NCBI GenBank assembly: GCA_015061685.1
Contig: SUWD01000001.1
Location: forward strand, 248,001-312,000
Direction of reading: 5' to 3'
Source: Lentisphaerota bacterium
GTDB taxonomy: Bacteria > Verrucomicrobiota > Lentisphaeria > Victivallales > Victivallaceae
Length of the DNA: 64,000 bases
Within the stretch, counting starts at the first letter, position 1, and the number at the start of each line of letters is the position of its first letter. Of the stretch, positions 1-64,000 are shown piece after piece. The notes under the pieces are model-generated. The model was not told where the DNA came from. It saw nothing but the letters and a program-made list of their open reading frames with translations, and ran no database searches. The position numbers were made by a program, and so were the translations under genes.

Positions 1-909
1 TTCGGTGCAATGCGTCAGGTTTGCGATTTGCAGGAGAAAGGTGAATCTTTCCTCTTTATCGCCGATTATCACGCTTTGACCACCAATCCCGAACCGGAAC
101 AGCTCCGGGAACGTATTCTCAATCTGACTCTGGACTTCCTCGCCTGCGGGGTCGATACGGAAAAGACCGTCTTTTTCCGTCAGTCTGCCGTGCCGGAAGT
201 GTGCGAATTGATGTGGATACTCAATACCGTTACTCCGCTCGGCTTCCTCGAAAGAGCCCACAGCTACAAAGACAAGATCGCCAAAGGCTTCCTGCCGAAT
301 AACGGTCTCTTTTCCTACCCGGTGCTGATGGCGGCAGATATTCTGCTCTACAATGCCAATCTGGTTCCAGTCGGCAAAGATCAGAAACAGCATTTGGAGA
401 TCACCCGGGATCTGGCGATCAAATTCAACAACGAATACGGCGAAATTTTCACCATTCCCGACGGCTACATCCCCGATCAGGTGGCGATCGTGCCGGGACT
501 GGACGGACAAAAAATGTCCAAAAGCTACAATAATACCATTCCGATTTTCGGCAAGGAAAAAGCCCTGCGGAAAACTGTTATGAGCATCGTCACCGACTGC
601 AAAGGTCTGGAAGAACCCAAAGATCCGGAAAGCTGCAACGTCGTCGCCCTCTACAAACTTTTCGCCAGCGAAACAGAGTTGAATGCCATGAAGGAAAAAT
701 ACCGGGCAGGAAACTACGGTTACGGACATGCCAAGCAGGAACTCTTTGAGAAAATGTGGGAGTTTTTCGCTCCGATGCGTACCCGCAGAGCAGAGCTGGA
801 AGCAAATCTGGATTTCGTGGAGGAACTCCTGCGGAAAAACGGTGAAAAAGCCCGTGCCGCCGCCAGCATCACGCTGGATAAAGTCCGCTCTGCAGTCGGG
901 TTAAAGTAA
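1..909 (+). CDS. trpS: Tryptophan--tRNA ligase, 5'-truncated by window edge
   Basis: Class I aminoacyl-tRNA synthetase that charges tRNA-Trp with tryptophan using ATP in the cytoplasm. The reading frame is open from base 1, and the first codons (FGAMRQVCDLQ) match the segment that follows the HIGH-like motif of TrpS, so about 25-30 N-terminal residues, including that motif, lie before the window. The KMSKS ATP-binding loop is intact (codons at 511-525, context DGQKMSKSYNN). Other family features are the FLERAHSYKDK and PVLMAADILLY segments. The visible 302 codons against a usual length near 330 fit this. It is the only plus-strand gene before a minus-strand operon, whose last gene ends 7 bp downstream in convergent orientation. 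The identification is secure; the true start is not visible. Confidence 0.95.
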   Translation, partial: FGAMRQVCDLQEKGESFLFIADYHALTTNPEPEQLRERILNLTLDFLACGVDTEKTVFFRQSAVPEVCELMWILNTVTPLGFLERAHSYKDKIAKGFLPNNGLFSYPVLMAADILLYNANLVPVGKDQKQHLEITRDLAIKFNNEYGEIFTIPDGYIPDQVAIVPGLDGQKMSKSYNNTIPIFGKEKALRKTVMSIVTDCKGLEEPKDPESCNVVALYKLFASETELNAMKEKYRAGNYGYGHAKQELFEKMWEFFAPMRTRRAELEANLDFVEELLRKNGEKARAAASITLDKVRSAVGLK

Positions 910-916
910 ATCTGCG

Positions 917-1738
917 TCACTTATCGTTTTCAGCTTCCCGGAACCACGAGGGGGCGTGCCGGAAAGTGCGGCGGATGACCTTGTTAAAGTAATTCTGATC
1001 GCTGAATCCGTTCATTTCCGCAATCTCCTTGATGCTGAATGAGGAGTTGCGGAGCATCCGCACAGCCTGTTGCAAGCGGTAGTAATTTATATACTTTGCC
1101 GGGGTCGTGCCGGTGGAATTCATCACGATCCTTGAGAGCGTACTGCGATGCACCCCGAACTCCCCGGCGAGTTGTTCCACAGTCAATTCCGGCTCGGTGA
1201 ATCTCTCCTGCACCTGCTGTTTGAATCTCTCAAAAAGTGTATTGGGACTGGGATTTCCGGCTATCGCCAATGTCAATATCTGATATGCTGTCGCCCCGGC
1301 AAGATATTCGCCCCTGGGCGTAAAATCGCTTAAATGCGTATCCAGTGTGGCAAATAATTCCACCGGGCAGCGGTCCGTGGAACGCACTTCCCGGGTGATA
1401 TTGAAGTGCCGCACCATGTCACTGACCGCTTCCCCGTCAAAGGTCACCCAATAGTATTCAAAATTGGGGCTGATGACCTCCAGATCATGGAAGTCACCGG
1501 GCAGATAGAAAAATATCGTCCGGGGCCGCAGCTGAAATACTTCATCACCATGCTTGAAGTTACCTACTCCCCGGACGCCCCAGAAAAGTTCAAGAAAGTT
1601 CTTTTTAGCCCGTTTATCCTGAAACTCCGGACCGACGATGTAATGACCGTATGACCGGACATGGAGATACGCCGGAACCAGCGGATGCTCCGGGAAATCC
1701 CCGTAATAATTGTAACGGAACAAACTGTGCTTGAACAT
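917..1738 (-). CDS. AraC-family transcriptional regulator
   Basis: Probable ligand-responsive activator. The 273-aa protein has an N-terminal cupin-like sensor half (residues about 25-150, with a HVRSYGHYIVGPEF-like start) and a C-terminal double helix-turn-helix of AraC type (about 175-265: LAGEFGVHRSTLSRIV, then IKEIAEMNGFSDQNYFNKVIRR). It is the last gene of a minus-strand run beginning at 7103, 54 bp after the 468-aa enzyme gene. It is therefore likely co-transcribed with the genes it controls. A 20-bp-spaced direct repeat beside the operon promoter (7209-7238) is the kind of site such a regulator binds; that pairing is inferred from position. The inducer is unknown but is presumably a sugar released by the operon's enzymes. 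Confidence 0.9.
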   Translation of the reverse strand: MFKHSLFRYNYYGDFPEHPLVPAYLHVRSYGHYIVGPEFQDKRAKKNFLELFWGVRGVGNFKHGDEVFQLRPRTIFFYLPGDFHDLEVISPNFEYYWVTFDGEAVSDMVRHFNITREVRSTDRCPVELFATLDTHLSDFTPRGEYLAGATAYQILTLAIAGNPSPNTLFERFKQQVQERFTEPELTVEQLAGEFGVHRSTLSRIVMNSTGTTPAKYINYYRLQQAVRMLRNSSFSIKEIAEMNGFSDQNYFNKVIRRTFRHAPSWFREAENDK

Positions 1739-1792
1739 TTCAAACCTCTATATTCTCAATATATGTATATCCGTTGTAAAAAGCAAATGCAG

Positions 1793-3199
1793 TCAGCTGA
1801 TATCTTCTGCCTTTTCCGCCAACTCCCGGATCAAATCCCGGCACACATCCACCGGATCTGATTCCGGCGGTATCTCCTCCATGAAGTCCCAGAGTTTACG
1901 GCGGTTGATCAAATCTTCCGCACTCTCCGACAAGCCGGAAAATTTGATTTTTCCCATCAGCATACCGGTACGCAAAGTGCCGTAACCGATATTGAGCATG
2001 TCGCACTTTTCCGGATTGGCGAAAGCGAAGTCGATAAATTTACGGCAATTCTCCGCCCCCGGTTCCCAGTAAACCAGGCGGTAATGCTCCATCAACGCAA
2101 GTTCAAAGGGGTCATGGACAAATTTTTCCAACGGGAAATCCCGGTCACAGCAAAATACCTCCATCATCTTTTCCGGCAGCAGTTTATCCAGCTCGCCGGG
2201 GATGAATTCCGGTTCTTCACCGCAGAGGGCTTTGCCAAGGATCTCAAACATTTTCTCATATCCGCAATACCCCGGCTCAAAAGCCTCGTAACACACCCCG
2301 GGAATCCCCAATTCCCGGAAAATTTCCAGATCCCGCAGATAAGCCGATGTCCCATACTGAAAAATCCCCTGCTGCCGCTGCATCATCGCATTTTCATGGA
2401 TATAAACTTTGCCGGGAAATCTCTCTGCCCACATTTTCAACTGCTGCAAATGGTATGAATTCGGTGTCAAACCGGGATACTTTTTCTCCGTCAGAGCAGA
2501 CATCACATCAAGGTGGATCTCATCCTTTCTGCTTCCCAATTCCACGGAGGGATGCCTGCCGAATGTATCGTACATCATCCGGTGCATCTTATCAAAGACC
2601 GCTGTATCCTCCGGCAGATCATACCGCTTAAAATAAATATCGGTTTCCCATTGCAGATCCGGACGCACCTTTTCTGCGGCCTGGGCAAAAAGTTCCACAA
2701 AGTTCTGCCACTTCTCCCACGGCGTAAGAGTCCGGCAATGCTGACAACGGCAGAACATATTGCCGTCAGCCGCCCGCAAATGAACCTTTTTCACTGCTTC
2801 CGGCAGCTCCTCCAGCCATTTGACCGCTCCGCAATAAAACGCCTCCTTTCCCTCCTCGTCAAAGGTACAGGGGTGAGTTTCGCACTCCGGTTTCAATGAA
2901 AATGGTCTGCCGTTATCATCTTTGGCAAAGTATTGAGTTTTCCACGGAACATTGGAGAAGAAAGTTCTCGGCCCGAAAACCATCAATACAATATCCACAC
3001 CGGCATTGCGGCACTCCCCGATCATCAACTCTTTCCGGCGATTCCAGCCGTAATCGCTGTGGACGATCAAAGTATTCATCCGCAGAACTTTCATTCTGCG
3101 GATGAATTTTCTCAATTGTTCCGGGGTGTGCCGCAAAATACTTTCGCAGAGGTTGAATCCCCGGACGGCGAAAGGCTGTTTTTCAAACATCAAACTCAT
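1793..3199 (-). CDS. Putative glycoside-hydrolase-like protein (DUF4838-like), cytoplasmic
   Basis: A 468-aa protein without a signal peptide. It begins with a barrel-like segment (AVRGFNLCESILRHTPEQLRK, then MNTLIVHSDYGWNRR) typical of TIM-barrel glycosidase relatives. In the middle it has a cysteine cluster, MFCRCQHCRTL, of the kind seen in DUF4838/GH20-like proteins, followed by a long helical part rich in Trp and Tyr. The first four bases of its start codon region overlap the stop of the 1029-aa gene upstream (ATGA, 3196-3199), so the two are translationally coupled. It probably trims or processes an oligosaccharide imported after the secreted partner has acted. The exact family and catalytic residues could not be assigned from sequence alone. 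Confidence 0.6.
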   Translation of the reverse strand: MSLMFEKQPFAVRGFNLCESILRHTPEQLRKFIRRMKVLRMNTLIVHSDYGWNRRKELMIGECRNAGVDIVLMVFGPRTFFSNVPWKTQYFAKDDNGRPFSLKPECETHPCTFDEEGKEAFYCGAVKWLEELPEAVKKVHLRAADGNMFCRCQHCRTLTPWEKWQNFVELFAQAAEKVRPDLQWETDIYFKRYDLPEDTAVFDKMHRMMYDTFGRHPSVELGSRKDEIHLDVMSALTEKKYPGLTPNSYHLQQLKMWAERFPGKVYIHENAMMQRQQGIFQYGTSAYLRDLEIFRELGIPGVCYEAFEPGYCGYEKMFEILGKALCGEEPEFIPGELDKLLPEKMMEVFCCDRDFPLEKFVHDPFELALMEHYRLVYWEPGAENCRKFIDFAFANPEKCDMLNIGYGTLRTGMLMGKIKFSGLSESAEDLINRRKLWDFMEEIPPESDPVDVCRDLIRELAEKAEDIS

Positions 3200-6100
3200 C
3201 TCACACTGTGGACAACTTCAAAGCGTTTGAGTTTGCCTTTGAAACTGCGGTTGGTCGCATCATGGGAACCGCCGAAACCGGAAACTGCCAGCCACTGACC
3301 GATACCGACGCAGGGGAATGATTCCGTTTTGCCGTTGACCGTCAGAGAAACTTTGTTGAGGTCATATTTGAAACGGATGATATTCCACGCCCCAATTTTG
3401 GGAGAAAGTTTGGTGGTGAAAGCTGTCCGGCTCTCACACTCCCAGCTCTTGGCAAGCTTGCGGTCGAAAACGATCTCAAATTTACCCTCTTTATTGGTTC
3501 GCAGAGTAAATCCGGACGGACTTACACCATACTGGGTAAAGTACTGCTGCGGATAATTTGCCTCCGGATAAACATCCATAGTGAGGGTGAATCCGGCACG
3601 CTGGGGCAGCACAGAGACCGGGAAGGTGATGTATTCACCGTTGCCGGAGAAATTCAGACACCATTTGCCGTTGGGCATCTTTTCCCATTGCGGAGTTGCC
3701 TGGGAGATACCTCTGGCAGAACGGGTGTTGATGAAAATACGCGGCAGTGAAAAGAGCGAATTGTGGAAGCCCTCAAAGCCGGTAGCGACTCGGTCGGCAC
3801 CTCCGGCATTGCCGTAAAATTCTCTGCCGGCAGGCGTGGTCAGGATCGTACCGCCGTAAGCAGGGTCAAAACGGTAGGAGATTTTAGGGATCCGGGAAGA
3901 CGGGACTTCGATCTTATACGCACCTTTGGCATCGTCAAAAACGGAGATGGTCTGTTTGCTGTTTCCGGCATCGGGGAAGATGGTGAAAGGTTTGCTTCTC
4001 CAGACTTTGCCGCTGCGGGTGACCGCCTGCACGAAGAAAAGTCCCTGCGGATAACCGGTGTTGATGACCGTATCAAATTCGGCGGTGCCGGAATCAAGCG
4101 GCAAAGGCATACTGTCATAGGCGTGACCGATCTCCAGAGCGACCTGCAGACCGTCGGGGAATACCATTACCTGCAATCCGGAATCTTTCAGGTTTTTAAG
4201 CGGCATATCCCAGAGGAAATCTTTTCCTTTGTTAGCTCCGCTGTTGCGGCTGCCGGTGATATTGAATACCGCTGAATCCAATTCAGATTTGCTCAAGGTC
4301 ATGATCCACTCTTTCCGCCAGTAACTTGCCGAATAATCAAAGGTATTGTTTCCGGCGATGGGAAGTTCGTGATATTTGACCGACGGATTGGTCTGTTGGG
4401 TATATGAACCGTATTTTTTGTCCATCGCGATCTGATAAACCGTTGCTGACGGAGCATTTTTCAGATCGAATTTACCGGCGATATTGATTCTTTCCGGATA
4501 GTTGTTGAAGTAATAGATGCTCATACGGACATTGATTTTGTCCGGATCATTCTGATGGAACTCATTTGCCGGGTCGTGGGCAAAGATCGAAAGACGCTCC
4601 TGCATGACCTCCAGAGAGGTGAGCGGTTCATTGAATTCCACTTTGGCGGAAACCGGGATCGCCAGATACTCGGACAAACCTTCAGCAGCGGGAGTACCGA
4701 ATTTGACTTCGGCAAATTCCGGGAAAGCGATATTGCGAAGCGGAGTGCTGAGCCAAGTGCTGTCACATACTGTGGTAGGACGCACCAGAGCAGTGGGCAG
4801 TCCCTCCTGAATAACTTTGGTTTCGCCCTGATAATCAATGGTCAACCGGGGAACCAAAATTCCGGCGGCAGCAATATCTTTGCTGGGAATACGCAAAGTG
4901 CGGTCGAGGAGTCTGGCAGAATCAAACTGCAATTTTTCCGCTTTGAAAACCACTTTGCCGTCAGCGTCGAGCAATTCGAGAGTGAGCGTGTAGGGGGTGC
5001 TTTCCGTGGTGTCCGGCACCTGAAGCAATTCCACTTCAAAATCATTTCCGGCGACATGCTGTTTGCGGTGGGTCACGATCAGATTGGGCAAAGAAAGATC
5101 ATCGCCCTCATTGGGAGTCGGCGGCAGATTTTTGAATTGATCCATGTAATACTTCAAAATCCGCTGATGTGCCATCGGCTTATTCACGGTCGGCTGGAAG
5201 TGGCTGTCCTCCTGATACTCGTCCCATTCAAAGCCTTTCATGATATCGACTTTGAATTTTTTGCACAGTTCCAGATAATCCCGGAGGGTCTTGGTGCCGT
5301 CATGAGATAATCTCTGCTTGCCCCGGTAATTGCTGTAACCGGTCATGATCTGCAGTGCGAAAACTTTTTTGCCGTTGAATCTCTCCTGGGCAAAGGGAGC
5401 CAGCAGGATCGGCAGCAGAACTTTGTCATAATATTCAGTATAGAGCCGGCTGTCAGCTATCTCCATGTGAGGGTAATACTCAAAGCCGCCGCAAAGATCG
5501 AGAATTTCCGTGATCCGGTCGAACCATTTGATCATCACCGATGCCGGAACCCGATGCCCCGGCTTGATATAGTAACTGTAAGGTTCACCGCAATCACCCT
5601 GCAAGCCAAGTGAATGCAGATAAAAGACCGGCTTACCGCACAGGCCGTCAAGTTCTTTCATAAAATCTTTAAGCTCTTTGAGAGTAAGACACGGTTCCTG
5701 ATAGCAGACGAAAAGCGGTTTGCCGTCAATCATGAAATTGTAGGGGCTTTCGGAAGCAAATTTCACTCTGCCGGCAGTAAGAGAACCTTTCGTCCACCGG
5801 GGAGAAAGAGTCATGGCGATTTTGAGCGTTCCCGGATCAAGTTTCAATCTGCCGGCATTGGTAAAATACCGCATCGCCGAAAAGTTGTACTGAAATGCCG
5901 AAAGAATATCCACGCCGCTTGCTTTTAGCATATCAAAGGTGATCTGGTGTCCGGCTTTTTTGTACATTTCCGGGCCGGATTCCCAGACATCACGGGCACC
6001 GAAAAGCTGACGGTCGGTGTAATAGGTCGGAGCTTTCCACATCAATCCGGCGGCGGTGAGGGTCTCCATCATCAGCATCGTCCGGGGGAATTTTAACTGT

Positions 6101-6285
6101 TTTTTTGCAGCGAGAGCCTGCAATTCCGGCAGGAGTTTCTCACCCAGTGCGTAGTCCTCTGCGGAATCCGGTTTTACGTTTTTCAAAGCCTGCCGGATCT
6201 CCTGCATTTTGGGAGTAACGGCATACAACGAGCCTGCGGTCAAAACTGTCAGGAACAGCAATGACCAGAATTTTCTGTTTTTCAT
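3196..6285 (-). CDS. Large secreted protein with C-terminal LamG-like domain, putative glycosidase
   Basis: A 1029-aa exported protein. It has an N-terminal signal peptide (KNRKFWSLLFLTVLTAGSLYA, cleavage near residue 22), then a region of about 350 aa with barrel-like character (FYLHSLGLQGDCGEPYSYY, FEYYPHMEIADSR, KGFEWDEYQED). Several beta-rich modules follow, with a concanavalin/LamG-like domain in the last 180 residues (FTLTMDVYPEANYPQQYF, then GAWNIIRFKYDLNKVSLTVNG). The domain order suggests an enzyme that binds and cuts a polysaccharide outside the cytoplasm. I see no named family signature, so the enzymatic role is inferred. It starts 32 bp after the prepilin-like gene and overlaps the next gene by 4 bp, so it lies in the same operon as both. 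Confidence 0.6.
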   Translation of the reverse strand: MKNRKFWSLLFLTVLTAGSLYAVTPKMQEIRQALKNVKPDSAEDYALGEKLLPELQALAAKKQLKFPRTMLMMETLTAAGLMWKAPTYYTDRQLFGARDVWESGPEMYKKAGHQITFDMLKASGVDILSAFQYNFSAMRYFTNAGRLKLDPGTLKIAMTLSPRWTKGSLTAGRVKFASESPYNFMIDGKPLFVCYQEPCLTLKELKDFMKELDGLCGKPVFYLHSLGLQGDCGEPYSYYIKPGHRVPASVMIKWFDRITEILDLCGGFEYYPHMEIADSRLYTEYYDKVLLPILLAPFAQERFNGKKVFALQIMTGYSNYRGKQRLSHDGTKTLRDYLELCKKFKVDIMKGFEWDEYQEDSHFQPTVNKPMAHQRILKYYMDQFKNLPPTPNEGDDLSLPNLIVTHRKQHVAGNDFEVELLQVPDTTESTPYTLTLELLDADGKVVFKAEKLQFDSARLLDRTLRIPSKDIAAAGILVPRLTIDYQGETKVIQEGLPTALVRPTTVCDSTWLSTPLRNIAFPEFAEVKFGTPAAEGLSEYLAIPVSAKVEFNEPLTSLEVMQERLSIFAHDPANEFHQNDPDKINVRMSIYYFNNYPERINIAGKFDLKNAPSATVYQIAMDKKYGSYTQQTNPSVKYHELPIAGNNTFDYSASYWRKEWIMTLSKSELDSAVFNITGSRNSGANKGKDFLWDMPLKNLKDSGLQVMVFPDGLQVALEIGHAYDSMPLPLDSGTAEFDTVINTGYPQGLFFVQAVTRSGKVWRSKPFTIFPDAGNSKQTISVFDDAKGAYKIEVPSSRIPKISYRFDPAYGGTILTTPAGREFYGNAGGADRVATGFEGFHNSLFSLPRIFINTRSARGISQATPQWEKMPNGKWCLNFSGNGEYITFPVSVLPQRAGFTLTMDVYPEANYPQQYFTQYGVSPSGFTLRTNKEGKFEIVFDRKLAKSWECESRTAFTTKLSPKIGAWNIIRFKYDLNKVSLTVNGKTESFPCVGIGQWLAVSGFGGSHDATNRSFKGKLKRFEVVHSVR

Positions 6286-6317
6286 CTTGGATTTTCCTTT
6301 GGGAGGGATGATCTGGA

Positions 6318-7103
6318 TTATTTATCGTAGTTCCAGAGCCAGCCGCGCGGGTTGGTAGTGCGGTCGCCAAGATCACTGGTTTCGTAGGGATTAGCCCACT
6401 CGGTACGGTAAGAGCTCACATGACCGTCAAGATGGGCAACATTGACCAGATTGTTGTGGCGGTTATAAGGAACTCCAGTTCCACTGGAATTGGAACTTTT
6501 CGCCTCCAAGATATAGAACCCCCTAACCGGATTCAGGGTGCGGTTAACTTCCCGAGAATCCATCAAAGTAAAGCAGGCGGACGGATATCTGGCTTTGGTT
6601 GCTTTGGCTGGATTTGCCTTGTCCTTATTGTTGTTGTTCGGACCCCACCAGCCGCCGATACAGCTGTATTCACCACTGTTGATATTGTCATACGGATAAC
6701 CATAACTGCTGTGGCGATCACTGCCGAAAGCTAAACCATCCGTATTGGAAAGGCAATTCGCACCGAAAGGATCTGTGGGGCAAACAAAACTTTGACGGTC
6801 AATGAAACCGCCGCGATAAAGAAAGTCTGCCCATGAAACGCCATTGCTTACTCCATACCAATCTCTCATGTAACAAGGCATATAATCATCATTGGAGTGC
6901 TGATAGAGGTTGAAAGCCGACGCGATCTGTTTGATATTGTTGATACAGCTTGCTGATCTGCCGCGTTCACGGGCGGAGTTAAGTGCCGGAAGCAGGATCG
7001 CTGCCAGAATAGCGATAATGGCGATGACTACGAGAAGTTCAATAAGAGTAAAGCACTGGTGCTTTACTCTCCGATCGGAGAGACTGCAATGGAGTTTTTG
7101 CAT
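6318..7103 (-). CDS. Prepilin-like protein with class III signal peptide and H-X9-DG-type C-terminus
   Basis: A 261-aa protein of the large type II secretion G-like/prepilin family of Lentisphaerota and Planctomycetota. A basic leader of 17 residues ends in KHQC. The FTLIELL transmembrane helix follows, then [17 protein letters not shown] and a globular domain ending in the family's conserved HLDGH motif ([13 protein letters not shown]). The residue before the mature Phe is Cys, not the usual Gly. The start has AAGGGA 9 bases upstream. It is the first gene of a carbohydrate operon and immediately precedes a large secreted protein, so it may anchor or help export or assemble carbohydrate-active proteins at the surface; that is inference. 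The codons at the cleavage junction contain two overlapping palindromes (7045-7082). Confidence 0.85.
7045..7082 (-). other. Overlapping palindromes inside prepilin leader codons (copy 1)
   Basis: On the coding strand a 16-bp perfect palindrome (CTCTCCGA|TCGGAGAG, 7067-7082) is followed by a 26-bp inverted repeat (7045-7070) with 12-bp arms AGAGTAAAGCAC and GTGCTTTACTCT around a 2-base centre. The two share AGAG, so their RNA hairpins would be mutually exclusive. They encode [13 protein letters not shown], spanning the signal-peptide cleavage junction. The second prepilin-like gene (13689-13726) has the same geometry with different but still complementary arms. Confidence 0.8.
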
Positions 7104-7179
7104 AACACTTTTCCCTTTCTTTTTTCAACACCGGTCTGTCTTTTTCAACTTGCGGCAAACCTCTTTTCAACTGTCCATA

Positions 7180-7238
7180 AATATACCAAAAAAAGTTACA
7201 AATGACAATGGTAATTTTTAACTGCTATTGGTAATTTT
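7180..7238 (-). promoter_or_regulatory. Sigma70 promoter with AraC-type direct repeat for the 7103-917 operon
   Basis: On the minus strand TTGTCA (7203-7208), a 17-bp spacer and TATATT (7180-7185) form a near-consensus promoter. Directly upstream, AAAATTACCA occurs twice at exactly 20-bp spacing (plus-strand coordinates 7229-7238 and 7209-7218). The proximal copy abuts the -35 box, as in classical AraC class II activation sites. The remaining bases from 7104 to 7407 hold the start of the next gene's promoter and nothing else I can support. Confidence 0.7.
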
Positions 7239-7338
7239 GTCGCAAAACAGCAAATTAATTGCGACATAAGTCACATGCCGGGATCACATCGGCTGACGGA
7301 GATAAAAACAAAAAATCACCCTCTCCTGCGTGCAGCAC

Positions 7339-7366
7339 TTGAATAAATCTTTTTTTATGCTATCTT
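7339..7366 (+). promoter_or_regulatory. Putative sigma70 promoter of the 7408 glycosyltransferase gene
   Basis: TTGAAT (7339-7344), a 16-bp spacer and TATCTT (7361-7366) lie about 40 bp before the ATG at 7408. The preferred start has GGAGA 7 bases upstream, while the GTG at 7384 would have no leader, so the ATG is used here. Confidence 0.5.
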
Positions 7367-7407
7367 ATCTACTGTCATAACAAGTGCATAAAAACGGAGA
7401 AATTCCA

Positions 7408-8139
7408 ATGGACAAAAATGTTATCTGCATGAAATGGGGTACAAAATTCGGCCCTGAATACGCCAACCGGCTCTATCGTATGGTGGAGAAAAATCTGACT
7501 GTCCCCCACCGTTTCATCTGCTTCACCGATGACCCGACCGGTCTGGATGAGGGTATCGAAGTAAGAGAATTGCCCCCCTATCACGACAACCCCAATATCG
7601 GTGATAAAGGCTGGCGGAAACTCTCCCTTTTCAATGCTCCGTTAGCTGATTTGCAGGGCGTCGCACTTTTCCTCGATCTGGATATCGTCATCCGCAAAAA
7701 TATCGACGAACTTTTTGATGTACCCGGCGATTTCCTCATCTGCAAAGATTGGGACTTCCCCAGAGATATCATCGGTAATTCATCCGTTTTCCGCTTTGAA
7801 GTGGGCAAATACCCCGAAGTCCTGGAGAATTTCTACAAACTCGGCAACGAGATCCGCAAGGATTACCGCAATGAACAGGCTTTCCTCTCCTATCAGATGC
7901 ACGAAAAAGGTATTCTCAAGTACTGGGACAAAAGCTGGTGCGTCAGTTTCAAACGCCACTGTCTCCAGCCTTTCCCGTTGAACTTTTTCAAAATGGCAAG
8001 AGATCCCGAAGAGGTCAAAATCATCGTCTTCCACGGCAAACCCACTCCCCAAATGGCCCTCAAAGGCTACTGCGGCAAATGGGGTTTCCGTTACGTCAAG
8101 CCGACCAAATGGCTGACTAAATACTGGGAAGAAAAGTAA
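7408..8139 (+). CDS. Putative glycosyltransferase (GT-A fold)
   Basis: A 243-aa cytoplasmic protein with features of GT-A nucleotide-sugar transferases. MDKNVICMKWGTKFGPEYANR at the N-terminus is followed by FICFTDD and by a DXD-type metal-binding segment, FLDLDIVIRKNIDEL, near residues 90-105. NEQAFLSYQM and VFHGKPTPQ later in the chain resemble GT8/GT32-like proteins. ATG 7408 is chosen over GTG 7384 because of a GGAGA ribosome site. Acceptor and sugar donor are unknown. The gene is transcribed alone, with its own promoter, between the AraC operon and a block of tandem repeats, so context gives no pathway. It belongs to a recurring gut-bacterial hypothetical family; the fold assignment is moderately secure. 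Confidence 0.65.
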   Translation: MDKNVICMKWGTKFGPEYANRLYRMVEKNLTVPHRFICFTDDPTGLDEGIEVRELPPYHDNPNIGDKGWRKLSLFNAPLADLQGVALFLDLDIVIRKNIDELFDVPGDFLICKDWDFPRDIIGNSSVFRFEVGKYPEVLENFYKLGNEIRKDYRNEQAFLSYQMHEKGILKYWDKSWCVSFKRHCLQPFPLNFFKMARDPEEVKIIVFHGKPTPQMALKGYCGKWGFRYVKPTKWLTKYWEEK

Positions 8140-8150
8140 GCAGCTCTACA

Positions 8151-8501
8151 GTCAGCAGCTCGCTACGCTCGATAAATGGCGGTACGGAGAGGTACGGAGG
8201 GGTACGGATGTGTACGGAGCCGACAAGGCTCCGGAGAGCAGTCTGCACCGGCTCTGCTCCATGCGGAGTCAGCAGCTCGCTACGCTCGATAAACGGCGGT
8301 ACGGAGAGGTACGGAGGGGTACGGATGTGTACGGAGCCGACAAGGCTCCGGAGAGCAGTCTGCACCGGCTCTGCTCCATGCGGAGTCAGCAGCTCGCTAC
8401 GCTCGATAAACGGCGGTACGGACTTTTACGGACTTTTACAGACCTGTACGGACACTTACGGACAGCTCCGGGGATAACCGGCGGTACGCACCGGTTCTTG
8501 T
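8151..8501 (+). repeat. 117-bp tandem repeat plus 10-bp periodic array (dispersed repeat family, copy A)
   Basis: Two full 117-bp units begin at 8151 and 8268, differing by a single base where checked, and a third partial unit begins at 8385. Each unit contains TACGGA at a 10-bp period (TACGGAGAGG, TACGGAGGGG, TACGGATGTG, TACGGAGCCG). The third unit switches after the shared start to a second 10-bp array (TACGGACTTT and variants, to about 8466), then GACAGCTCCGGGGATA. Related sequence occurs at 17366-17585 and 24149-24358. It fills the 410-bp gap between a plus-strand gene and a convergent minus-strand gene. The open frames crossing it are products of the repeat. Confidence 0.85.
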
Positions 8502-8549
8502 TTGTGCTGCCGCCTGCGGCGGATGTTTCGCCGTTGGATATTTATTTTT

Positions 8550-9245
8550 TTATTTCAGCAGTTTCATTCTGGTGTTGCGGTCTTTGATCTGCTTCTGGAT
8601 TTTCAAGCAGAGCATGGCAACTTCATCATACTGCTGACCGTTGAGTTTGACTTCCAGCATCAATACACTGTCTTTGATCGCTTCATCGTAAGCCGCCATT
8701 GATTCGTGGCTCATCGGATCAGCGTAACGGATGGCATCAATAACCGCCTGCAAATCATTGTGACAGTGGCCGGGAGCATAACTTTTGAGGTTTTCCACAT
8801 CGGCACGGATCATCTGCCAGTTGATAACTTTGGCAGCAACTCTTTCTCCGAGTTCCTCGATCTGTTCACTGCCGGCATCCAGAGTCAGATAACGCCACGC
8901 AAGCAATGCAAGCATAATTGCATGGATCAGCAGCAGCCATCCGGCATGGATGCTCCATGCCCCGGAAAGATCCAGAGCAGAGAAGATAACCCCGGCAAGA
9001 TAGTTGCAGAGCATGTAAGTGATTGCCGTCGGGTAAAACACGGTTTTGATAATGTAATTGCGTTTGTTGGCGGTCGTCATTTCCAGCATCGCCAGAAGCA
9101 ATGCCACCGGAGCAAGCAGACCGAAACAGTAGGAGGTGATGACCACCGGAGTTTTGGGAATAAGCAGGAAAAATCCGGTAAAGATCACTTCCGCAATGAA
9201 AAATGCGGCAAATAAACGGATACGGTGATTACTGACAGTTGACAT
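8550..9245 (-). CDS. Four-helix membrane protein of unknown function, partner of SPFH protein
   Basis: A 231-aa integral membrane protein. Four hydrophobic helices lie in the first 125 residues (LFAAFFIAEVIFTGFFLLI, TSYCFGLLAPVALLLAML, YMLCNYLAGVIFSALDL, WLLLIHAIMLALLAW). A charged, helical cytoplasmic tail of about 100 residues with coiled-coil character follows (EQIEELGERVAAKVI, VAMLCLKIQKQIKDRN). It starts 28 bp downstream of the SPFH/zinc-ribbon gene and is almost certainly co-transcribed with it, which suggests the two act together at the membrane. I do not recognise the family and assign no activity. Confidence 0.6.
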   Translation of the reverse strand: MSTVSNHRIRLFAAFFIAEVIFTGFFLLIPKTPVVITSYCFGLLAPVALLLAMLEMTTANKRNYIIKTVFYPTAITYMLCNYLAGVIFSALDLSGAWSIHAGWLLLIHAIMLALLAWRYLTLDAGSEQIEELGERVAAKVINWQMIRADVENLKSYAPGHCHNDLQAVIDAIRYADPMSHESMAAYDEAIKDSVLMLEVKLNGQQYDEVAMLCLKIQKQIKDRNTRMKLLK

Positions 9246-9272
9246 GATAGTATTTCCTTAAACAAGTTTTAT

Positions 9273-10574
9273 TCAGTTAAGTTTGGTTCCGCATTCCAGA
9301 CAGAATTTGGCATCCGGAGTAACTTCTTTGCCGCAGCCGGGACACTTGGGAACCAGCGGGGCACCGCACTTGAGGCAGAATTTTCCACCGGGGACAGTTT
9401 CGCCGCAGGCAGGACATTTGACCATGCCGGGGACAGCCGGAGCAGGAGCTTCAACTTTGGCACCGCACTCCAGACAGAATTTTGCTCCTTCCATCAGATT
9501 TTTACCGCATTTGGCACAAACTGCTGAAGCATTGCCGCCGGGAACGATCACCGCTCCGGCAACTCCGCCGGGGGCCTGATTGCCGTTGAAAGCATTGCCA
9601 ATGGTATTGGACATCATGCCGCCTACCGCACTGCCGACAGTGCCGCCAATGCCGGAAATCATTCCCATACCGATACCCATGTTGGTAAATTGCCCGGTTG
9701 CCTGATTGGCGGCGACAGTTTCGGCGACATCAAAGCCGCGTTCATCCTGATAGGTGTAGCCCTCAATGGAACGCTTGGAAGCGATCCCCTGTGCCTCGAT
9801 GACCATTTTCTGGGCAGCGGTCTGCTGGTCGATGATGCCGACCTGCTGGCGGAGTTTGGCTTCCGCAATATCGGCATACTGCCGGAAGTGGATCTCTTTG
9901 AACCGGCGGTAATTTTTGTCATCCTCCGGCTTGATGATATTGACGATAAAGAATCTTTCCAGAGCAATTCCGTAATCCATGAAATCCGGACGGAGCATAT
10001 CGTGGAGAGCAGCAGACATATTCTGCAGCTGTTCATCGATCTGGAAGATATTGAGCTGTTTTTCCCGGATGAGAGAGACGATGTACGGTTTGACTTTGGT
10101 CATCAGGAACGCCCGGAATTTCTGGGCGATCATCTGCTGATTGATGCCGTGTTCAGTACCGACGACCTTGATCAGAAGTTTTCTGCCGTCTTCGATACGC
10201 AGATTCATTTCGCCGCAGGCACCGATCTGGATGGGGAAACCATAGGTGGGTTCAACATACTCCATTTTGGTATCCGTACCCCATTTGATGGACATCTGCT
10301 CGGTTTTGTTGATGAAATAAACTTCACAATGAAAAGGTGTCCGGTCACCGGTCGCCCGGTTGAAAAATCCGGAAACCATCGGCAGATTCTGAGTTTCCAG
10401 CGTATAGCGGCCCGGACCGAAAGAGTCCAGAGCCTGACCATTCATAAAAAAGACAGCTTCCTGCGACTCGTGGACGATGAGCTGACTGCCGGAGAAGAAG
10501 TCTTCCAGCGGATGTTTCCAAATGAAAGTTTGATTATCACCCTCATATTTGATGATTTGAGCGATCGGATCCAT
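9273..10574 (-). CDS. SPFH-domain protein with C-terminal zinc ribbons (COG4260/YdjI-like)
   Basis: A 433-aa protein of the SPFH (band 7) group related to B. subtilis YdjI and the so-called virion-core-like proteins. The N-terminal half (residues 1-270) has the family opening, AQIIKYEGDNQTFIWKHPLEDF, a beta-rich core and a helical stretch. A glycine-rich segment (NMGIGMGMISGIGGTVGS) leads to several CxxC pairs forming zinc ribbons (CAKCG...CLECG, CPACG...CLKCG, CPGCG...CLECG). Three double ribbons is more than the one or two common in this family. It probably forms membrane-associated oligomers and acts with the four-helix protein encoded 28 bp downstream. The link between membrane stress and this family in B. 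subtilis is known; here it is inference. Confidence 0.85.
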   Translation of the reverse strand: MDPIAQIIKYEGDNQTFIWKHPLEDFFSGSQLIVHESQEAVFFMNGQALDSFGPGRYTLETQNLPMVSGFFNRATGDRTPFHCEVYFINKTEQMSIKWGTDTKMEYVEPTYGFPIQIGACGEMNLRIEDGRKLLIKVVGTEHGINQQMIAQKFRAFLMTKVKPYIVSLIREKQLNIFQIDEQLQNMSAALHDMLRPDFMDYGIALERFFIVNIIKPEDDKNYRRFKEIHFRQYADIAEAKLRQQVGIIDQQTAAQKMVIEAQGIASKRSIEGYTYQDERGFDVAETVAANQATGQFTNMGIGMGMISGIGGTVGSAVGGMMSNTIGNAFNGNQAPGGVAGAVIVPGGNASAVCAKCGKNLMEGAKFCLECGAKVEAPAPAVPGMVKCPACGETVPGGKFCLKCGAPLVPKCPGCGKEVTPDAKFCLECGTKLN

Positions 10575-11021
10575 AATATTTTCTCCACACCTGTTTATTA
10601 TTGTACAGAATTTCTTTTAACTTACTGCCGGAGAGCTTTTTTTTCAAGTTGTTTGCCGGATTATTTCAGAAAAAAATAATTTGCCCGTAAACAGGCCGCG
10701 GGAAAGATTTTTCACAAAAAAACGCAGTATCACACTTTTGACAGGCATGATCCAGCCTTATGAACAGAGAAGAAACATCATTCACCAGCGGAATGAATTT
10801 ATCACCGTCGTCACCAGACCTGTGACACTATCCCCGGTGCGATCTCTCTCGAACAGCTCCCCGGCGGGATTTTTTGTTTTTTCTTTCCAGCGGTCTGCTC
10901 CACAGTCGGATTTTTTTCAAAAAAATCATATTTTTTTTATATTTGCTATTGCTTTTTTGAAAATGATGACTATATTTATGATTGAATCATGAAATCAACT
11001 TTACAGGAAGAATATATCATC
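10575..11021. other. Divergent intergenic region between SPFH and LacI genes
   Basis: A 447-bp AT-rich spacer. On the plus strand, TTGCTT (10949-10954), 16 bp and TATATT (10971-10976) form a plausible promoter for the LacI gene. The rest shows short homopolymer runs, and no conserved coding sequence or repeat was recognised. An open frame at 10681-10992 lacks a ribosome site and any recognisable domain. Confidence 0.5.
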
Positions 11022-12050
11022 ATGCCGGTAACCATCAAAGATATTGCTTTGCGTGCCAATGTTTCCTATCAAGCTGTTTCGGCGGTTTTGAATAATAAAA
11101 CCAACTGCCGGGTTTCGCCGCAGAAACGGGAACATATCCGGAATATTGCCCGGGAATTGGGCTATCAGGTGAATTTCGGTTATAAATTGATGCACGGACG
11201 CTCAACACATACGGTGGCGATCGTTTCGGCAATGCTCCGGATCGACAGCGAAGAACACATCAAAAAGATGGTTCTCAAACTTATCCGTAAGCTCAATTTG
11301 CAGGGTTTCTCCACCTATTTCACAAATATGACGGAAAATGCCCAGGAGAATCTCCTCCGGATAAGAGAATTGATCACCCGCGGCACGGAACACTTCGTCT
11401 TTATCGGAACACCTTTCGGTCATGCCGGGATCGAGGAGGAATTGACCGTAAATCAACGGACATTCATCGGCTGGAACTCTCTTTTCCGCCGCAATCTGAA
11501 TGCGGACTCCACATCAGCCTCGGTAAGATTGCTCTCCTTTTTGAAAGAAGAAAGTGGAGAGATCCCGGTTCTGCTCCTTCCCGGAGAAGAGTGTCTCTCC
11601 TCTGCCCGTTTCAAGGCATTGGAAAAAGTCGCCGGTGATCCGGCAGTTGACAAAGTGATTGAGAATCATGTTATTTTCACCCGGTCGCTGGAATGGGACG
11701 AAAAAGATTTTGAGGCAAAGGCATTCAAACTGGGGTATGAGGGGACTGCTGAAATATTTGCAAAAAATAAAAACGTCCGGTCGATCGCTTACTTTACCGA
11801 TAATTTTGCTCTGGGCGGCATCGTATGGTGCCACGAAAATCATATTGCCGTGGGAAAAGATGTGTTTGTTTCCGGATTCAATAACATTGAAGCGGTACGC
11901 TTTAATCCGTATCCGGTAGCCTCTGCCGAACACCCGGTGGATGAATCCATTGAAATATTGCTGGAAAAGATGATGACAGACGATGATTTTTCGCAGACGA
12001 TACCGCTGAAAGTATTTTTGCGGCCGTCGGAAATATTTGCCGAAAATTAA
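11022..12050 (+). CDS. LacI-family transcriptional regulator
   Basis: A DNA-binding repressor-type regulator of 342 aa. The helix-turn-helix is at residues 3-25 (TIKDIALRANVSYQAVSAVLNNK), with the hinge helix following (KREHIRNIARELGY). A periplasmic-binding-protein-like sensor domain fills the remainder. ATG 11022 is preferred over the upstream ATG 10989 because LacI proteins start directly at the helix-turn-helix and because AGGAAG (11005-11010) lies 11 bases before it. It heads a plus-strand cluster with an SGNH hydrolase, a prepilin-like protein and a GH42-like enzyme, so it probably controls that cluster in response to a sugar. The ligand is unknown. Confidence 0.9.
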   Translation: MPVTIKDIALRANVSYQAVSAVLNNKTNCRVSPQKREHIRNIARELGYQVNFGYKLMHGRSTHTVAIVSAMLRIDSEEHIKKMVLKLIRKLNLQGFSTYFTNMTENAQENLLRIRELITRGTEHFVFIGTPFGHAGIEEELTVNQRTFIGWNSLFRRNLNADSTSASVRLLSFLKEESGEIPVLLLPGEECLSSARFKALEKVAGDPAVDKVIENHVIFTRSLEWDEKDFEAKAFKLGYEGTAEIFAKNKNVRSIAYFTDNFALGGIVWCHENHIAVGKDVFVSGFNNIEAVRFNPYPVASAEHPVDESIEILLEKMMTDDDFSQTIPLKVFLRPSEIFAEN

Positions 12051-12083
12051 GCCAATTACCAAAAAAGAAAGGATAATAATATT

Positions 12084-13628
12084 ATGAAAAAAACATACAG
12101 TATCTTCTTGTTCCTGATCACATTCATAAGTTTTTCTGTCACGGCAGACTATCACCACACTTTTGAAAAAAATACCGGCGGCTGGGTTTCTTACAATTAC
12201 TGGGGAGGAAAAACAGAATTGTCTTCTGAAGCGGCTTACGGCGGTAAAAAATCTATGAAATTGACCGCTACGGAATATCGGGGCAAAATCTATGGGTTAT
12301 GTATATTGCCGGTAGTGGATTCAAATTTGTGCGGCAAAAAAGTAAGCGTATCATTTTATGCCAAAGGCAAGGGGAGCATAAAGGCCGGAATATTGTATTA
12401 TACCAGAAACAGTCGCGGTGGAGAAAATATGATCTACGACTACTGTGAACCTGTTACGCTCAATGATCAGTGGCAGAAAGTGGAATTTATTGCAGATTTC
12501 GCAGATATTGCGGTCGAAAAAATTGCTCCGGCGATCCGCATCGACGGTGAAGGATACGCCTTTATTGATGAAGCAAAAGTGGTTATCATCAAACCGGGAA
12601 ACATTTCTGTTGCAGCATTGGACAAACATCAGATCGTCCGTTCCGGCTCCGCCTTGTCCAAACTCCGGTTCCGGGTTTCAACCCCCGGAGCTGATGTGAC
12701 ATTTTTCACCTTTTCTGAAAACCGCAAGCAGCAGGTGATCAAAAATTCCGCCTCCAGTGACGGACAGGGACAAACTGCTTATACAGATCAAACTGTATTG
12801 CCGGCAGGTGAAGTCAGTGTGATTGCCGCTGCCGGAGGAGCAAACAGTATTCACTACTCTTATGTGATGCCGGAAACAGAATATGATGACCTTGATGCGA
12901 TCGCAAAAACGATTTCTTTGAATAAACCTCTGCATATTCTTTATATCGGCGACAGTCTTGCTGATCGTGACCGGGGTCACAATTTTACCGATAAACTGGT
13001 CTGGTGGCTCAATAAATATAATCCCGGCAAAGTTTCTCTGCAGAATCTCGCTGTCAGCGGAGATTTTATCACCCGGGTGGAAAGCCGTATGAAAGTCCGC
13101 TTGAAACAATCCCGGGAATCTGTTTGGAAACAATATGTTTACAATGATCTTTTCAACCGTCCTTACGATTTGATCATTATTTCGCTGGGGCACAATGACT
13201 GTGCGTCATTCAAGAAGAGTAATTACCGTCAGCCTCAAGTATCTCTGAGTGCCGCAGAAGCAGCTTATAAAAATGTTATTGCCATGCTCCGGAGTAAAAG
13301 CAAGGCTCCTGTCATACTTCTTTCTCCGGTGGCTTCCAATTTGAAAGTAAGTAAAGAGCAGGGAGCATTATCTGTCAGATACGGTGGTGCCGGAGCTGTT
13401 TTCGGTATGCCTGAATTTATTGTACCATTCAATAAGATGCTTGCCGAAGTCGCTGCCGGTTCCAATTGTTACTATGTGGATATGTACACTCCGACCAAAG
13501 AAAATGCCGCATTGGCAAGCTGGTACATCCGGGATGGAGTACACCTGACTCCTGCCGGTCATCAAATGTTTGCTTCTCTGGTTCTCAAGGCACTCGCGTC
13601 TGAAAATTCTCCATTGAAAAATAAATAA
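12084..13628 (+). CDS. Secreted SGNH/GDSL-family hydrolase
   Basis: A 514-aa exported esterase-like protein. The signal peptide is residues 1-21 (KKTYSIFLFLITFISFSVTA). An N-terminal beta-sandwich resembling a carbohydrate-binding module fills about residues 22-170. The C-terminal SGNH domain has block I LYIGDSLAD (nucleophile Ser near residue 289), block III SLGHNDC and block V DGVHLTPAGH (catalytic Asp/His near 484-487). Such enzymes commonly remove acetyl or other acyl groups from polysaccharides, which suits a gene lying between a LacI regulator and a GH42-like enzyme. Ribosome site AAAGGATAA precedes the start. The substrate is inferred only from context. Confidence 0.85.
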   Translation: MKKTYSIFLFLITFISFSVTADYHHTFEKNTGGWVSYNYWGGKTELSSEAAYGGKKSMKLTATEYRGKIYGLCILPVVDSNLCGKKVSVSFYAKGKGSIKAGILYYTRNSRGGENMIYDYCEPVTLNDQWQKVEFIADFADIAVEKIAPAIRIDGEGYAFIDEAKVVIIKPGNISVAALDKHQIVRSGSALSKLRFRVSTPGADVTFFTFSENRKQQVIKNSASSDGQGQTAYTDQTVLPAGEVSVIAAAGGANSIHYSYVMPETEYDDLDAIAKTISLNKPLHILYIGDSLADRDRGHNFTDKLVWWLNKYNPGKVSLQNLAVSGDFITRVESRMKVRLKQSRESVWKQYVYNDLFNRPYDLIIISLGHNDCASFKKSNYRQPQVSLSAAEAAYKNVIAMLRSKSKAPVILLSPVASNLKVSKEQGALSVRYGGAGAVFGMPEFIVPFNKMLAEVAAGSNCYYVDMYTPTKENAALASWYIRDGVHLTPAGHQMFASLVLKALASENSPLKNK

Positions 13629-13646
13629 AAATAAGGGGGTATCATA

Positions 13647-14429
13647 ATGAAAATCCAGACGAATATCAAAAATTATTCCGGGAAAGCACTCTCCGGCCGG
13701 AGAGTGAAGCTCATGAGCTTCACTCTGATCGAACTTCTCGTCGTTATTGCCATCATCGCCATTCTGGCAGCAATACTGCTTCCGGCACTCAATTCCGCCC
13801 GTGAAAGGGGAAGAAGTGCCAGTTGTATTTCCAATTTGAAACAATTGGGGACATCACTTACCGGTTATCATGCGGATTACGATGATTATAATCCGCATGC
13901 CCTTATTGAAATTGACGGGTGGTACAGTTCATGGTTTCTTTTACTTGTCCCTTACAGCGGAGTTACCTATGAGGGAGGTCTGGATGATGCCTGGCGGGAG
14001 GGCAAAGCCCGCCGGATCGGTTTGTGGGTCTGTCCGTCGCACGCTGACAGAATGAATTACAGATGGGGGTTTGAAATTTCTTATGTTGCTAATTGTTCAA
14101 CCAAAAACGGTGGATATGCCGGTAGTGCAATATTCGGGCTTTTGAGCAAAAATATGAAATATCCGACTACCAAAGTAAATAAACTTACCTCTCCGTCCTC
14201 AATTGCCGGGATGATCGATTATCAGAATAATTCAGACAAAACATATCCTTTCAAATTTGATGTCTGGAATGCCCGGGCAGATGAATTGACTTTTACCAAT
14301 GCCGGATTTACCCTGCGGCATTCCGGTAAATTCAACGGAGCATTTCTTGACGGACATGTGGAGACGATCACTCCTGAATATCCTTTCAACAGCAGTACCC
14401 GCTGGACAGGTGCCAAGGCATTTTACTGA
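13647..14429 (+). CDS. Prepilin-like protein with class III signal peptide (second copy)
   Basis: A 260-aa relative of the prepilin-like protein at 6318-7103. It has a basic leader of about 25 residues ending in VKLMS, the [18 protein letters not shown] helix, and [18 protein letters not shown] globular domain follows, with the terminal FLDGHVE motif of the family. Ser replaces Gly before the mature Phe. A strong ribosome site, AAGGGGG, lies 8 bases before ATG 13647. It sits between a secreted SGNH hydrolase and a secreted GH42-like enzyme on one strand, so the pairing of a prepilin-like gene with secreted carbohydrate enzymes seen at 3196-7103 recurs. The junction codons contain overlapping palindromes (13689-13726). 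Confidence 0.85.
13689..13726 (+). other. Overlapping palindromes inside prepilin leader codons (copy 2)
   Basis: A perfect 16-bp palindrome CTCTCCGG|CCGGAGAG (13689-13704, extendable to 20 bp at 13687-13706) overlaps by AGAG a perfect 26-bp palindrome (13701-13726) with arms AGAGTGAAGCTCA and TGAGCTTCACTCT. Compared with copy 1 the arms carry paired changes (A/T to G/C and A/T to T/A) that keep complementarity. The codons read [13 protein letters not shown], and an in-frame ATG lies at the centre of the second palindrome. Confidence 0.85.
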
Positions 14430-14450
14430 TAGCCAAAGGATAATGGTATC

Positions 14451-17339
14451 ATGAAAAAGTTTTTGACAATATTGGCGGTGATCCCCTCTCTTTGCCTGCC
14501 GGCAACCGGTTCAGAAAGTTGGAGCAGTTCCAATCCGGAGCGTTATAAGTCCGCATCTTTTGCCAATGCAGTATGGTATGAAACATTCAGCGGCAGCGGA
14601 GAAGAACCGTTTACCGTTGAATTTTGCGGCGGTGCAACCGGTAAAGTTGAGATCATCAATGCCGGAGGGCGATCCGAAGCAAAAGCTTTGAAAACGGTGA
14701 AAAACAATGCCGCCGGATATATCATTATCCGTTTCAAACAGCATATCCCGGTAAAAAACGGTGACAAAATGCAATTCAACTGCTTTTATCGGGGAAAGGA
14801 AAATCACGCACTTTATTCGCGTGCCATGCTGCGTTTGCAAGTTGCCGGGCAAAATAATTTCAAACTTTTCTCATTTTATCCCGGAATCAATGGCGGCGAG
14901 CGTCTGCAGGAGATCATTGCAACTCCGGCAAATACATGGGAACGCAAATTTACTCAGCGTAAAGCTGAAAACAATGTGACTTTTTTTGAGCCGGTTCTGA
15001 TTATCGCCGGAGCCCCAAGTACAGCCGTCTGGGATGATTTCTATGTGGAAAATGATAATATTTCAGCTCAAAACTGGAATACTTTTTTCAACCGCCGGAC
15101 ACCTTTGGACCGTTCTGCTGAAATGATCTCCGATGAAGCTTTGAATGAAATTATTGCTGCTGAAAAGGATCATACCGGCAAAGTAACTGTAATTGACGGC
15201 AAGTCACGGCTTTTGATCGACGGTAAAATTACCGCACCGGTGATAGACGGTCCTTACGGAGCATTTGTCAACGGTAAAAATTATTCCAATGCCGGAGATT
15301 TCGGCAGGATCAATGTCAATTTGTGCAAAGTCTCTCTGCGTCTCGGTCAAGGCAGCCCTGCGGCAACTTACCGTGGATGCTGGACCGGAAAAGACCAGCT
15401 CAATATTGACGGTGTGATCCGGCAGATCCGGAATGCTTTGCGTTTGAATCCGCATGCCAGGATCATTCTTAATTTCGGATTGCATCCGTATTACAGCTTT
15501 ACCAGCGAATATCCGGAGGAAGTGTGGATCGGCAGAAACGGTAAACCGGTTCTCGGTACCGGTATCCATATCAATGAAAGTTTAGGGGGTACTCCATCGC
15601 AAACCAGATATCCGTGGCCGTCTTATCATTCAGAAGTGCTTATTCAGCAATATAAAGAACAGATCGCCAAAATAATCACCGAATTGAAACGCAACGGATT
15701 ATCCAAATTCATTGTCGGTCTCCATATCGGCGGCGGTCACGACAATCAGATGGTTACCACTCATTTTGACTACAGTCAACCGGCACAACGGGCATTCCGG
15801 AAGTTCCTCCGGGAAAAGTATGTTACCGAGGATGCATTGCGTCAGGCCTGGCACAATGATTCAATTACTTTTGGTGCGGTGCAGGCTCCTTATTTCCGGA
15901 GTAATGACGATTGTCTGCATTCTGAAACGGAGCAGCCGCAAATCGACTTTTTCCACTTCAGCAAAACTGCCGGATGGCGGATGGCTGACCGGATCGCTGA
16001 ATATGCCAGAAAGCTGTTGGACAAAGATGTCTTCACCATGCGCTGGTGTATGGGGGCATACGCAGGAAATCCGGGAGCTTCGATGGATATTTATGACTTC
16101 CTTACTTATCAGAAGTTTGATATTCTGGTGGCACAGTCACCTTACAATTTGCGTCCGCCGTCATCGCCGAGTACTCAAGGGCTGCCGTTTGACTCATTCC
16201 ATCTGCATGGTAAATTATATACCAATGAATTTGATATACGCACCTGGAATGCCGCTCCCGCTTGGGAAAAGGAGATCATGAGCATCACATGGGGATTAAT
16301 GATCGACTTCCCGATGTGGCAGGCAGCGAACCGGAAACTTGCCGGGGCAATGTTTGCTCAGGATATGGGATTCTGGTATCTGGATATGGCTCCGGGATGG
16401 TTCAATCATCCGCAGCTGCTGGATGATATCAAAGATGTCGCGGAAACCGGCAGTCAGCTTTTTACCATGCCGCCGTCCAAGTGGCAGCCGGATACGGCAT
16501 TTGTCTTTGATGATGATGGTATGTTTCTGCGTAATCTGCCTTCTCCGGAATGGATGTTTGACATTACCATGCTCATTCAGGAGCAGTTGTATCTGCTCGG
16601 AGCAAGCGGAGTACCGTTTGCACGTTATTCTCTCAATGACCTGATGGATAATCCGGAGCTTGCCAAATCATTCAAGGTGCTGGTATTCGGTGCCATGTAT
16701 CATATCGATTCCAGACGGCAGGCATTTCTTGATAAGTTGAAAAACAGCAACCGGACACTGATCTTTCTGTCCGGCACCGGTCGTCTGGGAGGCGCGAAAG
16801 AGGGCAGTACCATCGAAGTCGGTGTGACCGGCAGAACAAAAAATCATCACGTTTATGCCGCAGAAGGAATGAAATTCAATGTGCTTTCGCCGTGGATGAA
16901 TAAAAAAGATGTCCATCCGCTTGCTCCGGCAGCATGGTATGATGCCATGAAAATAGTTTATGCCATCTCACAGCCGGGAGACAGAATACTCGCCCGTTTC
17001 GCAGAAAACAACCAACCTGCGATCCTCGAAAGGGTATATCCGGATTGGAAAGCTGTGTATATCGGAGAAGCCGGCGGTCTTTCTCCTGATTATTTCCAGC
17101 ATCTGGTCAGTCAGGCCGGCGGTTATTCGATCGGTGACAGCGGATTCCAATGCAAAACCAATGGCAATTTCATGATGGTGCATTGCCTTAAAAACAGCAA
17201 AACCAATTTTAAACTGCCATTTAAAGCGACTGTTACCAATCTTGCCAATGGTACAATTCATCAGGGGGTAACTGAAATACCGGTGGATGCAGAAGCCGGA
17301 GCAACCTATTGGTTTGTACTTAAACCGGCAAGCCGGTAA
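14451..17339 (+). CDS. Secreted GH42-like (clan GH-A) glycosidase
   Basis: A 962-aa exported protein. The signal peptide is about residues 1-21 (KKFLTILAVIPSLCLPATG). A beta-sandwich follows to about residue 230. A long TIM-barrel region comes next (about 240-690: ALRLNPHARIILNFGLHP, FIVGLHIGGGHDN, FRKFLREKYVTEDALRQAW), and then a glutamine-amidotransferase-like domain (KVLVFGAMYHIDSRRQAFLD) and a C-terminal beta domain. This order, including the phrase FRKFLREKY...LRQAW, is that of GH42 beta-galactosidases and their distant relatives. LYTNEFDIRTW (near residue 595) is a candidate for the catalytic nucleophile region. It ends the LacI-SGNH-prepilin cluster and presumably cleaves the same polysaccharide that the SGNH enzyme deacylates. 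The family call is moderate; substrate unknown. Confidence 0.65.
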   Translation: MKKFLTILAVIPSLCLPATGSESWSSSNPERYKSASFANAVWYETFSGSGEEPFTVEFCGGATGKVEIINAGGRSEAKALKTVKNNAAGYIIIRFKQHIPVKNGDKMQFNCFYRGKENHALYSRAMLRLQVAGQNNFKLFSFYPGINGGERLQEIIATPANTWERKFTQRKAENNVTFFEPVLIIAGAPSTAVWDDFYVENDNISAQNWNTFFNRRTPLDRSAEMISDEALNEIIAAEKDHTGKVTVIDGKSRLLIDGKITAPVIDGPYGAFVNGKNYSNAGDFGRINVNLCKVSLRLGQGSPAATYRGCWTGKDQLNIDGVIRQIRNALRLNPHARIILNFGLHPYYSFTSEYPEEVWIGRNGKPVLGTGIHINESLGGTPSQTRYPWPSYHSEVLIQQYKEQIAKIITELKRNGLSKFIVGLHIGGGHDNQMVTTHFDYSQPAQRAFRKFLREKYVTEDALRQAWHNDSITFGAVQAPYFRSNDDCLHSETEQPQIDFFHFSKTAGWRMADRIAEYARKLLDKDVFTMRWCMGAYAGNPGASMDIYDFLTYQKFDILVAQSPYNLRPPSSPSTQGLPFDSFHLHGKLYTNEFDIRTWNAAPAWEKEIMSITWGLMIDFPMWQAANRKLAGAMFAQDMGFWYLDMAPGWFNHPQLLDDIKDVAETGSQLFTMPPSKWQPDTAFVFDDDGMFLRNLPSPEWMFDITMLIQEQLYLLGASGVPFARYSLNDLMDNPELAKSFKVLVFGAMYHIDSRRQAFLDKLKNSNRTLIFLSGTGRLGGAKEGSTIEVGVTGRTKNHHVYAAEGMKFNVLSPWMNKKDVHPLAPAAWYDAMKIVYAISQPGDRILARFAENNQPAILERVYPDWKAVYIGEAGGLSPDYFQHLVSQAGGYSIGDSGFQCKTNGNFMMVHCLKNSKTNFKLPFKATVTNLANGTIHQGVTEIPVDAEAGATYWFVLKPASR

Positions 17340-17365
17340 GAGATTTGCAGATCTCCCTCAAATAG

Positions 17366-17585
17366 CGGCTTTGCTCCATGCGGGATCAGCGGCTTTGCTC
17401 CGCTCGATAAACTGCGGTACGGACGTTAACGAACTTTTACGGACACTTACGGACAGCTGGGGATAGTCAGCAGTCTGCGTGGCTCTTGTCTATGCTGCCT
17501 CACGCTCACTCGTCATGCAAAAATTTGTATGACATCGCTTACGGCAGGTGGTGTCTCCGTACGACGGAGGGCGAAATTTTTTTAT
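17366..17585 (+). repeat. Structured intergenic repeat (copy B)
   Basis: It shares its left part with copy A (CTCCATGCGG, then GCTCGATAAACTGCGGTACGG) and contains four 10-bp TACGGA-type units. The right part is shared with copy C (24149-24358) and includes an imperfect hairpin GTCATGCAAA...TTTGTATGAC and a perfect one, CTCCGT-ACG-ACGGAG, followed by GGCGAAATTTTTTT. It fills most of the 349-bp gap before the ABC transporter gene. Function unknown; the last hairpin could act as a weak terminator. Confidence 0.75.
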
Positions 17586-17620
17586 TCTTTGTTTTTGTAC
17601 GGCAAATTTCTCCTCACAGC

Positions 17621-17649
17621 TTGAAAAATCTTCGCTCCGGCTGTATGGT
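17621..17649 (+). promoter_or_regulatory. Putative sigma70 promoter of the ABC exporter gene
   Basis: TTGAAA (17621-17626), 17 bp and TATGGT (17644-17649). Because transcription would begin near 17656, the in-frame start at 17548 lies upstream of the promoter, and the ATG at 17689 is favoured. Confidence 0.5.
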
Positions 17650-17688
17650 ATAGCCGTGTCAAAACCCCGTAATCAAAAAGGATCATAT

Positions 17689-19506
17689 ATGAAACTCGAA
17701 GAAACCTCCGCTCAGAATTCATTTAAATATTCGTGGATACTCAAAAGGATGTACCCCTTTATAAAACCCTACATCCCCCGGATCATCATCGGTTTCATCA
17801 TCGCTCTGCCGCTGGGTCTGCTTGACGGTGTCACCGCCTTTGTTCTTAAGCCGTACATGGATTATGTCATCGGCGGCAACGAATTGCAATTCACCTTCCT
17901 CGGCATCGATTTTCATTTCACCTCTTTGCAGCTGGCACTGATAATTCCTTTCTGTGTGGTCGGATTCACCGCTTTTCAGGGATTGCTGCAGTACATCAAT
18001 CAGTACATCTGCGTCTGGACAAGTCAAAGGATCACCAACGATATCAAAATGAAACTTTTTGAACGTCTCGTTTACATGCATCCGCAATTCTTTGATGAAA
18101 ACTCCTCCGGCGTGATCATCTCCCGGTACATGAATGACCCCGTGACCGCTTCGACCCACTTCGTCGAACAGCTCAAAACCATCGTTACCACCGCCTGCAG
18201 TGCCATCGGTCTTATTGCGGTAATGCTTTACAGCAGCTGGCAATTGGCGATCGTCGGTGTACTGGTGCTTGTTTGTGCATTCCTGCCGGCTTCACTGCTG
18301 CGTAAACGTATAAAAAAGGCCTCCAATCAGAATATGGTCATCAACGGTCAAATGACCACCTGTGTCAATGAAACCCATTCCGGCAACAAGGTCATGGCAG
18401 CTTATGCTTTGCAGGAGCGGCAGAATGACCTTTTTGAAAAATACACCTGGGAATCTTTCCGGGTGACCATGTCGCTCAACAAAAGAATCATTTGGCTTTC
18501 TCCGATAATGCATCTCATTTCTTCCGTCGGAGTGGCGGTGATTCTGGGATGCGGTACTTACCTTATCAACCGCGGCACACTTACTGCCGGCGGCTTTGCC
18601 TCATTTTTAGCTTCACTGCTGCTTCTTTACAAGCCGGTCAAATCCTTGAGCCACTCCATTTCTTACATCCAGAATTGCTTCGTGGCATTGAGCCGGATAT
18701 TGGAACTTTTTGACTGCAAAAGTGAATTGACCGAAAAAGAGAATCCGCAGGAACTTGCCGGTCTGAAAAAAGAGGTCGCTTTTGAAAACCTCTCCTTTGA
18801 ATACACCCCCGGTTGTGAAGTCTTGAAAAATATCAATCTGACCGTAGCCAAAAATGAAACCATCGCCATCGTGGGAAATTCAGGCGGCGGCAAATCCACT
18901 CTGGTCAATCTCCTGCCGCGTTTCTACGATATCAAATCCGGTGCTTTGAAGTTCGACGGTACGGATATCCGGGAATTTTCTCTGGCTTCCCTGCGTAAAA
19001 ATATCGCTGTGGTCTTTCAGGACAACTTCCTTTTCTCCGGCACCATCCGGGACAATATCATGATGGGCAACCCCGATGCCTCTGAAAAGGAACTGCAGCA
19101 CGCCCTTACCGCCGCCCATCTGCAGGAATTCATCTCCACACTGCCCGACGGGCTGGATACTGAAATCGGCGAAAGAGGAACCACCCTTTCCGGCGGTCAG
19201 CGGCAGAGAGTGGCTATCGCCCGGGCTATTCTGAAAGATGCCCCGGTCATCGTGCTGGACGAAGCAACCAGTGCTTTGGACAATGAATCCGAAGCTGTCG
19301 TCCAGAAAGCTATGGATAATCTGATGAAAAACCGGACAGTTTTCATCATTGCCCACCGGCTCTCCACCATTAAAAATGCCGACCGTATCGCCGTGATCAA
19401 CCACGGTGAATTGGTGGAGCTTGGTACTCACGATGAACTTATGGCGATCGGCAACGGTCAATACAAAGATCTGTACGAAATGCAGTTCCGCAGGCAGGAA
19501 AGGTAA
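17689..19506 (+). CDS. MsbA-like ABC exporter (fused permease and ATPase)
   Basis: A 605-aa half-transporter. Six membrane helices occupy about residues 15-310 (for example IIIGFIIALPLGLLDGVTAF and QLAIVGVLVLVCAFLPASLL). The nucleotide-binding domain follows, with Walker A GNSGGGKST (about 396-404), the ABC signature LSGGQRQRVAIARA, Walker B VIVLDEATSALD and the switch His in IIAHRLST. It is the size and plan of lipid A flippase MsbA and of drug/lipid exporters, so lipid or lipid-linked glycan export across the inner membrane is the likely role. ATG 17689 has AAAGGA upstream and lies after the putative promoter. It is a single-gene unit, with no adjacent lipid A gene to confirm the substrate. 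Confidence 0.85.
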   Translation: MKLEETSAQNSFKYSWILKRMYPFIKPYIPRIIIGFIIALPLGLLDGVTAFVLKPYMDYVIGGNELQFTFLGIDFHFTSLQLALIIPFCVVGFTAFQGLLQYINQYICVWTSQRITNDIKMKLFERLVYMHPQFFDENSSGVIISRYMNDPVTASTHFVEQLKTIVTTACSAIGLIAVMLYSSWQLAIVGVLVLVCAFLPASLLRKRIKKASNQNMVINGQMTTCVNETHSGNKVMAAYALQERQNDLFEKYTWESFRVTMSLNKRIIWLSPIMHLISSVGVAVILGCGTYLINRGTLTAGGFASFLASLLLLYKPVKSLSHSISYIQNCFVALSRILELFDCKSELTEKENPQELAGLKKEVAFENLSFEYTPGCEVLKNINLTVAKNETIAIVGNSGGGKSTLVNLLPRFYDIKSGALKFDGTDIREFSLASLRKNIAVVFQDNFLFSGTIRDNIMMGNPDASEKELQHALTAAHLQEFISTLPDGLDTEIGERGTTLSGGQRQRVAIARAILKDAPVIVLDEATSALDNESEAVVQKAMDNLMKNRTVFIIAHRLSTIKNADRIAVINHGELVELGTHDELMAIGNGQYKDLYEMQFRRQER

Positions 19507-19511
19507 AAAAC

Positions 19512-19527
19512 TGTCCGTTTGGACAGG
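19512..19527 (+). terminator. Short stem-loop after the ABC exporter gene
   Basis: CTGTCC-GTTT-GGACAG forms a 6-bp stem five bases after the stop codon. It is followed by an A-rich, not T-rich, stretch, so it is only a weak terminator candidate. Confidence 0.3.
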
Positions 19528-19564
19528 AAAACAGGTTTATATATTACTTTTGCGGAAAAATACA

Positions 19565-19592
19565 TTGTAAAAACAGCATGTTGTGGTATATT
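19565..19592 (+). promoter_or_regulatory. Sigma70 promoter of the oxidoreductase gene
   Basis: TTGTAA (19565-19570), a 16-bp spacer and TATATT (19587-19592), 40 bp before ATG 19633, which also has AGAGGAAG as its ribosome site. Confidence 0.6.
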
Positions 19593-19632
19593 CTACTGCT
19601 GTTGATCCAACACTAATTTCCAGAGGAAGTAT

Positions 19633-20904
19633 ATGAGCAAAGTCGTTTCCATCGCCATTCTCGGAGCCGGGGCCAGAGGCCGCGGTTATGCCGCATTCGG
19701 CAAAAGTTTCCCAGACCGGCTGAAAATCGCCGCCGTCGCTGAGCCCAATGATTATTACCGCAATCTGATGGCGGAAAAGTACAATATCCCCGCCGATAAA
19801 TGCTTCAAATCATGGGATGAATTCACCGCACAGGCGAAAATGTGTGATGCCGTTGCCATTTGTACCCAGGATTGTATGCACGAAGCTCCGGCGATCGCCT
19901 GTGCCAAACTCGGTTACCATATCCTGCTGGAAAAACCCATGGCCCCGACCGCCGAAGCATGCAAACGTATCGTCGCCGCCGTCAAAGAAGCCGGTGTCAT
20001 GCTCGCCGTATGCCACGTTTTGCGTTACACTGAATATACCGCCGCTCTGCGGAAGATCATCGAATCCGGCGAAATCGGAGAGATCGTTTCCATCCAGCAC
20101 CTTGAGCCGGTGGGTTACTGGCATCAGGCTCACTCCTTTGTCCGGGGACTCTGGCGGAATGAGGCCGAATCCAGTTTCATGCTCCTCGCCAAAAGCTGCC
20201 ACGATGTCGATTGGCTGCGGGGAATCATGAATAAACGCTGTGTTGCGATCCATTCATTCGGTTCTCTGCGGCACTTCAAAGCTTCGGAAAAACCTGCCGG
20301 TGCCGCCGACCGTTGTCTGGATTGTCCGGCTGATGTCGAAAGTTTATGTCCCTATTCTGCTGTTAAAATCTACTTCCGTGACCGCTTCTGCAAAGGTGCA
20401 AAAGCGTGGCCGGTCAACGTCCTTACCCCCCAGCCGACTGCCGAATCCCTGAAAAATGCCCTGCAAAACGGCGATTACGGCCGTTGTGTCTATGCCTGCG
20501 ACAACGATGTGGTGGACAATCAGGTGGTGAATATCTCTTTTGAGGATGGTTCAACAGCCAGTATGACCATGACCGCATTCAACTTCAACAGCGGCAGAAA
20601 GACCCGTATTTTCGGCACCAGAGGCGAAATAGATACTGACAGTCAAATCATTACCATCCGCAACTTCCTCGACGATACCACCCGTACAGTCGATACCCAA
20701 GCCCTCAATGACGGCGGCATCCTCTCCGGACACGGCGGCGGAGATATGGGGCTTATGCACAATTTTGTACAGGCGGTCGCCGAAAACGATCCGTCACTGA
20801 TCCTTACCGGAGTTGATGAAACTCTTGAAAGTCATCTCATGGTATTTGCCGCTGAAAAATCCCGCCGTGAGGGTATCGTCTGTACCATGGACGATCAATT
20901 CTGA
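19633..20904 (+). CDS. Gfo/Idh/MocA-family NAD(P)-dependent oxidoreductase
   Basis: A 423-aa cytoplasmic dehydrogenase-type protein. A Rossmann domain (AILGAGARGRGYAAFG at residues 8-23) is followed by the family EKP motif (LLEKPMAPTAEA, about 97-108). The C-terminal substrate domain contains HDVDWLRGI and a cysteine group, RCLDCPADVESLCPYSA (about 235-251), which may bind a metal. It oxidises or reduces a sugar, inositol or related polyol with NAD(P). It is transcribed alone from its own promoter and ends in a bidirectional terminator shared with the convergent deacetylase-like gene. The family is certain; the substrate is unknown. Confidence 0.9.
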   Translation: MSKVVSIAILGAGARGRGYAAFGKSFPDRLKIAAVAEPNDYYRNLMAEKYNIPADKCFKSWDEFTAQAKMCDAVAICTQDCMHEAPAIACAKLGYHILLEKPMAPTAEACKRIVAAVKEAGVMLAVCHVLRYTEYTAALRKIIESGEIGEIVSIQHLEPVGYWHQAHSFVRGLWRNEAESSFMLLAKSCHDVDWLRGIMNKRCVAIHSFGSLRHFKASEKPAGAADRCLDCPADVESLCPYSAVKIYFRDRFCKGAKAWPVNVLTPQPTAESLKNALQNGDYGRCVYACDNDVVDNQVVNISFEDGSTASMTMTAFNFNSGRKTRIFGTRGEIDTDSQIITIRNFLDDTTRTVDTQALNDGGILSGHGGGDMGLMHNFVQAVAENDPSLILTGVDETLESHLMVFAAEKSRREGIVCTMDDQF

Positions 20905-20931
20905 CCGCAAAACATCGTAAAACGGAAAAAG

Positions 20932-20967
20932 CAACTGCATGGAGCATATTTTGTCTCCATGCAGTTG
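20932..20967. terminator. Bidirectional stem-loop between convergent genes
   Basis: A perfect 13-bp stem (CAACTGCATGGAG and its complement) with a 10-base loop is flanked by A-rich sequence on the left and TATTTT on the right. It lies between the oxidoreductase stop (20904) and the convergent deacetylase-like gene end (20998) and can serve both directions. Confidence 0.8.
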
Positions 20968-20997
20968 TATTTTGTGTAAGAATAACCGCTGTTCTGC

Positions 20998-22140
20998 TTA
21001 CTTGTCCCAAGCGGTGTTTCCGAAAATACCGTCTTGGAAGAAAACCGGTTTGTAACCCAATTCGGTGGGGACCCGGCAGCTTGCATCAAGGCGTTCAAAG
21101 TAATCCGGCAGATAGTTGAAGTAGTAATCGTAAGCGTACTGCTCATGACCGATGGATTCCAGTATCTCGCATTTGGTTATGCTGTTCATGGCGTGTTCAC
21201 TGCGGATCTTTTCCCCGATCTCCTGCGGGGTATCGATATTGAAGCAGAAGAAGGTACGGGAGAGGAAAAGTTCATGATCCGGATCGTAGAAAACCCGTTT
21301 CATTCTCATGTGATGGGCGACATCCTGTTCGTAGAAGAAGCCGATATCGCATGAACCTGCCTCGATCTCCTCGATTTTGCCCTCGACGATGATGCGGTTG
21401 GACATGAATCCGCTGGAAGTGAGAATCTTGCCGCCGTGTTCTTTCATGACGTGGAAGTTCTCCGGGCCGAGCATTGCCCAGTGGACATTGGTCGGAGGGG
21501 TGCAGGCTCTTTCACCTGCGAAACGGGTGATTTCGGAGTTGACCAATTCCAGATCGGCAGCAAGTTTTTTAGCTGTGCAGTGCTGATAGGGACGGTCGGG
21601 GAATTCGGAGTAAGCGTGAAATGCGAAGTGGAGCCAGTCGGCATTGTCATCAAATTCGCTTTTCCAGATATCAGGCATTTTATCCAGAGTGAATTTGTCC
21701 GGATCGTGATCGTTGCAATAAAAGCACTTGAGGATAAATTTACTGCCGTATTTTTCATGGAGTTTTTTCAATCCGGCAAGGTAAAAGTGATCGAAAAGGC
21801 GTGCCGGACGTTGTTTTGCCAGATCGGTGAAAACAAAGCAGTTGTCGTCGATACGGACTGTGTAACGCAGGAATGAATTTTTATCATAGACCAGCGTGAT
21901 GGTACGGGACAATTCACCGAATTTATCTTTGGCAGTGACAGTTACCCGGTTGATCTTTTCGGTCAGCATGATTTTGGCGGCAAATTCCCGGTCGCACCGG
22001 ATGGCGGGTTTACCGTTGACGGTGACCCGGCTCTGGGGCAGAGCGATACCGCGGATCTCGATTTCCAAACCTTCGGCAGTTTCTTTGCCGTGGTTGTGGT
22101 TGAGTACTTCGCCGTTGCGGAATGAAGTAATTTCCAGCAT
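20998..22140 (-). CDS. Polysaccharide-deacetylase-like protein with N-terminal Ig-like domain
   Basis: A 380-aa protein with no signal peptide. Residues 1-90 form an Ig-like beta domain (EIEIRGIALPQSRVTVNGKP, MLTEKINRVTVTAKDKFGE). The rest resembles the NodB/polysaccharide-deacetylase (carbohydrate esterase 4) barrel: RYTVRIDDNCFVF near residue 110, SKFILKCFYCND, and WLHFAFHAYSEFPD, which could supply the metal-binding His residues. The match is partial and the classical NodB motifs are not exact, so it may be a non-catalytic or divergent relative. It ends at a terminator shared with the convergent oxidoreductase and is divergent from the AraC gene at 22334, a common arrangement for a regulator and its target. 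Confidence 0.55.
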   Translation of the reverse strand: MLEITSFRNGEVLNHNHGKETAEGLEIEIRGIALPQSRVTVNGKPAIRCDREFAAKIMLTEKINRVTVTAKDKFGELSRTITLVYDKNSFLRYTVRIDDNCFVFTDLAKQRPARLFDHFYLAGLKKLHEKYGSKFILKCFYCNDHDPDKFTLDKMPDIWKSEFDDNADWLHFAFHAYSEFPDRPYQHCTAKKLAADLELVNSEITRFAGERACTPPTNVHWAMLGPENFHVMKEHGGKILTSSGFMSNRIIVEGKIEEIEAGSCDIGFFYEQDVAHHMRMKRVFYDPDHELFLSRTFFCFNIDTPQEIGEKIRSEHAMNSITKCEILESIGHEQYAYDYYFNYLPDYFERLDASCRVPTELGYKPVFFQDGIFGNTAWDK

Positions 22141-22190
22141 GATATTATCCTTTCAGTTTAATCTGATAAAAGTGTATCTTTGACCAGCAG

Positions 22191-22209
22191 TGATAAAATA
22201 TCACTGAAA
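22191..22209. promoter_or_regulatory. Candidate operator palindrome between divergent genes
   Basis: CAGTGATA-AAA-TATCACTG is an 8-bp perfect inverted repeat with a 3-base centre. It lies in the 193-bp gap between the deacetylase-like gene (minus) and the AraC gene (plus), upstream of both starts. The size and position suit a regulator site, but this is unproven. Confidence 0.4.
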
Positions 22210-22276
22210 AATGATTTTTCAAATGACAACAACTGTACAATCCGGCAAAAAATTATGCACATTACGGCAGTAAAAT

Positions 22277-22305
22277 TTGCATATTGATTTGATAAGCAGT
22301 ATATT
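22277..22305 (+). promoter_or_regulatory. Sigma70 promoter of the AraC gene at 22334
   Basis: TTGCAT (22277-22282), 17 bp and TATATT (22300-22305) lie 28 bp before ATG 22334. The possible earlier start at 22277 falls within this promoter, so ATG 22334 with GAGGA upstream is used. Confidence 0.65.
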
Positions 22306-22333
22306 ATGTGCGATAATCTTATTTGAGGACAAA

Positions 22334-23176
22334 ATGAAAAACTTCATATTCCGGCATCAGGAGAATATTTCCGGCAGCGGCAGTGCAGTGGAGGATCTCT
22401 ATCTCAATCACTCCTCTGATCCGTCGGTATTATTCAAATTGCAGATGTTTATCGACTCCCGCTGGGATAAATTCCGCCTCAACCGGGAGACTTCCGGCAG
22501 TACGGCCTTTATCGGGCTTATCCTTGCCGGCAGTCAGCTCCGGGGCGAAGTGATCCTCCATGCCGGGGATGTGGTCATCGAACGCAGCCGCAGTCAGCAG
22601 CTTGTTTCCAGTGCTTTGCCGGGAGATGAATTGCACCGTCTGGTATTGATAATCACCCGGACACCGGCTTTTGATCTGCTTGTCCGGAGTATTTTCCCGG
22701 AAAATCAGACCGTTATCCATACCGGAAACGATTCCGGGATCAGGGAAATTTTTCAGGCAATAGGCGATGAAGCTGCCGGAAACGGCGACGAGAAGAAAAC
22801 CGGGTTGCTGATATTTAAACTGCTTCAGGAACTCAACGGCAGAAAACGGAGTGAAAAATATCCCCCCTCTCTGGCAAAGGCAATGGAATTTATCCGCAAA
22901 AACGGATTCAAAATGCTCTCCTGCCGGGATATCGCCCGCAATGCCGGGGTATCAGAGAGGAAGCTCAATGAACTTTTCCGCAGCTTCCTGCACACTGCAC
23001 CAGCACAATATCTGATCCAAAGACGGTTGAATTTCGCCGGGGAATTGCTCGCCAGCGGTAAATTCAGCATTAAAGAGACTGCCGTAATGAGCGGATTCAG
23101 CACACCTGAATTTTTTATCCGGCAATTCAAAAAACATACCGGAATAACTCCCGGAAAGTATCAGGGAAAATTGTGA
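22334..23176 (+). CDS. AraC-family transcriptional regulator
   Basis: A 280-aa regulator. The first 170 residues are a sensor region without an obvious cupin signature (SAVEDLYLNHSSDPSVLFK, LRGEVILHAGDVVIER). The C-terminal 100 carry the AraC double helix-turn-helix (CRDIARNAGVSERKLNELFRS, then IKETAVMSGFSTPEFFIRQFKK, ending TGITPGKY). Divergent orientation to the deacetylase-like gene at 20998-22140 suggests that gene as a target. Its last 16 bases overlap the 3' end of the convergent PHP-family gene, so the two transcripts are antisense at their ends. The effector is unknown. Confidence 0.88.
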   Translation: MKNFIFRHQENISGSGSAVEDLYLNHSSDPSVLFKLQMFIDSRWDKFRLNRETSGSTAFIGLILAGSQLRGEVILHAGDVVIERSRSQQLVSSALPGDELHRLVLIITRTPAFDLLVRSIFPENQTVIHTGNDSGIREIFQAIGDEAAGNGDEKKTGLLIFKLLQELNGRKRSEKYPPSLAKAMEFIRKNGFKMLSCRDIARNAGVSERKLNELFRSFLHTAPAQYLIQRRLNFAGELLASGKFSIKETAVMSGFSTPEFFIRQFKKHTGITPGKYQGKL

Positions 23177-24036
23177 TCCGCCCTTTTGCAGCGAAGTTCT
23201 TTCAAATCATAAAAGAGCTTTTCCGGTACCCGCAAGCCCCCCGCTCCAAACCCCAAAACCACATTAGGCCGGTTGTCCCCGTGAAAATCACTCCCTCCGG
23301 ACAGCACAAGCCCGTAATGTTCCGCAGCTTCCGCAACCAATGCACTCTCTCTGGCACTGAACATGCTGTAAAAACCCTCAATACCATCCAAGCCCATGCT
23401 TTTCAGACGGCGGCAGGAACGCATCAGAAATGCCCGGTCAGGCACATCACGCAATATCGGATGGGCCCAGACCGCCACGCCGCCGGCAAGATGGATGGCT
23501 TTTATCACATCTTCCGGTAAAGGGTATTTACGCTTGATCCAAGCCGGTTTGTTGTGGCCTAAAAGTTTGTCAAAAACACTCTGCAATGTCGGGAAACCAT
23601 AATATTTCACCATCGCTCTTGCAAAGTGCGGCCTGCCGATCTCCAAAAGGGTTTTGCCTCCGAATTCCGGCATGGACAGATCAAGATCGTAACCGAGAAA
23701 GTGCAGTTTGAGAAAAATATCCCGGTTGCGTTTCATCCGCTCATTGCGGCAGAATTCCAACAGCTCCAAAAGAGGCTGGCTCCGGCGGTCGATGAATAAG
23801 CCATTGATGTGGATCTCTTTATCTGCCAGCTGACATGCCACTTCCACACCGGGAACTGCTTCACACTCCGGATGATCTTCCCCGGCGGCAAGGAACTCCT
23901 CCAAACCACTGACCGTGTCATGATCCGTCAGGGCAACTGCCGTTAAATTCAGCTCCAGTGCCGATGCGTAAACCTCATGCGGAGCAAATGTCCCGTCCGA
24001 AGCAGTGCTGTGTGTATGCAAATCAATGTAATCCAT
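23161..24036 (-). CDS. PHP-domain phosphoesterase (RNase AM/TrpH-like)
   Basis: A 291-aa metal-dependent phosphoesterase. It has the PHP motifs HTHSTASDG (residues 7-15), LTDHDTVSG (about 36-44), a C-terminal GSDFHG and the glutamate-containing GVEVACQL segment. Length and motif order match the family that includes E. coli RNase AM (YciV), a 5'-3' exonuclease on short RNA or 3',5'-bisnucleotides. A polymerase-type PHP role is unlikely because the protein stands alone. The 3' end overlaps the convergent AraC gene by 16 bp. Upstream lies a strong 15-bp hairpin (24095-24129). Confidence 0.85.
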   Translation of the reverse strand: MDYIDLHTHSTASDGTFAPHEVYASALELNLTAVALTDHDTVSGLEEFLAAGEDHPECEAVPGVEVACQLADKEIHINGLFIDRRSQPLLELLEFCRNERMKRNRDIFLKLHFLGYDLDLSMPEFGGKTLLEIGRPHFARAMVKYYGFPTLQSVFDKLLGHNKPAWIKRKYPLPEDVIKAIHLAGGVAVWAHPILRDVPDRAFLMRSCRRLKSMGLDGIEGFYSMFSARESALVAEAAEHYGLVLSGGSDFHGDNRPNVVLGFGAGGLRVPEKLFYDLKELRCKRADHNFP

Positions 24037-24094
24037 CCGTAATTCTCCGATATCGTCATTTGTTAAATATACCCCCTTCCCCCCCCTTTTTCAA

Positions 24095-24129
24095 CTTACT
24101 TTTCTTTTTACGGGAAAAAGAAAAGTAAG
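24095..24129. terminator. Strong 15-bp hairpin between two minus-strand genes
   Basis: CTTACTTTTCTTTTT pairs perfectly with AAAAAGAAAAGTAAG around the 5-base loop ACGGG. The stem is itself AT-rich. It separates the DUF4838-like gene end (24365) from the PHP gene start (24036). The T-run expected after the stem is replaced by TTGAAAAAGGGG on the minus strand, so termination is likely but not assured. Confidence 0.6.
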
Positions 24130-24148
24130 CAAAAGAAAAACGGAAAGT

Positions 24149-24358
24149 CGCTGCGTTCGACAAACGGCGGTACGGACGTAAACGGACTCTTACGGACAGC
24201 TCCGGGGATAGCAGGCAGTCTGTATGGCTCTGCCCCATGCTGCCTCCAGCTCACTCGTCATGCAAGTAAGTTGCATGACATCGCTTACGGCAGGAGGGGG
24301 CACCTTGGCGAAGACGGATTGACCACGTCTCCGTACGACGGAGGGCGAAATTTTTTTT
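24149..24358 (+). repeat. Structured intergenic repeat (copy C)
   Basis: It has three TACGGA-type 10-bp units, then GACAGCTCCGGGGATAG as in copy A. The right block is shared with copy B: a perfect hairpin GTCATGCAA-GTAAG-TTGCATGAC and CTCCGT-ACG-ACGGAG, then GGCGAAATTTTTTTT. It carries about 27 bp (CACCTTGGCGAAGACGGATT and following) not present in copy B. It fills the gap between the PHP gene and the DUF4838-like gene, whose stop codon lies 7 bp past its end. Function unknown. Confidence 0.75.
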
Positions 24359-24364
24359 GTTTTT

Positions 24365-26626
24365 TCAGCGACTGATGGCAAAAGGCCGGTAACGGGAAAT
24401 ATTATGATGATTGTACGCCTCCGGAGCATCCGCATCAAGTCCGTAATGAGCCTGATAAAATCCCCGGAGAGCCGGTGTCGGATCAGACAAAACCCGGGTG
24501 CGGAAAATCCCGATCCTCCCTTTCAATTCAGGACAAACCTCTTTTATCAAAGAGAACGGTATGGATAATTCAGCCTTCCAGCGGTCACTGCCGATCTCCG
24601 CCGAAGAATTCCACTGCCCCGCCATGTCTCCCAACTGCCGGGTAAGACCTTTACGGACATACATAAGTGCCATCACCGCTCCATTGCCGTTGATCGCCAG
24701 CTGCAAATAGGGATATTTCTGATTTTCCGGAGCGATCATGACTTCAAAACAGTCATCGCTCCAGATCTGTTCCGGTCTTGCCGGTGAAGCTTTCCGGCGA
24801 AGCAGTTTGATATTATCCTCCATTGCGGTGAGATCAAAGACCAGACGATCTTTTTCCACCCTTACAGAAATGCTGGAATCCTGCACTTTGGCAAGCGGTA
24901 CATGCATCGGACAGAGCGGAAAAACACTCTCTTTTTCCGTGAACTTCAGAGGTGAGGAGAATTTTTCCCGGAATTCATCTCTCTTTTCCCGGACGGCTTT
25001 TACATTATTCTCACGGTCGGCGGTCAGGGGATGAAGTTTTTCCGCCTTCTTGCGGAAATCATCGAATGATGAACGCAATTTATTAAGCCAGAAAGGATTC
25101 GTACATTTCTCTGCCGCCGCATCCAGCAGTGATACCGGATGATCCAGCACGCTGTAAGGATAGCATTTAAGGTAAGGATTCTCCCACGGCCCCAGATCTG
25201 CCTGCCGTTTTTCCATCCAATCGTAAAATGCGATCATCTCTTCCGCCGCCCCCGGATACATGAAAGTACAGAATTTACGGATCAGAATATCCGGATCAGC
25301 ATCGGCATTCAAAAGGCAATTCACATGGACATAGTTGGTCAGAGAAGCAAAAGCGTAAGGAATCGGATTTTTGGCATAAAATGAGCAGTCCGAGATCCTT
25401 TGCCCAATGGCAAATCCTTTCATCGCCCGGAAATTCGCCGCCACATCATGCGGATTGATGATCGGACAATCCCCCCACATCGGATAACGGATATACAAGC
25501 GGATCGTCGGCAATGCCCCCCGCTCCTGCCATTTGCGGAAAATCGCCTGATTTTTGCGGTAATCCACCTTTTCCGGGAATCCGGAAGCTATATCCACCAC
25601 CACCCCGGTAAGATCCCCTGCCGATGGCGGACTGTTGTGCGAACTGCCCTTTTCCTGCAGGAAAAGCCGGGTTTCCGGATAATGTTTTTTGACCTCATCC
25701 CAGACCGACAGAATAAAACCGTAAAAGTAATCATCATTGGAGGGTACTTTGGCACAATTTTCACATTCACAGCGGTGGAATCCGGCATCGCTGAATATCC
25801 GCAAAACAATTTTATCTTTCTGCTTCTTCTGCCGGATCATCTCCAGAATATCTTTGAGAATGACCTCTTTTACTTTGGGATTGGTCAGGCAGGGCAGATG
25901 GTACGGATAGCTGATGCTCACCCGTTTTCCCCGGTGGAGTCCGAGCATCTCCGGCTGATCTTTGAAGCGTTTCCCCCAGCGGTTGAGGACAGTATAATAG
26001 ACATTGGCATTTGACCAGTAAAAATTATGGCAGAGCTGTTTCCGGGCATAAAGTGCCATTTCTCTTCTGGAAATGTCAGTAAAAGATGTACCGATGCCCC
26101 GGATACTGAAAGAAAATACCGGTTTATCTTCCGGAGGCAGCTGCAATTCAGGATCACTGCCAAGTTTCTCGCCGTGAACCGGATCAGGAGCGTAGATCTC
26201 CAATCCGGTATAACGCCGGAGAAAGTAATAGACACTTAAAAGAGTTCCTTCCTCATAACCGGAACAGGGCCGGACACCCGGATCATCCAGCCCGGTCAGC
26301 AAAATTGCCCGTCCCCGGCAGAAAACTCCGAAACCGGAGGAAACAAATCCATCCTTCTCTTTTGAAAATCCGGTCGCTTCCGGAGCGAATCCGACACTGA
26401 AAAGCAATGGTTCATCACTGCCGTTGAGACGGATTTTGCCCGTAAAAGTCCTCTCCAGATAGGATGACAACTCTTTTGCCGCCATGCTTTCAATATCCGA
26501 CGGCTTATCCGGTACGCATATCCGGTAATTCAACCTTGCGGTAACCTCTTTCGCAGATAATGCCATGCCGCCGGCAAGGATCATGCTCACAACACCTATG
26601 CGGAATATATTCATAAACTCCCCCAT
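24365..26626 (-). CDS. Secreted DUF4838-like protein with C-terminal CBM9-like domain
   Basis: A 753-aa exported protein. The signal peptide (FRIGVVSMILAGGMALSA) is followed by an alpha-glucuronidase/GH20-like N-terminal domain (SMAAKELSSYLERTF) and a DUF4838 region with the cysteine group HRCECENCAKV (near residue 285). The last 180 residues resemble a family-9 carbohydrate-binding/DOMON-like sandwich (IWSDDCFEVMIAPENQKYPYLQLAINGN). It probably acts on glycans in the periplasm or outside. Start choice is uncertain: ATG 26626 has AAGGT two bases upstream, while the in-frame ATG at 26614 has GGGGAG three bases upstream. It relates in domain plan to the protein at 1793-3199, giving two DUF4838-like genes in the window. 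Confidence 0.7.
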   Translation of the reverse strand: MGEFMNIFRIGVVSMILAGGMALSAKEVTARLNYRICVPDKPSDIESMAAKELSSYLERTFTGKIRLNGSDEPLLFSVGFAPEATGFSKEKDGFVSSGFGVFCRGRAILLTGLDDPGVRPCSGYEEGTLLSVYYFLRRYTGLEIYAPDPVHGEKLGSDPELQLPPEDKPVFSFSIRGIGTSFTDISRREMALYARKQLCHNFYWSNANVYYTVLNRWGKRFKDQPEMLGLHRGKRVSISYPYHLPCLTNPKVKEVILKDILEMIRQKKQKDKIVLRIFSDAGFHRCECENCAKVPSNDDYFYGFILSVWDEVKKHYPETRLFLQEKGSSHNSPPSAGDLTGVVVDIASGFPEKVDYRKNQAIFRKWQERGALPTIRLYIRYPMWGDCPIINPHDVAANFRAMKGFAIGQRISDCSFYAKNPIPYAFASLTNYVHVNCLLNADADPDILIRKFCTFMYPGAAEEMIAFYDWMEKRQADLGPWENPYLKCYPYSVLDHPVSLLDAAAEKCTNPFWLNKLRSSFDDFRKKAEKLHPLTADRENNVKAVREKRDEFREKFSSPLKFTEKESVFPLCPMHVPLAKVQDSSISVRVEKDRLVFDLTAMEDNIKLLRRKASPARPEQIWSDDCFEVMIAPENQKYPYLQLAINGNGAVMALMYVRKGLTRQLGDMAGQWNSSAEIGSDRWKAELSIPFSLIKEVCPELKGRIGIFRTRVLSDPTPALRGFYQAHYGLDADAPEAYNHHNISRYRPFAISR

Positions 26627-26655
26627 ACCTTAAAATAATAATCAGGATGACAGAT

Positions 26656-26683
26656 AATATACAGCAGAAAAGAAAAAAAGCAA
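26656..26683 (-). promoter_or_regulatory. Putative promoter of the DUF4838-like gene
   Basis: On the minus strand TTGCTT (26678-26683), a 16-bp T-rich spacer and TATATT (26656-26661), about 30 bp before the start at 26626. Confidence 0.5.
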
Positions 26684-26813
26684 AAAAATAAAAATTTTTT
26701 GAAAATTTTGTTAGGCATATAAAATAATTAAGATTCCCATAGCGTTATATGGTTGGAAGCACCAAAAAAGGTGCAAGTGAAAAACCAATATAAAATAATG
26801 AAAGGGTATAAAA

Positions 26814-27098
26814 ATGAAAAACACCACCAAACTTTTCACGCTCGCCGCCGTCATGGTCATCGGTACTGCCGCATTCGCCGGTCCGGGACATCACCACAAA
26901 CGTGACGGATTGGATCTGGCATACGGGATCGTCAATCTCGTCACCCAGGTCCTCAATCCCAACCGGACCGTGATCGTACCGCCGCCGCCGGTCAGAGTCG
27001 CCGAATACCGTCGCCCGGCTCCGCCGCCGCCCAAGCACCACAAACCCCAACCCCGCAGGGTCGAACACCGCCCGGGAAATAACAAACACCGCCGCTGA
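26814..27098 (+). CDS. Small secreted His/Pro/Arg-rich protein
   Basis: A 94-aa protein with a clear signal peptide (KNTTKLFTLAAVMVIGTAAFA, cleavage near residue 22). The mature part is rich in Pro, His and Arg: GPGHHHKRDG near the N-terminus, a short aliphatic segment (LAYGIVNLVTQVLNPN), then PPPP, PAPPPPKHH and a basic tail. The His clusters could bind metal and the basic tail nucleic acid or envelope polymers, but no family is recognised. GAAAGGG precedes the start. The product is probably periplasmic or envelope-bound. It is a single-gene unit with a small GCACC-AAAAAA-GGTGC hairpin upstream (26759-26774). Confidence 0.6.
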   Translation: MKNTTKLFTLAAVMVIGTAAFAGPGHHHKRDGLDLAYGIVNLVTQVLNPNRTVIVPPPPVRVAEYRRPAPPPPKHHKPQPRRVEHRPGNNKHRR

Positions 27099-27175
27099 AA
27101 CGGCAACCGGGGAAGAAGCCGGAAAAGCTTCTTCCTCCTTTCTTTTTTCCCGGCAAAAGCATATATCCCATTTTC

Positions 27176-27612
27176 AAAAAATTGTTATTGTCTCATTTTT
27201 TGTGAAAAATCTTTCCTGCGGTGGTGCATTGCGGGCAATCTCTTTCTTCTCCAAAAAATCTCCCTGCGGCCGCGGGAGAGCGGCCTCGCCGCTCGGGCTT
27301 CGCCCTCGGCGGTTGCAGTCGATTTTCCGGAGGCCTCGCTCTCCGCCATTCCGTGCGGCTTATGCCGTACTCATGACTGCGAGTAAGGCAGTCTTTGATT
27401 TTATGTTCAGTCATGTACGTCAGTACACTCCTGCTCATCCGCCTTGATTTGCCCGCGACCTTGCCTCACACTGCATCCACCGGTCGGATCGAATCCGTGT
27501 TTGCCGGTTTGACAAATCACAACTTATGTGATATGTTTTATACGTTAACAGAAATGTTTGTTTATAAGTTCATGCTTGGGTTTCACAAAATTTGGGACAT
27601 TTTCAAAAAATT
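27176..27612 (-). mobile_element. MITE copy 1 (421 bp, 27184-27604) with 8-bp target duplication
   Basis: Ends read GTTATTGTCTC...TTTTGTGAAA and GGGACATTTTC preceded by GTTTCACAAAA, giving imperfect 24-bp terminal inverted repeats. The target duplication AAAAAATT is exact at 27176-27183 and 27605-27612. It is the inverted orientation relative to the other three copies. The internal module of about 230 bp is GC-rich with several hairpins (GCGGCCGCGGGAG region). A promoter TTGACA (27509-27514), 17 bp, TATGTT (27532-27537) faces the SEL1-repeat gene at 27711. No transposase or plausible protein is encoded. Confidence 0.88.
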
Positions 27613-27618
27613 TTAAAC

Positions 27619-27647
27619 TTGACAAACCTGATCTCCCATGCTATATT
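27619..27647 (+). promoter_or_regulatory. Consensus promoter of the SEL1-repeat gene
   Basis: TTGACA (27619-27624), 17 bp, TATATT (27642-27647): a full consensus sigma70 promoter, immediately right of the MITE target duplication. Ribosome site GGAGG (27701-27705) precedes ATG 27711. Confidence 0.8.
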
Positions 27648-27710
27648 ATTTGGTATATGTTGTGTAATGTGCAATAAATAAAACAATAAACAATCATTTC
27701 GGAGGTTATA

Positions 27711-28214
27711 ATGAAATTTTTTTCAAAACTGCTGGTTTGCGTGAGCCTGTTCTCCTGCATCGCCCTTTTCGCCAATGAAAACAATGTCAAAATCAAAGAC
27801 TTCGATGCTGCCGCCCAGAAAGGCGATCCCCGCGCCCAGTACAACATGGGAGTTTTCTTCTTCGCCGGTGACGGCGTAAAACAGGATTATGAAACCGCTG
27901 TCAAATGGTTCCGCAAAGCCGCCGATCAGGGTTACGGTAATGCCCAGTGCTTCCTCGGTCTCTGCTACACTTTCGGCAGAGGCGTGAAACAGGATCATAC
28001 CGAGGCGGTCAAATGGTTCCGCAAAGCCGCCGATCAGGGTGTCACCGAAGCCGAATACAATCTCGGCTGGTGCTACGCCAACGGCAAAGGTGTTACCGCC
28101 GACAAGGATGAAGCCAAAAAATGGTACTCCAAAGCTGCCGAAAAAGGTCATACCAGAGCTGCTGAATTTATCAAATCCACCGAAGTCGTGGAAACCTATA
28201 CTCCGAGCTACTGA
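27711..28214 (+). CDS. Secreted SEL1-repeat (tetratricopeptide-like) protein
   Basis: A 167-aa exported protein. The signal peptide is residues 1-22 (FSKLLVCVSLFSCIALFA). Three consecutive 36-residue SEL1 repeats follow (about residues 40-148), each with the pattern G-x-x-x-AQYNMG...GVKQDYETAVKWFRKAAD. SEL1 repeats form helical scaffolds for protein contacts, so the role is as an adaptor in the envelope; no catalytic motif is present. Ribosome site GGAGG and a consensus promoter lie upstream and a terminator lies 27 bp after the stop. The gene is bracketed by two inverted MITE copies, each with its own target duplication, so they arrived independently. Confidence 0.88.
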   Translation: MKFFSKLLVCVSLFSCIALFANENNVKIKDFDAAAQKGDPRAQYNMGVFFFAGDGVKQDYETAVKWFRKAADQGYGNAQCFLGLCYTFGRGVKQDHTEAVKWFRKAADQGVTEAEYNLGWCYANGKGVTADKDEAKKWYSKAAEKGHTRAAEFIKSTEVVETYTPSY

Positions 28215-28240
28215 TATTCAGTTAACGAGCAAAAACATGA

Positions 28241-28269
28241 CCCCGACAGGATCTCCTGCCGGGGTTTTT
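28241..28269 (+). terminator. Rho-independent terminator of the SEL1-repeat gene
   Basis: Stem CCCCGACAGG/CCTGCCGGGG (one mismatch) with loop ATCT and a TTTTT tail. MITE copy 2's 8-bp target duplication (TTTTCTTT, 28266-28273) begins within the T-run. Confidence 0.85.
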
Positions 28270-28744
28270 CTTTGATAATGTCCCGAATTTTGTGAAACTC
28301 GTAACAGGAGCTTATAAACAAATATTTTTGTTAACGTATAAAACGTTATCACATAAGTTGTGATTTATCAAACCGGCAAGCACGGGTTCGATCTAACCGG
28401 TGGATGCAGTGTGAGGCAAGGTCGCAGACAAATCAAGGCGGATGAGCAGGAGTGTACTGACGTACATGACTGAACATAAAATCAAAGACTGCCTTACTCG
28501 CAGTCATGAGTACGGCATAAGCCGCACGGAATGGCGGAGAGCGAGGAGTGGCAACGGTAACGTTGCCACGGACAGCGTAAGCGAGGCCTCCGGAAAATCG
28601 ACTGCAACCGCCGAGGGCGAAGCCCGAGCGGCGAGGCCGCTCTCCCGCGGCCGCAGGGAGATTTTTTGGAGAAGAAAGAGATTGCCCGCAATGCACCACC
28701 GCAGGAAAGATTTCTCACAAAAAATGAGACAATAACTTTTCTTT
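28266..28744 (+). mobile_element. MITE copy 2 (463 bp, 28274-28736) with 8-bp target duplication
   Basis: The element begins GATAATGTCCCG and ends ATGAGACAATAAC. The target duplication TTTTCTTT is exact at 28266-28273 and 28737-28744. It is nearly identical in content to copy 1 but 42 bp longer. The insertion (28545-28586 region) contains a perfect hairpin GTGGCAACG-GTAA-CGTTGCCAC and is bounded by GCGAG direct repeats. The internal promoter is weaker here (TTGATA, 17 bp, TAACGT on the minus strand, 28343-28371) and faces the 3' end of the SEL1-repeat gene. Confidence 0.88.
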
Positions 28745-28794
28745 GTCTGTTTTCTGCCGCAAATAAAAATTTTTCATTTTTTTTGAAAATCCGC

Positions 28795-28823
28795 TTGCTT
28801 TTGTTGCAAATAAATGTTATATT
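28795..28823 (+). promoter_or_regulatory. Sigma70 promoter of the Fur-family gene
   Basis: TTGCTT (28795-28800), 17 bp, TATATT (28818-28823). The ATG at 28814 overlaps the -10 box, so translation is taken from ATG 28862. Confidence 0.65.
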
Positions 28824-28861
28824 CAATTAAATTCAAAATAAAAAATACAAAAGAGTCCGAA

Positions 28862-29296
28862 ATGGAAAAACAGCGACAGGAAAATTTCACCCGGATATGC
28901 CGGGAATTCAAGTGGAAATGCACTCCGCAGCGGCTTGCCGTTTATGAATGCGTCTGCGATAACCGCTGTCATCCGGATGTGGATTCTGTCTGGGCAACCG
29001 TTAAAAAACAGCTGCCGACCGTTACCAGAGAGAGCGTTTACCGGATACTCAATGAATTCGCCGGACATGATCTCATCTGGCGTCTGGATCATGTCAACAG
29101 TGCCAGATATGACAGCAATCCAGTGCCGCACGGTCACTTTATCTGCGAAAATTGCGGCATGATCGCTGATTTCGCACTTAATGAAGATGTCTCTGTTTTC
29201 GCCGGAAAAATTCCGGGGGATGTACGGCACATGGAGATCCGGTTCACCGGATTGTGCAATCAATGCAGTCAGGCGGAAAATATTCCGCTAAATTAA
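28862..29296 (+). CDS. Fur/PerR-family metal-dependent repressor
   Basis: A 144-aa regulator. An N-terminal winged helix (FTRICREFKWKCTPQRLAVYE; ESVYRILNEFA as recognition helix) is followed by the metal-binding half with HGHFICENCG (His and CxxC) and CNQC (second CxxC, structural zinc). The sequence HPDVDSVWATVKKQLPTVTRESVYRIL is typical of the family. It lies 48 bp upstream of rubrerythrin on the same strand, the arrangement known for PerR peroxide sensors and their antioxidant targets, so PerR is the likely subtype. ATG 28862 is chosen because the earlier ATG overlaps the promoter. The ribosome site is weak. Confidence 0.88.
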   Translation: MEKQRQENFTRICREFKWKCTPQRLAVYECVCDNRCHPDVDSVWATVKKQLPTVTRESVYRILNEFAGHDLIWRLDHVNSARYDSNPVPHGHFICENCGMIADFALNEDVSVFAGKIPGDVRHMEIRFTGLCNQCSQAENIPLN

Positions 29297-29306
29297 AATA
29301 ACAACT

Positions 29307-29321
29307 GGGATCAATGATCCC
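29307..29321 (+). other. Small inverted repeat between perR-like and rubrerythrin genes
   Basis: GGGATC-AAT-GATCCC (6-bp stem) sits in the 48-bp spacer, followed by an A-run and GGGAAAT leading to ATG 29345. It may be an attenuator or processing hairpin; not a Fur box by sequence. Confidence 0.35.
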
Positions 29322-29344
29322 GCAATAAAAAAAAGGGAAATATT

Positions 29345-29878
29345 ATGGAACTCAAAGGAAGCAAAACTGCCGCCAATCTCGCCTACGCCTTCGCCGGTGA
29401 ATCACAGGCGCGCAACAAGTACACCTACTTCGCATCCAAAGCACGCAAAGAGGGTTATGAGCAGATCGCCGCCATCTTTGAAGCTACCGCCAACAACGAA
29501 AAAGAACATGCCAAACTCTGGTTCAAAGCTCTCGACGGTATCGGCGACACGTTGACCAACCTCAAAGCCGCCGCCGCCGGTGAAAATGAGGAGTGGACCC
29601 AGATGTACCGCGAATTCGCTGAAGTCGCCGAAGCTGAAGGCTTCTCCGATATCGCCCGTCAATTCGCCCGGGTCGCCGAAATCGAAAAACGCCACGAAGC
29701 CCGCTACAACAAGCTCGTCGAAAATATGGAAAAAGGCGAAGTCTATGTGAAAACCGCCCCCAACCGCTGGGAATGCCGCAACTGCGGTCACATCCACATC
29801 GGTGAAAAAGCTCCGGAAGTTTGCCCCACCTGCAAACATCCGCAGTCCTACTTTGAGATCGAAGCGGTCAACTACTGA
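29345..29878 (+). CDS. rbr: Rubrerythrin
   Basis: A non-haem di-iron peroxidase that reduces hydrogen peroxide using electrons from rubredoxin, common in anaerobes. It has 177 aa. The four-helix ferritin-like domain carries ExxH iron ligands ([14 protein letters not shown] near residue 55; [13 protein letters not shown] near 115). The C-terminal rubredoxin-like domain has two CxxC pairs (CRNCGH and CPTCKH, residues about 142-165). It is preceded by the PerR-like regulator and followed by a clear terminator (29895-29931). The organism is thus oxygen-sensitive with a peroxide defence, consistent with a gut anaerobe. Confidence 0.97.
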
Positions 29879-29894
29879 TCGATCCTGAAACTTC

Positions 29895-29931
29895 ATACCG
29901 GGCAGGGAAAATCCCCTGTCCGGTATATTTT
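29895..29931 (+). terminator. Rho-independent terminator of rubrerythrin
   Basis: Stem ATACCGGGCAGGG/CCCTGTCCGGTAT (13 bp with one G-U pair), 6-base loop, then ATTTTTA. Confidence 0.88.
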
Positions 29932-30030
29932 TATCCCCGGATTATACTGAAATAAACTTGAAAAATCCCATGTCCGGAGGTATATTCCGGCAAGTGAATA
30001 TTTCCGAACAATACACAGGAGAGTTTTATT

Positions 30031-31662
30031 ATGCCTTTCGCACTTTCAGCAGAAGCTTTGCAATGGGTGGATTCAGTATTTTCCAGTTTGACCTTTGAAG
30101 AAAAAATCGCCCAGCTTCTCCACCCCATCGGCGGTCAGCGGTCACTTGAAGATTGGGAAAAACTGCTGAAAAAAGTCCCTGTCGGAGCAATTTTCTGGAA
30201 CAAGGTCAATCCGGATGAGTTTGAAAAACTTGCCCGGGATCTCCAGAGCATCAGCAAAGTGCCTGTCATCATGTCCGGTGATCTGGAGCATGGAGCATTG
30301 ACCCTGACCGGAAAATGTACTGTCTTCTCCGATCTCATGTCCTTCGGTGCCTGCAACAACCCGGAATATGTCCGCCAAATGGCACGCATTACCGCTCTGG
30401 AATCCCGTTCCAGAGGACTCCACTGGGCATTGGCTCCGGTCATCGACCTCAACCTCAACCCGGAAAATCCGATTACCAATACCCGGGCATTCGGGGATGA
30501 TCCGGATAAAATCATTCCGCTTTTCCGGGCATTCATCGAGGGCATCCAGCAGGATGGTTTGCTTGCGGCATGCTGTAAACACTTCCCCGGCGACGGCGTG
30601 GACAACCGGGATCAGCACATGCTCACCAGTATAAATTCTCTGCCCTTTGACCAGTGGCAGCAGCTCTACGGCAGAGTGTGGAAAGAAGCGATCGCAGCCG
30701 GGACATTCTCCGTCATGGCAGGTCATATCTCGCTGCCGGACTATCAGGGGTGTCAGGATGATCCGGATTCCGCAATGCCGGCGACACTTTCCAGAGAACT
30801 GCAAACAGATCTTCTGCGTAATGAATTGGGATTCAAGGGGGTATTGGTTTCCGACGCCTTCCCGATGGTGGGATTCACCAGCAGACTGCCGGAAAAAGAT
30901 CTGGGCTGGACCAATATTCAGAACGGTTCGGATTCGCTGCTTTTCGCCGATCCGGAAAAGGATTTCGAATTTCTCCTGCGGGCAGTGGATGAGGGCAAAC
31001 TTACCGAAGAAAGGATCAATGAATCCGTCAAACGTCTCCTCACTATGAAAGCCGCTCTCAATCTCCATAAAGATTGTTTCGCTCCGGCATTGACCGGTGA
31101 AGATCTTGCCCGGCATCAGCAATTCGCCGAAAAAATCGCCGATGAAGCCGTCTGCGTAATAAGAGAAAACAAAGAGGTCGTCCCCGTTGCCAAAGAGAAA
31201 TTGCAGAAAGTTCTGACCATTTCTCTGCTCCGCAATGACCACGTCCTGCCCGATCCCGATCTGGAAACCGTCGATGCCGAATTGCGGGCAAGAGGCATCC
31301 ACGTCGATCACCTGCGGAATCCGGAACGGAGAATAATCAGCGAAATCTACGGAAAATATGACCGGATCTTTATCAATATCCCCAGTTTGAGCCATGCAAA
31401 TTTATCTTTGCAGCTCACCGGTAATCAGATGATGTTTTTCTGGCATTACCGCTTCAATGATCTGAAAAACAAATTCGTTTTCACCTCATTCGGCACGCCT
31501 TACACCTTGTATTATCAGCCGTATCTGGACAATCTGATCTGCGTTTGGGGCATTTCGCAGGTCTCCCAGAAAGCCGCCGTCAGAGCGTGGCTGGGCGAAA
31601 TCCCGATGAATGGCAAAATGCCCGTCCGGCCGCACAAAACCAGAATCAAACGTTATGAGTAA
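30031..31662 (+). CDS. Glycoside hydrolase family 3 protein (NagZ-like), cytoplasmic
   Basis: A 543-aa beta-glycosidase without a signal peptide. The GH3 barrel has KHFPGDGVDNRDQH (about residues 182-195), the NagZ-type loop carrying the His that can act as acid/base in N-acetylhexosaminidases. GVLVSDAFPM near residue 275 carries the predicted nucleophile Asp. VGAIFWNKVNPDEF and ESRSRGLHWALAPVIDLN are also typical. It probably releases terminal N-acetylhexosamine or glucose from imported oligosaccharides or muropeptides. AGGAGAG lies 7 bases before ATG 30031. Its last 8 bases overlap the start of the SDR gene downstream, so the two are coupled, perhaps in one sugar-catabolic step. Confidence 0.88.
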   Translation: MPFALSAEALQWVDSVFSSLTFEEKIAQLLHPIGGQRSLEDWEKLLKKVPVGAIFWNKVNPDEFEKLARDLQSISKVPVIMSGDLEHGALTLTGKCTVFSDLMSFGACNNPEYVRQMARITALESRSRGLHWALAPVIDLNLNPENPITNTRAFGDDPDKIIPLFRAFIEGIQQDGLLAACCKHFPGDGVDNRDQHMLTSINSLPFDQWQQLYGRVWKEAIAAGTFSVMAGHISLPDYQGCQDDPDSAMPATLSRELQTDLLRNELGFKGVLVSDAFPMVGFTSRLPEKDLGWTNIQNGSDSLLFADPEKDFEFLLRAVDEGKLTEERINESVKRLLTMKAALNLHKDCFAPALTGEDLARHQQFAEKIADEAVCVIRENKEVVPVAKEKLQKVLTISLLRNDHVLPDPDLETVDAELRARGIHVDHLRNPERRIISEIYGKYDRIFINIPSLSHANLSLQLTGNQMMFFWHYRFNDLKNKFVFTSFGTPYTLYYQPYLDNLICVWGISQVSQKAAVRAWLGEIPMNGKMPVRPHKTRIKRYE

Positions 31663-32392
31663 CTCTATGGAAAAGAATAAAACTGTCATTCTTACCGGTG
31701 CCGGAGGCGGCATCGGCAGTGCCATCGCCGAAAAACTGGCTCAGGAAAAAATGAATATCGTCCTTTTCGGCGGAAACAATCCGGAAAAACTTGCCAAAAC
31801 CAGAGAAACCGTGGAAAAATACGGTGCTTCCGCATTGGTTCTGCCCGGAAACCTCACCGATGAAAATTTCATCATTCAGGCGGTGGAAAAGGTCAAAGAA
31901 AAATTCGGCGGTACCGATATCCTCATCAACAATGCCGGAGTCGCTCAAAGCACCGCTCTGGAAGATATCACCATGGAGGAATTTGACCGGATCATGGCGA
32001 TCAATTTCCGGGCCCCTTTCATGCTCACGCAGAAACTTCTGCCCATGCTCAAAGCTTCTTCAGCGGCAACCGTAATCAATATCGCTTCCGTAGTCGCCCA
32101 CGCCGGATACCCGCTGCAAAGCGTCTATACTGCCAGTAAGCACGCCCTGCTCGGATTCACCAAAAGCCTTGCCAGAGAATACTATAAAGATAATATCCGT
32201 GTTCATGCCATCTGTCCCGGCGGCGTATATACCGATATGGTAAAAATTTCCCGTCCGGATCTCTCTGCCGACGGCATGATAATGCCGGAAGAAATCGCTG
32301 AAATCGTCCACTTCTTCCTCGCTCACCGGGGCAATGCCGTGATCGACGAGATCCTCGTACACCGGGTGAATAAAGAGCCTTTCCTCGTTTGA
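31655..32392 (+). CDS. Short-chain dehydrogenase/reductase
   Basis: A 245-aa NAD(P)-dependent SDR. The glycine motif TGAGGGIGSA is near residues 12-21, the NNAG motif (DILINNAGVAQ) near 90, catalytic Ser in NIASVV near 144, and the YxxxK pair in YTASKHALLGF near residues 157-161. It starts at ATG 31655 (MSNSMEKNK), which overlaps the stop of the GH3 gene by 8 bases; a second in-frame ATG is at 31667. Coupling to GH3 suggests it modifies a released sugar or alcohol rather than a fatty acid, but family-level sequence cannot decide between these. The 3' end faces the lipoprotein gene on the other strand. Confidence 0.85.
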   Translation: MSNSMEKNKTVILTGAGGGIGSAIAEKLAQEKMNIVLFGGNNPEKLAKTRETVEKYGASALVLPGNLTDENFIIQAVEKVKEKFGGTDILINNAGVAQSTALEDITMEEFDRIMAINFRAPFMLTQKLLPMLKASSAATVINIASVVAHAGYPLQSVYTASKHALLGFTKSLAREYYKDNIRVHAICPGGVYTDMVKISRPDLSADGMIMPEEIAEIVHFFLAHRGNAVIDEILVHRVNKEPFLV

Positions 32393-32410
32393 GGAAAAGC
32401 AGGCGGATTT

Positions 32411-32899
32411 TTATTTTCCGCTGTTGTAACGGATGAATTCAGCCCGGATAATGCGGGTGAAGTTGTTGGAACTGCCTGCCGTCGTGGAAGTACGGTTGCG
32501 ATTGGTATTGACAAAATTGCGGTCAACATCCTCGTAGAGCTGCTTCCAGTTGCCCTCGGTGGTGTCATAATCGTAGGCAGTCATAAAAGCCGGATTGGCA
32601 GCCGGAGCATTATCATCGGCAGTAACTTGATGTTCAACGATCAAAATGGCATCAGCTCCGCACTGAGCGGCTTTGTCCCGGAGTTTTTCGATCATCCGGT
32701 CACGGCTGACATCCTGATAATTGCCGCTCGCTGTGGCGGTACCAAGCACAGTGTAACTGCGGGTGATCCGGGCGGAATCGGTGAAAACCGCAATCTGGGC
32801 GTCACTCTCCCGGACACCGGCAGTAGTGCCGGAGTATTCAATATTCACACATCCGCAGAAAAATGCGGCAGCGGCGATAAAAGCAAACAGTTTTTTCAT
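32411..32899 (-). CDS. Putative lipoprotein of unknown function
   Basis: A 162-aa protein with a lipoprotein-type leader (KKLFAFIAAAAFFCGC, lipidated Cys near residue 17). A small domain with the core SYTVLGTATASGNYQDVSRD follows, then a helix and RDKAAQCGADAILIVEHQ. That layout recalls YbjQ/DUF-type and other small heavy-metal or oligomeric domains of outer-membrane lipoproteins, but no family is certain. It lies 18 bp from the convergent SDR gene end and has no operon partner. A distant likeness in the RDKAAQCGAD stretch to the lipoprotein at 62706-63332 (KKKAQCDYIVAV) may mean the two are related. Confidence 0.55.
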   Translation of the reverse strand: MKKLFAFIAAAAFFCGCVNIEYSGTTAGVRESDAQIAVFTDSARITRSYTVLGTATASGNYQDVSRDRMIEKLRDKAAQCGADAILIVEHQVTADDNAPAANPAFMTAYDYDTTEGNWKQLYEDVDRNFVNTNRNRTSTTAGSSNNFTRIIRAEFIRYNSGK

Positions 32900-33068
32900 A
32901 ACAGGTACGATCCTTTCAAATGTCTGAAAATACCGGAATACGGTTTCTTTATTTATAAAATAGTCTTTAAGAGGTGATTTTTCAAGCTATTGTATTTGAT
33001 TTTCTCGTATGATGGCATTATTTTATATTGATGGACATACTTTTCACAACCAAAAACAGGAAAATCTT

Positions 33069-33938
33069 ATGAATCTGCAAGGTGTTTATACTGCGTTGGC
33101 GACGCCCTTTTGCAACGGCAAAGTCGATTACAAAGCTTTTGAAGAACTTCTGGAACGTCAGATCGCCGGTAAAGTCGCCGGTGTCGTCCCGGTCGGTACC
33201 ACCGGAGAATCACCCACGCTCTCCATGGAGGAACATACCGAAGTTATCGCCAAAACCGTGGAGATCGTCAATGGCCGCTGTCAGGTCATCGCCGGAAGCG
33301 GTGCGAATTCCACCGAAGAAGCGATCCATCTGACCATCGAAGCCAAAGCCGCCGGTGCCGATGCTTCTTTGCAGGTGACTCCCTACTACAACAAACCTAC
33401 CCAGGAGGGCATTTACCGTCACTTCTCCGTGATCGCTGAAAAAAGCCAGCTCCCGGTGGTGCTTTACAACGTCCCCGGACGTGCCGGTGTCCCCATCGCC
33501 GTGGAAACCATCGCCCGTCTCGCTGAAAACCCGTTGATGGTCGCAGTCAAAGAAGCCGGCGGCAGCGTTGACCGGGTCTCCGCAATCAAAAATGCCTGTG
33601 ACATCACCGTTTTAAGCGGCGATGATTCCCTGACTTTGCCGATGATGGCAGTCGGTGCCTCCGGTATCATCAGTGTGGCATCCAATATCATTCCCGGCGA
33701 ATTGTCCGAAATGGTCGCTCTGGCTCTCAAAGGTGATTTTGTTTCCGCTCTTGCTTATCATCAGAAATATTACGAACTTTTCCGTGATCTTTTCATCGAG
33801 AGCAATCCCATCCCGGTCAAAGCCGCCATGGCTCTGCGGGGAGAGATCGCCTGCGAATACCGCCTGCCGCTTTGTGAATTGAGTGCCGCCCATCTGGAAG
33901 CTCTGACCGCTACACTCAAAAAATGCGGTACTCTCTGA
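33069..33938 (+). CDS. dapA: 4-hydroxy-tetrahydrodipicolinate synthase
   Basis: Condenses pyruvate with aspartate semialdehyde in the lysine/diaminopimelate pathway; a class I aldolase of 289 aa. GTTGESPTLSMEEH binds substrate (about residues 43-56). The Tyr of VLYNVPGRAG is near residue 133 and the Schiff-base Lys is in VAVKEAGGS near 161. ATG 33069 is chosen because AGGAAAA precedes it and DapA proteins start at this residue. A promoter-like TTGATT, 16 bp, TATTTT lies at 32996-33023. DapA supplies meso-diaminopimelate for peptidoglycan, consistent with a Gram-negative wall. A palindromic stem follows the stop. Confidence 0.93.
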   Translation: MNLQGVYTALATPFCNGKVDYKAFEELLERQIAGKVAGVVPVGTTGESPTLSMEEHTEVIAKTVEIVNGRCQVIAGSGANSTEEAIHLTIEAKAAGADASLQVTPYYNKPTQEGIYRHFSVIAEKSQLPVVLYNVPGRAGVPIAVETIARLAENPLMVAVKEAGGSVDRVSAIKNACDITVLSGDDSLTLPMMAVGASGIISVASNIIPGELSEMVALALKGDFVSALAYHQKYYELFRDLFIESNPIPVKAAMALRGEIACEYRLPLCELSAAHLEALTATLKKCGTL

Positions 33939-33948
33939 AAATAAAATG

Positions 33949-33964
33949 ATTCTGCCGGCAGAAT
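33949..33964 (+). terminator. Possible terminator after dapA
   Basis: ATTCTGCC|GGCAGAAT is a perfect 16-bp palindrome 10 bp after the stop, followed by GATTTT. The lack of a central loop weakens the call; the real hairpin would have a shorter stem. Confidence 0.4.
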
Positions 33965-33980
33965 GATTTTGCCGGAACAC

Positions 33981-34017
33981 GGTTTGACGGCATGGGGATT
34001 GATCCTGCAGTCAAACC
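33981..34017 (+). other. Stem-loop in the leader of the MFS/methyltransferase operon
   Basis: GGTTTGAC and GTCAAACC pair over 8 bp around a 21-base loop that itself contains GGAT-TG-ATCC. It lies 27 bp before ATG 34044 and is followed by TTTGATCTTT. It could be a terminator for dapA or a leader structure; no known riboswitch class is recognised. Confidence 0.4.
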
Positions 34018-34043
34018 TTTGATCTTTCGAGTGAGGAAGTTTT

Positions 34044-35216
34044 ATGCTGTTAAGGGTTCTTGCTTATTTTGTTCCGTTTGCCATCAATTTTCTCAGTGGT
34101 GGATTCTTTTTTATCACCAGTTACCGCTTTGCCCGGGCGGAGTGTTCGGGGATGGTTGTAGGTTCAGCACTGACCGTTTGGGGGATCGCCTACTGTCTGG
34201 TGACCATGATCGTCGGCAAAATGGCAAGGACTGCTAATGCTCTCAAATTCATTCTTGCCGGTGGCGTGATGCTGATGATTACCGCACTCGGATTTATTAT
34301 TTTCAACGGATTATATACGCAGTTTCTTTGGCTGGCATGTGCCGGTATGGGTGCGGCAATGTTCTGCACTCCCTTTCAGCTGCTGGCGAAGTCCATTGAA
34401 TCCGGCGGCAAAGATCCCGGTACGGTCACTGCCGCATCTTTCTATACTATGACATGGAGTATCGGTGTGGCTTCCGGACCGCTGGCATTCGCCAGATTGT
34501 CTGAAACCACCGGTTTTATAATCACTTTCATTCTGGCACTTGCGATCACATTGAGTGTGATCGCTATCGCAGTAATGCGCAGCCCGGTTGACAAAAAAAG
34601 TGCGGAAAACACAGTGGTCACAAAACCGGCACGGAACTTTTCAGAAAAAGATTATGATAAACTTGCCATCCTCGGTTGGATTGTTGGCGGCTTGGGAACT
34701 TTGACGGTGTGCCAAATCCGTTCACTGTGGCCTAAACACGGTGATTTTCTGAATATTTCCAAAGATCACATCGCCTACATTCTCGCTCTGGTAAGTTACA
34801 GCCAGGCAATAACTGCTCTTTTACTTTGCCGGAGCAAATCGTGGATGTGGCGTAAACTTCCGGCATTGCTGATGACTGTTCCGGCGGTGGTTTCCTTACT
34901 GCTTTTCGCTTTTTCAAAAGATGTGTACCTTTTTTATCTGGCTGCGGCAGTCTACGGGGTTTACAGCGGATCACTCTACTTTTATCTGGTTTACCATGCT
35001 CTTTCACACCCGACCCGCAGCCGCTTCTTCGTTGCCGGTAATGAGGTTATTGTCGGCGTTGTAAATCTGATGGCGGCTATCCTCGGTGGAACGATTGTGG
35101 ATATTTCCGGGTTTACCGGTTCTCCGTTTATTTTTGCTATGATAATGGCGTTAATCGCTTTTACGGCGCAAATAATAATACTTAAGTCAGTTAGAGAGCT
35201 TGAGGAGCAAGCATGA
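34044..35216 (+). CDS. Major facilitator superfamily transporter
   Basis: A 390-aa inner-membrane protein with about 12 hydrophobic helices (for example FVPFAINFLSGGFFFITSY, FILAGGVMLMITALGFIIF, ALLMTVPAVVSLLLFAFS, VNLMAAILGGTIVDISG) and charged loop RSPVDKKSAENTV in the middle. It probably exchanges a small metabolite by proton coupling. ATG 34044 has GAGGAAG upstream. Its last four bases overlap the start of the homocysteine methyltransferase/MTHFR gene (ATGA, 35213-35216), so the two are translated together, hinting that the substrate is a methionine-cycle or one-carbon compound such as S-methylmethionine. That is inference from coupling alone. Confidence 0.8.
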   Translation: MLLRVLAYFVPFAINFLSGGFFFITSYRFARAECSGMVVGSALTVWGIAYCLVTMIVGKMARTANALKFILAGGVMLMITALGFIIFNGLYTQFLWLACAGMGAAMFCTPFQLLAKSIESGGKDPGTVTAASFYTMTWSIGVASGPLAFARLSETTGFIITFILALAITLSVIAIAVMRSPVDKKSAENTVVTKPARNFSEKDYDKLAILGWIVGGLGTLTVCQIRSLWPKHGDFLNISKDHIAYILALVSYSQAITALLLCRSKSWMWRKLPALLMTVPAVVSLLLFAFSKDVYLFYLAAAVYGVYSGSLYFYLVYHALSHPTRSRFFVAGNEVIVGVVNLMAAILGGTIVDISGFTGSPFIFAMIMALIAFTAQIIILKSVRELEEQA

Positions 35217-37024
35217 AAAACGTTGATTTGCGACAGAAATTGCAGAACGTACTGATTTTTGATGGTGGATTCGGTACGGAACTCTACCGGAGAAACTTTT
35301 TCGTCAACACCTCTTACGATGATCTCTGCCTTACTTCTCCGGAAGTGGTGGCCTCTATCCACCAATCCTATGCCGACGCCGGAGCTGAAGTGCTTACGAC
35401 CAATACTTACAATGCCAATGCCGCAGCTCTGCAGCAATTCGGCATCGCTGACCGGATGGAAAAAATCAATCAGGCGGCGGTAGCCATCGCCCGCAAAGCG
35501 GCAGCAGGAAAACCGGAAATATTGATCGCCGGTTCCATCGGCCCTGCCAAAAGCAAAATCGCCAATGCTGTCGCGGAACAGGCTGCTGTACTTCAAAATT
35601 CCGGAGCAGACTTCCTGATATTTGAATCCATTTCCGGCATGGAGGAACTCTCCACTGCGATCAATGCCGTACCCTCAAAAGATATCGCCTGGATCCCGAG
35701 TTTCGTATTGGACAGTGAGGGTAAACTTGCCGACGGCAGTGATTTCCGGATGATCACAAACGCCTTGTCCCAGGCGGGATATCCCCCTGCCGCCATCGGT
35801 TTGAATTGCGGCAACGGCCCGGAAACCACCCTCGCCGCTCTGGAAAAGATCATCCGTCAAACCACCTTGCCGGTGGTCGTCCAGCCGGGTTCAGGTGTCC
35901 CTAAAAGTGTGGATAACCGCTTCATGCAGATGACCACCCCGGAATATTTTACGACCTACTGTATGCGTTATCTCAATCTGGGGGCAAAAGGTCTGGGCGG
36001 CTGCTGCGGGATCACTCCGGCACACATTGCTGATATGGTGCGGTCATTGAAACCGCTTGCCGCCAGTGCGGAAAAAGCGATGCCGGCAGTGGAAATCAAA
36101 GAAGTTCAGGAGTTACCGGCAGTGCCGCTGGCAGAAAAGAGTTCATTCGGTTCCAAGCTTGCCAAAGGTGAATTTCTCCGGCTGATCGAGATGACTCCTC
36201 CCAAAGGCTTCGACCTCTCCGCCACTGTGGAAAAGGCAAAAATCTGCAAAGCCGCCGGGATCGATGCCATAAATATTCCCGATGGACCGCGGGCAAGCTG
36301 CCGCATTTCCCAGATCATCACCGCTATTGAGATCCAGGAAAAAGCCGGGATCGAAACCGTCGTCCACTGCTGTTCCAGAGACCGGAATCTTATCAGCCTG
36401 CAATCCATGATTTTAGGGTGTATGGCAAAGAATTTGCGGAATATCCTTTTCATTACCGGAGATCCGCCGAAACTGGGAGATTATCCATTCAGCTCCGGGG
36501 TGTTTGATGTTGATTCGATCGGCATGGTCAAATTGCAGAGCCGCCTCAACCGGGGGATCGATGCCGCCGGACTCCTGCTGGGGAATAATGTCCAAACCGC
36601 CATGGTTTCCGGCGTGGGAGCAGATCCCAATGCCATCGATCTTGACCGGGAATACCGGAGACTGGAGGAAAAAATTGCCGCCGGTGCGGAATATATCATC
36701 ACCCAGCCGGTCTTTGATCCGCCGACTTTGCTGAAGTTCCTCCGCAATGTCCGCAGTAAATTTGATATTCCGGTGATCGCCGGGGTGTGGCCCTTTGCCA
36801 GTTACCGCAATGCTCTTTTCATGAAAAATGAAGTCCCCGGCGTGATCGTGCCGGATTGGATCATGAAAGCTATGGAAAGTGCCGGAGACAAGGAAGCACA
36901 ACGGCAGGAAGGTATCCGGATCGCCCGGCAGATCCTTGCCGAAATCCGCAGCGAGATCAACGGCGTGGCAACCAGTGCCCCATTCGGCAATATCAATACG
37001 GCTCTTGCCATCTTTGAAAATTGA
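35213..37024 (+). CDS. Bifunctional homocysteine S-methyltransferase / methylenetetrahydrofolate reductase
   Basis: A 603-aa fusion like B. subtilis YitJ. Residues 1-290 form the homocysteine methyltransferase barrel: FDGGFGTELYRR, then the zinc Cys in GLNCGNGP and the double Cys in GGCCGITPAH (near 265). A linker of about 30 residues leads to the MTHFR half (about 315-603: LRLIEMTPPKGFDLSATVEKA, FITGDPPKLGDYPF, YIITQPVFDPPTLLKFL). The second half makes 5-methyltetrahydrofolate and the first transfers a methyl group to homocysteine to give methionine. Co-translated with an MFS transporter. A linked-substrate system is possible but unproven. Confidence 0.93.
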   Translation: MKNVDLRQKLQNVLIFDGGFGTELYRRNFFVNTSYDDLCLTSPEVVASIHQSYADAGAEVLTTNTYNANAAALQQFGIADRMEKINQAAVAIARKAAAGKPEILIAGSIGPAKSKIANAVAEQAAVLQNSGADFLIFESISGMEELSTAINAVPSKDIAWIPSFVLDSEGKLADGSDFRMITNALSQAGYPPAAIGLNCGNGPETTLAALEKIIRQTTLPVVVQPGSGVPKSVDNRFMQMTTPEYFTTYCMRYLNLGAKGLGGCCGITPAHIADMVRSLKPLAASAEKAMPAVEIKEVQELPAVPLAEKSSFGSKLAKGEFLRLIEMTPPKGFDLSATVEKAKICKAAGIDAINIPDGPRASCRISQIITAIEIQEKAGIETVVHCCSRDRNLISLQSMILGCMAKNLRNILFITGDPPKLGDYPFSSGVFDVDSIGMVKLQSRLNRGIDAAGLLLGNNVQTAMVSGVGADPNAIDLDREYRRLEEKIAAGAEYIITQPVFDPPTLLKFLRNVRSKFDIPVIAGVWPFASYRNALFMKNEVPGVIVPDWIMKAMESAGDKEAQRQEGIRIARQILAEIRSEINGVATSAPFGNINTALAIFEN

Positions 37025-37090
37025 AAATTTCCATCCCGTTGGTAAACGGCAGCGGCATAAAGATCATTTCTGTTTTTACGGGACAGGTGA

Positions 37091-37119
37091 TTGAAAAACA
37101 GCCTTATACAGTGTATATT
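37091..37119 (+). promoter_or_regulatory. Sigma70 promoter of the AAA-ATPase gene
   Basis: TTGAAA (37091-37096), 17 bp, TATATT (37114-37119). An upstream TTG start coincides with the -35 box, so the ATG at 37142, with AGGAG 13 bases before it, is the real start. Confidence 0.7.
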
Positions 37120-37141
37120 ACATCAACAGGAGCATGGAACA

Positions 37142-38695
37142 ATGAAAAATATTACCGCAAGCGTTTACAGTTTTGAAAAATTACGGCAGGAAGGTTACCT
37201 CTATGTCGATAAGACAGAATATATCTGGAACTTGATCAATCCAGCCGGAGGTTCCTTTTTCCTTTCCCGTCCCCGCCGCTTCGGTAAATCTTTGACCGTA
37301 TCCACTTTGAAAGCGGTCTTTGAGGGCAGAAAAGAGCTTTTCAAAGGTCTTGCCATTTACGATAAACCCTACGACTGGGAAGTGCATCCGGTGATCCACT
37401 TGAGCTTCGGCGATTACAATGTTACTTCCGATGCGATGAAAGAACTGCCGGATTATCTGACGGAAAAAGTAAAAAGAATCTCCGCAGAATACGGTATAGA
37501 GGTTTCCGGCTCCACTCCCGCACTCTGTTTCGGTGATTTGATTGATCAGCTTGCCAAAAAAATTAAGGTGGTCATTCTGGTCGATGAGTACGACAAACCC
37601 ATTCTGGACAATATTACCAATCCGGAAATCGCCAATATCCAGAAGTGTCTTAAAGGTTTTTACAGCGTACTGAAAGACCGCAACGATAAGGAGCATTTTC
37701 TCTTTGTTACCGGAGTGAGCAAATTCAGCCATGTTTCGCTCTTTTCCGACTTGAACAACCTTACCGATATCACCATGGATGCCCGGTATGCTACAATGTT
37801 CGGCTACACGCAGGAAGAATTGGAAGCCAATTTCGGCGATCGTATCGAAGCTGTTGCCGGGGAACAGGATTTGGAATCATTCAAGGCAAAAATCAAAGAG
37901 TGGTACAACGGTTACCGCTTTGAGGAAAAAGCAAAAACGGTTTACAATCCGGTATCTTTTGCCAAATTCCTTGAGTCCGGCGGAAAATTCAACAACTACT
38001 GGTTTTCCACCGGTACGCCCTCGTTTCTGCTGGAACTTATCCGCAAAAATCACTTCAGTTTTGAGGATGTTCTGTCAAATCCGGTTTCCTCTTTCGCCTT
38101 TGATGCTTATGAAGTTGACAAACTCAATCCGCTGACATTGCTTTTGCAGACCGGCTATCTTACGATCGACAAAGCCGTCGAGCGTTATGGAGATACGGCT
38201 TACATGCTCCGCTTCCCCAATCTGGAAGTCAAAGGCTCATTTGAGGCTTATTTGACCGGGGATTGCAGCGGACTGCATGTCGATCAGGTAAAAGATTCTG
38301 TTTACCGTCTGGCAGACAAGGTTACTGCCGGGGATGTTGACGGATTCATGGAAACGATGAAAATATTTTTCGCCAAAGTGCCGTATGATGTGCATTTGAA
38401 AAATGAGAGTAATTTTCAGCTGCTTTTCTATTCGATTTTCATGCTGCTGGGTATCAGCATCACCGCTGAATCCCGTACCAATAACGGCAGAATAGATGCA
38501 GTTGCAACCAATGAAAACTTCGTATTTGTCTTTGAATTCAAGTTGAATAAGAGCGATGAGATCGCCTTAGAGCAGATCCGAGAGCGGGATTACTTCCGCC
38601 GTTATATGGATAGCGGCAAAAAGATCATTCTGATCGGCGTCAACTTCGATAACACTGCCGGACAGATCGACCGCTGGAGTTATGAAACAGCTTGA
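37142..38695 (+). CDS. AAA-ATPase-like protein with C-terminal PD-(D/E)XK nuclease domain
   Basis: A 517-aa protein of the AAA-ATPase-like family (Pfam 09820) fused to a PD-(D/E)XK domain (Pfam 08011). The Walker A region is SRPRRFGKS (near residue 40) and Walker B is VILVDEYDKP (near 145). ATP-sensing residues are followed by YNPVSFAKFL. The nuclease-like end has FVFEFKLNKSDEIALEQI with the E-x-K core. Gut Bacteroidota and Lentisphaerota carry many paralogues of it. Roles in DNA mobility or defence have been proposed but none is proven. It is transcribed alone from its own promoter. No adjacent toxin, capsid or integrase gene is present. Confidence 0.88.
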   Translation: MKNITASVYSFEKLRQEGYLYVDKTEYIWNLINPAGGSFFLSRPRRFGKSLTVSTLKAVFEGRKELFKGLAIYDKPYDWEVHPVIHLSFGDYNVTSDAMKELPDYLTEKVKRISAEYGIEVSGSTPALCFGDLIDQLAKKIKVVILVDEYDKPILDNITNPEIANIQKCLKGFYSVLKDRNDKEHFLFVTGVSKFSHVSLFSDLNNLTDITMDARYATMFGYTQEELEANFGDRIEAVAGEQDLESFKAKIKEWYNGYRFEEKAKTVYNPVSFAKFLESGGKFNNYWFSTGTPSFLLELIRKNHFSFEDVLSNPVSSFAFDAYEVDKLNPLTLLLQTGYLTIDKAVERYGDTAYMLRFPNLEVKGSFEAYLTGDCSGLHVDQVKDSVYRLADKVTAGDVDGFMETMKIFFAKVPYDVHLKNESNFQLLFYSIFMLLGISITAESRTNNGRIDAVATNENFVFVFEFKLNKSDEIALEQIRERDYFRRYMDSGKKIILIGVNFDNTAGQIDRWSYETA

Positions 38696-38749
38696 TCACA
38701 AAAACAGGCCGATACAGAACAATTTCAGCGAACTTATCTTATAAATTGC

Positions 38750-38778
38750 TTGATTATTAAAGATCCATGCAGTATATT
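38750..38778 (+). promoter_or_regulatory. Sigma70 promoter of the surface-glycan cluster
   Basis: TTGATT (38750-38755), 17 bp, TATATT (38773-38778), 43 bp before ATG 38822 and reading into a run of plus-strand glycan genes. Confidence 0.65.
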
Positions 38779-38821
38779 AAGATAGGTTTATTTAATTATA
38801 TCAGAGTAATGGGATTTATCG

Positions 38822-40012
38822 ATGCCTGAAAATTCAACCATTTCCCCGGTGTGCTGCAGAAGCATTTCATTGTGGGGAATGACATTGCTGAAAATAAAGA
38901 AATATGAAAACCGGGAAATATTCAGTCTTTTCGGTATTCTGCCGGTATTCAGCCGTCCGGTCATAAAGGCGGATGAGAATACTTTCGTGGTTTGGGAACC
39001 GTGTTCCCGGAGCCACAGCGAAGTTGTCCCCGGCTATGCAAAATATCTGCTGGATTTGGGTTATTCGGTTTCCATCGTGGTCAAACCGGAACATTACCGC
39101 TCCGGTCTCTTTTCCCGTTTTTCTTCCGACAAACTGTTTTTCAACGTTCTCTCCCGCCGGGAGGCAAAACGTTATTTCAAACATGCAGATCTCTCCAAAT
39201 TGCAGGGAGTTATGGTAACCACTGCCGGGAAGTTGTGCGACCGGATCAATTTTGATGCGGCGTACACCCACTTCAATAAAACTCTGGACCGGAAAAAACT
39301 GTTTTTAGTGGAACATGATGCAAAATTTGCCGTCGATGCCGGGACCTGGGATGAAAATATTATAACTCTGCGTAAATTGAATTACCACGGAGCCAGATCA
39401 ACGATGGTCAATCCGCACTATTTCGGAAAGGTGCAGATCACCGGAAAAAATGATGATATCACCAATTTCATCATGGTCGGCAGACTTGGTGCCGGACAGT
39501 CAGACAATGCCGTGATCGTCGAAGCGGCAGAAAAATTGATCCGCGACGGAATAAAGAATTTCAAGATCACCGTGGTCGGGAAAGGCAGTCTGGATGAATT
39601 GCCGCCGGAATTGGCAGACCATGTCGATATCAAAGGCAGATTATCCTTTACCGATATGTTTGCCGAATTGGAAAAAGCAGATTTCATGCTGACCTCCTAT
39701 GACCGGGAGAAGCACCGCTTTTACCGCACTACCGGAGCCAGCGGCAACTTCCAATTGGTTTACGGTTTCGGCAAACCGTGTATCATCATCCGGGATTTTG
39801 CCGGGGTCAATGGTTTTACCGATGATAATTCGATCATCTACGAAAAAACGGCTGATTACGCCGATGCCATGAAAAAGGCGATTGACATGTCCGGGGAAGA
39901 ATATGCTGTCATACAGAAAAATCTTATGAATTACAGTGCGGCACTTTACGATGAATCCGGAAAAAATCTGGCAGATTTGATCGCAAGACAATCCGGAAAG
40001 GCGGCGAAATGA
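38822..40012 (+). CDS. Glycosyltransferase family 4-like protein
   Basis: A 396-aa GT-B fold protein, first gene of the surface-glycan run. The C-terminal half has NFIMVGRLGAGQSDNAVIVEAA (about 215-236), ITVVGKGSLDELPPEL and a GRLSFTDMFAELEKADFML donor-binding region, all as in GT4 enzymes. An N-terminal acceptor-binding half precedes it. Start uncertain: ATG 38822 lacks a clear ribosome site, while ATG 38879 (GGGGA only one base upstream) is also possible. Its stop overlaps the next gene's start by 4 bases. It probably adds a sugar to a lipid-linked capsule or O-antigen repeat. Confidence 0.75.
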   Translation: MPENSTISPVCCRSISLWGMTLLKIKKYENREIFSLFGILPVFSRPVIKADENTFVVWEPCSRSHSEVVPGYAKYLLDLGYSVSIVVKPEHYRSGLFSRFSSDKLFFNVLSRREAKRYFKHADLSKLQGVMVTTAGKLCDRINFDAAYTHFNKTLDRKKLFLVEHDAKFAVDAGTWDENIITLRKLNYHGARSTMVNPHYFGKVQITGKNDDITNFIMVGRLGAGQSDNAVIVEAAEKLIRDGIKNFKITVVGKGSLDELPPELADHVDIKGRLSFTDMFAELEKADFMLTSYDREKHRFYRTTGASGNFQLVYGFGKPCIIIRDFAGVNGFTDDNSIIYEKTADYADAMKKAIDMSGEEYAVIQKNLMNYSAALYDESGKNLADLIARQSGKAAK

Positions 40013-40899
40013 GTAAGATCCCGGTGGTTTTCACTTTCGATAAACGCATTATCCCGGCAAGTGCGATCGCCATAAAAAGTTTGATCGATCGTGCGAAATC
40101 TGAAACAGAATACGATATCTTTGTTTTCCATCCTGATGTGAGCGAAAAGATCATCCGGGAATTTGAAAAGATGCTTTCCGGTTCCCGGCACCATATAACT
40201 TTTACCAAAGTGGCAAAAGATAGATTCAAATCAGCTCCCAAAAGCCGGGGAAGCTGGCAGGAAGTCGTTTATTACCGGATACTTATTCCGGAGTTGCTGC
40301 CGCAGTATGACAAAGTGATCTACAGTGATGTGGACGTGCTTTTCAAAGATGATTTAAGCGAAGTATATGCCACAGATCTCGATGGTTTTGAATGGGGCGG
40401 AGTTGCTGCGGAAGTTAATTCAGCCAATGCTGTCGGGCATAAATATTTTCCGGAAAACACTCATGAGCAGATCTTCTGGAGCGGATTTATGCTGCTCAAC
40501 ACCCGGTATATGCGGGAAAACGGCTTCATTGACCGCTGCTTTGAAGTTATCAGAAAGGTCGGAGAACGGCTGAAATTCTTTGATTTGGACACCATTAATA
40601 TTGCTTCACACGGGATCAGGGAATTGCCGTTGAGATATGTTGCCCTGCAATCGCTTTTCAGATACGCTGAATTTGCCGGGATGCCGGAATATATCCATTT
40701 GAAAAATCTCTATTCTGATGCGGAGTTGTCTGCTGCCAAAGCTGATCCGGCGATAGTCCATTACGCCGGAAAACCGGGCAAACCGTGGCACTTGAAACAT
40801 CCACCGGCTGATTACCGCAAATATATGGATGAATTGCCGCAGGGATTGAGAAAATATACTTTCCGGGATCTCCGGAAAAAACTTTTCAATAAGTTTTGA
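40009..40899 (+). CDS. Glycosyltransferase family 8 protein
   Basis: A 296-aa GT-A transferase. It opens PVVFTFDKRIIPASAIAIKSL and has the DXD metal motif in VIYSDVDVLFKDDL (residues about 102-115). GFMLLNTRYMREN and a C-terminal VHYAGKPGKPWH are typical of GT8 lipopolysaccharide galactosyl/glucosyltransferases. It is translated with the preceding GT4 by a 4-base ATGA overlap. It likely adds a hexose to a surface glycan in the inner leaflet of the cytoplasmic membrane. Retaining mechanism is the family rule; donor not known. Confidence 0.88.
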   Translation: MSKIPVVFTFDKRIIPASAIAIKSLIDRAKSETEYDIFVFHPDVSEKIIREFEKMLSGSRHHITFTKVAKDRFKSAPKSRGSWQEVVYYRILIPELLPQYDKVIYSDVDVLFKDDLSEVYATDLDGFEWGGVAAEVNSANAVGHKYFPENTHEQIFWSGFMLLNTRYMRENGFIDRCFEVIRKVGERLKFFDLDTINIASHGIRELPLRYVALQSLFRYAEFAGMPEYIHLKNLYSDAELSAAKADPAIVHYAGKPGKPWHLKHPPADYRKYMDELPQGLRKYTFRDLRKKLFNKF

Positions 40900-40924
40900 T
40901 CGCTTTCAGGAAAGCAGGTTTATT

Positions 40925-41512
40925 ATGAGCATACAGCGTTTCAGACAGAAATTGATAGATCTCATCCCGGTAAGAAACTGGAGAAAGAAGCTCTCTTTCA
41001 AATATGGCTGGTTCCCTCAAAACAGCGTACAGAAAGGGGTCGTTATTTCTTCCATAAGGAAATTGAAACTCGGTGGTCATGTTTATATCGGAGCCAACGG
41101 CACAAAGTTGTGCTGTGAGGGTGGAGTGAGCATTGGTTACAACACCAAGATCGGTGAAGGATGCTTTATTCTCTCGACCAATCACAATTATTTATCGGAA
41201 ACGAGGATCCCTTACGATCATATCGGCTTGATGCAGCCGGTGGAAATCGGCAAAAATTGCTGGATCGGAGCCAGAAGTATTATCTGTCCCGGAGTGAAAA
41301 TAGAGGATGGAGCTATTGTTGCCATGGGTTCTGTTGTGACAAAATCCGTCCCCAAAGGAGCCATTGTCGGCGGCAATCCGGCAAAAATAATCAAATTCCG
41401 TGATCTGGAACTTTATGATAAACTTGAAAAAGCCGGTATGTGCTATCCGATTCCGGACGAGTTGCCCCGGGAATGGGTCAAAACTGACGGTTTCAGAAAT
41501 TATTTACAGTAA
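40925..41512 (+). CDS. Hexapeptide-repeat acyltransferase
   Basis: A 195-aa left-handed beta-helix enzyme. Hexapeptide repeats run through the middle (HVYIGANGTKLCCEGGVSIG, VEIGKNCWIGARSIICPG, VKIEDGAIVAMGSVVTKSV). The conserved active-site His lies in STNHNYL near residue 87. Such enzymes O- or N-acetylate sugars with acetyl-CoA, here probably during surface-glycan assembly given the two glycosyltransferases directly upstream (25 bp gap). The C-terminal YPIPDELPREWVKTDGF tail is unlike most short relatives. Confidence 0.85.
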   Translation: MSIQRFRQKLIDLIPVRNWRKKLSFKYGWFPQNSVQKGVVISSIRKLKLGGHVYIGANGTKLCCEGGVSIGYNTKIGEGCFILSTNHNYLSETRIPYDHIGLMQPVEIGKNCWIGARSIICPGVKIEDGAIVAMGSVVTKSVPKGAIVGGNPAKIIKFRDLELYDKLEKAGMCYPIPDELPREWVKTDGFRNYLQ

Positions 41513-41619
41513 TCGTTAAAAAAAGATCATGTTTCTGCACCAGAGGAAACGGGAGCTTAAAATTCTGCCTGACCGATCAGATATTTTACTGATAACAGAA
41601 AATCTTGATGGTGAATACG

Positions 41620-42759
41620 ATGTTTGAATGGTTGTTTAAAATAGAAGATAACTGGGTTGTGTTTTTTGATCTGTTTTCAAAAAACGGCAATGGTGATTCA
41701 ATCCGCCCGATCGCCGAAGAATTGAGAAAACAAAGACCCGATATGAAGTTTTTTTTCTGCGATAAAAGAAAAAAACGTCTGTCTCATATCGATATGGCAG
41801 ATGAAATCATTACAGAAAAAACATTAAGATTCAAATATGTTTGTTCAAAAGCCAAATATATCATTTCTCCGATGGGTTTCCCGAATAAAGGTAAAAAAAG
41901 AAACGGACAGATTTTTATTCAAACCTTTCATGGTTCACCGGTAAAAAGATGCTATCTTGCCCGTGATAATCAAAACCGGAAATACAAAAAATTTGCGAAA
42001 TTATATCGGAATACAGATATAGCATGTGCACAGAGTGAGTTTTTCAAGCCGTTGTGGATCGAAACTTACGGTTTTGAAAATCCAGTCATATTTACCCACG
42101 GTGTACCGCGGAATGATATTTTATTCACCAAAAAGAACGATATGGGGTTTATTGAAAACCTGAAAAAAGAATTGGGCTTGCCTGAAAATAAAAAAGTTAT
42201 TTTGTACTGCCCGACATGGAGAAGATATGACTATAAAGCAATATTGCCTTTTGACATGGAATACTTGAAAAAAGAATTGTCAGATAAATATGTTTTATTG
42301 ATGCGTTCCCATGTCGGAAAACATGAATGGGTCAATTCAAAACTTGAACCGGTTGACATTTTTGATAACAAATTTTGCTACAATGGTGGAGATTATCCCG
42401 AAATTACCCATCTGTACTTGATTACGGATATAATGATTTCCGATTATTCTTCTGCGATTTGGGATTTTTCAATAACCGGAAAACCGCAAATTTTGTACAC
42501 ATATGATTATGAAAGTTTCAGTACAGAATTTAAATTACACTTCAACTATCCGGAATTTTTCCCTTTCCCTCAAGTCAAAGATCAGAAAGCACTGGTTGAT
42601 TCAATCAAAAACTATCCCGATATTCAAAGTGCTTATAACGATTTTTGCGAAAAATATTTGACCTGGGAAACAGGCAAGGCAACTGAAAATTTAATGAACG
42701 AAATATTAAAATCACAGGTGAAAAATGCAAGCAGTAATTTTAGCCGCCGGGATGGGTAA
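41620..42759 (+). CDS. CDP-glycerol/TagF-like phosphotransferase
   Basis: A 379-aa protein of the CDP-glycerol:glycerophosphotransferase (TagB/TagF) family. It has the family phrases FIQTFHGSPVKR (near residue 105), ILYCPTWRRYDYKAILPF and HLYLITDIMISDYSSAIWDFS, the last carrying the catalytic-type His/Asp region. Such enzymes transfer an alditol-phosphate or similar group from a CDP-activated donor to a glycan. ATG 41620 is preferred (GGTGAA upstream); earlier TTG and ATG codons at 41605-41608 are alternatives. Its end overlaps the next gene by 35 bases. Base composition here is more AT-rich than the flanks, suggesting recent acquisition. Confidence 0.85.
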   Translation: MFEWLFKIEDNWVVFFDLFSKNGNGDSIRPIAEELRKQRPDMKFFFCDKRKKRLSHIDMADEIITEKTLRFKYVCSKAKYIISPMGFPNKGKKRNGQIFIQTFHGSPVKRCYLARDNQNRKYKKFAKLYRNTDIACAQSEFFKPLWIETYGFENPVIFTHGVPRNDILFTKKNDMGFIENLKKELGLPENKKVILYCPTWRRYDYKAILPFDMEYLKKELSDKYVLLMRSHVGKHEWVNSKLEPVDIFDNKFCYNGGDYPEITHLYLITDIMISDYSSAIWDFSITGKPQILYTYDYESFSTEFKLHFNYPEFFPFPQVKDQKALVDSIKNYPDIQSAYNDFCEKYLTWETGKATENLMNEILKSQVKNASSNFSRRDG

Positions 42760-44536
42760 AAGACTCCGTGATTTGACAGAAAATAATACGAAATGTATGG
42801 TAAAGGTCAATGAGATACCTTTGATCGACCGTATGTTGAGTATTCTTTCCGGATATGATTTGTCAAGAATCGTTATCGTCGTCGGTTATCAAGCTGAAAA
42901 TCTTAAAACCCATATTCGGTCTTTGCCATGCAGCATCCCAATTGAATTTGTCGAAAATCCGATTTATGACAAAACAAATAATATTTACTCTCTTGCTCTT
43001 GCACAACAATATTTGGCAGCAGAAGATACTGTTTTGTTGGAATCTGATCTTATATTTGAACCACGGCTGCTGGACAAAATATTGAATTCTAAAGATAAAA
43101 ATGTCGCTCTCGTTGCCAAATATGAATCATGGATGGATGGGACTGTTGTCAGACTTGATTCAAAAAACAGGATCGTAAGTTTTATCCCTAAATCCGGATT
43201 CCGTTACAGTGATATAAATACATATTATAAAACTGTCAATATTTATAAATTCAGCAAAGAGTTTTCCCGTAATTATTATATCCCTTTTTTGCAGGCTTAC
43301 ATGCAGACTCAAGGGAAGAATGAATACTACGAACAGGTTTTGCGGATATTGACATTTCTTGACCAGACAGATTTCAAGGCATTGCCGCTTGATGATGAAA
43401 AGTGGTATGAAATAGATGATGCTCAGGATTTGGATATTGCTGAAGCCATTTTTGCTGAAAACAAACAGCGTTTGACAAAATATTTCAAACGTTACGGCGG
43501 ATATTGGCGTTTCCCGCAAATGCTGGACTATTGTTATTTGGTTAATCCGTATTTTCCCCCCGACCGGATGAAGGATGAATTACGCAGCAATTTCGATGTA
43601 TTACTGACAGAATATCCATCCGGAAGCGGCATAAATAATCTTCTTGCCGGTAAATATTTTAGCATAAAGCAAAGTTTGATCGCTGTCGGCAACGGGGCTG
43701 CGGAACTTATCCGCTCTCTGATGCGTTTTACAACAGGTAAACTCGGGGTGATTTTACCGACCTTTGAAGAATATCCCAATCGTTACAACAAAGAAGATTT
43801 GGTTGTTTTCAAACCGGAAACAGATGGTTTTACATATTCTGCGGATGATTTGATGGATTTTTATGCTGATAAACAAATTTCTTCACTGCTGATAGTCAAT
43901 CCGGATAATCCATCGGGTAACTTCATTAAAATTGAAGACCTTATGCGTTTGCTATCATGGTGCAAAAGCAGGGATATCCGTATTATTATTGATGAATCAT
44001 TCGTAGATTTTTCTGATTTCAGCGAACAAACTTTACTTGTCAATCAGATTCTTGAGAATAATCCTCATCTGGTAGTAATCAAAAGTATATCAAAATCATA
44101 CGGAGTGCCGGGATTGCGTCTGGGAATCATGGCGACAGCAGATTCAGATTTACTGACGCAGGTAAAAGGTGATTTGCCTATTTGGAATATCAATTCATTC
44201 GCTGAATTTTATATGCAGATATTCAGCAAATACGAAAAATTGTATCATGAGGGGTGCAGACTTTTTTGCGAAGAACGCAAGCGGTTTAAAGCAGAACTGC
44301 AAAAAGTACCATTTCTCAAAGTATATCCGTCCCAGGCAAATTACTTCCTCTGCGAAGTCACTGGGAAATACACCTCGCCGGAGTTGACAGAAAAGCTGCT
44401 TGAACAAAATATCCTGATAAAAGACTGCAGTACCAAAGTTGCATTCGATGGCAGAAATTTTATCCGTATTGCGATCCGTAACAGACAAGATAATACGAAT
44501 CTTTGTAAAAAGCTGAACAGTTTGCCGGAGAAATAA
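42725..44536 (+). CDS. Nucleotidyltransferase-aminotransferase fusion protein
   Basis: A 603-aa two-domain enzyme. Residues 1-235 are a LicC-type nucleotidyltransferase (AVILAAGMGKRLRDLT at 3-18, ESDLIFEP as metal site near 104). Residues 265-603 form a class I PLP-dependent aminotransferase (LLIVNPDNPSGN, IIIDESFVDFS, SISKSYGVPG with the Schiff-base Lys near 457). Known members with this order belong to capsule or lipid-decoration clusters. The fusion suggests that a small amino-alcohol phosphate or aminophosphonate is made by amination, then CDP-activated and handed to the TagF-like transferase encoded just upstream. ATG 42725 has AGGTGA upstream. The exact product is unknown. Confidence 0.85.
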   Translation: MQAVILAAGMGKRLRDLTENNTKCMVKVNEIPLIDRMLSILSGYDLSRIVIVVGYQAENLKTHIRSLPCSIPIEFVENPIYDKTNNIYSLALAQQYLAAEDTVLLESDLIFEPRLLDKILNSKDKNVALVAKYESWMDGTVVRLDSKNRIVSFIPKSGFRYSDINTYYKTVNIYKFSKEFSRNYYIPFLQAYMQTQGKNEYYEQVLRILTFLDQTDFKALPLDDEKWYEIDDAQDLDIAEAIFAENKQRLTKYFKRYGGYWRFPQMLDYCYLVNPYFPPDRMKDELRSNFDVLLTEYPSGSGINNLLAGKYFSIKQSLIAVGNGAAELIRSLMRFTTGKLGVILPTFEEYPNRYNKEDLVVFKPETDGFTYSADDLMDFYADKQISSLLIVNPDNPSGNFIKIEDLMRLLSWCKSRDIRIIIDESFVDFSDFSEQTLLVNQILENNPHLVVIKSISKSYGVPGLRLGIMATADSDLLTQVKGDLPIWNINSFAEFYMQIFSKYEKLYHEGCRLFCEERKRFKAELQKVPFLKVYPSQANYFLCEVTGKYTSPELTEKLLEQNILIKDCSTKVAFDGRNFIRIAIRNRQDNTNLCKKLNSLPEK

Positions 44537-44540
44537 TATA

Positions 44541-45479
44541 ATGAAAATCATTACATTCGATACAATAAAAAAACTCAATATTTCTCCGGCTGAATGTGTT
44601 GATTGGGTAAAAAAGGTGTTTATCAATAAACAGGAAAATATACTTCATGCCAAAGACAGTATAAAACTTGACGGCAATATTTTCTTTAACACCATGCCAT
44701 GTTATTTGAAATCGGAAAAAAAAGTGGGAGTAAAAGTAGTTTCACGCTTCCCGCAAAAAATACCGGCATTAAATTCAGATCTTTTACTTTATGATGCTGA
44801 AACCGGTGATTCTCTCTGCCTGATGGATGCTACGTGGATCACAACCATGAGAACCGGAGCAGTTGCAGCATTGGCGGCATTGACTTTTAAGCATTCGAAT
44901 ACCACAACTTTTTCCTTTGTCGGTTTGGGGAACACCGCAAGAGCAACTTTGCTTTGTCTGCTCAGTCAGATACCCCCTGAAGTAAAAATAAATGTTAATT
45001 TATATGAATATAAAAATCAGGCTCATGATTTCATAGAACGTTTCAAATCATATAATAACATTATTTTCAATATTGAAGCTGATTTAAGTACGTTGATTGC
45101 CGGCAGTGATGTATTATTTTCATGCGTTACTGCATTTGACAACATTGTTGCTCCGGATGACGTTTTTCCGGAAGGTATATTGTTGATACCGGTTCATACG
45201 CGGGGATGGCAGAATTGCGATTTATTTTTTGATAAGGTTTTTGCAGATGACACAGACCATGTTCGTAACTTCAAATATTTTGACAAGTTCAAACATTTTG
45301 CTGAATTTTCCGATGTACTGAATGGCAAATCTGTTGGACGTGAAAATGATGAAGAACGAATTTTGAGTTACAACATCGGTATTGCTTTGCATGATGTTTA
45401 TTTTGCATCGCAAATATATAAAAAATGTGATTCAGCTTCTGTTGTTTTATCGTCATTAACTCAAAAGTTTTGGGTTTAA
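44541..45479 (+). CDS. Ornithine cyclodeaminase / mu-crystallin family protein
   Basis: A 312-aa NAD(P)-dependent protein. It has the family lysine in KVGVKVVSRFP (near residue 62), then DATWITTMRTGAVAALAA (near 95) and a Rossmann domain starting SFVGLGNTARATLL (about 130). Members deaminate ornithine or reduce imines and 2-oxo acids (for example alanine dehydrogenase and SbnB). It starts 4 bases after the nucleotidyltransferase-aminotransferase gene and is certainly co-transcribed, so it probably makes or consumes the amino compound for that pathway. Substrate undetermined. Confidence 0.8.
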   Translation: MKIITFDTIKKLNISPAECVDWVKKVFINKQENILHAKDSIKLDGNIFFNTMPCYLKSEKKVGVKVVSRFPQKIPALNSDLLLYDAETGDSLCLMDATWITTMRTGAVAALAALTFKHSNTTTFSFVGLGNTARATLLCLLSQIPPEVKINVNLYEYKNQAHDFIERFKSYNNIIFNIEADLSTLIAGSDVLFSCVTAFDNIVAPDDVFPEGILLIPVHTRGWQNCDLFFDKVFADDTDHVRNFKYFDKFKHFAEFSDVLNGKSVGRENDEERILSYNIGIALHDVYFASQIYKKCDSASVVLSSLTQKFWV

Positions 45480-45702
45480 CACACTGCTGACAGATAAAGT
45501 TGCCGGGCTTCAGAGACTGGAATAGTTATGGAGCATGTAAATAAATGCAGAAAAGAAGATATATGAACAAGTTGATAATTAACAGTTTCACTCAATGCTT
45601 GAAGCAATATATACGTTTTTTTTCCCGGCTGCCGCAACTTCCTCCTCCTGCCTGTCTGCAGGGTATTATTGTTACTTATCTGAAACGGAGTATTTCTGAA
45701 AT

Positions 45703-46308
45703 ATGATATCTTTCAAATTTCTCAAACAATTGCTGTTGGATAAACTGAAAATTTCAGCTTATCATCGCCGGAGACGGAAATATAACATCGGTGAATACAG
45801 CTATATTTCGCATACCACCAGAATAGGAAACGCTCAAATCGGCAAATTCTGTTCCATTGCCCCCGGAGTGGCTATCGGTATCGGCAGCCATCCGACACAT
45901 ACCTTATCCACATCGCCATTCCAGTACACAAGAAATATGATAACGACCACAGGAAATATCCTGGTGGACGAAAAAAATCTGGTCAAACTGAAACCAAAAA
46001 ATACAGTCAGAATCAATAACGATGTCTATATCGGAATGAATGCTGTTATCATGCCCGGCGTAACGATCGGAAACGGTGCTGTCGTCGGCGCCGGAGCTGT
46101 GGTCACCAGAGACGTGCCCCCTTACGCCATCGTCGGCGGAGTACCGGCAAAAGTCATCAAATACCGCTTTGAACAACCGGTCATTGATAAACTGCAAAAA
46201 CTTGAATGGTGGAATTATCCGAAAGATTTTATTGTGCAGCTGCCTTTTGAAAATATCGGCAGATGTATCGAACTGCTGGAAAGCAACCAACACCTGAAAA
46301 CGATATAA
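45703..46308 (+). CDS. CatB-like hexapeptide acetyltransferase
   Basis: A 201-aa trimeric left-handed beta-helix enzyme of the xenobiotic/sugar O-acetyltransferase type. Hexapeptides begin [20 protein letters not shown], the catalytic His is in [13 protein letters not shown] (near residue 67), and a second hexapeptide block runs [20 protein letters not shown]. It probably acetylates a capsule or O-antigen sugar rather than a drug. GGAG lies 11 bases before ATG 45703, and a 223-bp AT-rich spacer with no gene separates it from the preceding one. ManC follows after 24 bp. Confidence 0.83.
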
Positions 46309-46332
46309 AATATTATATTGGAGAATACCGCA

Positions 46333-47373
46333 ATGAAAGCAATTATTTTAGCCGGCGGCAGCGGCAGCAGATTATGGCCGTTTTCCAATGACGACATCCC
46401 CAAGCAGCTCTTGAGGATCAACAGCGATTTAAGTTTGCTGCAAAACACTTTTCTGCGGCTCAATCAGCTTGTCCCGGCAGAAAATATCCTTACCGTGACC
46501 AATATCGCCTACCGGGAAAAAACCGCTTCTCAATTACAGGAAATTTCCCCCGACGGCAAGCTCCTTTGTGAACCGTGCACCAGAAATACCGCTCCGGCGA
46601 TCGCCTGTGCCATTGAATTTCTCCAAAAAGAGAATGATTCACCGGAGGATATCGTGATCATCGTCCCTGCCGATCACCTGATAAAAGATCACGCCGGTTT
46701 CAGAAAAACCCTCGAAAATGCCATCGCCATTGCCGAAAAAGATTATCTCGTCACTCTCGGCATAACCCCGGATTACCCTGAAACCGGATTCGGCTACATC
46801 AAAACTGCCGATACTTTTGACGGCGGATTCAAGGTGGAAAAATTTGTGGAAAAACCCTCGGCTGATCTGGCGGAAAAGTATGTCGCCTCCGGAAATTACT
46901 TCTGGAATGGCGGTATTTTCGTCGGCAAGATCTCCGTTTTCAAAGAGGAATTCGCCAAATCCGCTCCGGAAATCGCCAAACTTGCGGAAAAATGTTCTTT
47001 TGCTTCCGGCTTGATCGGAGAGGAAATTTTCTCGCAAATGCCCAAAATTTCCATCGACTATGCCATTATGGAGAAATCCAGCCGGATAGCTCTGGTCAAA
47101 CTCCTCTCCGATTGGAGCGATCTGGGGTCGTGGCAGGCAATATATCAGATTCATCCGCAGGATGAAAATGGCAATGTCGTCGTCGGCAGAGCGGTTCTGC
47201 ACAATGTCAGAAATTCATTGATTTATTCCCCAAACACCATGACGGCGGTTGCCGATATCGAAAACCGGGTCGTAGTCAATATCAATGGAATCAGCATGGC
47301 ATGTAATCTTTTCCAATCCCAGAATGTCAGAATTCTTTGTGAGGCAGCAGCAAAAGAAAAAATTGAAAAATAG
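46333..47373 (+). CDS. manC: Mannose-1-phosphate guanylyltransferase
   Basis: Makes GDP-mannose from GTP and mannose-1-phosphate for surface glycan synthesis. The 346-aa protein has the signature AIILAGGSGSRLWPFSNDDIPKQ (shown here by its first part, AIILAGGSGSRLWPF, at residues 3-17), PADHLIKDH (near 110), FVEKPSAD (near 165), YFWNGGIF and IDYAIMEKS. It is the GT domain alone, without the isomerase fused in two-domain relatives. ATG 46333 has GGAGAA upstream. Its stop codon TAG (47371-47373) uses the first base of a degraded MITE end. Confidence 0.93.
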   Translation: MKAIILAGGSGSRLWPFSNDDIPKQLLRINSDLSLLQNTFLRLNQLVPAENILTVTNIAYREKTASQLQEISPDGKLLCEPCTRNTAPAIACAIEFLQKENDSPEDIVIIVPADHLIKDHAGFRKTLENAIAIAEKDYLVTLGITPDYPETGFGYIKTADTFDGGFKVEKFVEKPSADLAEKYVASGNYFWNGGIFVGKISVFKEEFAKSAPEIAKLAEKCSFASGLIGEEIFSQMPKISIDYAIMEKSSRIALVKLLSDWSDLGSWQAIYQIHPQDENGNVVVGRAVLHNVRNSLIYSPNTMTAVADIENRVVVNINGISMACNLFQSQNVRILCEAAAKEKIEK

Positions 47374-47461
47374 TTATTGTCTCATTTTTTGCATTCCTGC
47401 GGTGGTGTATTGCGGCGTAGAGCAACAGAGACGGAAGGAAAGATTTCTCACAAAAAAATGA
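47373..47461 (-). mobile_element. MITE remnant, two 3' ends facing each other
   Basis: The left side reads GTTATTGTCTCATTTTTTG, with an 11-base internal loss, then CCTGCGGTGGTG; the right side reads GGAAAGATTTCTCACAAAAAAATGA. These are both copies of the same element end in opposite orientation, with the middle lost. No target duplication is visible. It lies between the manC stop and the next gene and lacks the promoter-bearing end. Confidence 0.6.
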
Positions 47462-47492
47462 AAAAAATCAAAATATAAGGAAATATAAAAAA

Positions 47493-48314
47493 ATGAAAAA
47501 AATCGGTTTTATTGATCTTTTTATTGATGAATGGCACTCCAATAACTATCCGGAGTGGTTCCGTACCGCCCCCAGAGCAGCTGAATTTGAGCTGGGTTAC
47601 GCCTGGGAAGAGGCCCCGCTGGAAGACCGCAAGCCGCTGGATGTCTGGTGCAAAGATATGCAGATGATCCCGGCAAAAAGCATTGAGGAGGTCGTGGAAA
47701 ATTCCGACTGCATCTGTGTCCTTGCCCCCTCCAGACCGGATGTGCATGAGCGTCTTGCTGAAATTCCGCTCAAATCGGGCAAGCCGGTATATATCGACAA
47801 GCCTTTTGCCGACAGTCAGGCGGCGGCGGAGAGACTTTTCGCTCTTGCCGACAGATACAATACCCCTTTGATGTCCAGTTCGGCACTGCGTTTCAACGAT
47901 CAGCTTTTAAGCGGTCAGGTCAAAGAGGTCGAACCGGTATTCATGGCTACCACCGGTGGCGGACGTTCTTTCGATGAGTACGGCATCCACCAGCTGGAGA
48001 TGATCGTTTCCGTCATGGGAACGGAGGTAAGAAATCTGAAACTTGCCGGAGATGAGCAGAAAGTCTCCCTCACTCTGGAATATGCCGACGGCCGTCTGGC
48101 ACAACTGCTTTACGCTACCAGATTCGGCTTTTCCATAACTGCCGCCGGAGAGAAAAAATCGGTCAACATCCCGGCTGTAACCAACTTTTTCCCGAATTTG
48201 ATCGCCGGAATGCTGGATTTCTTCGCTACCGGGAAAAGCCTTATCGCTCCGGAGGAGACCATCACCATCGCCGGACTGCTCGAAAAAAGTATCAATATGC
48301 TCCATAACAGATAA
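47493..48314 (+). CDS. Gfo/Idh/MocA-like NAD-binding oxidoreductase
   Basis: A 273-aa protein related to the dehydrogenase at 19633 but shorter. The opening segment GFIDLFIDEWHSNNYPEWF lacks the usual GxGxxG motif, so NAD binding is not assured. It keeps CVLAPSRPDVHERLAEI and a YIDKPFADS segment in place of the EKP motif (near 108), then a C-terminal helix-rich half. A role in sugar modification is likely from its place between manC and a nucleotide-sugar dehydrogenase, but it may be catalytically altered. AAGGAA lies 8 bases before ATG 47493. Confidence 0.65.
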   Translation: MKKIGFIDLFIDEWHSNNYPEWFRTAPRAAEFELGYAWEEAPLEDRKPLDVWCKDMQMIPAKSIEEVVENSDCICVLAPSRPDVHERLAEIPLKSGKPVYIDKPFADSQAAAERLFALADRYNTPLMSSSALRFNDQLLSGQVKEVEPVFMATTGGGRSFDEYGIHQLEMIVSVMGTEVRNLKLAGDEQKVSLTLEYADGRLAQLLYATRFGFSITAAGEKKSVNIPAVTNFFPNLIAGMLDFFATGKSLIAPEETITIAGLLEKSINMLHNR

Positions 48315-48340
48315 TATCGGCTTCCGGAGAAATCTGCCGG

Positions 48341-48369
48341 GCGGCAGCGTTTTCTGCCGCTTGATTTTA
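48341..48369 (+). terminator. Stem-loop terminator after the oxidoreductase gene
   Basis: GCGGCAG-CGTTTT-CTGCCGC (7-bp stem) then TTGATTTTA. It overlaps the -35 box (48361-48366) of the next gene's promoter. Confidence 0.6.
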
Positions 48370-48389
48370 TCCGGCAACTGATATATATT
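48361..48389 (+). promoter_or_regulatory. Sigma70 promoter of the nucleotide-sugar dehydrogenase gene
   Basis: TTGATT (48361-48366), 17 bp, TATATT (48384-48389), 23 bp before ATG 48413, with GGAGG as ribosome site. Confidence 0.65.
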
Positions 48390-48412
48390 ATAGGGAAATA
48401 CATGGAGGATAT

Positions 48413-49699
48413 ATGCTGGATAAGTTGAAAAGCGGCAAAATCAAACTTGCCGTTATCGGATTGGGATATGTCGGACTGCCGCTGGCAGTGGAATTCGGTA
48501 AGAAATTTGATACCGTGGGTTTTGATGTCAAAACTTCCCGGCTCGATATGCTGCGTGCCGGCAGAGATGAAACTCTGGAAACCTCCCCCGAAGATCTGAA
48601 GCTTGCCGTCAATCTGCGTTATTCCGATGACCTTGCCGATCTGACCGACCGGGATATATTCATCGTAACGGTGCCGACGCCGGTGGATCGTTACAACCGC
48701 CCCGATCTCACGCCGCTTTACCGGGCCAGCGAAACTGTCGGCAAGGTGATGAAAAAAAATTGCATCGTCATCTATGAAAGCACCGTTTACCCCGGTTGTA
48801 CGGAGGAAGATTGCGTGCCGGTATTGGAGAAATTCAGCAATTTGACCTTTAACCGGGATTTCTTTTGCGGTTACAGCCCCGAAAGGATCAATCCCGGCGA
48901 TAAACAGCACACCCTTTTGCAGACGGTGAAAATCACTTCCGGATCGACCCCGGAAACCGCCGAAATCGTCGATCAGCTCTATAATTCCATCCTGCAGTCA
49001 GGAACTCACAAAGCCTCCTGTATCAAGGTCGCTGAAGCCGCCAAAGTCATCGAAAATTCCCAGCGGGATCTCAATATCGCATTCGTCAATGAATTGGCAA
49101 AGATCTTTCACCTGATCGGCATTGATACCAATGATGTCCTCGAAGCCGCCGGTACCAAGTGGAATTTTATGAAATTCAAACCCGGTCTGGTCGGCGGACA
49201 CTGCATCGGTGTCGATCCCTACTACCTTACCCACAAGGCACAAGCTCTGGGCTATCTGCCCGAAGTCATTCTCGCCGGACGCCGGATCAACGACGGCATG
49301 GGAAAATATGTTGCCGGTGAGATCGTCAAAAAAATGATCAAAAAAGGTAAAACCGTCCTGGGAGCAAAAGTCCTCCAGCTGGGAATAACTTTCAAGGAAA
49401 ACTGCCCGGATATCCGCAACAGCAGAGCGGTGGACGTGATCGAAGGATTGAAAGAATTCGGCTGCGAAACCATCGTACTTGACCCGTGGGCAAATCCGGA
49501 CGAGGTGAAGAAAGCCTACGGAATTGATTCGGTGAAAAACTTCTCCGACCTCAAGGAGAGTAATTACGATGCCGTGATTCTGGCGGTGCCTCATCGGGAG
49601 TTCCGGAATTTCAACCGGGATGAACTGGATTTGAAAGACGCTGTCGTTTACGATATAAAAGGCTTCCTGCCCCGGGAAATGACCGACGGCAGATTGTAA
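48413..49699 (+). CDS. Nucleotide-sugar dehydrogenase (WbpO/TviB-like)
   Basis: Oxidises UDP-N-acetyl-hexosamine to the uronic acid using NAD twice; 428 aa. It has the Rossmann motif VIGLGYVGLP (residues 13-22), YSPERINPGDK (near 163), the catalytic Cys in GGHCIGVDPYY (Cys near residue 264), and the family GITFKENCPDIRNSR (near 325). It belongs to the UDP-GalNAc dehydrogenase-like branch seen in Vi antigen and O-antigen clusters. It follows manC in the glycan run but has its own promoter, so it can be expressed alone. Confidence 0.88.
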   Translation: MLDKLKSGKIKLAVIGLGYVGLPLAVEFGKKFDTVGFDVKTSRLDMLRAGRDETLETSPEDLKLAVNLRYSDDLADLTDRDIFIVTVPTPVDRYNRPDLTPLYRASETVGKVMKKNCIVIYESTVYPGCTEEDCVPVLEKFSNLTFNRDFFCGYSPERINPGDKQHTLLQTVKITSGSTPETAEIVDQLYNSILQSGTHKASCIKVAEAAKVIENSQRDLNIAFVNELAKIFHLIGIDTNDVLEAAGTKWNFMKFKPGLVGGHCIGVDPYYLTHKAQALGYLPEVILAGRRINDGMGKYVAGEIVKKMIKKGKTVLGAKVLQLGITFKENCPDIRNSRAVDVIEGLKEFGCETIVLDPWANPDEVKKAYGIDSVKNFSDLKESNYDAVILAVPHREFRNFNRDELDLKDAVVYDIKGFLPREMTDGRL

Positions 49700-49700
49700 A

Positions 49701-50636
49701 TCACAACTGCAAGGCAGCATCATCACTGCCGCCGTCAACGAAGTCGGGAATGAAATCTTTGACTGCGGAATCCGCATCCTGCACGAAACCATCCTCTATA
49801 CCGGAAGCAAAAAGTGCCGCTTCCGCAGTTTCGTACTCAAAATCATTGATCCGGCGGTTGAGTTCCGGGAACTGCTCATCTGAAACCAGACCGCAGGGCA
49901 GATATTGACGCATCAACGAGAATAAAATTTCGCCGGGACGGAAGTTTTTGGCGACAAATTCGATCACCCGCAAAGTATTTTCCAACTGTCCGGGCAAAAT
50001 CAGATGGCGGATGATAACGCCCTTTTTCATCATGCCGTCATCACCGATAACAAAACTTCCGGTCTGACGGTACATCTCCCGGATGGCGGCAACGGCAACT
50101 TCAAAATAGTCTTTGGCATTGCTGTATTTTTGGGCGATGGCATTGTCGGCATATTTCAGGTCAGGCAGGAATATATCCACTTTGTTTTCCATGAGCTGCA
50201 AAGTTTCCGGCAATTCATAACCGTTGCTGTTGTAAACCACCGGCACCGGAAGTTTATCCTGCAAAACCGGAGCGATCGCATGGACATAGTGTCCGGGAGT
50301 GACCAGATTGATATTGTGCGCCCCCCGGTCGATCAACCTGAAACAGATATTGCGGAACTCCTCCGGAGTGAATTCTTTGCCGCAAACCCCGGTGCTTATT
50401 TCGTGATTCTGACAATATACACAGTGCAGATTGCATCCGGCAAAGAAGATCGTACCGCTGCCATTCCCGCCGCTGATTACCGGCTCTTCCCAGAAATGCA
50501 GTCCGGCACGGGCGATCATAATGCTGTGCGGTGAATGGCACACTCCGGGGAAATTTTTCTCTCCGGCAGCAGAAAAAGGCCGCGCCGCATTGCAGCGGCG
50601 CGGACAGGCATGACAAAGCTGGACAGCGGCACTCAT
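49701..50636 (-). CDS. PflX-like radical SAM protein (COG1313)
   Basis: A 311-aa radical S-adenosylmethionine protein. The iron-sulphur cluster motif is CNLHCVYC (CxxxCxxC), preceded by a second cysteine group CHACPRRC near the N-terminus and PGVCHSP; this pair is typical of PflX (COG1313), whose substrate is unknown. The start is taken as ATG at 50636-50634, the first codon after the MITE; upstream codons in frame (MEHYQI) derive from the MITE end. Before insertion it overlapped the Asp23 gene stop as TAATG. The native ribosome site was displaced: GGAA now lies about 12 bases upstream. Current expression would depend on the MITE promoter. Confidence 0.85.
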   Translation of the reverse strand: MSAAVQLCHACPRRCNAARPFSAAGEKNFPGVCHSPHSIMIARAGLHFWEEPVISGGNGSGTIFFAGCNLHCVYCQNHEISTGVCGKEFTPEEFRNICFRLIDRGAHNINLVTPGHYVHAIAPVLQDKLPVPVVYNSNGYELPETLQLMENKVDIFLPDLKYADNAIAQKYSNAKDYFEVAVAAIREMYRQTGSFVIGDDGMMKKGVIIRHLILPGQLENTLRVIEFVAKNFRPGEILFSLMRQYLPCGLVSDEQFPELNRRINDFEYETAEAALFASGIEDGFVQDADSAVKDFIPDFVDGGSDDAALQL

Positions 50637-50928
50637 TATTTGATAATGTTCCAAATTTTGTGAAACTCAGACAGAAACTTATAAACAAACATTTTTGTTA
50701 ACGTATAAAAATATCACATAAGTTGTGATTTGTCAAACCGGCAAACACGGGTTCGATCTAACCGGTGGATGCAGTGTGAGGGAATGTCGCAGGTAAATCA
50801 AGGCGGATGAGCAGGAGTGTACTATCCGTACACGACTGCGAAAACGTCCGCTGATTTGCCAAGAGATTGCCCGCAATGCACCACCGCAGGAAAGATTTTT
50901 CACAAAAACGAGACAATAACCATTATTT
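50634..50928 (+). mobile_element. MITE copy 3 (279 bp, 50642-50920) inserted at a TAATG junction
   Basis: Target duplication CATTATTT at 50634-50641 and 50921-50928. On the minus strand each reads AAATAATG. The upstream copy keeps the Asp23 stop (AAA TAA), the downstream copy supplies the radical-SAM start (ATG AGT). The element has a shorter internal module with the hairpin GTGTAC-TATCC-GTACAC. Promoter TTGACA (50731-50736), 17 bp, TATTTT (50708-50713) on the minus strand faces the radical-SAM gene. Confidence 0.9.
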
Positions 50929-51366
50929 GCCGTTATCCTCTGCCGGAGCGGAAGTTTCGCCATTCTCTCCGGCTTCTTCAATATCCTGCACAACGACATG
51001 GACATTGGTAACATTCATCCCGGTGGTGCTTTCAACCTCGGCAATGACCGCTTTTTGGATGGCAGTGGCGATTTCAGGAATACAATAGCCGAAAATCAAT
51101 GAAACTTTGATCTCAATGGCAACATTATTTTCCTCGCCGAGAACAATATTGATATTGCGTGACTGCATCCGGCGACTGCCGACGATCTCGGCAAGATTGT
51201 CCACCAGAGAACTGCCGGCAAGACGGGAAACCCCCGGTACTCTCAAAGTTGCACGGCGGGCAAGAGAAGCGATAACCCCCTCATGGATGCGGATATCACC
51301 CATTTCGGTGTCATCGAGGATCATAGTTTTACTGCTGATCAGAGTATCTTTTTGTTCTTCGCTCAT
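50923..51366 (-). CDS. Asp23/Gls24-family envelope stress protein
   Basis: A 147-aa protein of the alkaline-shock Asp23/Gls24 family. Core segments are [21 protein letters not shown], then [20 protein letters not shown] and [20 protein letters not shown]. In other bacteria it is associated with the membrane and with fatty-acid gene neighbours; here it overlaps the accC stop by 4 bases (ATGA, 51363-51366), so it is translated with acetyl-CoA carboxylase subunits. The acidic tail [17 protein letters not shown] is separate from the domain. Its stop codon lies within the MITE target duplication. Confidence 0.88.
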
Positions 51367-52745
51367 TTGCCCTTCTCCTTACTGGTGCTTTTGCCGGACT
51401 TCTGCAACACGTTTTCGACGAAACCGGTGTTGTACTTGCCCTCTACAAAGTTTTTGTGACCGAGAATTTTTTTCTGGAAAGGAATGGTGGTTTTAACACC
51501 TTTGACGACCAATTCATCCAATGCCCGCTGACAGGTGGCAAGAGCTTCGCCGCGGGTGTGTCCCCAGACGATGAGCTTGCCGATCAGACTGTCGTAGTAC
51601 GGGGGGATAAAATATCCGGTGTACGCATGGGAATCCATCCGGACATTAGGTCCTCCGGCAGGGATGAAAAGTTCCAGTTTGCCCGGACAGGGAGCGAAAT
51701 TATGTTCCGGATCCTCGGCATTGATACGGCATTCGATGGCGTGACCGCGGAATTCCACATCCTTCTGCCGGATTTTGAGCTTGCTTCCGGCGGCGATCTC
51801 GATCTGTGCCCGGACAAGGTCGATACCGGTAACCATTTCGGAAACGGGGTGTTCCACCTGGATACGGGTATTCATCTCCATGAAGTAGAATTTTTCCGGA
51901 TCGGCAGGATCAAGGAGAAATTCGATCGTACCGGCACTGGTATATTTGGCAGCTTTGGCGGCTTTGACAGCGGCAATACCGATCTTTTCCCGCACTTTGG
52001 CACTGAGAGCCGGAGAAGGGGTTTCCTCAATGAGTTTCTGATTTCGGCGTTGGACGGAGCAGTCTCTTTCACCAAGATGGATGACATTGCCGAAGTTGTC
52101 AGCAAGGATCTGCACCTCGATATGGCGGGGATTGACCAGGAATTTTTCCATGTAAAGCTCGCCATTGCCGAAAGCCACTTCCGCCTCTTTGCGGGCGGCG
52201 TGGAATCCCTGAAGCAGACTGACCTCATTGTGGGCAATACGCATACCTCTGCCGCCGCCGCCGGCGACAGCCTTGACAATGACCGGATAACCGAGCTTTT
52301 TCGCCCATTCGACGGCCTGTTTTTCATCTTTGATCACGGTATCGCTGCCGGGAGTGGTGGGAACTCCCGCCTGCTTCATGGTATCACGGGCAACAGCTTT
52401 GTCACCGAGAGCTTTCATCGCTTCAGCGGTAGGCCCGATAAAAGCTATGCCGTGACGGGAACAGGCTTCAGCGAAGTAGGGATTTTCCGAGAGGAAGCCG
52501 TAGCCGGGGTGGATGGCATCCACATCACAGATGGCGGCTACAGTGAGCAGTCTTTCAATGAGCAGATAGCTCTCTGACGGAGCTGCCGCACCGATACAAA
52601 CGGCTTCATCAGCCATTTTGACGGGCATACTGTCGGCATCAGCCTTGGAATAAACCATAACGGTCTTGACACCGAGTTCACGGCAGGCACGGATGATCCG
52701 CACAGCGATTTCGCCCCGGTTGGCGATCATTACTTTATTGAACAT
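51363..52745 (-). CDS. accC: Acetyl-CoA carboxylase, biotin carboxylase subunit
   Basis: Carboxylates biotin on AccB using ATP and bicarbonate, the first step of fatty acid synthesis. It has 460 aa. The N-terminal domain is [20 protein letters not shown], the ATP-grasp loop is [12 protein letters not shown] (near residue 160), the [14 protein letters not shown] active-site segment is near 285, and [11 protein letters not shown] follows. ATG 52745 ([12 protein letters not shown]) is chosen because GGAG lies 8 bases before it and AccC proteins begin there; an upstream ATG at 52772 adds unrelated residues. Part of the operon aroQ-accB-accC-asp23, with 33 bp to accB. Confidence 0.97.
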
Positions 52746-52778
52746 ATTCAAATTCTCCTCTGCACGGGGCAAGGGGTT

Positions 52779-53234
52779 TTATTCCAGGACGAACATGGGC
52801 TGACCGAATTCAACGGGCTGACCGTTGGCGACCAGAATTTCCTTGATAACGCCGGATTTTTCCGCTTTGACTTCGTTCATGACCTTCATAGCTTCGATGA
52901 TGCACAGCACGGTATCCGGATTGACCCGGTCGCCGACCTGAACGAAAGGAGCGGCATCGGGGGAAGCTGCCTGATAGAAGGTACCGACCAGAGGAGAATC
53001 AATGGTTTCAGCAGGAGCCGCAGGGGCAGCAGGAGCTGCAGCCGGAGCAGCGGCAGGAGCCGGAACCGCAGGCATGGCGGCGGGCATGGCAGCAGGCATG
53101 ATCACCGGAGCGACCGGGGCACGGTCATCGCCGCGGCGGAAGCAGAGATTGCAGTTGTCGGACTCAATTTTCACTTCGGTAAGGTTGTACTCGCCCATCA
53201 ATTTGACCAGGTTGCGGATTTCGTCGAAATTCAT
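52779..53234 (-). CDS. accB: Acetyl-CoA carboxylase biotin carboxyl carrier protein
   Basis: Carries the biotin cofactor between AccC and the carboxyltransferase. The 151-aa protein has an N-terminal helix ([21 protein letters not shown]), a Pro/Ala-rich flexible linker (about residues 40-75, with [15 protein letters not shown]), then the biotinyl domain with the biotin-Lys in [11 protein letters not shown] (near residue 115). It is preceded by aroQ (53 bp) and followed by accC. The linker is long and unusually repetitive, and explains several open frames on the other strand. Confidence 0.96.
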
Positions 53235-53287
53235 AATGAATTTTCCTTTTTTTATCGTTTAAGTTGTCGTTTTATTTCAAAAATCAT

Positions 53288-53728
53288 TCATTTACAATTC
53301 AATTTGGCACACAATGCCCGCAGAGCAAGCAAATATGAATCTTTACCGAATCCGGCAATAACACCGGTACAGACCGGAGCAATGTATGAATGATGCCGGA
53401 ATTCCTCTCTGGCGGCGGTATTGCTCAAGTGTACTTCAACCGCCGGCAGAGCGACAGCAGAAATGGCATCACGCAAAGCAACTGAAGTGTGGGTGTAAGC
53501 GGCGGCATTGAGAATTATACCATCAAAGCCGTTATTGCGTGCAGAACCGATGAGCGAAACCAATTCGCCCTCAATATTGGATTGAAATGCTTCGATTTCG
53601 CATCCGAGTTCTTTTCCCAGAGCAGTTGTTTCGGCAACGATCTTTTCCAGAGTCATTGTTCCGTAGATCCCCGGCTCACGGGAGCCGAGCAGCTGCAGAT
53701 TGGGACCATTCAAAAGTAGGATTTTCAT
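53288..53728 (-). CDS. aroQ: 3-dehydroquinate dehydratase, type II
   Basis: Third step of the shikimate pathway. The 146-aa protein has [21 protein letters not shown] (catalytic Tyr near residue 22 in GIYG, Arg just before), [18 protein letters not shown] (His/Asn binding residues), [18 protein letters not shown] and a terminal Leu-rich helix. ATG 53728 is used (family start KILLLNGPN); an upstream ATG at 53776 overlaps the promoter. It is the first gene of the aroQ-accB-accC-asp23 operon, an arrangement known from several bacteria. Confidence 0.95.
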
Positions 53729-53766
53729 AGACACCTTAATTGTTTTCCTGCTTTGATCTTCTATAT

Positions 53767-53795
53767 AACATATCATCTCAAAGCGGATTTTTCAA
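53767..53795 (-). promoter_or_regulatory. Sigma70 promoter of the aroQ-acc operon
   Basis: On the minus strand TTGAAA (53790-53795), 17 bp, TATGTT (53767-53772), 38 bp before ATG 53728. Confidence 0.65.
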
Positions 53796-53888
53796 GTTGT
53801 CTTTGGGTTAAACAACTTATGATTTGCGTAAAGCAGGGTAAAATGAGGGTGGATATGGTAATTTCACCAAAAGAAGATGCGGTAACTT

Positions 53889-55295
53889 TTATGAAAAAAG
53901 AGAACGGTGGATGAGGATCATGGTCTGATCATCATTCTGCTCATATTCAAAATCGTGGACGGTATTCATGACTTCGTCGATGATTTCCGACGGAGAATTC
54001 CGGTGGTCACAGGCGACGTGGAAAGCATTGGCGAGACGCTCGGTACCGAATTCAACTTTTTCATGGTTGAGAGCTTCGCTCAAGCCGTCGGAAAAGAGCA
54101 TGATACTGGTTCCCTCGTCAACTGCCAGACAGATGGTTTCGAATTCAGCATCTTCGTCCGGCAGCAGCCCGAGAGCCACTCCCAATGGAGAGAGCCGCCG
54201 GAGATGGCCGTGAATGTGCATTATCATATCAGTGTGTCCGGCTCTGCCGAATTCGATCAGACCGCCGCGTTTGTCGATCAGACAGCAGCCCATGGTGATG
54301 AAACGGTCCGCATCGGAATCCCGGTTCAAATTGGCATTGACATCCCGGAGGAATTTGCTCAACGTGGTGAATTGGGCAGCCATTGCCCGGGCGAAACTGC
54401 GGGTCATGGATGCCAGAATACAGGCAGGCATTCCCTTGCCGCAGGCATCTCCGACGATGACCAGAAGACGGTTTTCATCGATTTTTATCATATCGAAAAA
54501 GTCGCCGTTGACCTCTTTGGCACTGGTTGTGCGGGCACAGACGGAGAAGTCTCCCAGCGTCACTGATTCAGGAGGGAGCAGAGAATTTTGGAACTGCCGG
54601 ACAAAAGCCAGCTCCTGATCGATTCTTTCCCGGCGGCTGATCTCTCCATAGACCTGCACCAGCTGCATCACCATAAGCACCTGCGGGATAAGAGCTTTGA
54701 ACCGGTTGTACTGGGCAGTGGAAAATGGTTTTCCGGAGAGCATACGGTTATCGACCGCACAGATAACTCCCTGCAAAATGCCGTCTTTCACCATCGGCAC
54801 CGCCATCACGCTGCCCAGAGAAGCTGAATCCGGATATATCTCAAAACGCTCATCGATGCTTGCCAGAGGAACAAGTTCACCGTGTCTGGATTCGGCGATC
54901 TTACCGATGAATCCCTCACCGATATTGAGCAATTCGCACCGCAGAGTCTCAAGCTGTTTTTTGTTGGAAACGGCGATCACGCCGTCAGCAGTCAGGGGAT
55001 ATTCGCCGCAGACGCCAAGGACGACAAGTTTCTGATCGCTGATACCGTAAATAGCTACGGAACCGGCATCAAGCTGTTCACAGACGTAACGGGCGGATGA
55101 ATGCAATGCACCATCCAGCCCGTCTTCGCAATCAATCCCGGCAGAAAACCGGGAAAGAAAGTTGGAAATTTCTGTGCGGTTCAAAACCACCCCGCTCAAA
55201 TCCATCCGCAATTCATCAGCCTTGCGGTAAAACGAGGCGGCGGCGATCAGAGAAATCACCAGCAATATTGATAATATTACTACCGCAGCAGTCAA
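53889..55295 (-). CDS. Membrane-anchored GAF-PP2C (SpoIIE/RsbU-type) phosphatase
   Basis: A 468-aa signalling protein. One N-terminal membrane helix (AAVVILSILLVISLIAAASFY) precedes a GAF-like sensor domain (about residues 45-205: ARYVCEQLDAGSVAIYGIS, MAVPMVKDGILQGVICAVDN). A short coiled segment and a C-terminal PP2C SpoIIE-type phosphatase follow (about 245-465: EVNGDFFDMIKIDENRLLV, VGDACGKGMPACILA, IMLFSDGLSEALNHEK). The Asp residues for the metal centre are present. Such enzymes dephosphorylate anti-anti-sigma factors in partner-switching systems. It starts 25 bp after the carB stop and probably shares that transcript; no anti-sigma gene is adjacent. Confidence 0.9.
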   Translation of the reverse strand: MTAAVVILSILLVISLIAAASFYRKADELRMDLSGVVLNRTEISNFLSRFSAGIDCEDGLDGALHSSARYVCEQLDAGSVAIYGISDQKLVVLGVCGEYPLTADGVIAVSNKKQLETLRCELLNIGEGFIGKIAESRHGELVPLASIDERFEIYPDSASLGSVMAVPMVKDGILQGVICAVDNRMLSGKPFSTAQYNRFKALIPQVLMVMQLVQVYGEISRRERIDQELAFVRQFQNSLLPPESVTLGDFSVCARTTSAKEVNGDFFDMIKIDENRLLVIVGDACGKGMPACILASMTRSFARAMAAQFTTLSKFLRDVNANLNRDSDADRFITMGCCLIDKRGGLIEFGRAGHTDMIMHIHGHLRRLSPLGVALGLLPDEDAEFETICLAVDEGTSIMLFSDGLSEALNHEKVEFGTERLANAFHVACDHRNSPSEIIDEVMNTVHDFEYEQNDDQTMILIHRSLFS

Positions 55296-55319
55296 TTTTC
55301 ACATCCTTTCCGGAGAATT

Positions 55320-58300
55320 TCAGTCTGCCAGATATTCCTGCAGTGATTTAAGTACCGGATCACCCTGCCGGGCTTCCCGGATACCGGTTTCAGTGGCACG
55401 GGCAGCGGCGATGGTGGTCATGTACGGGATTTTGTACTGGATAGCCAGCATCCGGATGCAGCTGTCGTCGATCTTGCTCAATTTATCCATGGGAGTATTG
55501 ATGATCAATGCGACTTCCCGGTTGCGGATGAGGTCGGCAACATTGGGTCTGCCCTCGTTGAGTTTGCAGACATTGCCGTGTTTGATGCCGTTGGCATCGA
55601 GAAATTCACCGGTACCTTCAGTAGTGATCAATTCAAAGCCCATTTCAGCCAGACCCTTGACAACGGGCAGCATCTCCTCCCGGTCACGGCGGCGGACAGT
55701 GACCAGCACTTTACCGGAGAGCGGCAGCTGGGAACCGGCAGCCTGCTGTGCCTTGTAATATGCCATGCCGAATGTGGGAGCCATACCCATGACTTCGCCG
55801 GTGGCACGCATTTCCGGGCCGAGGATCGGATCGACTTCGGGGAACATGTTGAAAGGGAAGACCGCTTCTTTGACGCCGAAATATTTAGTCGGCGGATTAC
55901 GCAGCAGAGATTTGAATTCGCTCAATTTCGCTCCGAGCATCAAGTTGGTGGCGATCCGGGCGATGGGGGCACCGGTAACCTTGGAGACGATCGGCACGGT
56001 ACGGGAAGCACGGGGGTTGGCTTCAATGATCCACACTTTGTCCTCGCAAACGGCGAACTGGACATTGAGAATACCGACCACCCGGAAGTCACGGGCAATG
56101 GCAGCGGCTTTTTCCGCAATGGTGTCCAGATGCTTTTTCGCCAGAGTCACCGGCGGGATCGAACAGGCGGAGTCTCCGGAGTGGATACCGGCAAGCTCAA
56201 CGTGTTCCATAACGGCCGGGATATAGACATCCGTACCGTCACAAATGGCATCAACTTCGCACTCAATGGCAGGATCGAGGAAACGGTCGATCAGCATGGG
56301 ATATTCCGGGCTGACCTGAATTGCTTCCACCGCGTAACGCTCAAGGGTTTTTTCATCGTAAAGCACCGCCATACCTCTGCCGCCGAGGACGAAGGAGGGA
56401 CGCACCATCACCGGATAACCGATCTTGCGGCCCAGAGCGATCGCCTCATCCAGAGAACGGGCGATGCCTGATTCAGGCTGATTGACCTTGAGGGCGAGCA
56501 TTCTTTCCCGGAAGTATTCACGGTCTTCGGCAAGACGGATACCTTCGGGCTGGGTACCGACGATACGGACGCCGGCATCTTTGAGTTCCTGGGCGATATT
56601 GAGCGGGGTCTGACCGCCGAATTGGACGATGACGCCTTCGGGGTTTTCCTTGTAGTAGATGCTCAAAACGTCTTCAGTGGTAAGCGGTTCAAAATAGAGC
56701 TTATCGCTGGTATCGTAGTCGGTGGAAACTGTTTCGGGGTTGCAGTTGACCAGCACAGATTCATAACCGGCATCACGCAGGGCGAATGCGGCATGGACAC
56801 AGGTATAGTCAAATTCGATACCCTGACCGATACGGTTGGGGCCGCCGCCGAGGATCATGATCTTTTTCTTATCGGAGACCGGAACTTCATCGGGGGCACC
56901 GGAGTAGGTGGAGTAGTAGTAATCCTCATCGCCCTCAACGCCGGAAACCGGTACGCGGCAGTAAGTTGCCACACATCCCAGAGCGATGCGGCGTTCTCTG
57001 ACATCTTTTTCGGAGACGTTGAAAAATTTAGCCAGATATTTATCGGAGAAAGCAAATTTTTTCGCTTTGATGAGCAATTCATCCGGGAGAGCCATCCAGG
57101 TATATTTATTCAGCTCAAGCTCAAAGAGGGCAAGTTCCTGGATCTCGGAGAGGAAGAAGGTCGCAATGCTGGTCATTTTGAATGCTTCTTCGACGGTCAA
57201 ACCCTTTTTGAATGCTTCGTAGAGGTGGAAAAATCTCTCACTGGAAGCACTGGCGACCAGAGGACGCAGCTCATCAAGGCTGAGAGCTTCGATCTTGCGG
57301 ATGCAACCCGGACCGCTGCGACCGATCTCCAGAGAACGGATGGCTTTCTGGAAGGCTTCTTTGAAGTCCTTACCGATGCTCATGACTTCGCCGACCGCTT
57401 TCATCTGGGTTCCCAGAGCATCTTTTGCCTGCGGGAACTTCTCAAATGCCCAGCGGGCGAATTTGGCAACTACATAATCACCGGCGGGAGTGTATTTATC
57501 CAGAGTTCCCTCCCGGTAGTAGGGCATTTCGTCGAGGGTGACACCGGTGGCAAGGACAGTGGAAACTTTGGCGATGGGAAATCCGGTGGCTTTGGAAGCC
57601 AATGCACTGGAACGGCTGGTACGGGGGTTGATCTCAATGACGATGACTCTGCCGTCCTTGCGGTTGCGGGCGAATTGGACATTGCATCCGCCGGTAACGC
57701 CGATGGCGTCGATGATGCGGTAGCTGTAATCCTGCAATTCAGCCTGAACCTCTTTGGAGATGGTCAGCATGGGGGCGACGCAGAAGCTGTCACCGGTATG
57801 GACACCGACCGGATCGACGTTTTCGATGAAGCAGACGGTGATTTTCTGACCTTTGGCATCCCGGACGACTTCGAGTTCAAGTTCCTCCCAGCCCAGCACG
57901 CACTCCTCGACCAGCACCTGACCGATCAAGCTGGCGGCAAGACCGCGGGAAACGACTTCCCGGAGTTCTTCGACATTGTAAACGATACCGCCGCCGGTAC
58001 CGCCCATGGTGTAGGCGGGACGCAGAACGACCGGGTAACCCAGATCAGCGGCGATTTTTTCAGCTTCTTCGACGGAGTAGGAGGGTTCGGATTTCGCCAT
58101 CGGGATGCCGAGGCGGTTCATGGTGTTTTTGAATTCGATACGGTCTTCGCCGCGTTTGATGGCTTCCAGATCGACGCCGATGACCTGAACGTTGTATTTT
58201 TCCAGAATACCGGCATCGTTGAGAGAGATAGCCAGATTCAATGCGGTCTGTCCGCCGAGGTTGGGGAGCAGGGCATCGGGCTTCTCTTTGGCGATGATTC

Positions 58301-58526
58301 TTTCCAGACTGTCAACGGTCAGCGGTTCAATATAAGTATGATCCGCCATGCCGGGGTCGGTCATGATCGTTGCGGGATTGGAGTTGGTAAGCACCACTTC
58401 ATAACCGCGTTCACGCAGAGCTTTGCAAGCCTGTGTACCGGAGTAGTCAAATTCACATGCCTGTCCGATGATGATCGGACCGGAACCGATGATGAGAACT
58501 TTTTTGATATCTGTCCTCTGAGCCAT
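55320..58526 (-). CDS. carB: Carbamoyl-phosphate synthase large subunit
   Basis: Makes carbamoyl phosphate for pyrimidines and arginine from bicarbonate, ammonia and two ATP. It has 1068 aa, the family length, with two homologous ATP-grasp halves. The first opens KVLIIGSGPIIIGQACEFDY; the second opens KIMILGGGPNRIGQGIEFDY near residue 550. A C-terminal MGS-like allosteric domain lies from about 930. ATG 58526 (MAQRTDIKKVL) is chosen over an upstream ATG at 58571 because the promoter ends about 80 bp upstream and family members begin here. The small subunit carA is not in this window. A long open frame on the opposite strand is a by-product of its codon usage. Confidence 0.97.
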   Translation of the reverse strand: MAQRTDIKKVLIIGSGPIIIGQACEFDYSGTQACKALRERGYEVVLTNSNPATIMTDPGMADHTYIEPLTVDSLERIIAKEKPDALLPNLGGQTALNLAISLNDAGILEKYNVQVIGVDLEAIKRGEDRIEFKNTMNRLGIPMAKSEPSYSVEEAEKIAADLGYPVVLRPAYTMGGTGGGIVYNVEELREVVSRGLAASLIGQVLVEECVLGWEELELEVVRDAKGQKITVCFIENVDPVGVHTGDSFCVAPMLTISKEVQAELQDYSYRIIDAIGVTGGCNVQFARNRKDGRVIVIEINPRTSRSSALASKATGFPIAKVSTVLATGVTLDEMPYYREGTLDKYTPAGDYVVAKFARWAFEKFPQAKDALGTQMKAVGEVMSIGKDFKEAFQKAIRSLEIGRSGPGCIRKIEALSLDELRPLVASASSERFFHLYEAFKKGLTVEEAFKMTSIATFFLSEIQELALFELELNKYTWMALPDELLIKAKKFAFSDKYLAKFFNVSEKDVRERRIALGCVATYCRVPVSGVEGDEDYYYSTYSGAPDEVPVSDKKKIMILGGGPNRIGQGIEFDYTCVHAAFALRDAGYESVLVNCNPETVSTDYDTSDKLYFEPLTTEDVLSIYYKENPEGVIVQFGGQTPLNIAQELKDAGVRIVGTQPEGIRLAEDREYFRERMLALKVNQPESGIARSLDEAIALGRKIGYPVMVRPSFVLGGRGMAVLYDEKTLERYAVEAIQVSPEYPMLIDRFLDPAIECEVDAICDGTDVYIPAVMEHVELAGIHSGDSACSIPPVTLAKKHLDTIAEKAAAIARDFRVVGILNVQFAVCEDKVWIIEANPRASRTVPIVSKVTGAPIARIATNLMLGAKLSEFKSLLRNPPTKYFGVKEAVFPFNMFPEVDPILGPEMRATGEVMGMAPTFGMAYYKAQQAAGSQLPLSGKVLVTVRRRDREEMLPVVKGLAEMGFELITTEGTGEFLDANGIKHGNVCKLNEGRPNVADLIRNREVALIINTPMDKLSKIDDSCIRMLAIQYKIPYMTTIAAARATETGIREARQGDPVLKSLQEYLAD

Positions 58527-58605
58527 AAGAAACCTCTTTTCCCGTAATATTTTCCCAAATCGCGAACTCACAAATCAAAAGAGCCGCCGCATAAGACCGG
58601 GATGT

Positions 58606-58634
58606 AATATACACCCTTTTCGACAGATAGTCAA
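58606..58634 (-). promoter_or_regulatory. Sigma70 promoter of carB
   Basis: On the minus strand TTGACT (58629-58634), 17 bp, TATATT (58606-58611). Confidence 0.7.
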
Positions 58635-58639
58635 GTCGT

Positions 58640-59227
58640 TTAGAGCGTTCCTTTGGTGGAAAGTACGCCTTTTACTCTCTCATCGTAAGAAAGTGCCTGA
58701 TCCAGTGCCTTGGCCAGTGCCTTGAAAATCGCTTCAAAAAGGTGGTGGGTCTCACAGGAAACGATCATGCGGATATGCAGATTGAGTCCGGCTTTGACTG
58801 CAAAGGCCTGAAAAAATTCATGAAAGAGCCGGGTGTCGATGTTGTTGAGCTGCTGGGCAGGCGGCGTGACATCGTAGTAAAGTCCGCCTCTGCCGGAGAG
58901 ATCCAGAGCGATCATCACCAGAGTTTCATCCATCGGCAGCAGGAAGTTGCCGTAACGGCGGATACCGGCTTTGTCTCCGGCGGCTTTGGCGAGCAATTCA
59001 CCAAGCACGATACCGAGATCTTCCATGGTGTGATGACAGTCAACTTCCAAATCGCCTTTTGCCGAGACATTGAGATCGAAAAATCCATGTTTGGCAAAGA
59101 GCGTAAGCATGTGATCCATAAAGGGAATACCCGTGGAAATGACCGATTTGCCCTCACCGTCAAGATCGATGGAACAAATTATGTCAGTTTCGGCGGTTTT
59201 GCGGGAAATTTCTGCGAAGCGTGCCAT
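58640..59227 (-). CDS. hisB: Imidazoleglycerol-phosphate dehydratase
   Basis: Sixth step of histidine synthesis; manganese-dependent. The 195-aa stand-alone form (no phosphatase domain) has TGIPFMDHMLTLFAKHG, the metal motif CHHTMEDLGI (near residue 65), FFQAFAVKAGLNLHI and CETHHLFEAIFKALAKAL (near 168). It begins 4 bases after the folD stop and is certainly in the same operon; no other his gene is near, so the pathway is dispersed. The carB promoter lies between its end and the carB start. Confidence 0.96.
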   Translation of the reverse strand: MARFAEISRKTAETDIICSIDLDGEGKSVISTGIPFMDHMLTLFAKHGFFDLNVSAKGDLEVDCHHTMEDLGIVLGELLAKAAGDKAGIRRYGNFLLPMDETLVMIALDLSGRGGLYYDVTPPAQQLNNIDTRLFHEFFQAFAVKAGLNLHIRMIVSCETHHLFEAIFKALAKALDQALSYDERVKGVLSTKGTL

Positions 59228-59231
59228 AATA

Positions 59232-60119
59232 TTATTTCTCCAGTTTGAGTTGCAGTGCGATACAGGCGTTGCGGAGCAGACCGGCGATGGTCATGGGGCC
59301 GACGCCGCCGGGGACGGGGGTGATGAAAGAAGCTTTTTCAGCAGCTTCGGCATATTTCACATCACCGACGAGGCGGTTTTTACCCAGAGCTTCATCGAAA
59401 ATGCGGTTGATACCGACGTCGATGACCACGGCACCGTCTTTGATCATGTCTCCGGTGACAAATTCAGGTTTGCCGATGGCGGCAATGAGAATATCGGCGT
59501 CCAGAGTGTAACGGCGGATATCGGGGGTACCGGAATGGACGACCGTGACAGTGGCATTGGCACCGGCGGCTTTCTGCATGAGCAGAGCAGCCATGGGTTT
59601 GCCGACGATATTGCTTCTGCCGATAACCACGGCATGTTTGCCTTTGGGGTCGATGCCGGAACGTTTGAGCAATTCCATAACTCCCCACGGAGTGCAGGGG
59701 TGGAAGCCGGGTTTTTCGCCGATAAGAAGTCTGCCGACATTGCGTTCGGCGAAACAATCCACATCTTTGTCCGGGTCGATGGCGAGAATGACGGCAGCTT
59801 CATCGACCTGCGGCGGAGGAGGAGACTGCACGAGAATACCGTCAATGGTCTCATCGGCATTGAGTCCGGCGATAACTTTGAGGACATCCTCTGTCGTGCT
59901 TTCTTTGGGCATGGCGATCATGCGTGATTCGATGCCGGTTTCGCCGCAGGCACGGACTTTGTTGCGGACGTACACGGCACTGGCGGGGTCATCGCCGACG
60001 AGGACTACGGCGAGACCGACTTTTCTGCCGGCTTTTTTGGCGAGATCAGCGGCGATCTGAGCAGTTTCCTGATTGATCTGCTGAGCGATTGTTTTACCGT
60101 CAATGATTTGTGCGGACAT
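59232..60119 (-). CDS. folD: Methylenetetrahydrofolate dehydrogenase / cyclohydrolase
   Basis: Bifunctional enzyme interconverting 5,10-methylene-, methenyl- and 10-formyl-tetrahydrofolate with NADP. The 295-aa protein has the Lys-containing VYVRNKVRACGE segment (near residue 50), DGILVQSPPPPQ, VIGRSNIVGKPMAALL (NADP site, near 165) and the C-terminal ITPVPGGVGPMT. Its leader is interrupted by a MITE: the original promoter lies at 60364-60392, the MITE at 60150-60339 and the start codon at 60119. Ribosome site GGGAG precedes ATG. Confidence 0.96.
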   Translation of the reverse strand: MSAQIIDGKTIAQQINQETAQIAADLAKKAGRKVGLAVVLVGDDPASAVYVRNKVRACGETGIESRMIAMPKESTTEDVLKVIAGLNADETIDGILVQSPPPPQVDEAAVILAIDPDKDVDCFAERNVGRLLIGEKPGFHPCTPWGVMELLKRSGIDPKGKHAVVIGRSNIVGKPMAALLMQKAAGANATVTVVHSGTPDIRRYTLDADILIAAIGKPEFVTGDMIKDGAVVIDVGINRIFDEALGKNRLVGDVKYAEAAEKASFITPVPGGVGPMTIAGLLRNACIALQLKLEK

Positions 60120-60141
60120 TTATTCAACTCCCTGAAATATT

Positions 60142-60347
60142 GTTTTTTTGATAATGTCCCGAATTTTGTGAAACCCGTAACAGAAGCTTATAAACAAACA
60201 TTTTTGTTAACGTATAAAACATATCACATAAGTTGTGATTTGTCAAACCGGCAAGCACGGGTTTGATCCAAATGTTGGATGCAGTGTGAGGCAATGCACC
60301 ACCGCAGGAAAGATTTTTCACAAAAAATGAGACAATAACTTTTTTTT
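60142..60347 (+). mobile_element. MITE copy 4 (190 bp, 60150-60339), in the folD leader
   Basis: The shortest complete copy, with no internal module. The end reads GATAATGTCCCGAATTTTG on the left and ATGAGACAATAAC on the right. Flanks are GTTTTTTT (60142-60149) and TTTTTTTT (60340-60347), a 7-8-bp duplication in a T-run. Promoter TTGACA (60241-60246), 17 bp, TATGTT (60218-60223) on the minus strand faces folD, about 100 bp from its ATG. Confidence 0.88.
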
Positions 60348-60363
60348 AGATTGTCATAAGGAA

Positions 60364-60392
60364 AATATAACACCATTTCTCCGGGAAAACAA
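60364..60392 (-). promoter_or_regulatory. Native sigma70 promoter of folD, upstream of the MITE
   Basis: On the minus strand TTGTTT (60387-60392), 17 bp, TATATT (60364-60369). Confidence 0.6.
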
Positions 60393-60454
60393 CTTTTTTT
60401 TCTGAACAATCAGCGATTTTATCAATATTGTTCCGTATCGGGCGGCAGATTTTT

Positions 60455-61234
60455 TCACCCGGCGTCACCGCGGTGCTGCTTGCGGTAACGGGCGGGTGTT
60501 TCCCCGGTCAGAGTACGGAAGATCCGGGTAAAGTGGTAACGGTCAACAAATCCGGTATCCGTGGCGATACTTTCGATGGAACTCTCGGAAAAGGCGAGGA
60601 GAAATTTTGCTCTTTCGATGCGTTTGCTGCGGTAATAGATCTGCGGCGAAACCCCGATTTGCCGGGTAAAAAGGTGGATGAATGCACTTTCTCCCATGTG
60701 GACTTTTTCCGCAAGAGTTTTATTGCTGTAGTGTCCGATGGTCGTACCGGAAAGGGTTCGCAAAGTTGCGGCGATGCGTTTGTCCAATTCTCCTTTCCGG
60801 ACAAAATACTTATCCGGGAGTTTGGAAACAGCTGTATGCAGAACTCCGGCGATACTTAAAAATGTTTGCAGACTGCCCCGGACAAATTTTTCGCTCCAGA
60901 GCTTCATCAGACGGTCAACCTCCGGCCAGACGGGGATTTCAAAAATATTGTCCTGCGGCTCATGACCGGGGAATTTCATGGTAAAGTGGATGTAAAGCTG
61001 TTTGAATTCTCCATTGGAACAAGTGGAAATATTGGTTTCCGGAGCGATGAGATAGATATTGTGCGGTTTCATATTTATCCGGCGGCCGTTGTGAAAAAGC
61101 ACCGGGCTTTCCCGGTCATTGATCCACGCCCGCCAGAATGCTGAAGTTATTTCAGCTTCAGAGTAGTTCCACTCCTGTACTCTGGAAAATCCCCACTGGT
61201 GGATCCTCATGGGGGAATAATTCATCATATCCAT
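60455..61234 (-). CDS. AraC-family transcriptional regulator
   Basis: A 259-aa regulator. The N-terminal sensor half (residues 1-140) is cupin-like (RVQEWNYSEAEITSAFWRAW, VLFHNGRRINMKPHNIYLIA, FKQLYIHFTMKFPGH). The AraC helix-turn-helix lies at about 155-255 (LAEKVHMGESAFIHLFTRQIG, SIATDTGFVDRYHFTRIFRTL). Its promoter is full consensus (61264-61292). Divergent orientation to the lipoprotein gene at 61455 makes that a candidate target. Repeated ACTGCCG at 61270 and 61321, within the promoter region, may be its own operator. Effector unknown. Confidence 0.88.
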   Translation of the reverse strand: MDMMNYSPMRIHQWGFSRVQEWNYSEAEITSAFWRAWINDRESPVLFHNGRRINMKPHNIYLIAPETNISTCSNGEFKQLYIHFTMKFPGHEPQDNIFEIPVWPEVDRLMKLWSEKFVRGSLQTFLSIAGVLHTAVSKLPDKYFVRKGELDKRIAATLRTLSGTTIGHYSNKTLAEKVHMGESAFIHLFTRQIGVSPQIYYRSKRIERAKFLLAFSESSIESIATDTGFVDRYHFTRIFRTLTGETPARYRKQHRGDAG

Positions 61235-61263
61235 AAACGGCTTCCTCTTTTTCTACCGGAGAA

Positions 61264-61292
61264 AATATAACTGCCGTAATCTTTTTTGTCAA
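61264..61292 (-). promoter_or_regulatory. Consensus promoter of the AraC gene at 61234
   Basis: On the minus strand TTGACA (61287-61292), 17 bp, TATATT (61264-61269), about 30 bp before the start. ACTGCCG occurs at 61270-61276 and again at 61321-61327. Confidence 0.75.
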
Positions 61293-61374
61293 GTTCCCGG
61301 CGGAAAAAGTAATGAAAATAACTGCCGGTACAGCAGCTGACCGGAATTTGATGTTGAATTTTCATTTCAGGCAC

Positions 61375-61403
61375 TTGTAAATGTGAATTTCATGCACTAT
61401 ATT
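61375..61403 (+). promoter_or_regulatory. Sigma70 promoter of the lipoprotein gene at 61455
   Basis: TTGTAA (61375-61380), 17 bp, TATATT (61398-61403). The TTG at 61413 lies close to the transcription start, so ATG 61455 (GGGGAG three bases upstream) is preferred. Confidence 0.65.
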
Positions 61404-61454
61404 GAACGGTAATTGATTTCAAAAAAAGTTTCAGACCGTTCTGTGTGGGGAGAT

Positions 61455-62633
61455 ATGGGGATTTTTGTTTGCCGGAGATTTTTGCTGACCGCTGCAGCAG
61501 GATGTGCCGGAATTTGCCTGATGACTGGAGTCACCGGCTGTGCCAATTGGAAAATGGAAAGAGAATTCAGGACAGCCCTGCAATTCAAAGCCGCCGGAAA
61601 AAATGAACAGATGCTGCAGAAACTGCAGTTGGCTGCCCACAGCAATCACCGGGGGGCGATCAGAGAATTGGCAAATTATTATGCGGGTCAAAAGAATAAT
61701 GCTGAAGCTCTCAATGAGTCAATATATTGGCACCGCAAATATATGACTGTTTTCAAGGATCACCGGAATGCTCTGGAATATGCCGGACTGCTCGCCCGTA
61801 CTCCGGATGCAAATTCGCTGGCAGGAGCAGTTGACCTCTGCCGTGCCGTAATGGAAAATTCTCCGGCAGCAACTGCCGGAGAAAAAGCCGATTGTACCGA
61901 TATTATCAATGAGGTCGTGAATACTGCAAGAAAATTGCCGCAAGAGCAGAAAAGTGGTAATTTGCAGCGTGATCTGGAAAGGTTTTACACTGATTTCCCC
62001 GGTTTTTCCCGTTTGCAGGATACCGCAAACAGCCGGGACGGAAAAATTTTTGCGATAGACGATTTCCCCGGCTTGCAGGCATATAAAAAGTACATCCCCG
62101 GCAAAGTAAGTGTCCGGGAATTGTTTCAGCGTTATCCGGAATTGAAATTCTTCAATCAGGAAAACGATTCAGAAAATGATCTGATTTTTTCGGCAAATAC
62201 CGATCATTCCGGCAAAACGGTTGCACTGCGTTACATTTTCCACGGCAACAGCGGAGAAAATCTGCCGCCATTGCTCTACCGGGTGGAATTATCCCCCGAC
62301 AAAAGCAGTTTTGTCAATATCCGGGAGAATTTTTTCAAAACATTCCCGGAGGCAGAATGCAAAGATTTCCAAACTTCGGTAAATTCCGGATTTCAGGGTT
62401 TCAAAGGTCTGTGGAGCATCAAAACAGAATCCCGGAGCATCAATACTGCATGGGGAAAAATAACCATCGTCGATACCCCGCAAAAATGTGACCCCGTAGT
62501 TATCAACTGGGAGGAAAAAGCCGGAACAAAGCATGTTAAAACTGCTATCAGCAGCGAAGATTTGAATGAATGGAAAAATTTGATCCTCAAAGAAAATGCC
62601 GGTTCCGGCAGGGTGATAATTGATTTCCGGTAG
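61455..62633 (+). CDS. Putative lipoprotein with SEL1/TPR-like N-terminus
   Basis: A 392-aa envelope protein. The leader RRFLLTAAAGCAGICLMTGV ends in a lipobox, VTGC (Cys near residue 29). Residues about 30-130 are helical with a SEL1/TPR-like pattern (FRTALQFKAAGKNEQMLQKL, GAIRELANYYAGQKNNAEA). The remainder is a unique beta-rich domain (VELSPDKSSFVNIRENFF, VVINWEEKAGTKH). No known family matched beyond the repeats. It is divergent from an AraC gene and followed by a second lipoprotein gene 72 bp later. Start uncertain between ATG 61455 and TTG 61413. Confidence 0.65.
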   Translation: MGIFVCRRFLLTAAAGCAGICLMTGVTGCANWKMEREFRTALQFKAAGKNEQMLQKLQLAAHSNHRGAIRELANYYAGQKNNAEALNESIYWHRKYMTVFKDHRNALEYAGLLARTPDANSLAGAVDLCRAVMENSPAATAGEKADCTDIINEVVNTARKLPQEQKSGNLQRDLERFYTDFPGFSRLQDTANSRDGKIFAIDDFPGLQAYKKYIPGKVSVRELFQRYPELKFFNQENDSENDLIFSANTDHSGKTVALRYIFHGNSGENLPPLLYRVELSPDKSSFVNIRENFFKTFPEAECKDFQTSVNSGFQGFKGLWSIKTESRSINTAWGKITIVDTPQKCDPVVINWEEKAGTKHVKTAISSEDLNEWKNLILKENAGSGRVIIDFR

Positions 62634-62705
62634 AACATATTTATTGGCGGAAAGCACCGGGAGCCGTGCTTCCTGCCGGAAAAATTAACCAAAAAGGAAA
62701 AGAAA

Positions 62706-63332
62706 ATGAAAAAACACATGATTTTGGCAATGAGTGCCGTCGCCGCCGGTATTTTCGCCGGCGGTTGTGCCGTATGCACCGACCCGATCGACAGCTCCTG
62801 TATCGAAGTGAGCCATCCCGGAAACAAACAGGTCCTTCCGGATGGTGTCGCTTTCCAGGCGCCGGTCGTCAAAGCTTCCCCTGATTACATCGTCCCCCGT
62901 TTCCGCGTCGGAAACGTCCGGGTAACTGCTATCGGTACCGGCAATTCTCTGGAAGAAGCGACCAATGATGCCATCATCAATTTCAAGAAAAAAGCACAGT
63001 GCGACTACATCGTTGCGGTAAATACGGACGTCAGTCAGCATACCCACCCGACCTTACGTATCCATGCTCTGACCAACTATTCTGTATCTCTCACCGGTCT
63101 GCCGGTTTTCCTCGACCGTCTGGAAGTTGTTGACGGTAAGGCTGAAGCCGAAGCCGCCGCTGCCAAAACTGCCGAAGCCGCCAATAGTGCAGAAGCAACT
63201 GCCACCGGCACCCCGGTTCCGGTCTGCAGCCAGAAAGCCGGATTGATCAAACTGTCTGATATCAGCGTGCAGATCAACGCCAAAGGCGAATCCGCTGACG
63301 ATGCCGCACTGATCTATCCGGTTGTAAAATAA
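62706..63332 (+). CDS. Small lipoprotein of unknown function
   Basis: A 208-aa envelope protein. The leader KKHMILAMSAVAAGIFAGGC gives the lipidated Cys at residue 21. A compact domain follows with FRVGNVRVTAIGTGNSLEEA, KKKAQCDYIVAV and YSVSLTGLPVFLDRLEVV, then an Ala/Glu-rich low-complexity stretch (AEAEAAAAKTAEAANSAEAT) and a basic-to-neutral tail. AAAAGGAAAAG precedes the start. It lies 72 bp after the previous lipoprotein gene on the same strand and ends at a strong terminator. The domain may be distantly related to the one in the lipoprotein at 32411-32899. Function unknown. Confidence 0.7.
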   Translation: MKKHMILAMSAVAAGIFAGGCAVCTDPIDSSCIEVSHPGNKQVLPDGVAFQAPVVKASPDYIVPRFRVGNVRVTAIGTGNSLEEATNDAIINFKKKAQCDYIVAVNTDVSQHTHPTLRIHALTNYSVSLTGLPVFLDRLEVVDGKAEAEAAAAKTAEAANSAEATATGTPVPVCSQKAGLIKLSDISVQINAKGESADDAALIYPVVK

Positions 63333-63363
63333 CAGTATTACTATCGGCTCCCTGATCCAAACT

Positions 63364-63405
63364 GCGGGCTGCTGCAAAATATCCGTTTGCAGCAGCCCGC
63401 TTTTT
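63364..63405 (+). terminator. Strong rho-independent terminator
   Basis: A perfect 15-bp stem (GCGGGCTGCTGCAAA and complement), a 7-base loop and TTTTT. It closes the lipoprotein transcript. Confidence 0.92.
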
Positions 63406-63456
63406 CCGCTTATGAGCCGGACACTAAAAATAAAATGATAAAATCACTGCAGCTGC

Positions 63457-63485
63457 TTGAAAAAAACCCGGCAAGGCATTATTCT
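63457..63485 (+). promoter_or_regulatory. Sigma70 promoter of rseP
   Basis: TTGAAA (63457-63462), 17 bp, TATTCT (63480-63485), 44 bp before ATG 63529; AAGGAT is the ribosome site. Confidence 0.6.
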
Positions 63486-63528
63486 ATATAGATGTCATGT
63501 AAACACAGTTGAATTACAAGGATGAATT

Positions 63529-64000
63529 ATGGAACAATTTTTGGAATATTTGAGTGTTGCCGGAGCAGTTATTTTTGTTTTTGTTGCTCTGGGATTTTGT
63601 ATTTTCTCTCATGAATTGGGGCATTTTCTGGCAGGTAAGCTCATGGGATTGCACATTGATGCCTTTTCCATCGGCTTCCGTCCGATCTGGCGGAAAAAGT
63701 ACAAAGGAGTGGAGTACCGTATCGGCTGGCTTCCTCTGGGCGGCTATGTGGAATTGCCGCAGGTCGATGCTTCCGATGACGTCCCCAAAAGTGCTGACGG
63801 AACTGAATTACCGCCTGCTTCGCCCAAAGCGAGGATCGTTACGGCAGTTGCCGGACCGCTTTTCAATATTATTTCCGGTTTGCTTATCGGCTGTATCGTC
63901 TGGGCGGTCGGCATCCCGGAAGCTACGCCGAGAATGAGGGAGATCGAGGTGTTGAGCGTGCCGGAAAATTCTCCGGAATACGCTTCCGGTCTGCGTAAGG
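63529..64000 (+). CDS. rseP: RIP site-2 metalloprotease, 3'-truncated by window edge
   Basis: An intramembrane zinc protease (M50) that cuts membrane-bound anti-sigma factors and signal-peptide remnants. The first 157 codons are visible. Membrane helix 1 carries the HELGH zinc motif (FSHELGHFLAGKL, near residues 27-39), followed by IDAFSIGFRP and the conserved LPLGGYVELP loop (near 69-78), then helix 2 (VAGPLFNIISGLLIG) and the beginning of the PDZ region. ATG 63529 is supported by AAGGAT and a promoter. The C-terminal PDZ domain and second active-site motif lie beyond the window. Confidence 0.93.
   Translation, partial: MEQFLEYLSVAGAVIFVFVALGFCIFSHELGHFLAGKLMGLHIDAFSIGFRPIWRKKYKGVEYRIGWLPLGGYVELPQVDASDDVPKSADGTELPPASPKARIVTAVAGPLFNIISGLLIGCIVWAVGIPEATPRMREIEVLSVPENSPEYASGLRK

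Follow-up and report, generated by a model that had tools for sequence, protein, structure and literature searches.

Decoration of bacterial surfaces with phosphocholine, as in Streptococcus, Haemophilus and Proteus O18, relies on imported choline and a kinase, followed by CTP activation by LicC and transfer by LicD. In the CMP-2-aminoethylphosphonate (CMP-AEP) pathway of Treponema denticola, PntC fuses a cytidylyltransferase, whose Glu104 holds the primary amine, to a PLP-dependent class V transaminase. In cobamide synthesis, SMUL_1544 and CobD are the PLP-dependent decarboxylases of phosphoserine and phosphothreonine. Among the opine synthases, the tauropine dehydrogenase of a sponge is a homologue of the ornithine cyclodeaminase (OCD) family that condenses taurine, a 2-aminoethyl acid, with pyruvate, and octopine dehydrogenase (PF02317) likewise joins an amine to pyruvate, both enzymes using NADH. 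The O-antigen of Proteus mirabilis O14 reportedly contains 2-[(R)-1-carboxyethylamino]ethyl phosphate; our literature search on this residue and on phosphoserine decarboxylase together with cytidylyltransferase found nothing useful, and the main text of the Proteus O-antigen cluster paper describes no genes for it. In the capsule route of Campylobacter jejuni, the PLP enzymes Cj1436 and Cj1437 give ethanolamine phosphate and serinol phosphate, respectively. There the product is attached through its amine to a uronic acid, as an amide, and loses its phosphate, and neither a cytidylyltransferase nor an opine enzyme takes part.

The window, a 64,000-nucleotide stretch of a Lentisphaerota genome, carries three consecutive + strand genes at 41605-45479 with operon-like spacing. 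ORF calls and Pfam bear out their presence, place and families as given by the first-pass annotation, except that the first gene starts at a TTG at 41605 and not at the ATG at 41620. This gene (41605..42759) encodes a TagF-like CDP-alcohol phosphotransferase with PF04464 (Glyphos_transf, 8e-69) as its sole Pfam domain. It shares 35 bases with the second (42725-44536, 603 aa), which joins PF12804 and PF00155 in one protein and is separated by 4 bases from the third (44541..45479), an OCD/mu-crystallin family oxidoreductase (OCD_Mu_crystall, PF02423, 2.3e-26). Glycan genes of the same strand surround the trio: upstream, according to Pfam, a group-1 (GT4-like) glycosyltransferase, a GT8 glycosyltransferase and a hexapeptide acetyltransferase (38822..41512); downstream, in a block at 45703..49699, a hexapeptide acetyltransferase, a mannose-1-phosphate guanylyltransferase-like protein and a GFO/IDH oxidoreductase (Pfam/NCBIfam), ending with a gene (48413-49699) whose translation, read by eye only, resembles a nucleotide-sugar dehydrogenase. 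The region of the trio is AT-rich, with a GC content of 36.5-37.6% at 42-46 kb against about 45-50% in the flanks.

The fusion of the second gene is a real and widespread architecture. It occurs in 385 stretches of the genome collection, mainly from Bacteroidales and Clostridia, of which 80 loci were retained for the neighbour analysis (81 with the window's own); the same layout of about 600 aa is found in the 80 at 55-66% identity, and the AlphaFold model has a pLDDT of 90.6 over the entire chain. The neighbour genes are kept in other genomes, and the loss of neighbourhood that the first-pass annotation had allowed for did not appear. Only 2 of the 198 genomes from the window's class carry the fusion, and the other genomes listed for its genus all lack it, so the locus was probably acquired from elsewhere.

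The N-terminal domain (42725..43477; NTP_transf_3, PF12804, 5.6e-13) finds its best PDB matches in LicC (1jyk, 6.5e-14) and PntC (6pd1, 1.5e-11). It combines the PF12804 fold with LicC-like motifs and with acidic residues of the amine-holding type: E106 aligns with Glu104 of PntC, and E203 corresponds to LicC position 192 in a weak alignment, a match that is shifted by one residue in the alignment with PntC. Both are invariant in the 28 relatives aligned. From its sequence, the domain is predicted to be a CTP:amino-alcohol-phosphate cytidylyltransferase. These relatives, E106 and the adjoining CDP-alcohol transferase uphold the first-pass proposal, in which the likely product is the CDP-activated form of a small amino-alcohol phosphate.

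The C-terminal domain (43478..44536; Aminotran_1_2, PF00155, 2.1e-30), whose PLP lysine is K457 by alignment, was first described as a class I aminotransferase; the PF00155 fold of that description stands, as does the LicC-like nature of the other half, but the PLP half scores closer to the CobD decarboxylase. It is thus of the CobD type (class I/II), in contrast to the class V transaminase of PntC. The profile scores are 178.8 bits for CobD and 134.5 bits for HisC, both below the equivalog cut-off, and because the TIGR01140 (CobD) cut-off of 290.55 bits is missed, the domain is not filed as CobD itself; SMUL_1544, annotated as a phosphoserine decarboxylase, likewise misses it at 174.2 bits. 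SMUL_1544 is the best PDB match (2.6e-43); its annotation is norcobamide serine-O-phosphate decarboxylase, and it is thought to yield ethanolamine phosphate. The fusion domain groups with it (100/98) in a tree that has long branches and one usable HisC row (HisC_L131 was dropped) and leaves out Cj1436/Cj1437. In the fold comparison, for which the entire fusion chain with both domains was used, CobD reaches Z 38.0, SMUL_1544 36.0 and HisC up to 35.6, a margin between CobD and HisC of just 2-3 Z units, whereas the profile and tree margins are large. By profile, tree and fold alike, the domain lies closer to CobD/SMUL_1544, its nearest characterised relatives, than to HisC, and we predict an O-phospho-L-serine decarboxylase of CobD type. 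Unlike these relatives, it is not part of cobamide synthesis but belongs to glycan gene clusters, where it shares a chain with a cytidylyltransferase.

The position that follows the fusion is shared by two families unrelated in sequence. It holds an OCD gene in 20 of the 81 loci (the window included), an octopine-dehydrogenase (ODH) relative in 40, both in 1 and neither in 20, and the mutual avoidance of the two is strong (Fisher p=4e-7). At least 17 changes between them are counted on the fusion tree, and in two syntenic pairs, whose fusions are 97.6% (L065/L092) and 82.6% (L024/L026) identical, the gene of this slot alone differs. The fusion and the dehydrogenase usually overlap or lie a few bases apart (medians -2.5 and +4), and no neighbour of the fusion is more constant than the dehydrogenase across Bacteroidales, Clostridia and Akkermansia, in spite of very different surrounding glycan genes. 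The chemistry common to the two families is to reduce, with NAD(P)H, an imine adjoining a carboxylate, and both contain opine synthases. The cassette enzymes retain the corresponding residues: octopine dehydrogenase His212, Arg324 and Asp329 are preserved in the ODH relatives, where H193, R295 and D300 are kept in at least 90% of 42 copies, and K65 and R104, the substrate Lys and Arg of the OCD family, occur in all or nearly all of 21 copies. In that family, this Lys and Arg bind the carboxylate of the imine. The OCD protein of the window is therefore predicted to be an opine-type synthase joining an amine to an α-keto acid. It would differ from the tauropine and octopine dehydrogenases, as would its ODH counterparts, in serving gut and rumen bacteria and in taking a precursor of the glycan, either ethanolamine phosphate or CDP-ethanolamine, as its substrate. 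The recycling of amino groups that had been ascribed to it is disfavoured, because the slot is filled equally well by relatives of octopine dehydrogenase, whose family is not known to recycle amino groups, and both families include enzymes joining amines to α-keto acids. N-substitution would not be obligatory, since 20 loci have neither dehydrogenase nearby. AlaDh_PNT was considered as a third opine family in the slot and rejected: in locus L082 it stands at +2, behind ODH, without replacing it. A SAM methyltransferase gene lies between the fusion and licD in Gloeothece, and its product might likewise modify the nitrogen.

The transferase is also variable. LicD accompanies the fusion in 46 loci and a TagF-like protein in 13, of which 2 have both, a near-exclusive distribution (p=0.001); two alignments of unrelated neighbour genes entered the family counts only. 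The TagF-like gene is the sole PF04464 gene of the window's genome, and LicD was searched for there and is absent. The protein lies far below the TarF equivalog cut-off (169 bits against 550), and CDP-glycerol was judged an unlikely donor, as a search of the genome for TagD, which supplies it, was negative. SerC is present. In loci L033 and L044 a DUF1015 gene belongs to the cassette (DUF1015-licD-fusion-ODH), and DUF1015 also adjoins the Fusobacterium fusion; a free serine kinase heads the small number of its PDB matches (E 0.012 with the single sequence, 0.06-0.95 with the profile), and it carries a DGHHR motif. DUF1015 is possibly a phosphoserine supply gene, on evidence that is statistically weak and comes from two lineages.

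The pathway we propose, in which a mobile cassette converts phosphoserine into an activated N-(carboxyalkyl)ethanolamine phosphate for surface glycans, is one we hold with middling confidence; its substrates, order of steps, keto acid and acceptor are inferred. The CobD-type domain would decarboxylate O-phospho-L-serine, provided by SerC, to ethanolamine phosphate, which the LicC/PntC-like domain would convert with CTP to CDP-ethanolamine. The OCD enzyme, or elsewhere the ODH, would then join an α-keto acid, e.g. pyruvate, to the free amine by reductive condensation at the expense of NAD(P)H, giving CDP-N-(carboxyalkyl)ethanolamine, a small opine; N-substitution could also precede cytidylylation. 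The TagF-like protein, elsewhere mostly LicD, would finally move the phospho-opine onto the glycan. The residue of Proteus mirabilis O14 is exactly the type of product predicted. Compared with the LicC/LicD systems, with which it has in common the LicC-like activation and, in 46 of 81 loci, LicD transfer, the cassette apparently makes its amino alcohol de novo through the fused PLP domain and adds an opine-type dehydrogenase, and in the window the TagF-like enzyme replaces LicD.

Other readings of the cassette were weighed against this one. The PLP domain might instead be an aminotransferase for dihydroxyacetone phosphate (DHAP), yielding serinol phosphate, or for some comparable carbonyl phosphate. 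The product would be cytidylylated to CDP-serinol and transferred by the TagF-like enzyme, with the OCD protein regenerating the amino donor, much as was first annotated. The class I/II aminotransferase fold and the established transamination of DHAP to serinol phosphate by Cj1437 for the Campylobacter capsule speak for it; we consider it unlikely, as CobD and phosphoserine decarboxylase rank first by sequence, tree and structure, and the exchange of OCD for ODH is hard to reconcile with amino recycling. A phosphonate route, with the fusion acting as a PntC-like CMP-2-aminoethylphosphonate synthase in which a class I transaminase takes the place of class V, is favoured by the two-part layout that the fusion shares with PntC (6pd1) and by rhizobial plasmids carrying pepM, LicC-like and CobD-like genes. 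In contrast to the PntC pathway, however, PEP mutase is absent from the window's genome, as searched at 93.75% completeness, and from most fusion carriers: a strong PF13714 match is found in just 7 of 50 fusion genomes, at least one of which (a 306-aa frame in G219) may be another superfamily member, and the remaining 43 have none. The phosphono-aldehyde substrate suggested at first pass is thus rejected for the window's genome, and we regard this route as very improbable for the cassette. Locus L066, in which the fusion is paired with pepM and ppd (pepM-ppd-fusion), favours both of these readings, would need a transaminase, and suggests, against the decarboxylase reading, that at least one fusion may aminate phosphonoacetaldehyde.

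The imine that the dehydrogenase reduces, with its carboxylate, may also derive from a compound different from the amino alcohol. On a further reading, the cassette attaches plain phosphoethanolamine (or phosphoaminopropanol), and the substrate of OCD/ODH is some unrelated building block of the same glycan, a sugar or an amino acid. The 20 loci with neither dehydrogenase nearby agree with this, as do the choline-binding repeats encoded by the next gene in locus L074, a hint of an amino-alcohol phosphate surface; the tight coupling of the dehydrogenase to the fusion across such diverse lineages and glycan genes does not, and we find it a rather doubtful explanation.

In conclusion, the interpretation first given to these genes is partly supported: its core, a CDP-activated amino-alcohol phosphate, is backed, and the amination of DHAP or a phosphonate and the amino recycling are not. 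It is plausible, if tentative, that the cassette is a widespread mobile system by which gut and rumen bacteria decorate their surfaces, with either of two unrelated and repeatedly interchanged dehydrogenases turning CDP-ethanolamine into a CDP-opine, perhaps giving two epitopes with opposite configurations at the new carbon or with different keto acids. A few purified proteins would suffice to test the pathway, and both versions of the slot occur in organisms that can be cultured: Parabacteroides gordonii for OCD, Parabacteroides distasonis An897 and Olivibacter domesticus for ODH. The repeated swapping in place of two unrelated enzyme families constitutes a strong natural experiment on the role of that step. 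We propose that these genes underlie the attachment of opine-like phosphate groups to bacterial glycans, and that the cassette provides an ethanolamine counterpart, derived from phosphoserine, of phosphocholine decoration.

The three consecutive forward-strand genes of the first-pass annotation are confirmed in the window as described, and Pfam and NCBIfam identify them as a TagF-like CDP-alcohol transferase (41605-42759), a nucleotidyltransferase fused to a PLP enzyme (the fusion, 42725-44536), and an OCD/mu-crystallin protein (44541-45479), the first two overlapping by 35 bases and the last two separated by 4. Glycan genes surround them (GT4-like, GT8, two hexapeptide acetyltransferases and a mannose-1-phosphate guanylyltransferase-like protein), and their GC content is 36-38% against about 45-50% in the surrounding DNA. 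Of the 198 genomes of the class, just 2 carry the fusion, a rarity that points to recent acquisition. Translation of 35213-37024 reads as a homocysteine S-methyltransferase fused to a methylenetetrahydrofolate reductase, a known type of fusion.

The most interesting part is the exchange at one place of two unrelated dehydrogenases. A scan of genome contigs gave 385 related stretches, of which 80 loci were retained (81 with the window). The gene directly downstream of the fusion is mostly an oxidoreductase, of the octopine-dehydrogenase family (ODH, PF02317) in 38 loci and OCD in 16; within six genes, 40 loci carry ODH alone, 20 OCD alone, 20 neither, and one, L013, the nearest relative of the window, both. 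Because the p-value for this mutual exclusivity (4e-7) ignores relatedness, the fusion tree matters more: it needs 17 OCD-ODH changes among the fusions carrying one of them. In L065 and L092, whose fusions are 97.6% identical and whose flanks are orthologous, the one gene directly 3' of the fusion encodes OCD at one locus but ODH at its partner, and L024 and L026 repeat this pattern. No sequence similarity was detected here between the two families.

The idea that the cluster makes a CDP-activated amino-alcohol phosphate is a good one; the chemistry first proposed, with amination of a keto phosphate and an OCD protein recycling the amino group, is probably wrong in two of the three steps. The C-terminal domain of the fusion scores 178.8 bits as CobD against 134.5 as HisC, and its top PDB match (2.6e-43) is SMUL_1544, found on a Sulfurospirillum plasmid, annotated as a norcobamide serine-O-phosphate decarboxylase and proposed in a proteomic study to produce ethanolamine phosphate (PMC4585668). 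A maximum-likelihood tree, with a single HisC row and long branches, groups the fusion, its rhizobial relatives and SMUL_1544 (100/98); CobD is the sister of this group and HisC falls beyond both. The AlphaFold model (pLDDT 90.6) aligns best with CobD (Z 38.0), then SMUL_1544 (36.0), then HisC (35.6 and less). An aminotransferase acting on phosphonoacetaldehyde would be needed in L066 (19-3639, Clostridia), where pepM, cut by the contig end, ppd (phosphonopyruvate decarboxylase) and the fusion lie in a row; this sole phosphonate-linked member seen among the 80 loci does not fit the proposed scheme, nor do the 20 loci with neither dehydrogenase. The rhizobial plasmids L099 (4753-8737) and L100 (3747-8221), with pepM, LicC-like and CobD-like genes and no ppd nearby, would fit phosphonoalanine decarboxylation instead; L100 also has an aspartate-aminotransferase-like gene. 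The gene content of these plasmids suggests a route from phosphonopyruvate to phosphonoalanine and, by its decarboxylation, to AEP. The chemistry may therefore differ between members of the family. On the plasmid pBM700 of Priestia megaterium, a distant fusion has as neighbours two ATP-grasp ligases and a homologue of 1-deoxy-xylulose-5-phosphate reductoisomerase; this might be a small cluster for a natural product that includes a gene for self-resistance.

In the decarboxylase scheme, the substrate would be phosphoserine. SerC is found in the window's genome. The four-gene cassettes DUF1015-licD-fusion-ODH of L033 (7939-12828) and L044 (1196-6184) begin with DUF1015, which lies behind the fusion in Fusobacterium vincentii; these two cassettes are isolated, outside any other glycan genes. 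The top PDB matches of DUF1015 are to the free serine kinase of archaea. Their E-values are weak (0.012 with the single sequence, 0.06-0.95 with the profile), but both proteins have a DGHHR motif, a sequence link to phosphoserine supply that is suggestive only. DUF1015 occurs in 104 of 119 genomes of the class, including the window's, at another place.

The best solved relatives of the N-terminal domain are LicC of S. pneumoniae and PntC of T. denticola. In PntC, Glu104 and Glu196 touch the substrate's primary amine; the residues at these positions in LicC are Asp105 and Asp192 (PMC6697681). E106 of the fusion occupies the first position and E203 the second by the weak LicC alignment, the PntC alignment being one off there. 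Glu at both positions, invariant in 28 relatives, favours a small amine over choline as the predicted substrate. The transferases near the fusion follow a similar pattern of mutual exclusion (p=0.001), with LicD in 46 loci, a TagF-like protein in 13 and just 2 loci shared between them. LicD is absent from the window's genome, and the TagF-like gene is its only PF04464 gene. The order TagF-domain protein, fusion, OCD recurs in L086, where an 899-residue open frame (7263-9959) immediately 5' of the fusion joins a YidC-like (60KD_IMP) part to a TagF-like part. On a Rahnella sikkimica plasmid, a distant fusion adjoins a CDP-alcohol phosphatidyltransferase gene, and its CDP-amino alcohol might be destined for lipid. 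A choline-binding-repeat protein gene directly 3' of the fusion in L074 (11996-14752) hints at a possible role of the decoration in anchoring proteins at the surface.

For ODH and OCD alike, the established chemistry is the reduction, with NAD(P)H, of a C=N bond that has a carboxylate beside it. Octopine dehydrogenase couples arginine with pyruvate (PMC2924402), and its His212, Arg324 and Asp329 are kept in the cassette ODHs; the OCD superfamily, whose substrates are alpha-amino-acid ketimines, includes sponge tauropine dehydrogenase, which couples taurine with pyruvate (PMC4113996; PMC3840593). Since amino-alcohol phosphates have no carboxylate, a keto acid would bring it, and the product would be an N-(carboxyalkyl)ethanolamine phosphate. 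A residue of the Proteus mirabilis O14 O-antigen matches this predicted product. The window's OCD protein has residues in common with the other OCDs of the cassette, among them H219, N225-C226-D227, R69 and H240, which may bind a phosphate or diphosphate. In Gloeothece, the methyltransferase encoded between fusion and LicD would provide another N-modification.

In conclusion, we give the full scheme of predicted enzymatic steps roughly even chances of being right; what is new here would be a variant of CDP-amino-alcohol decoration.
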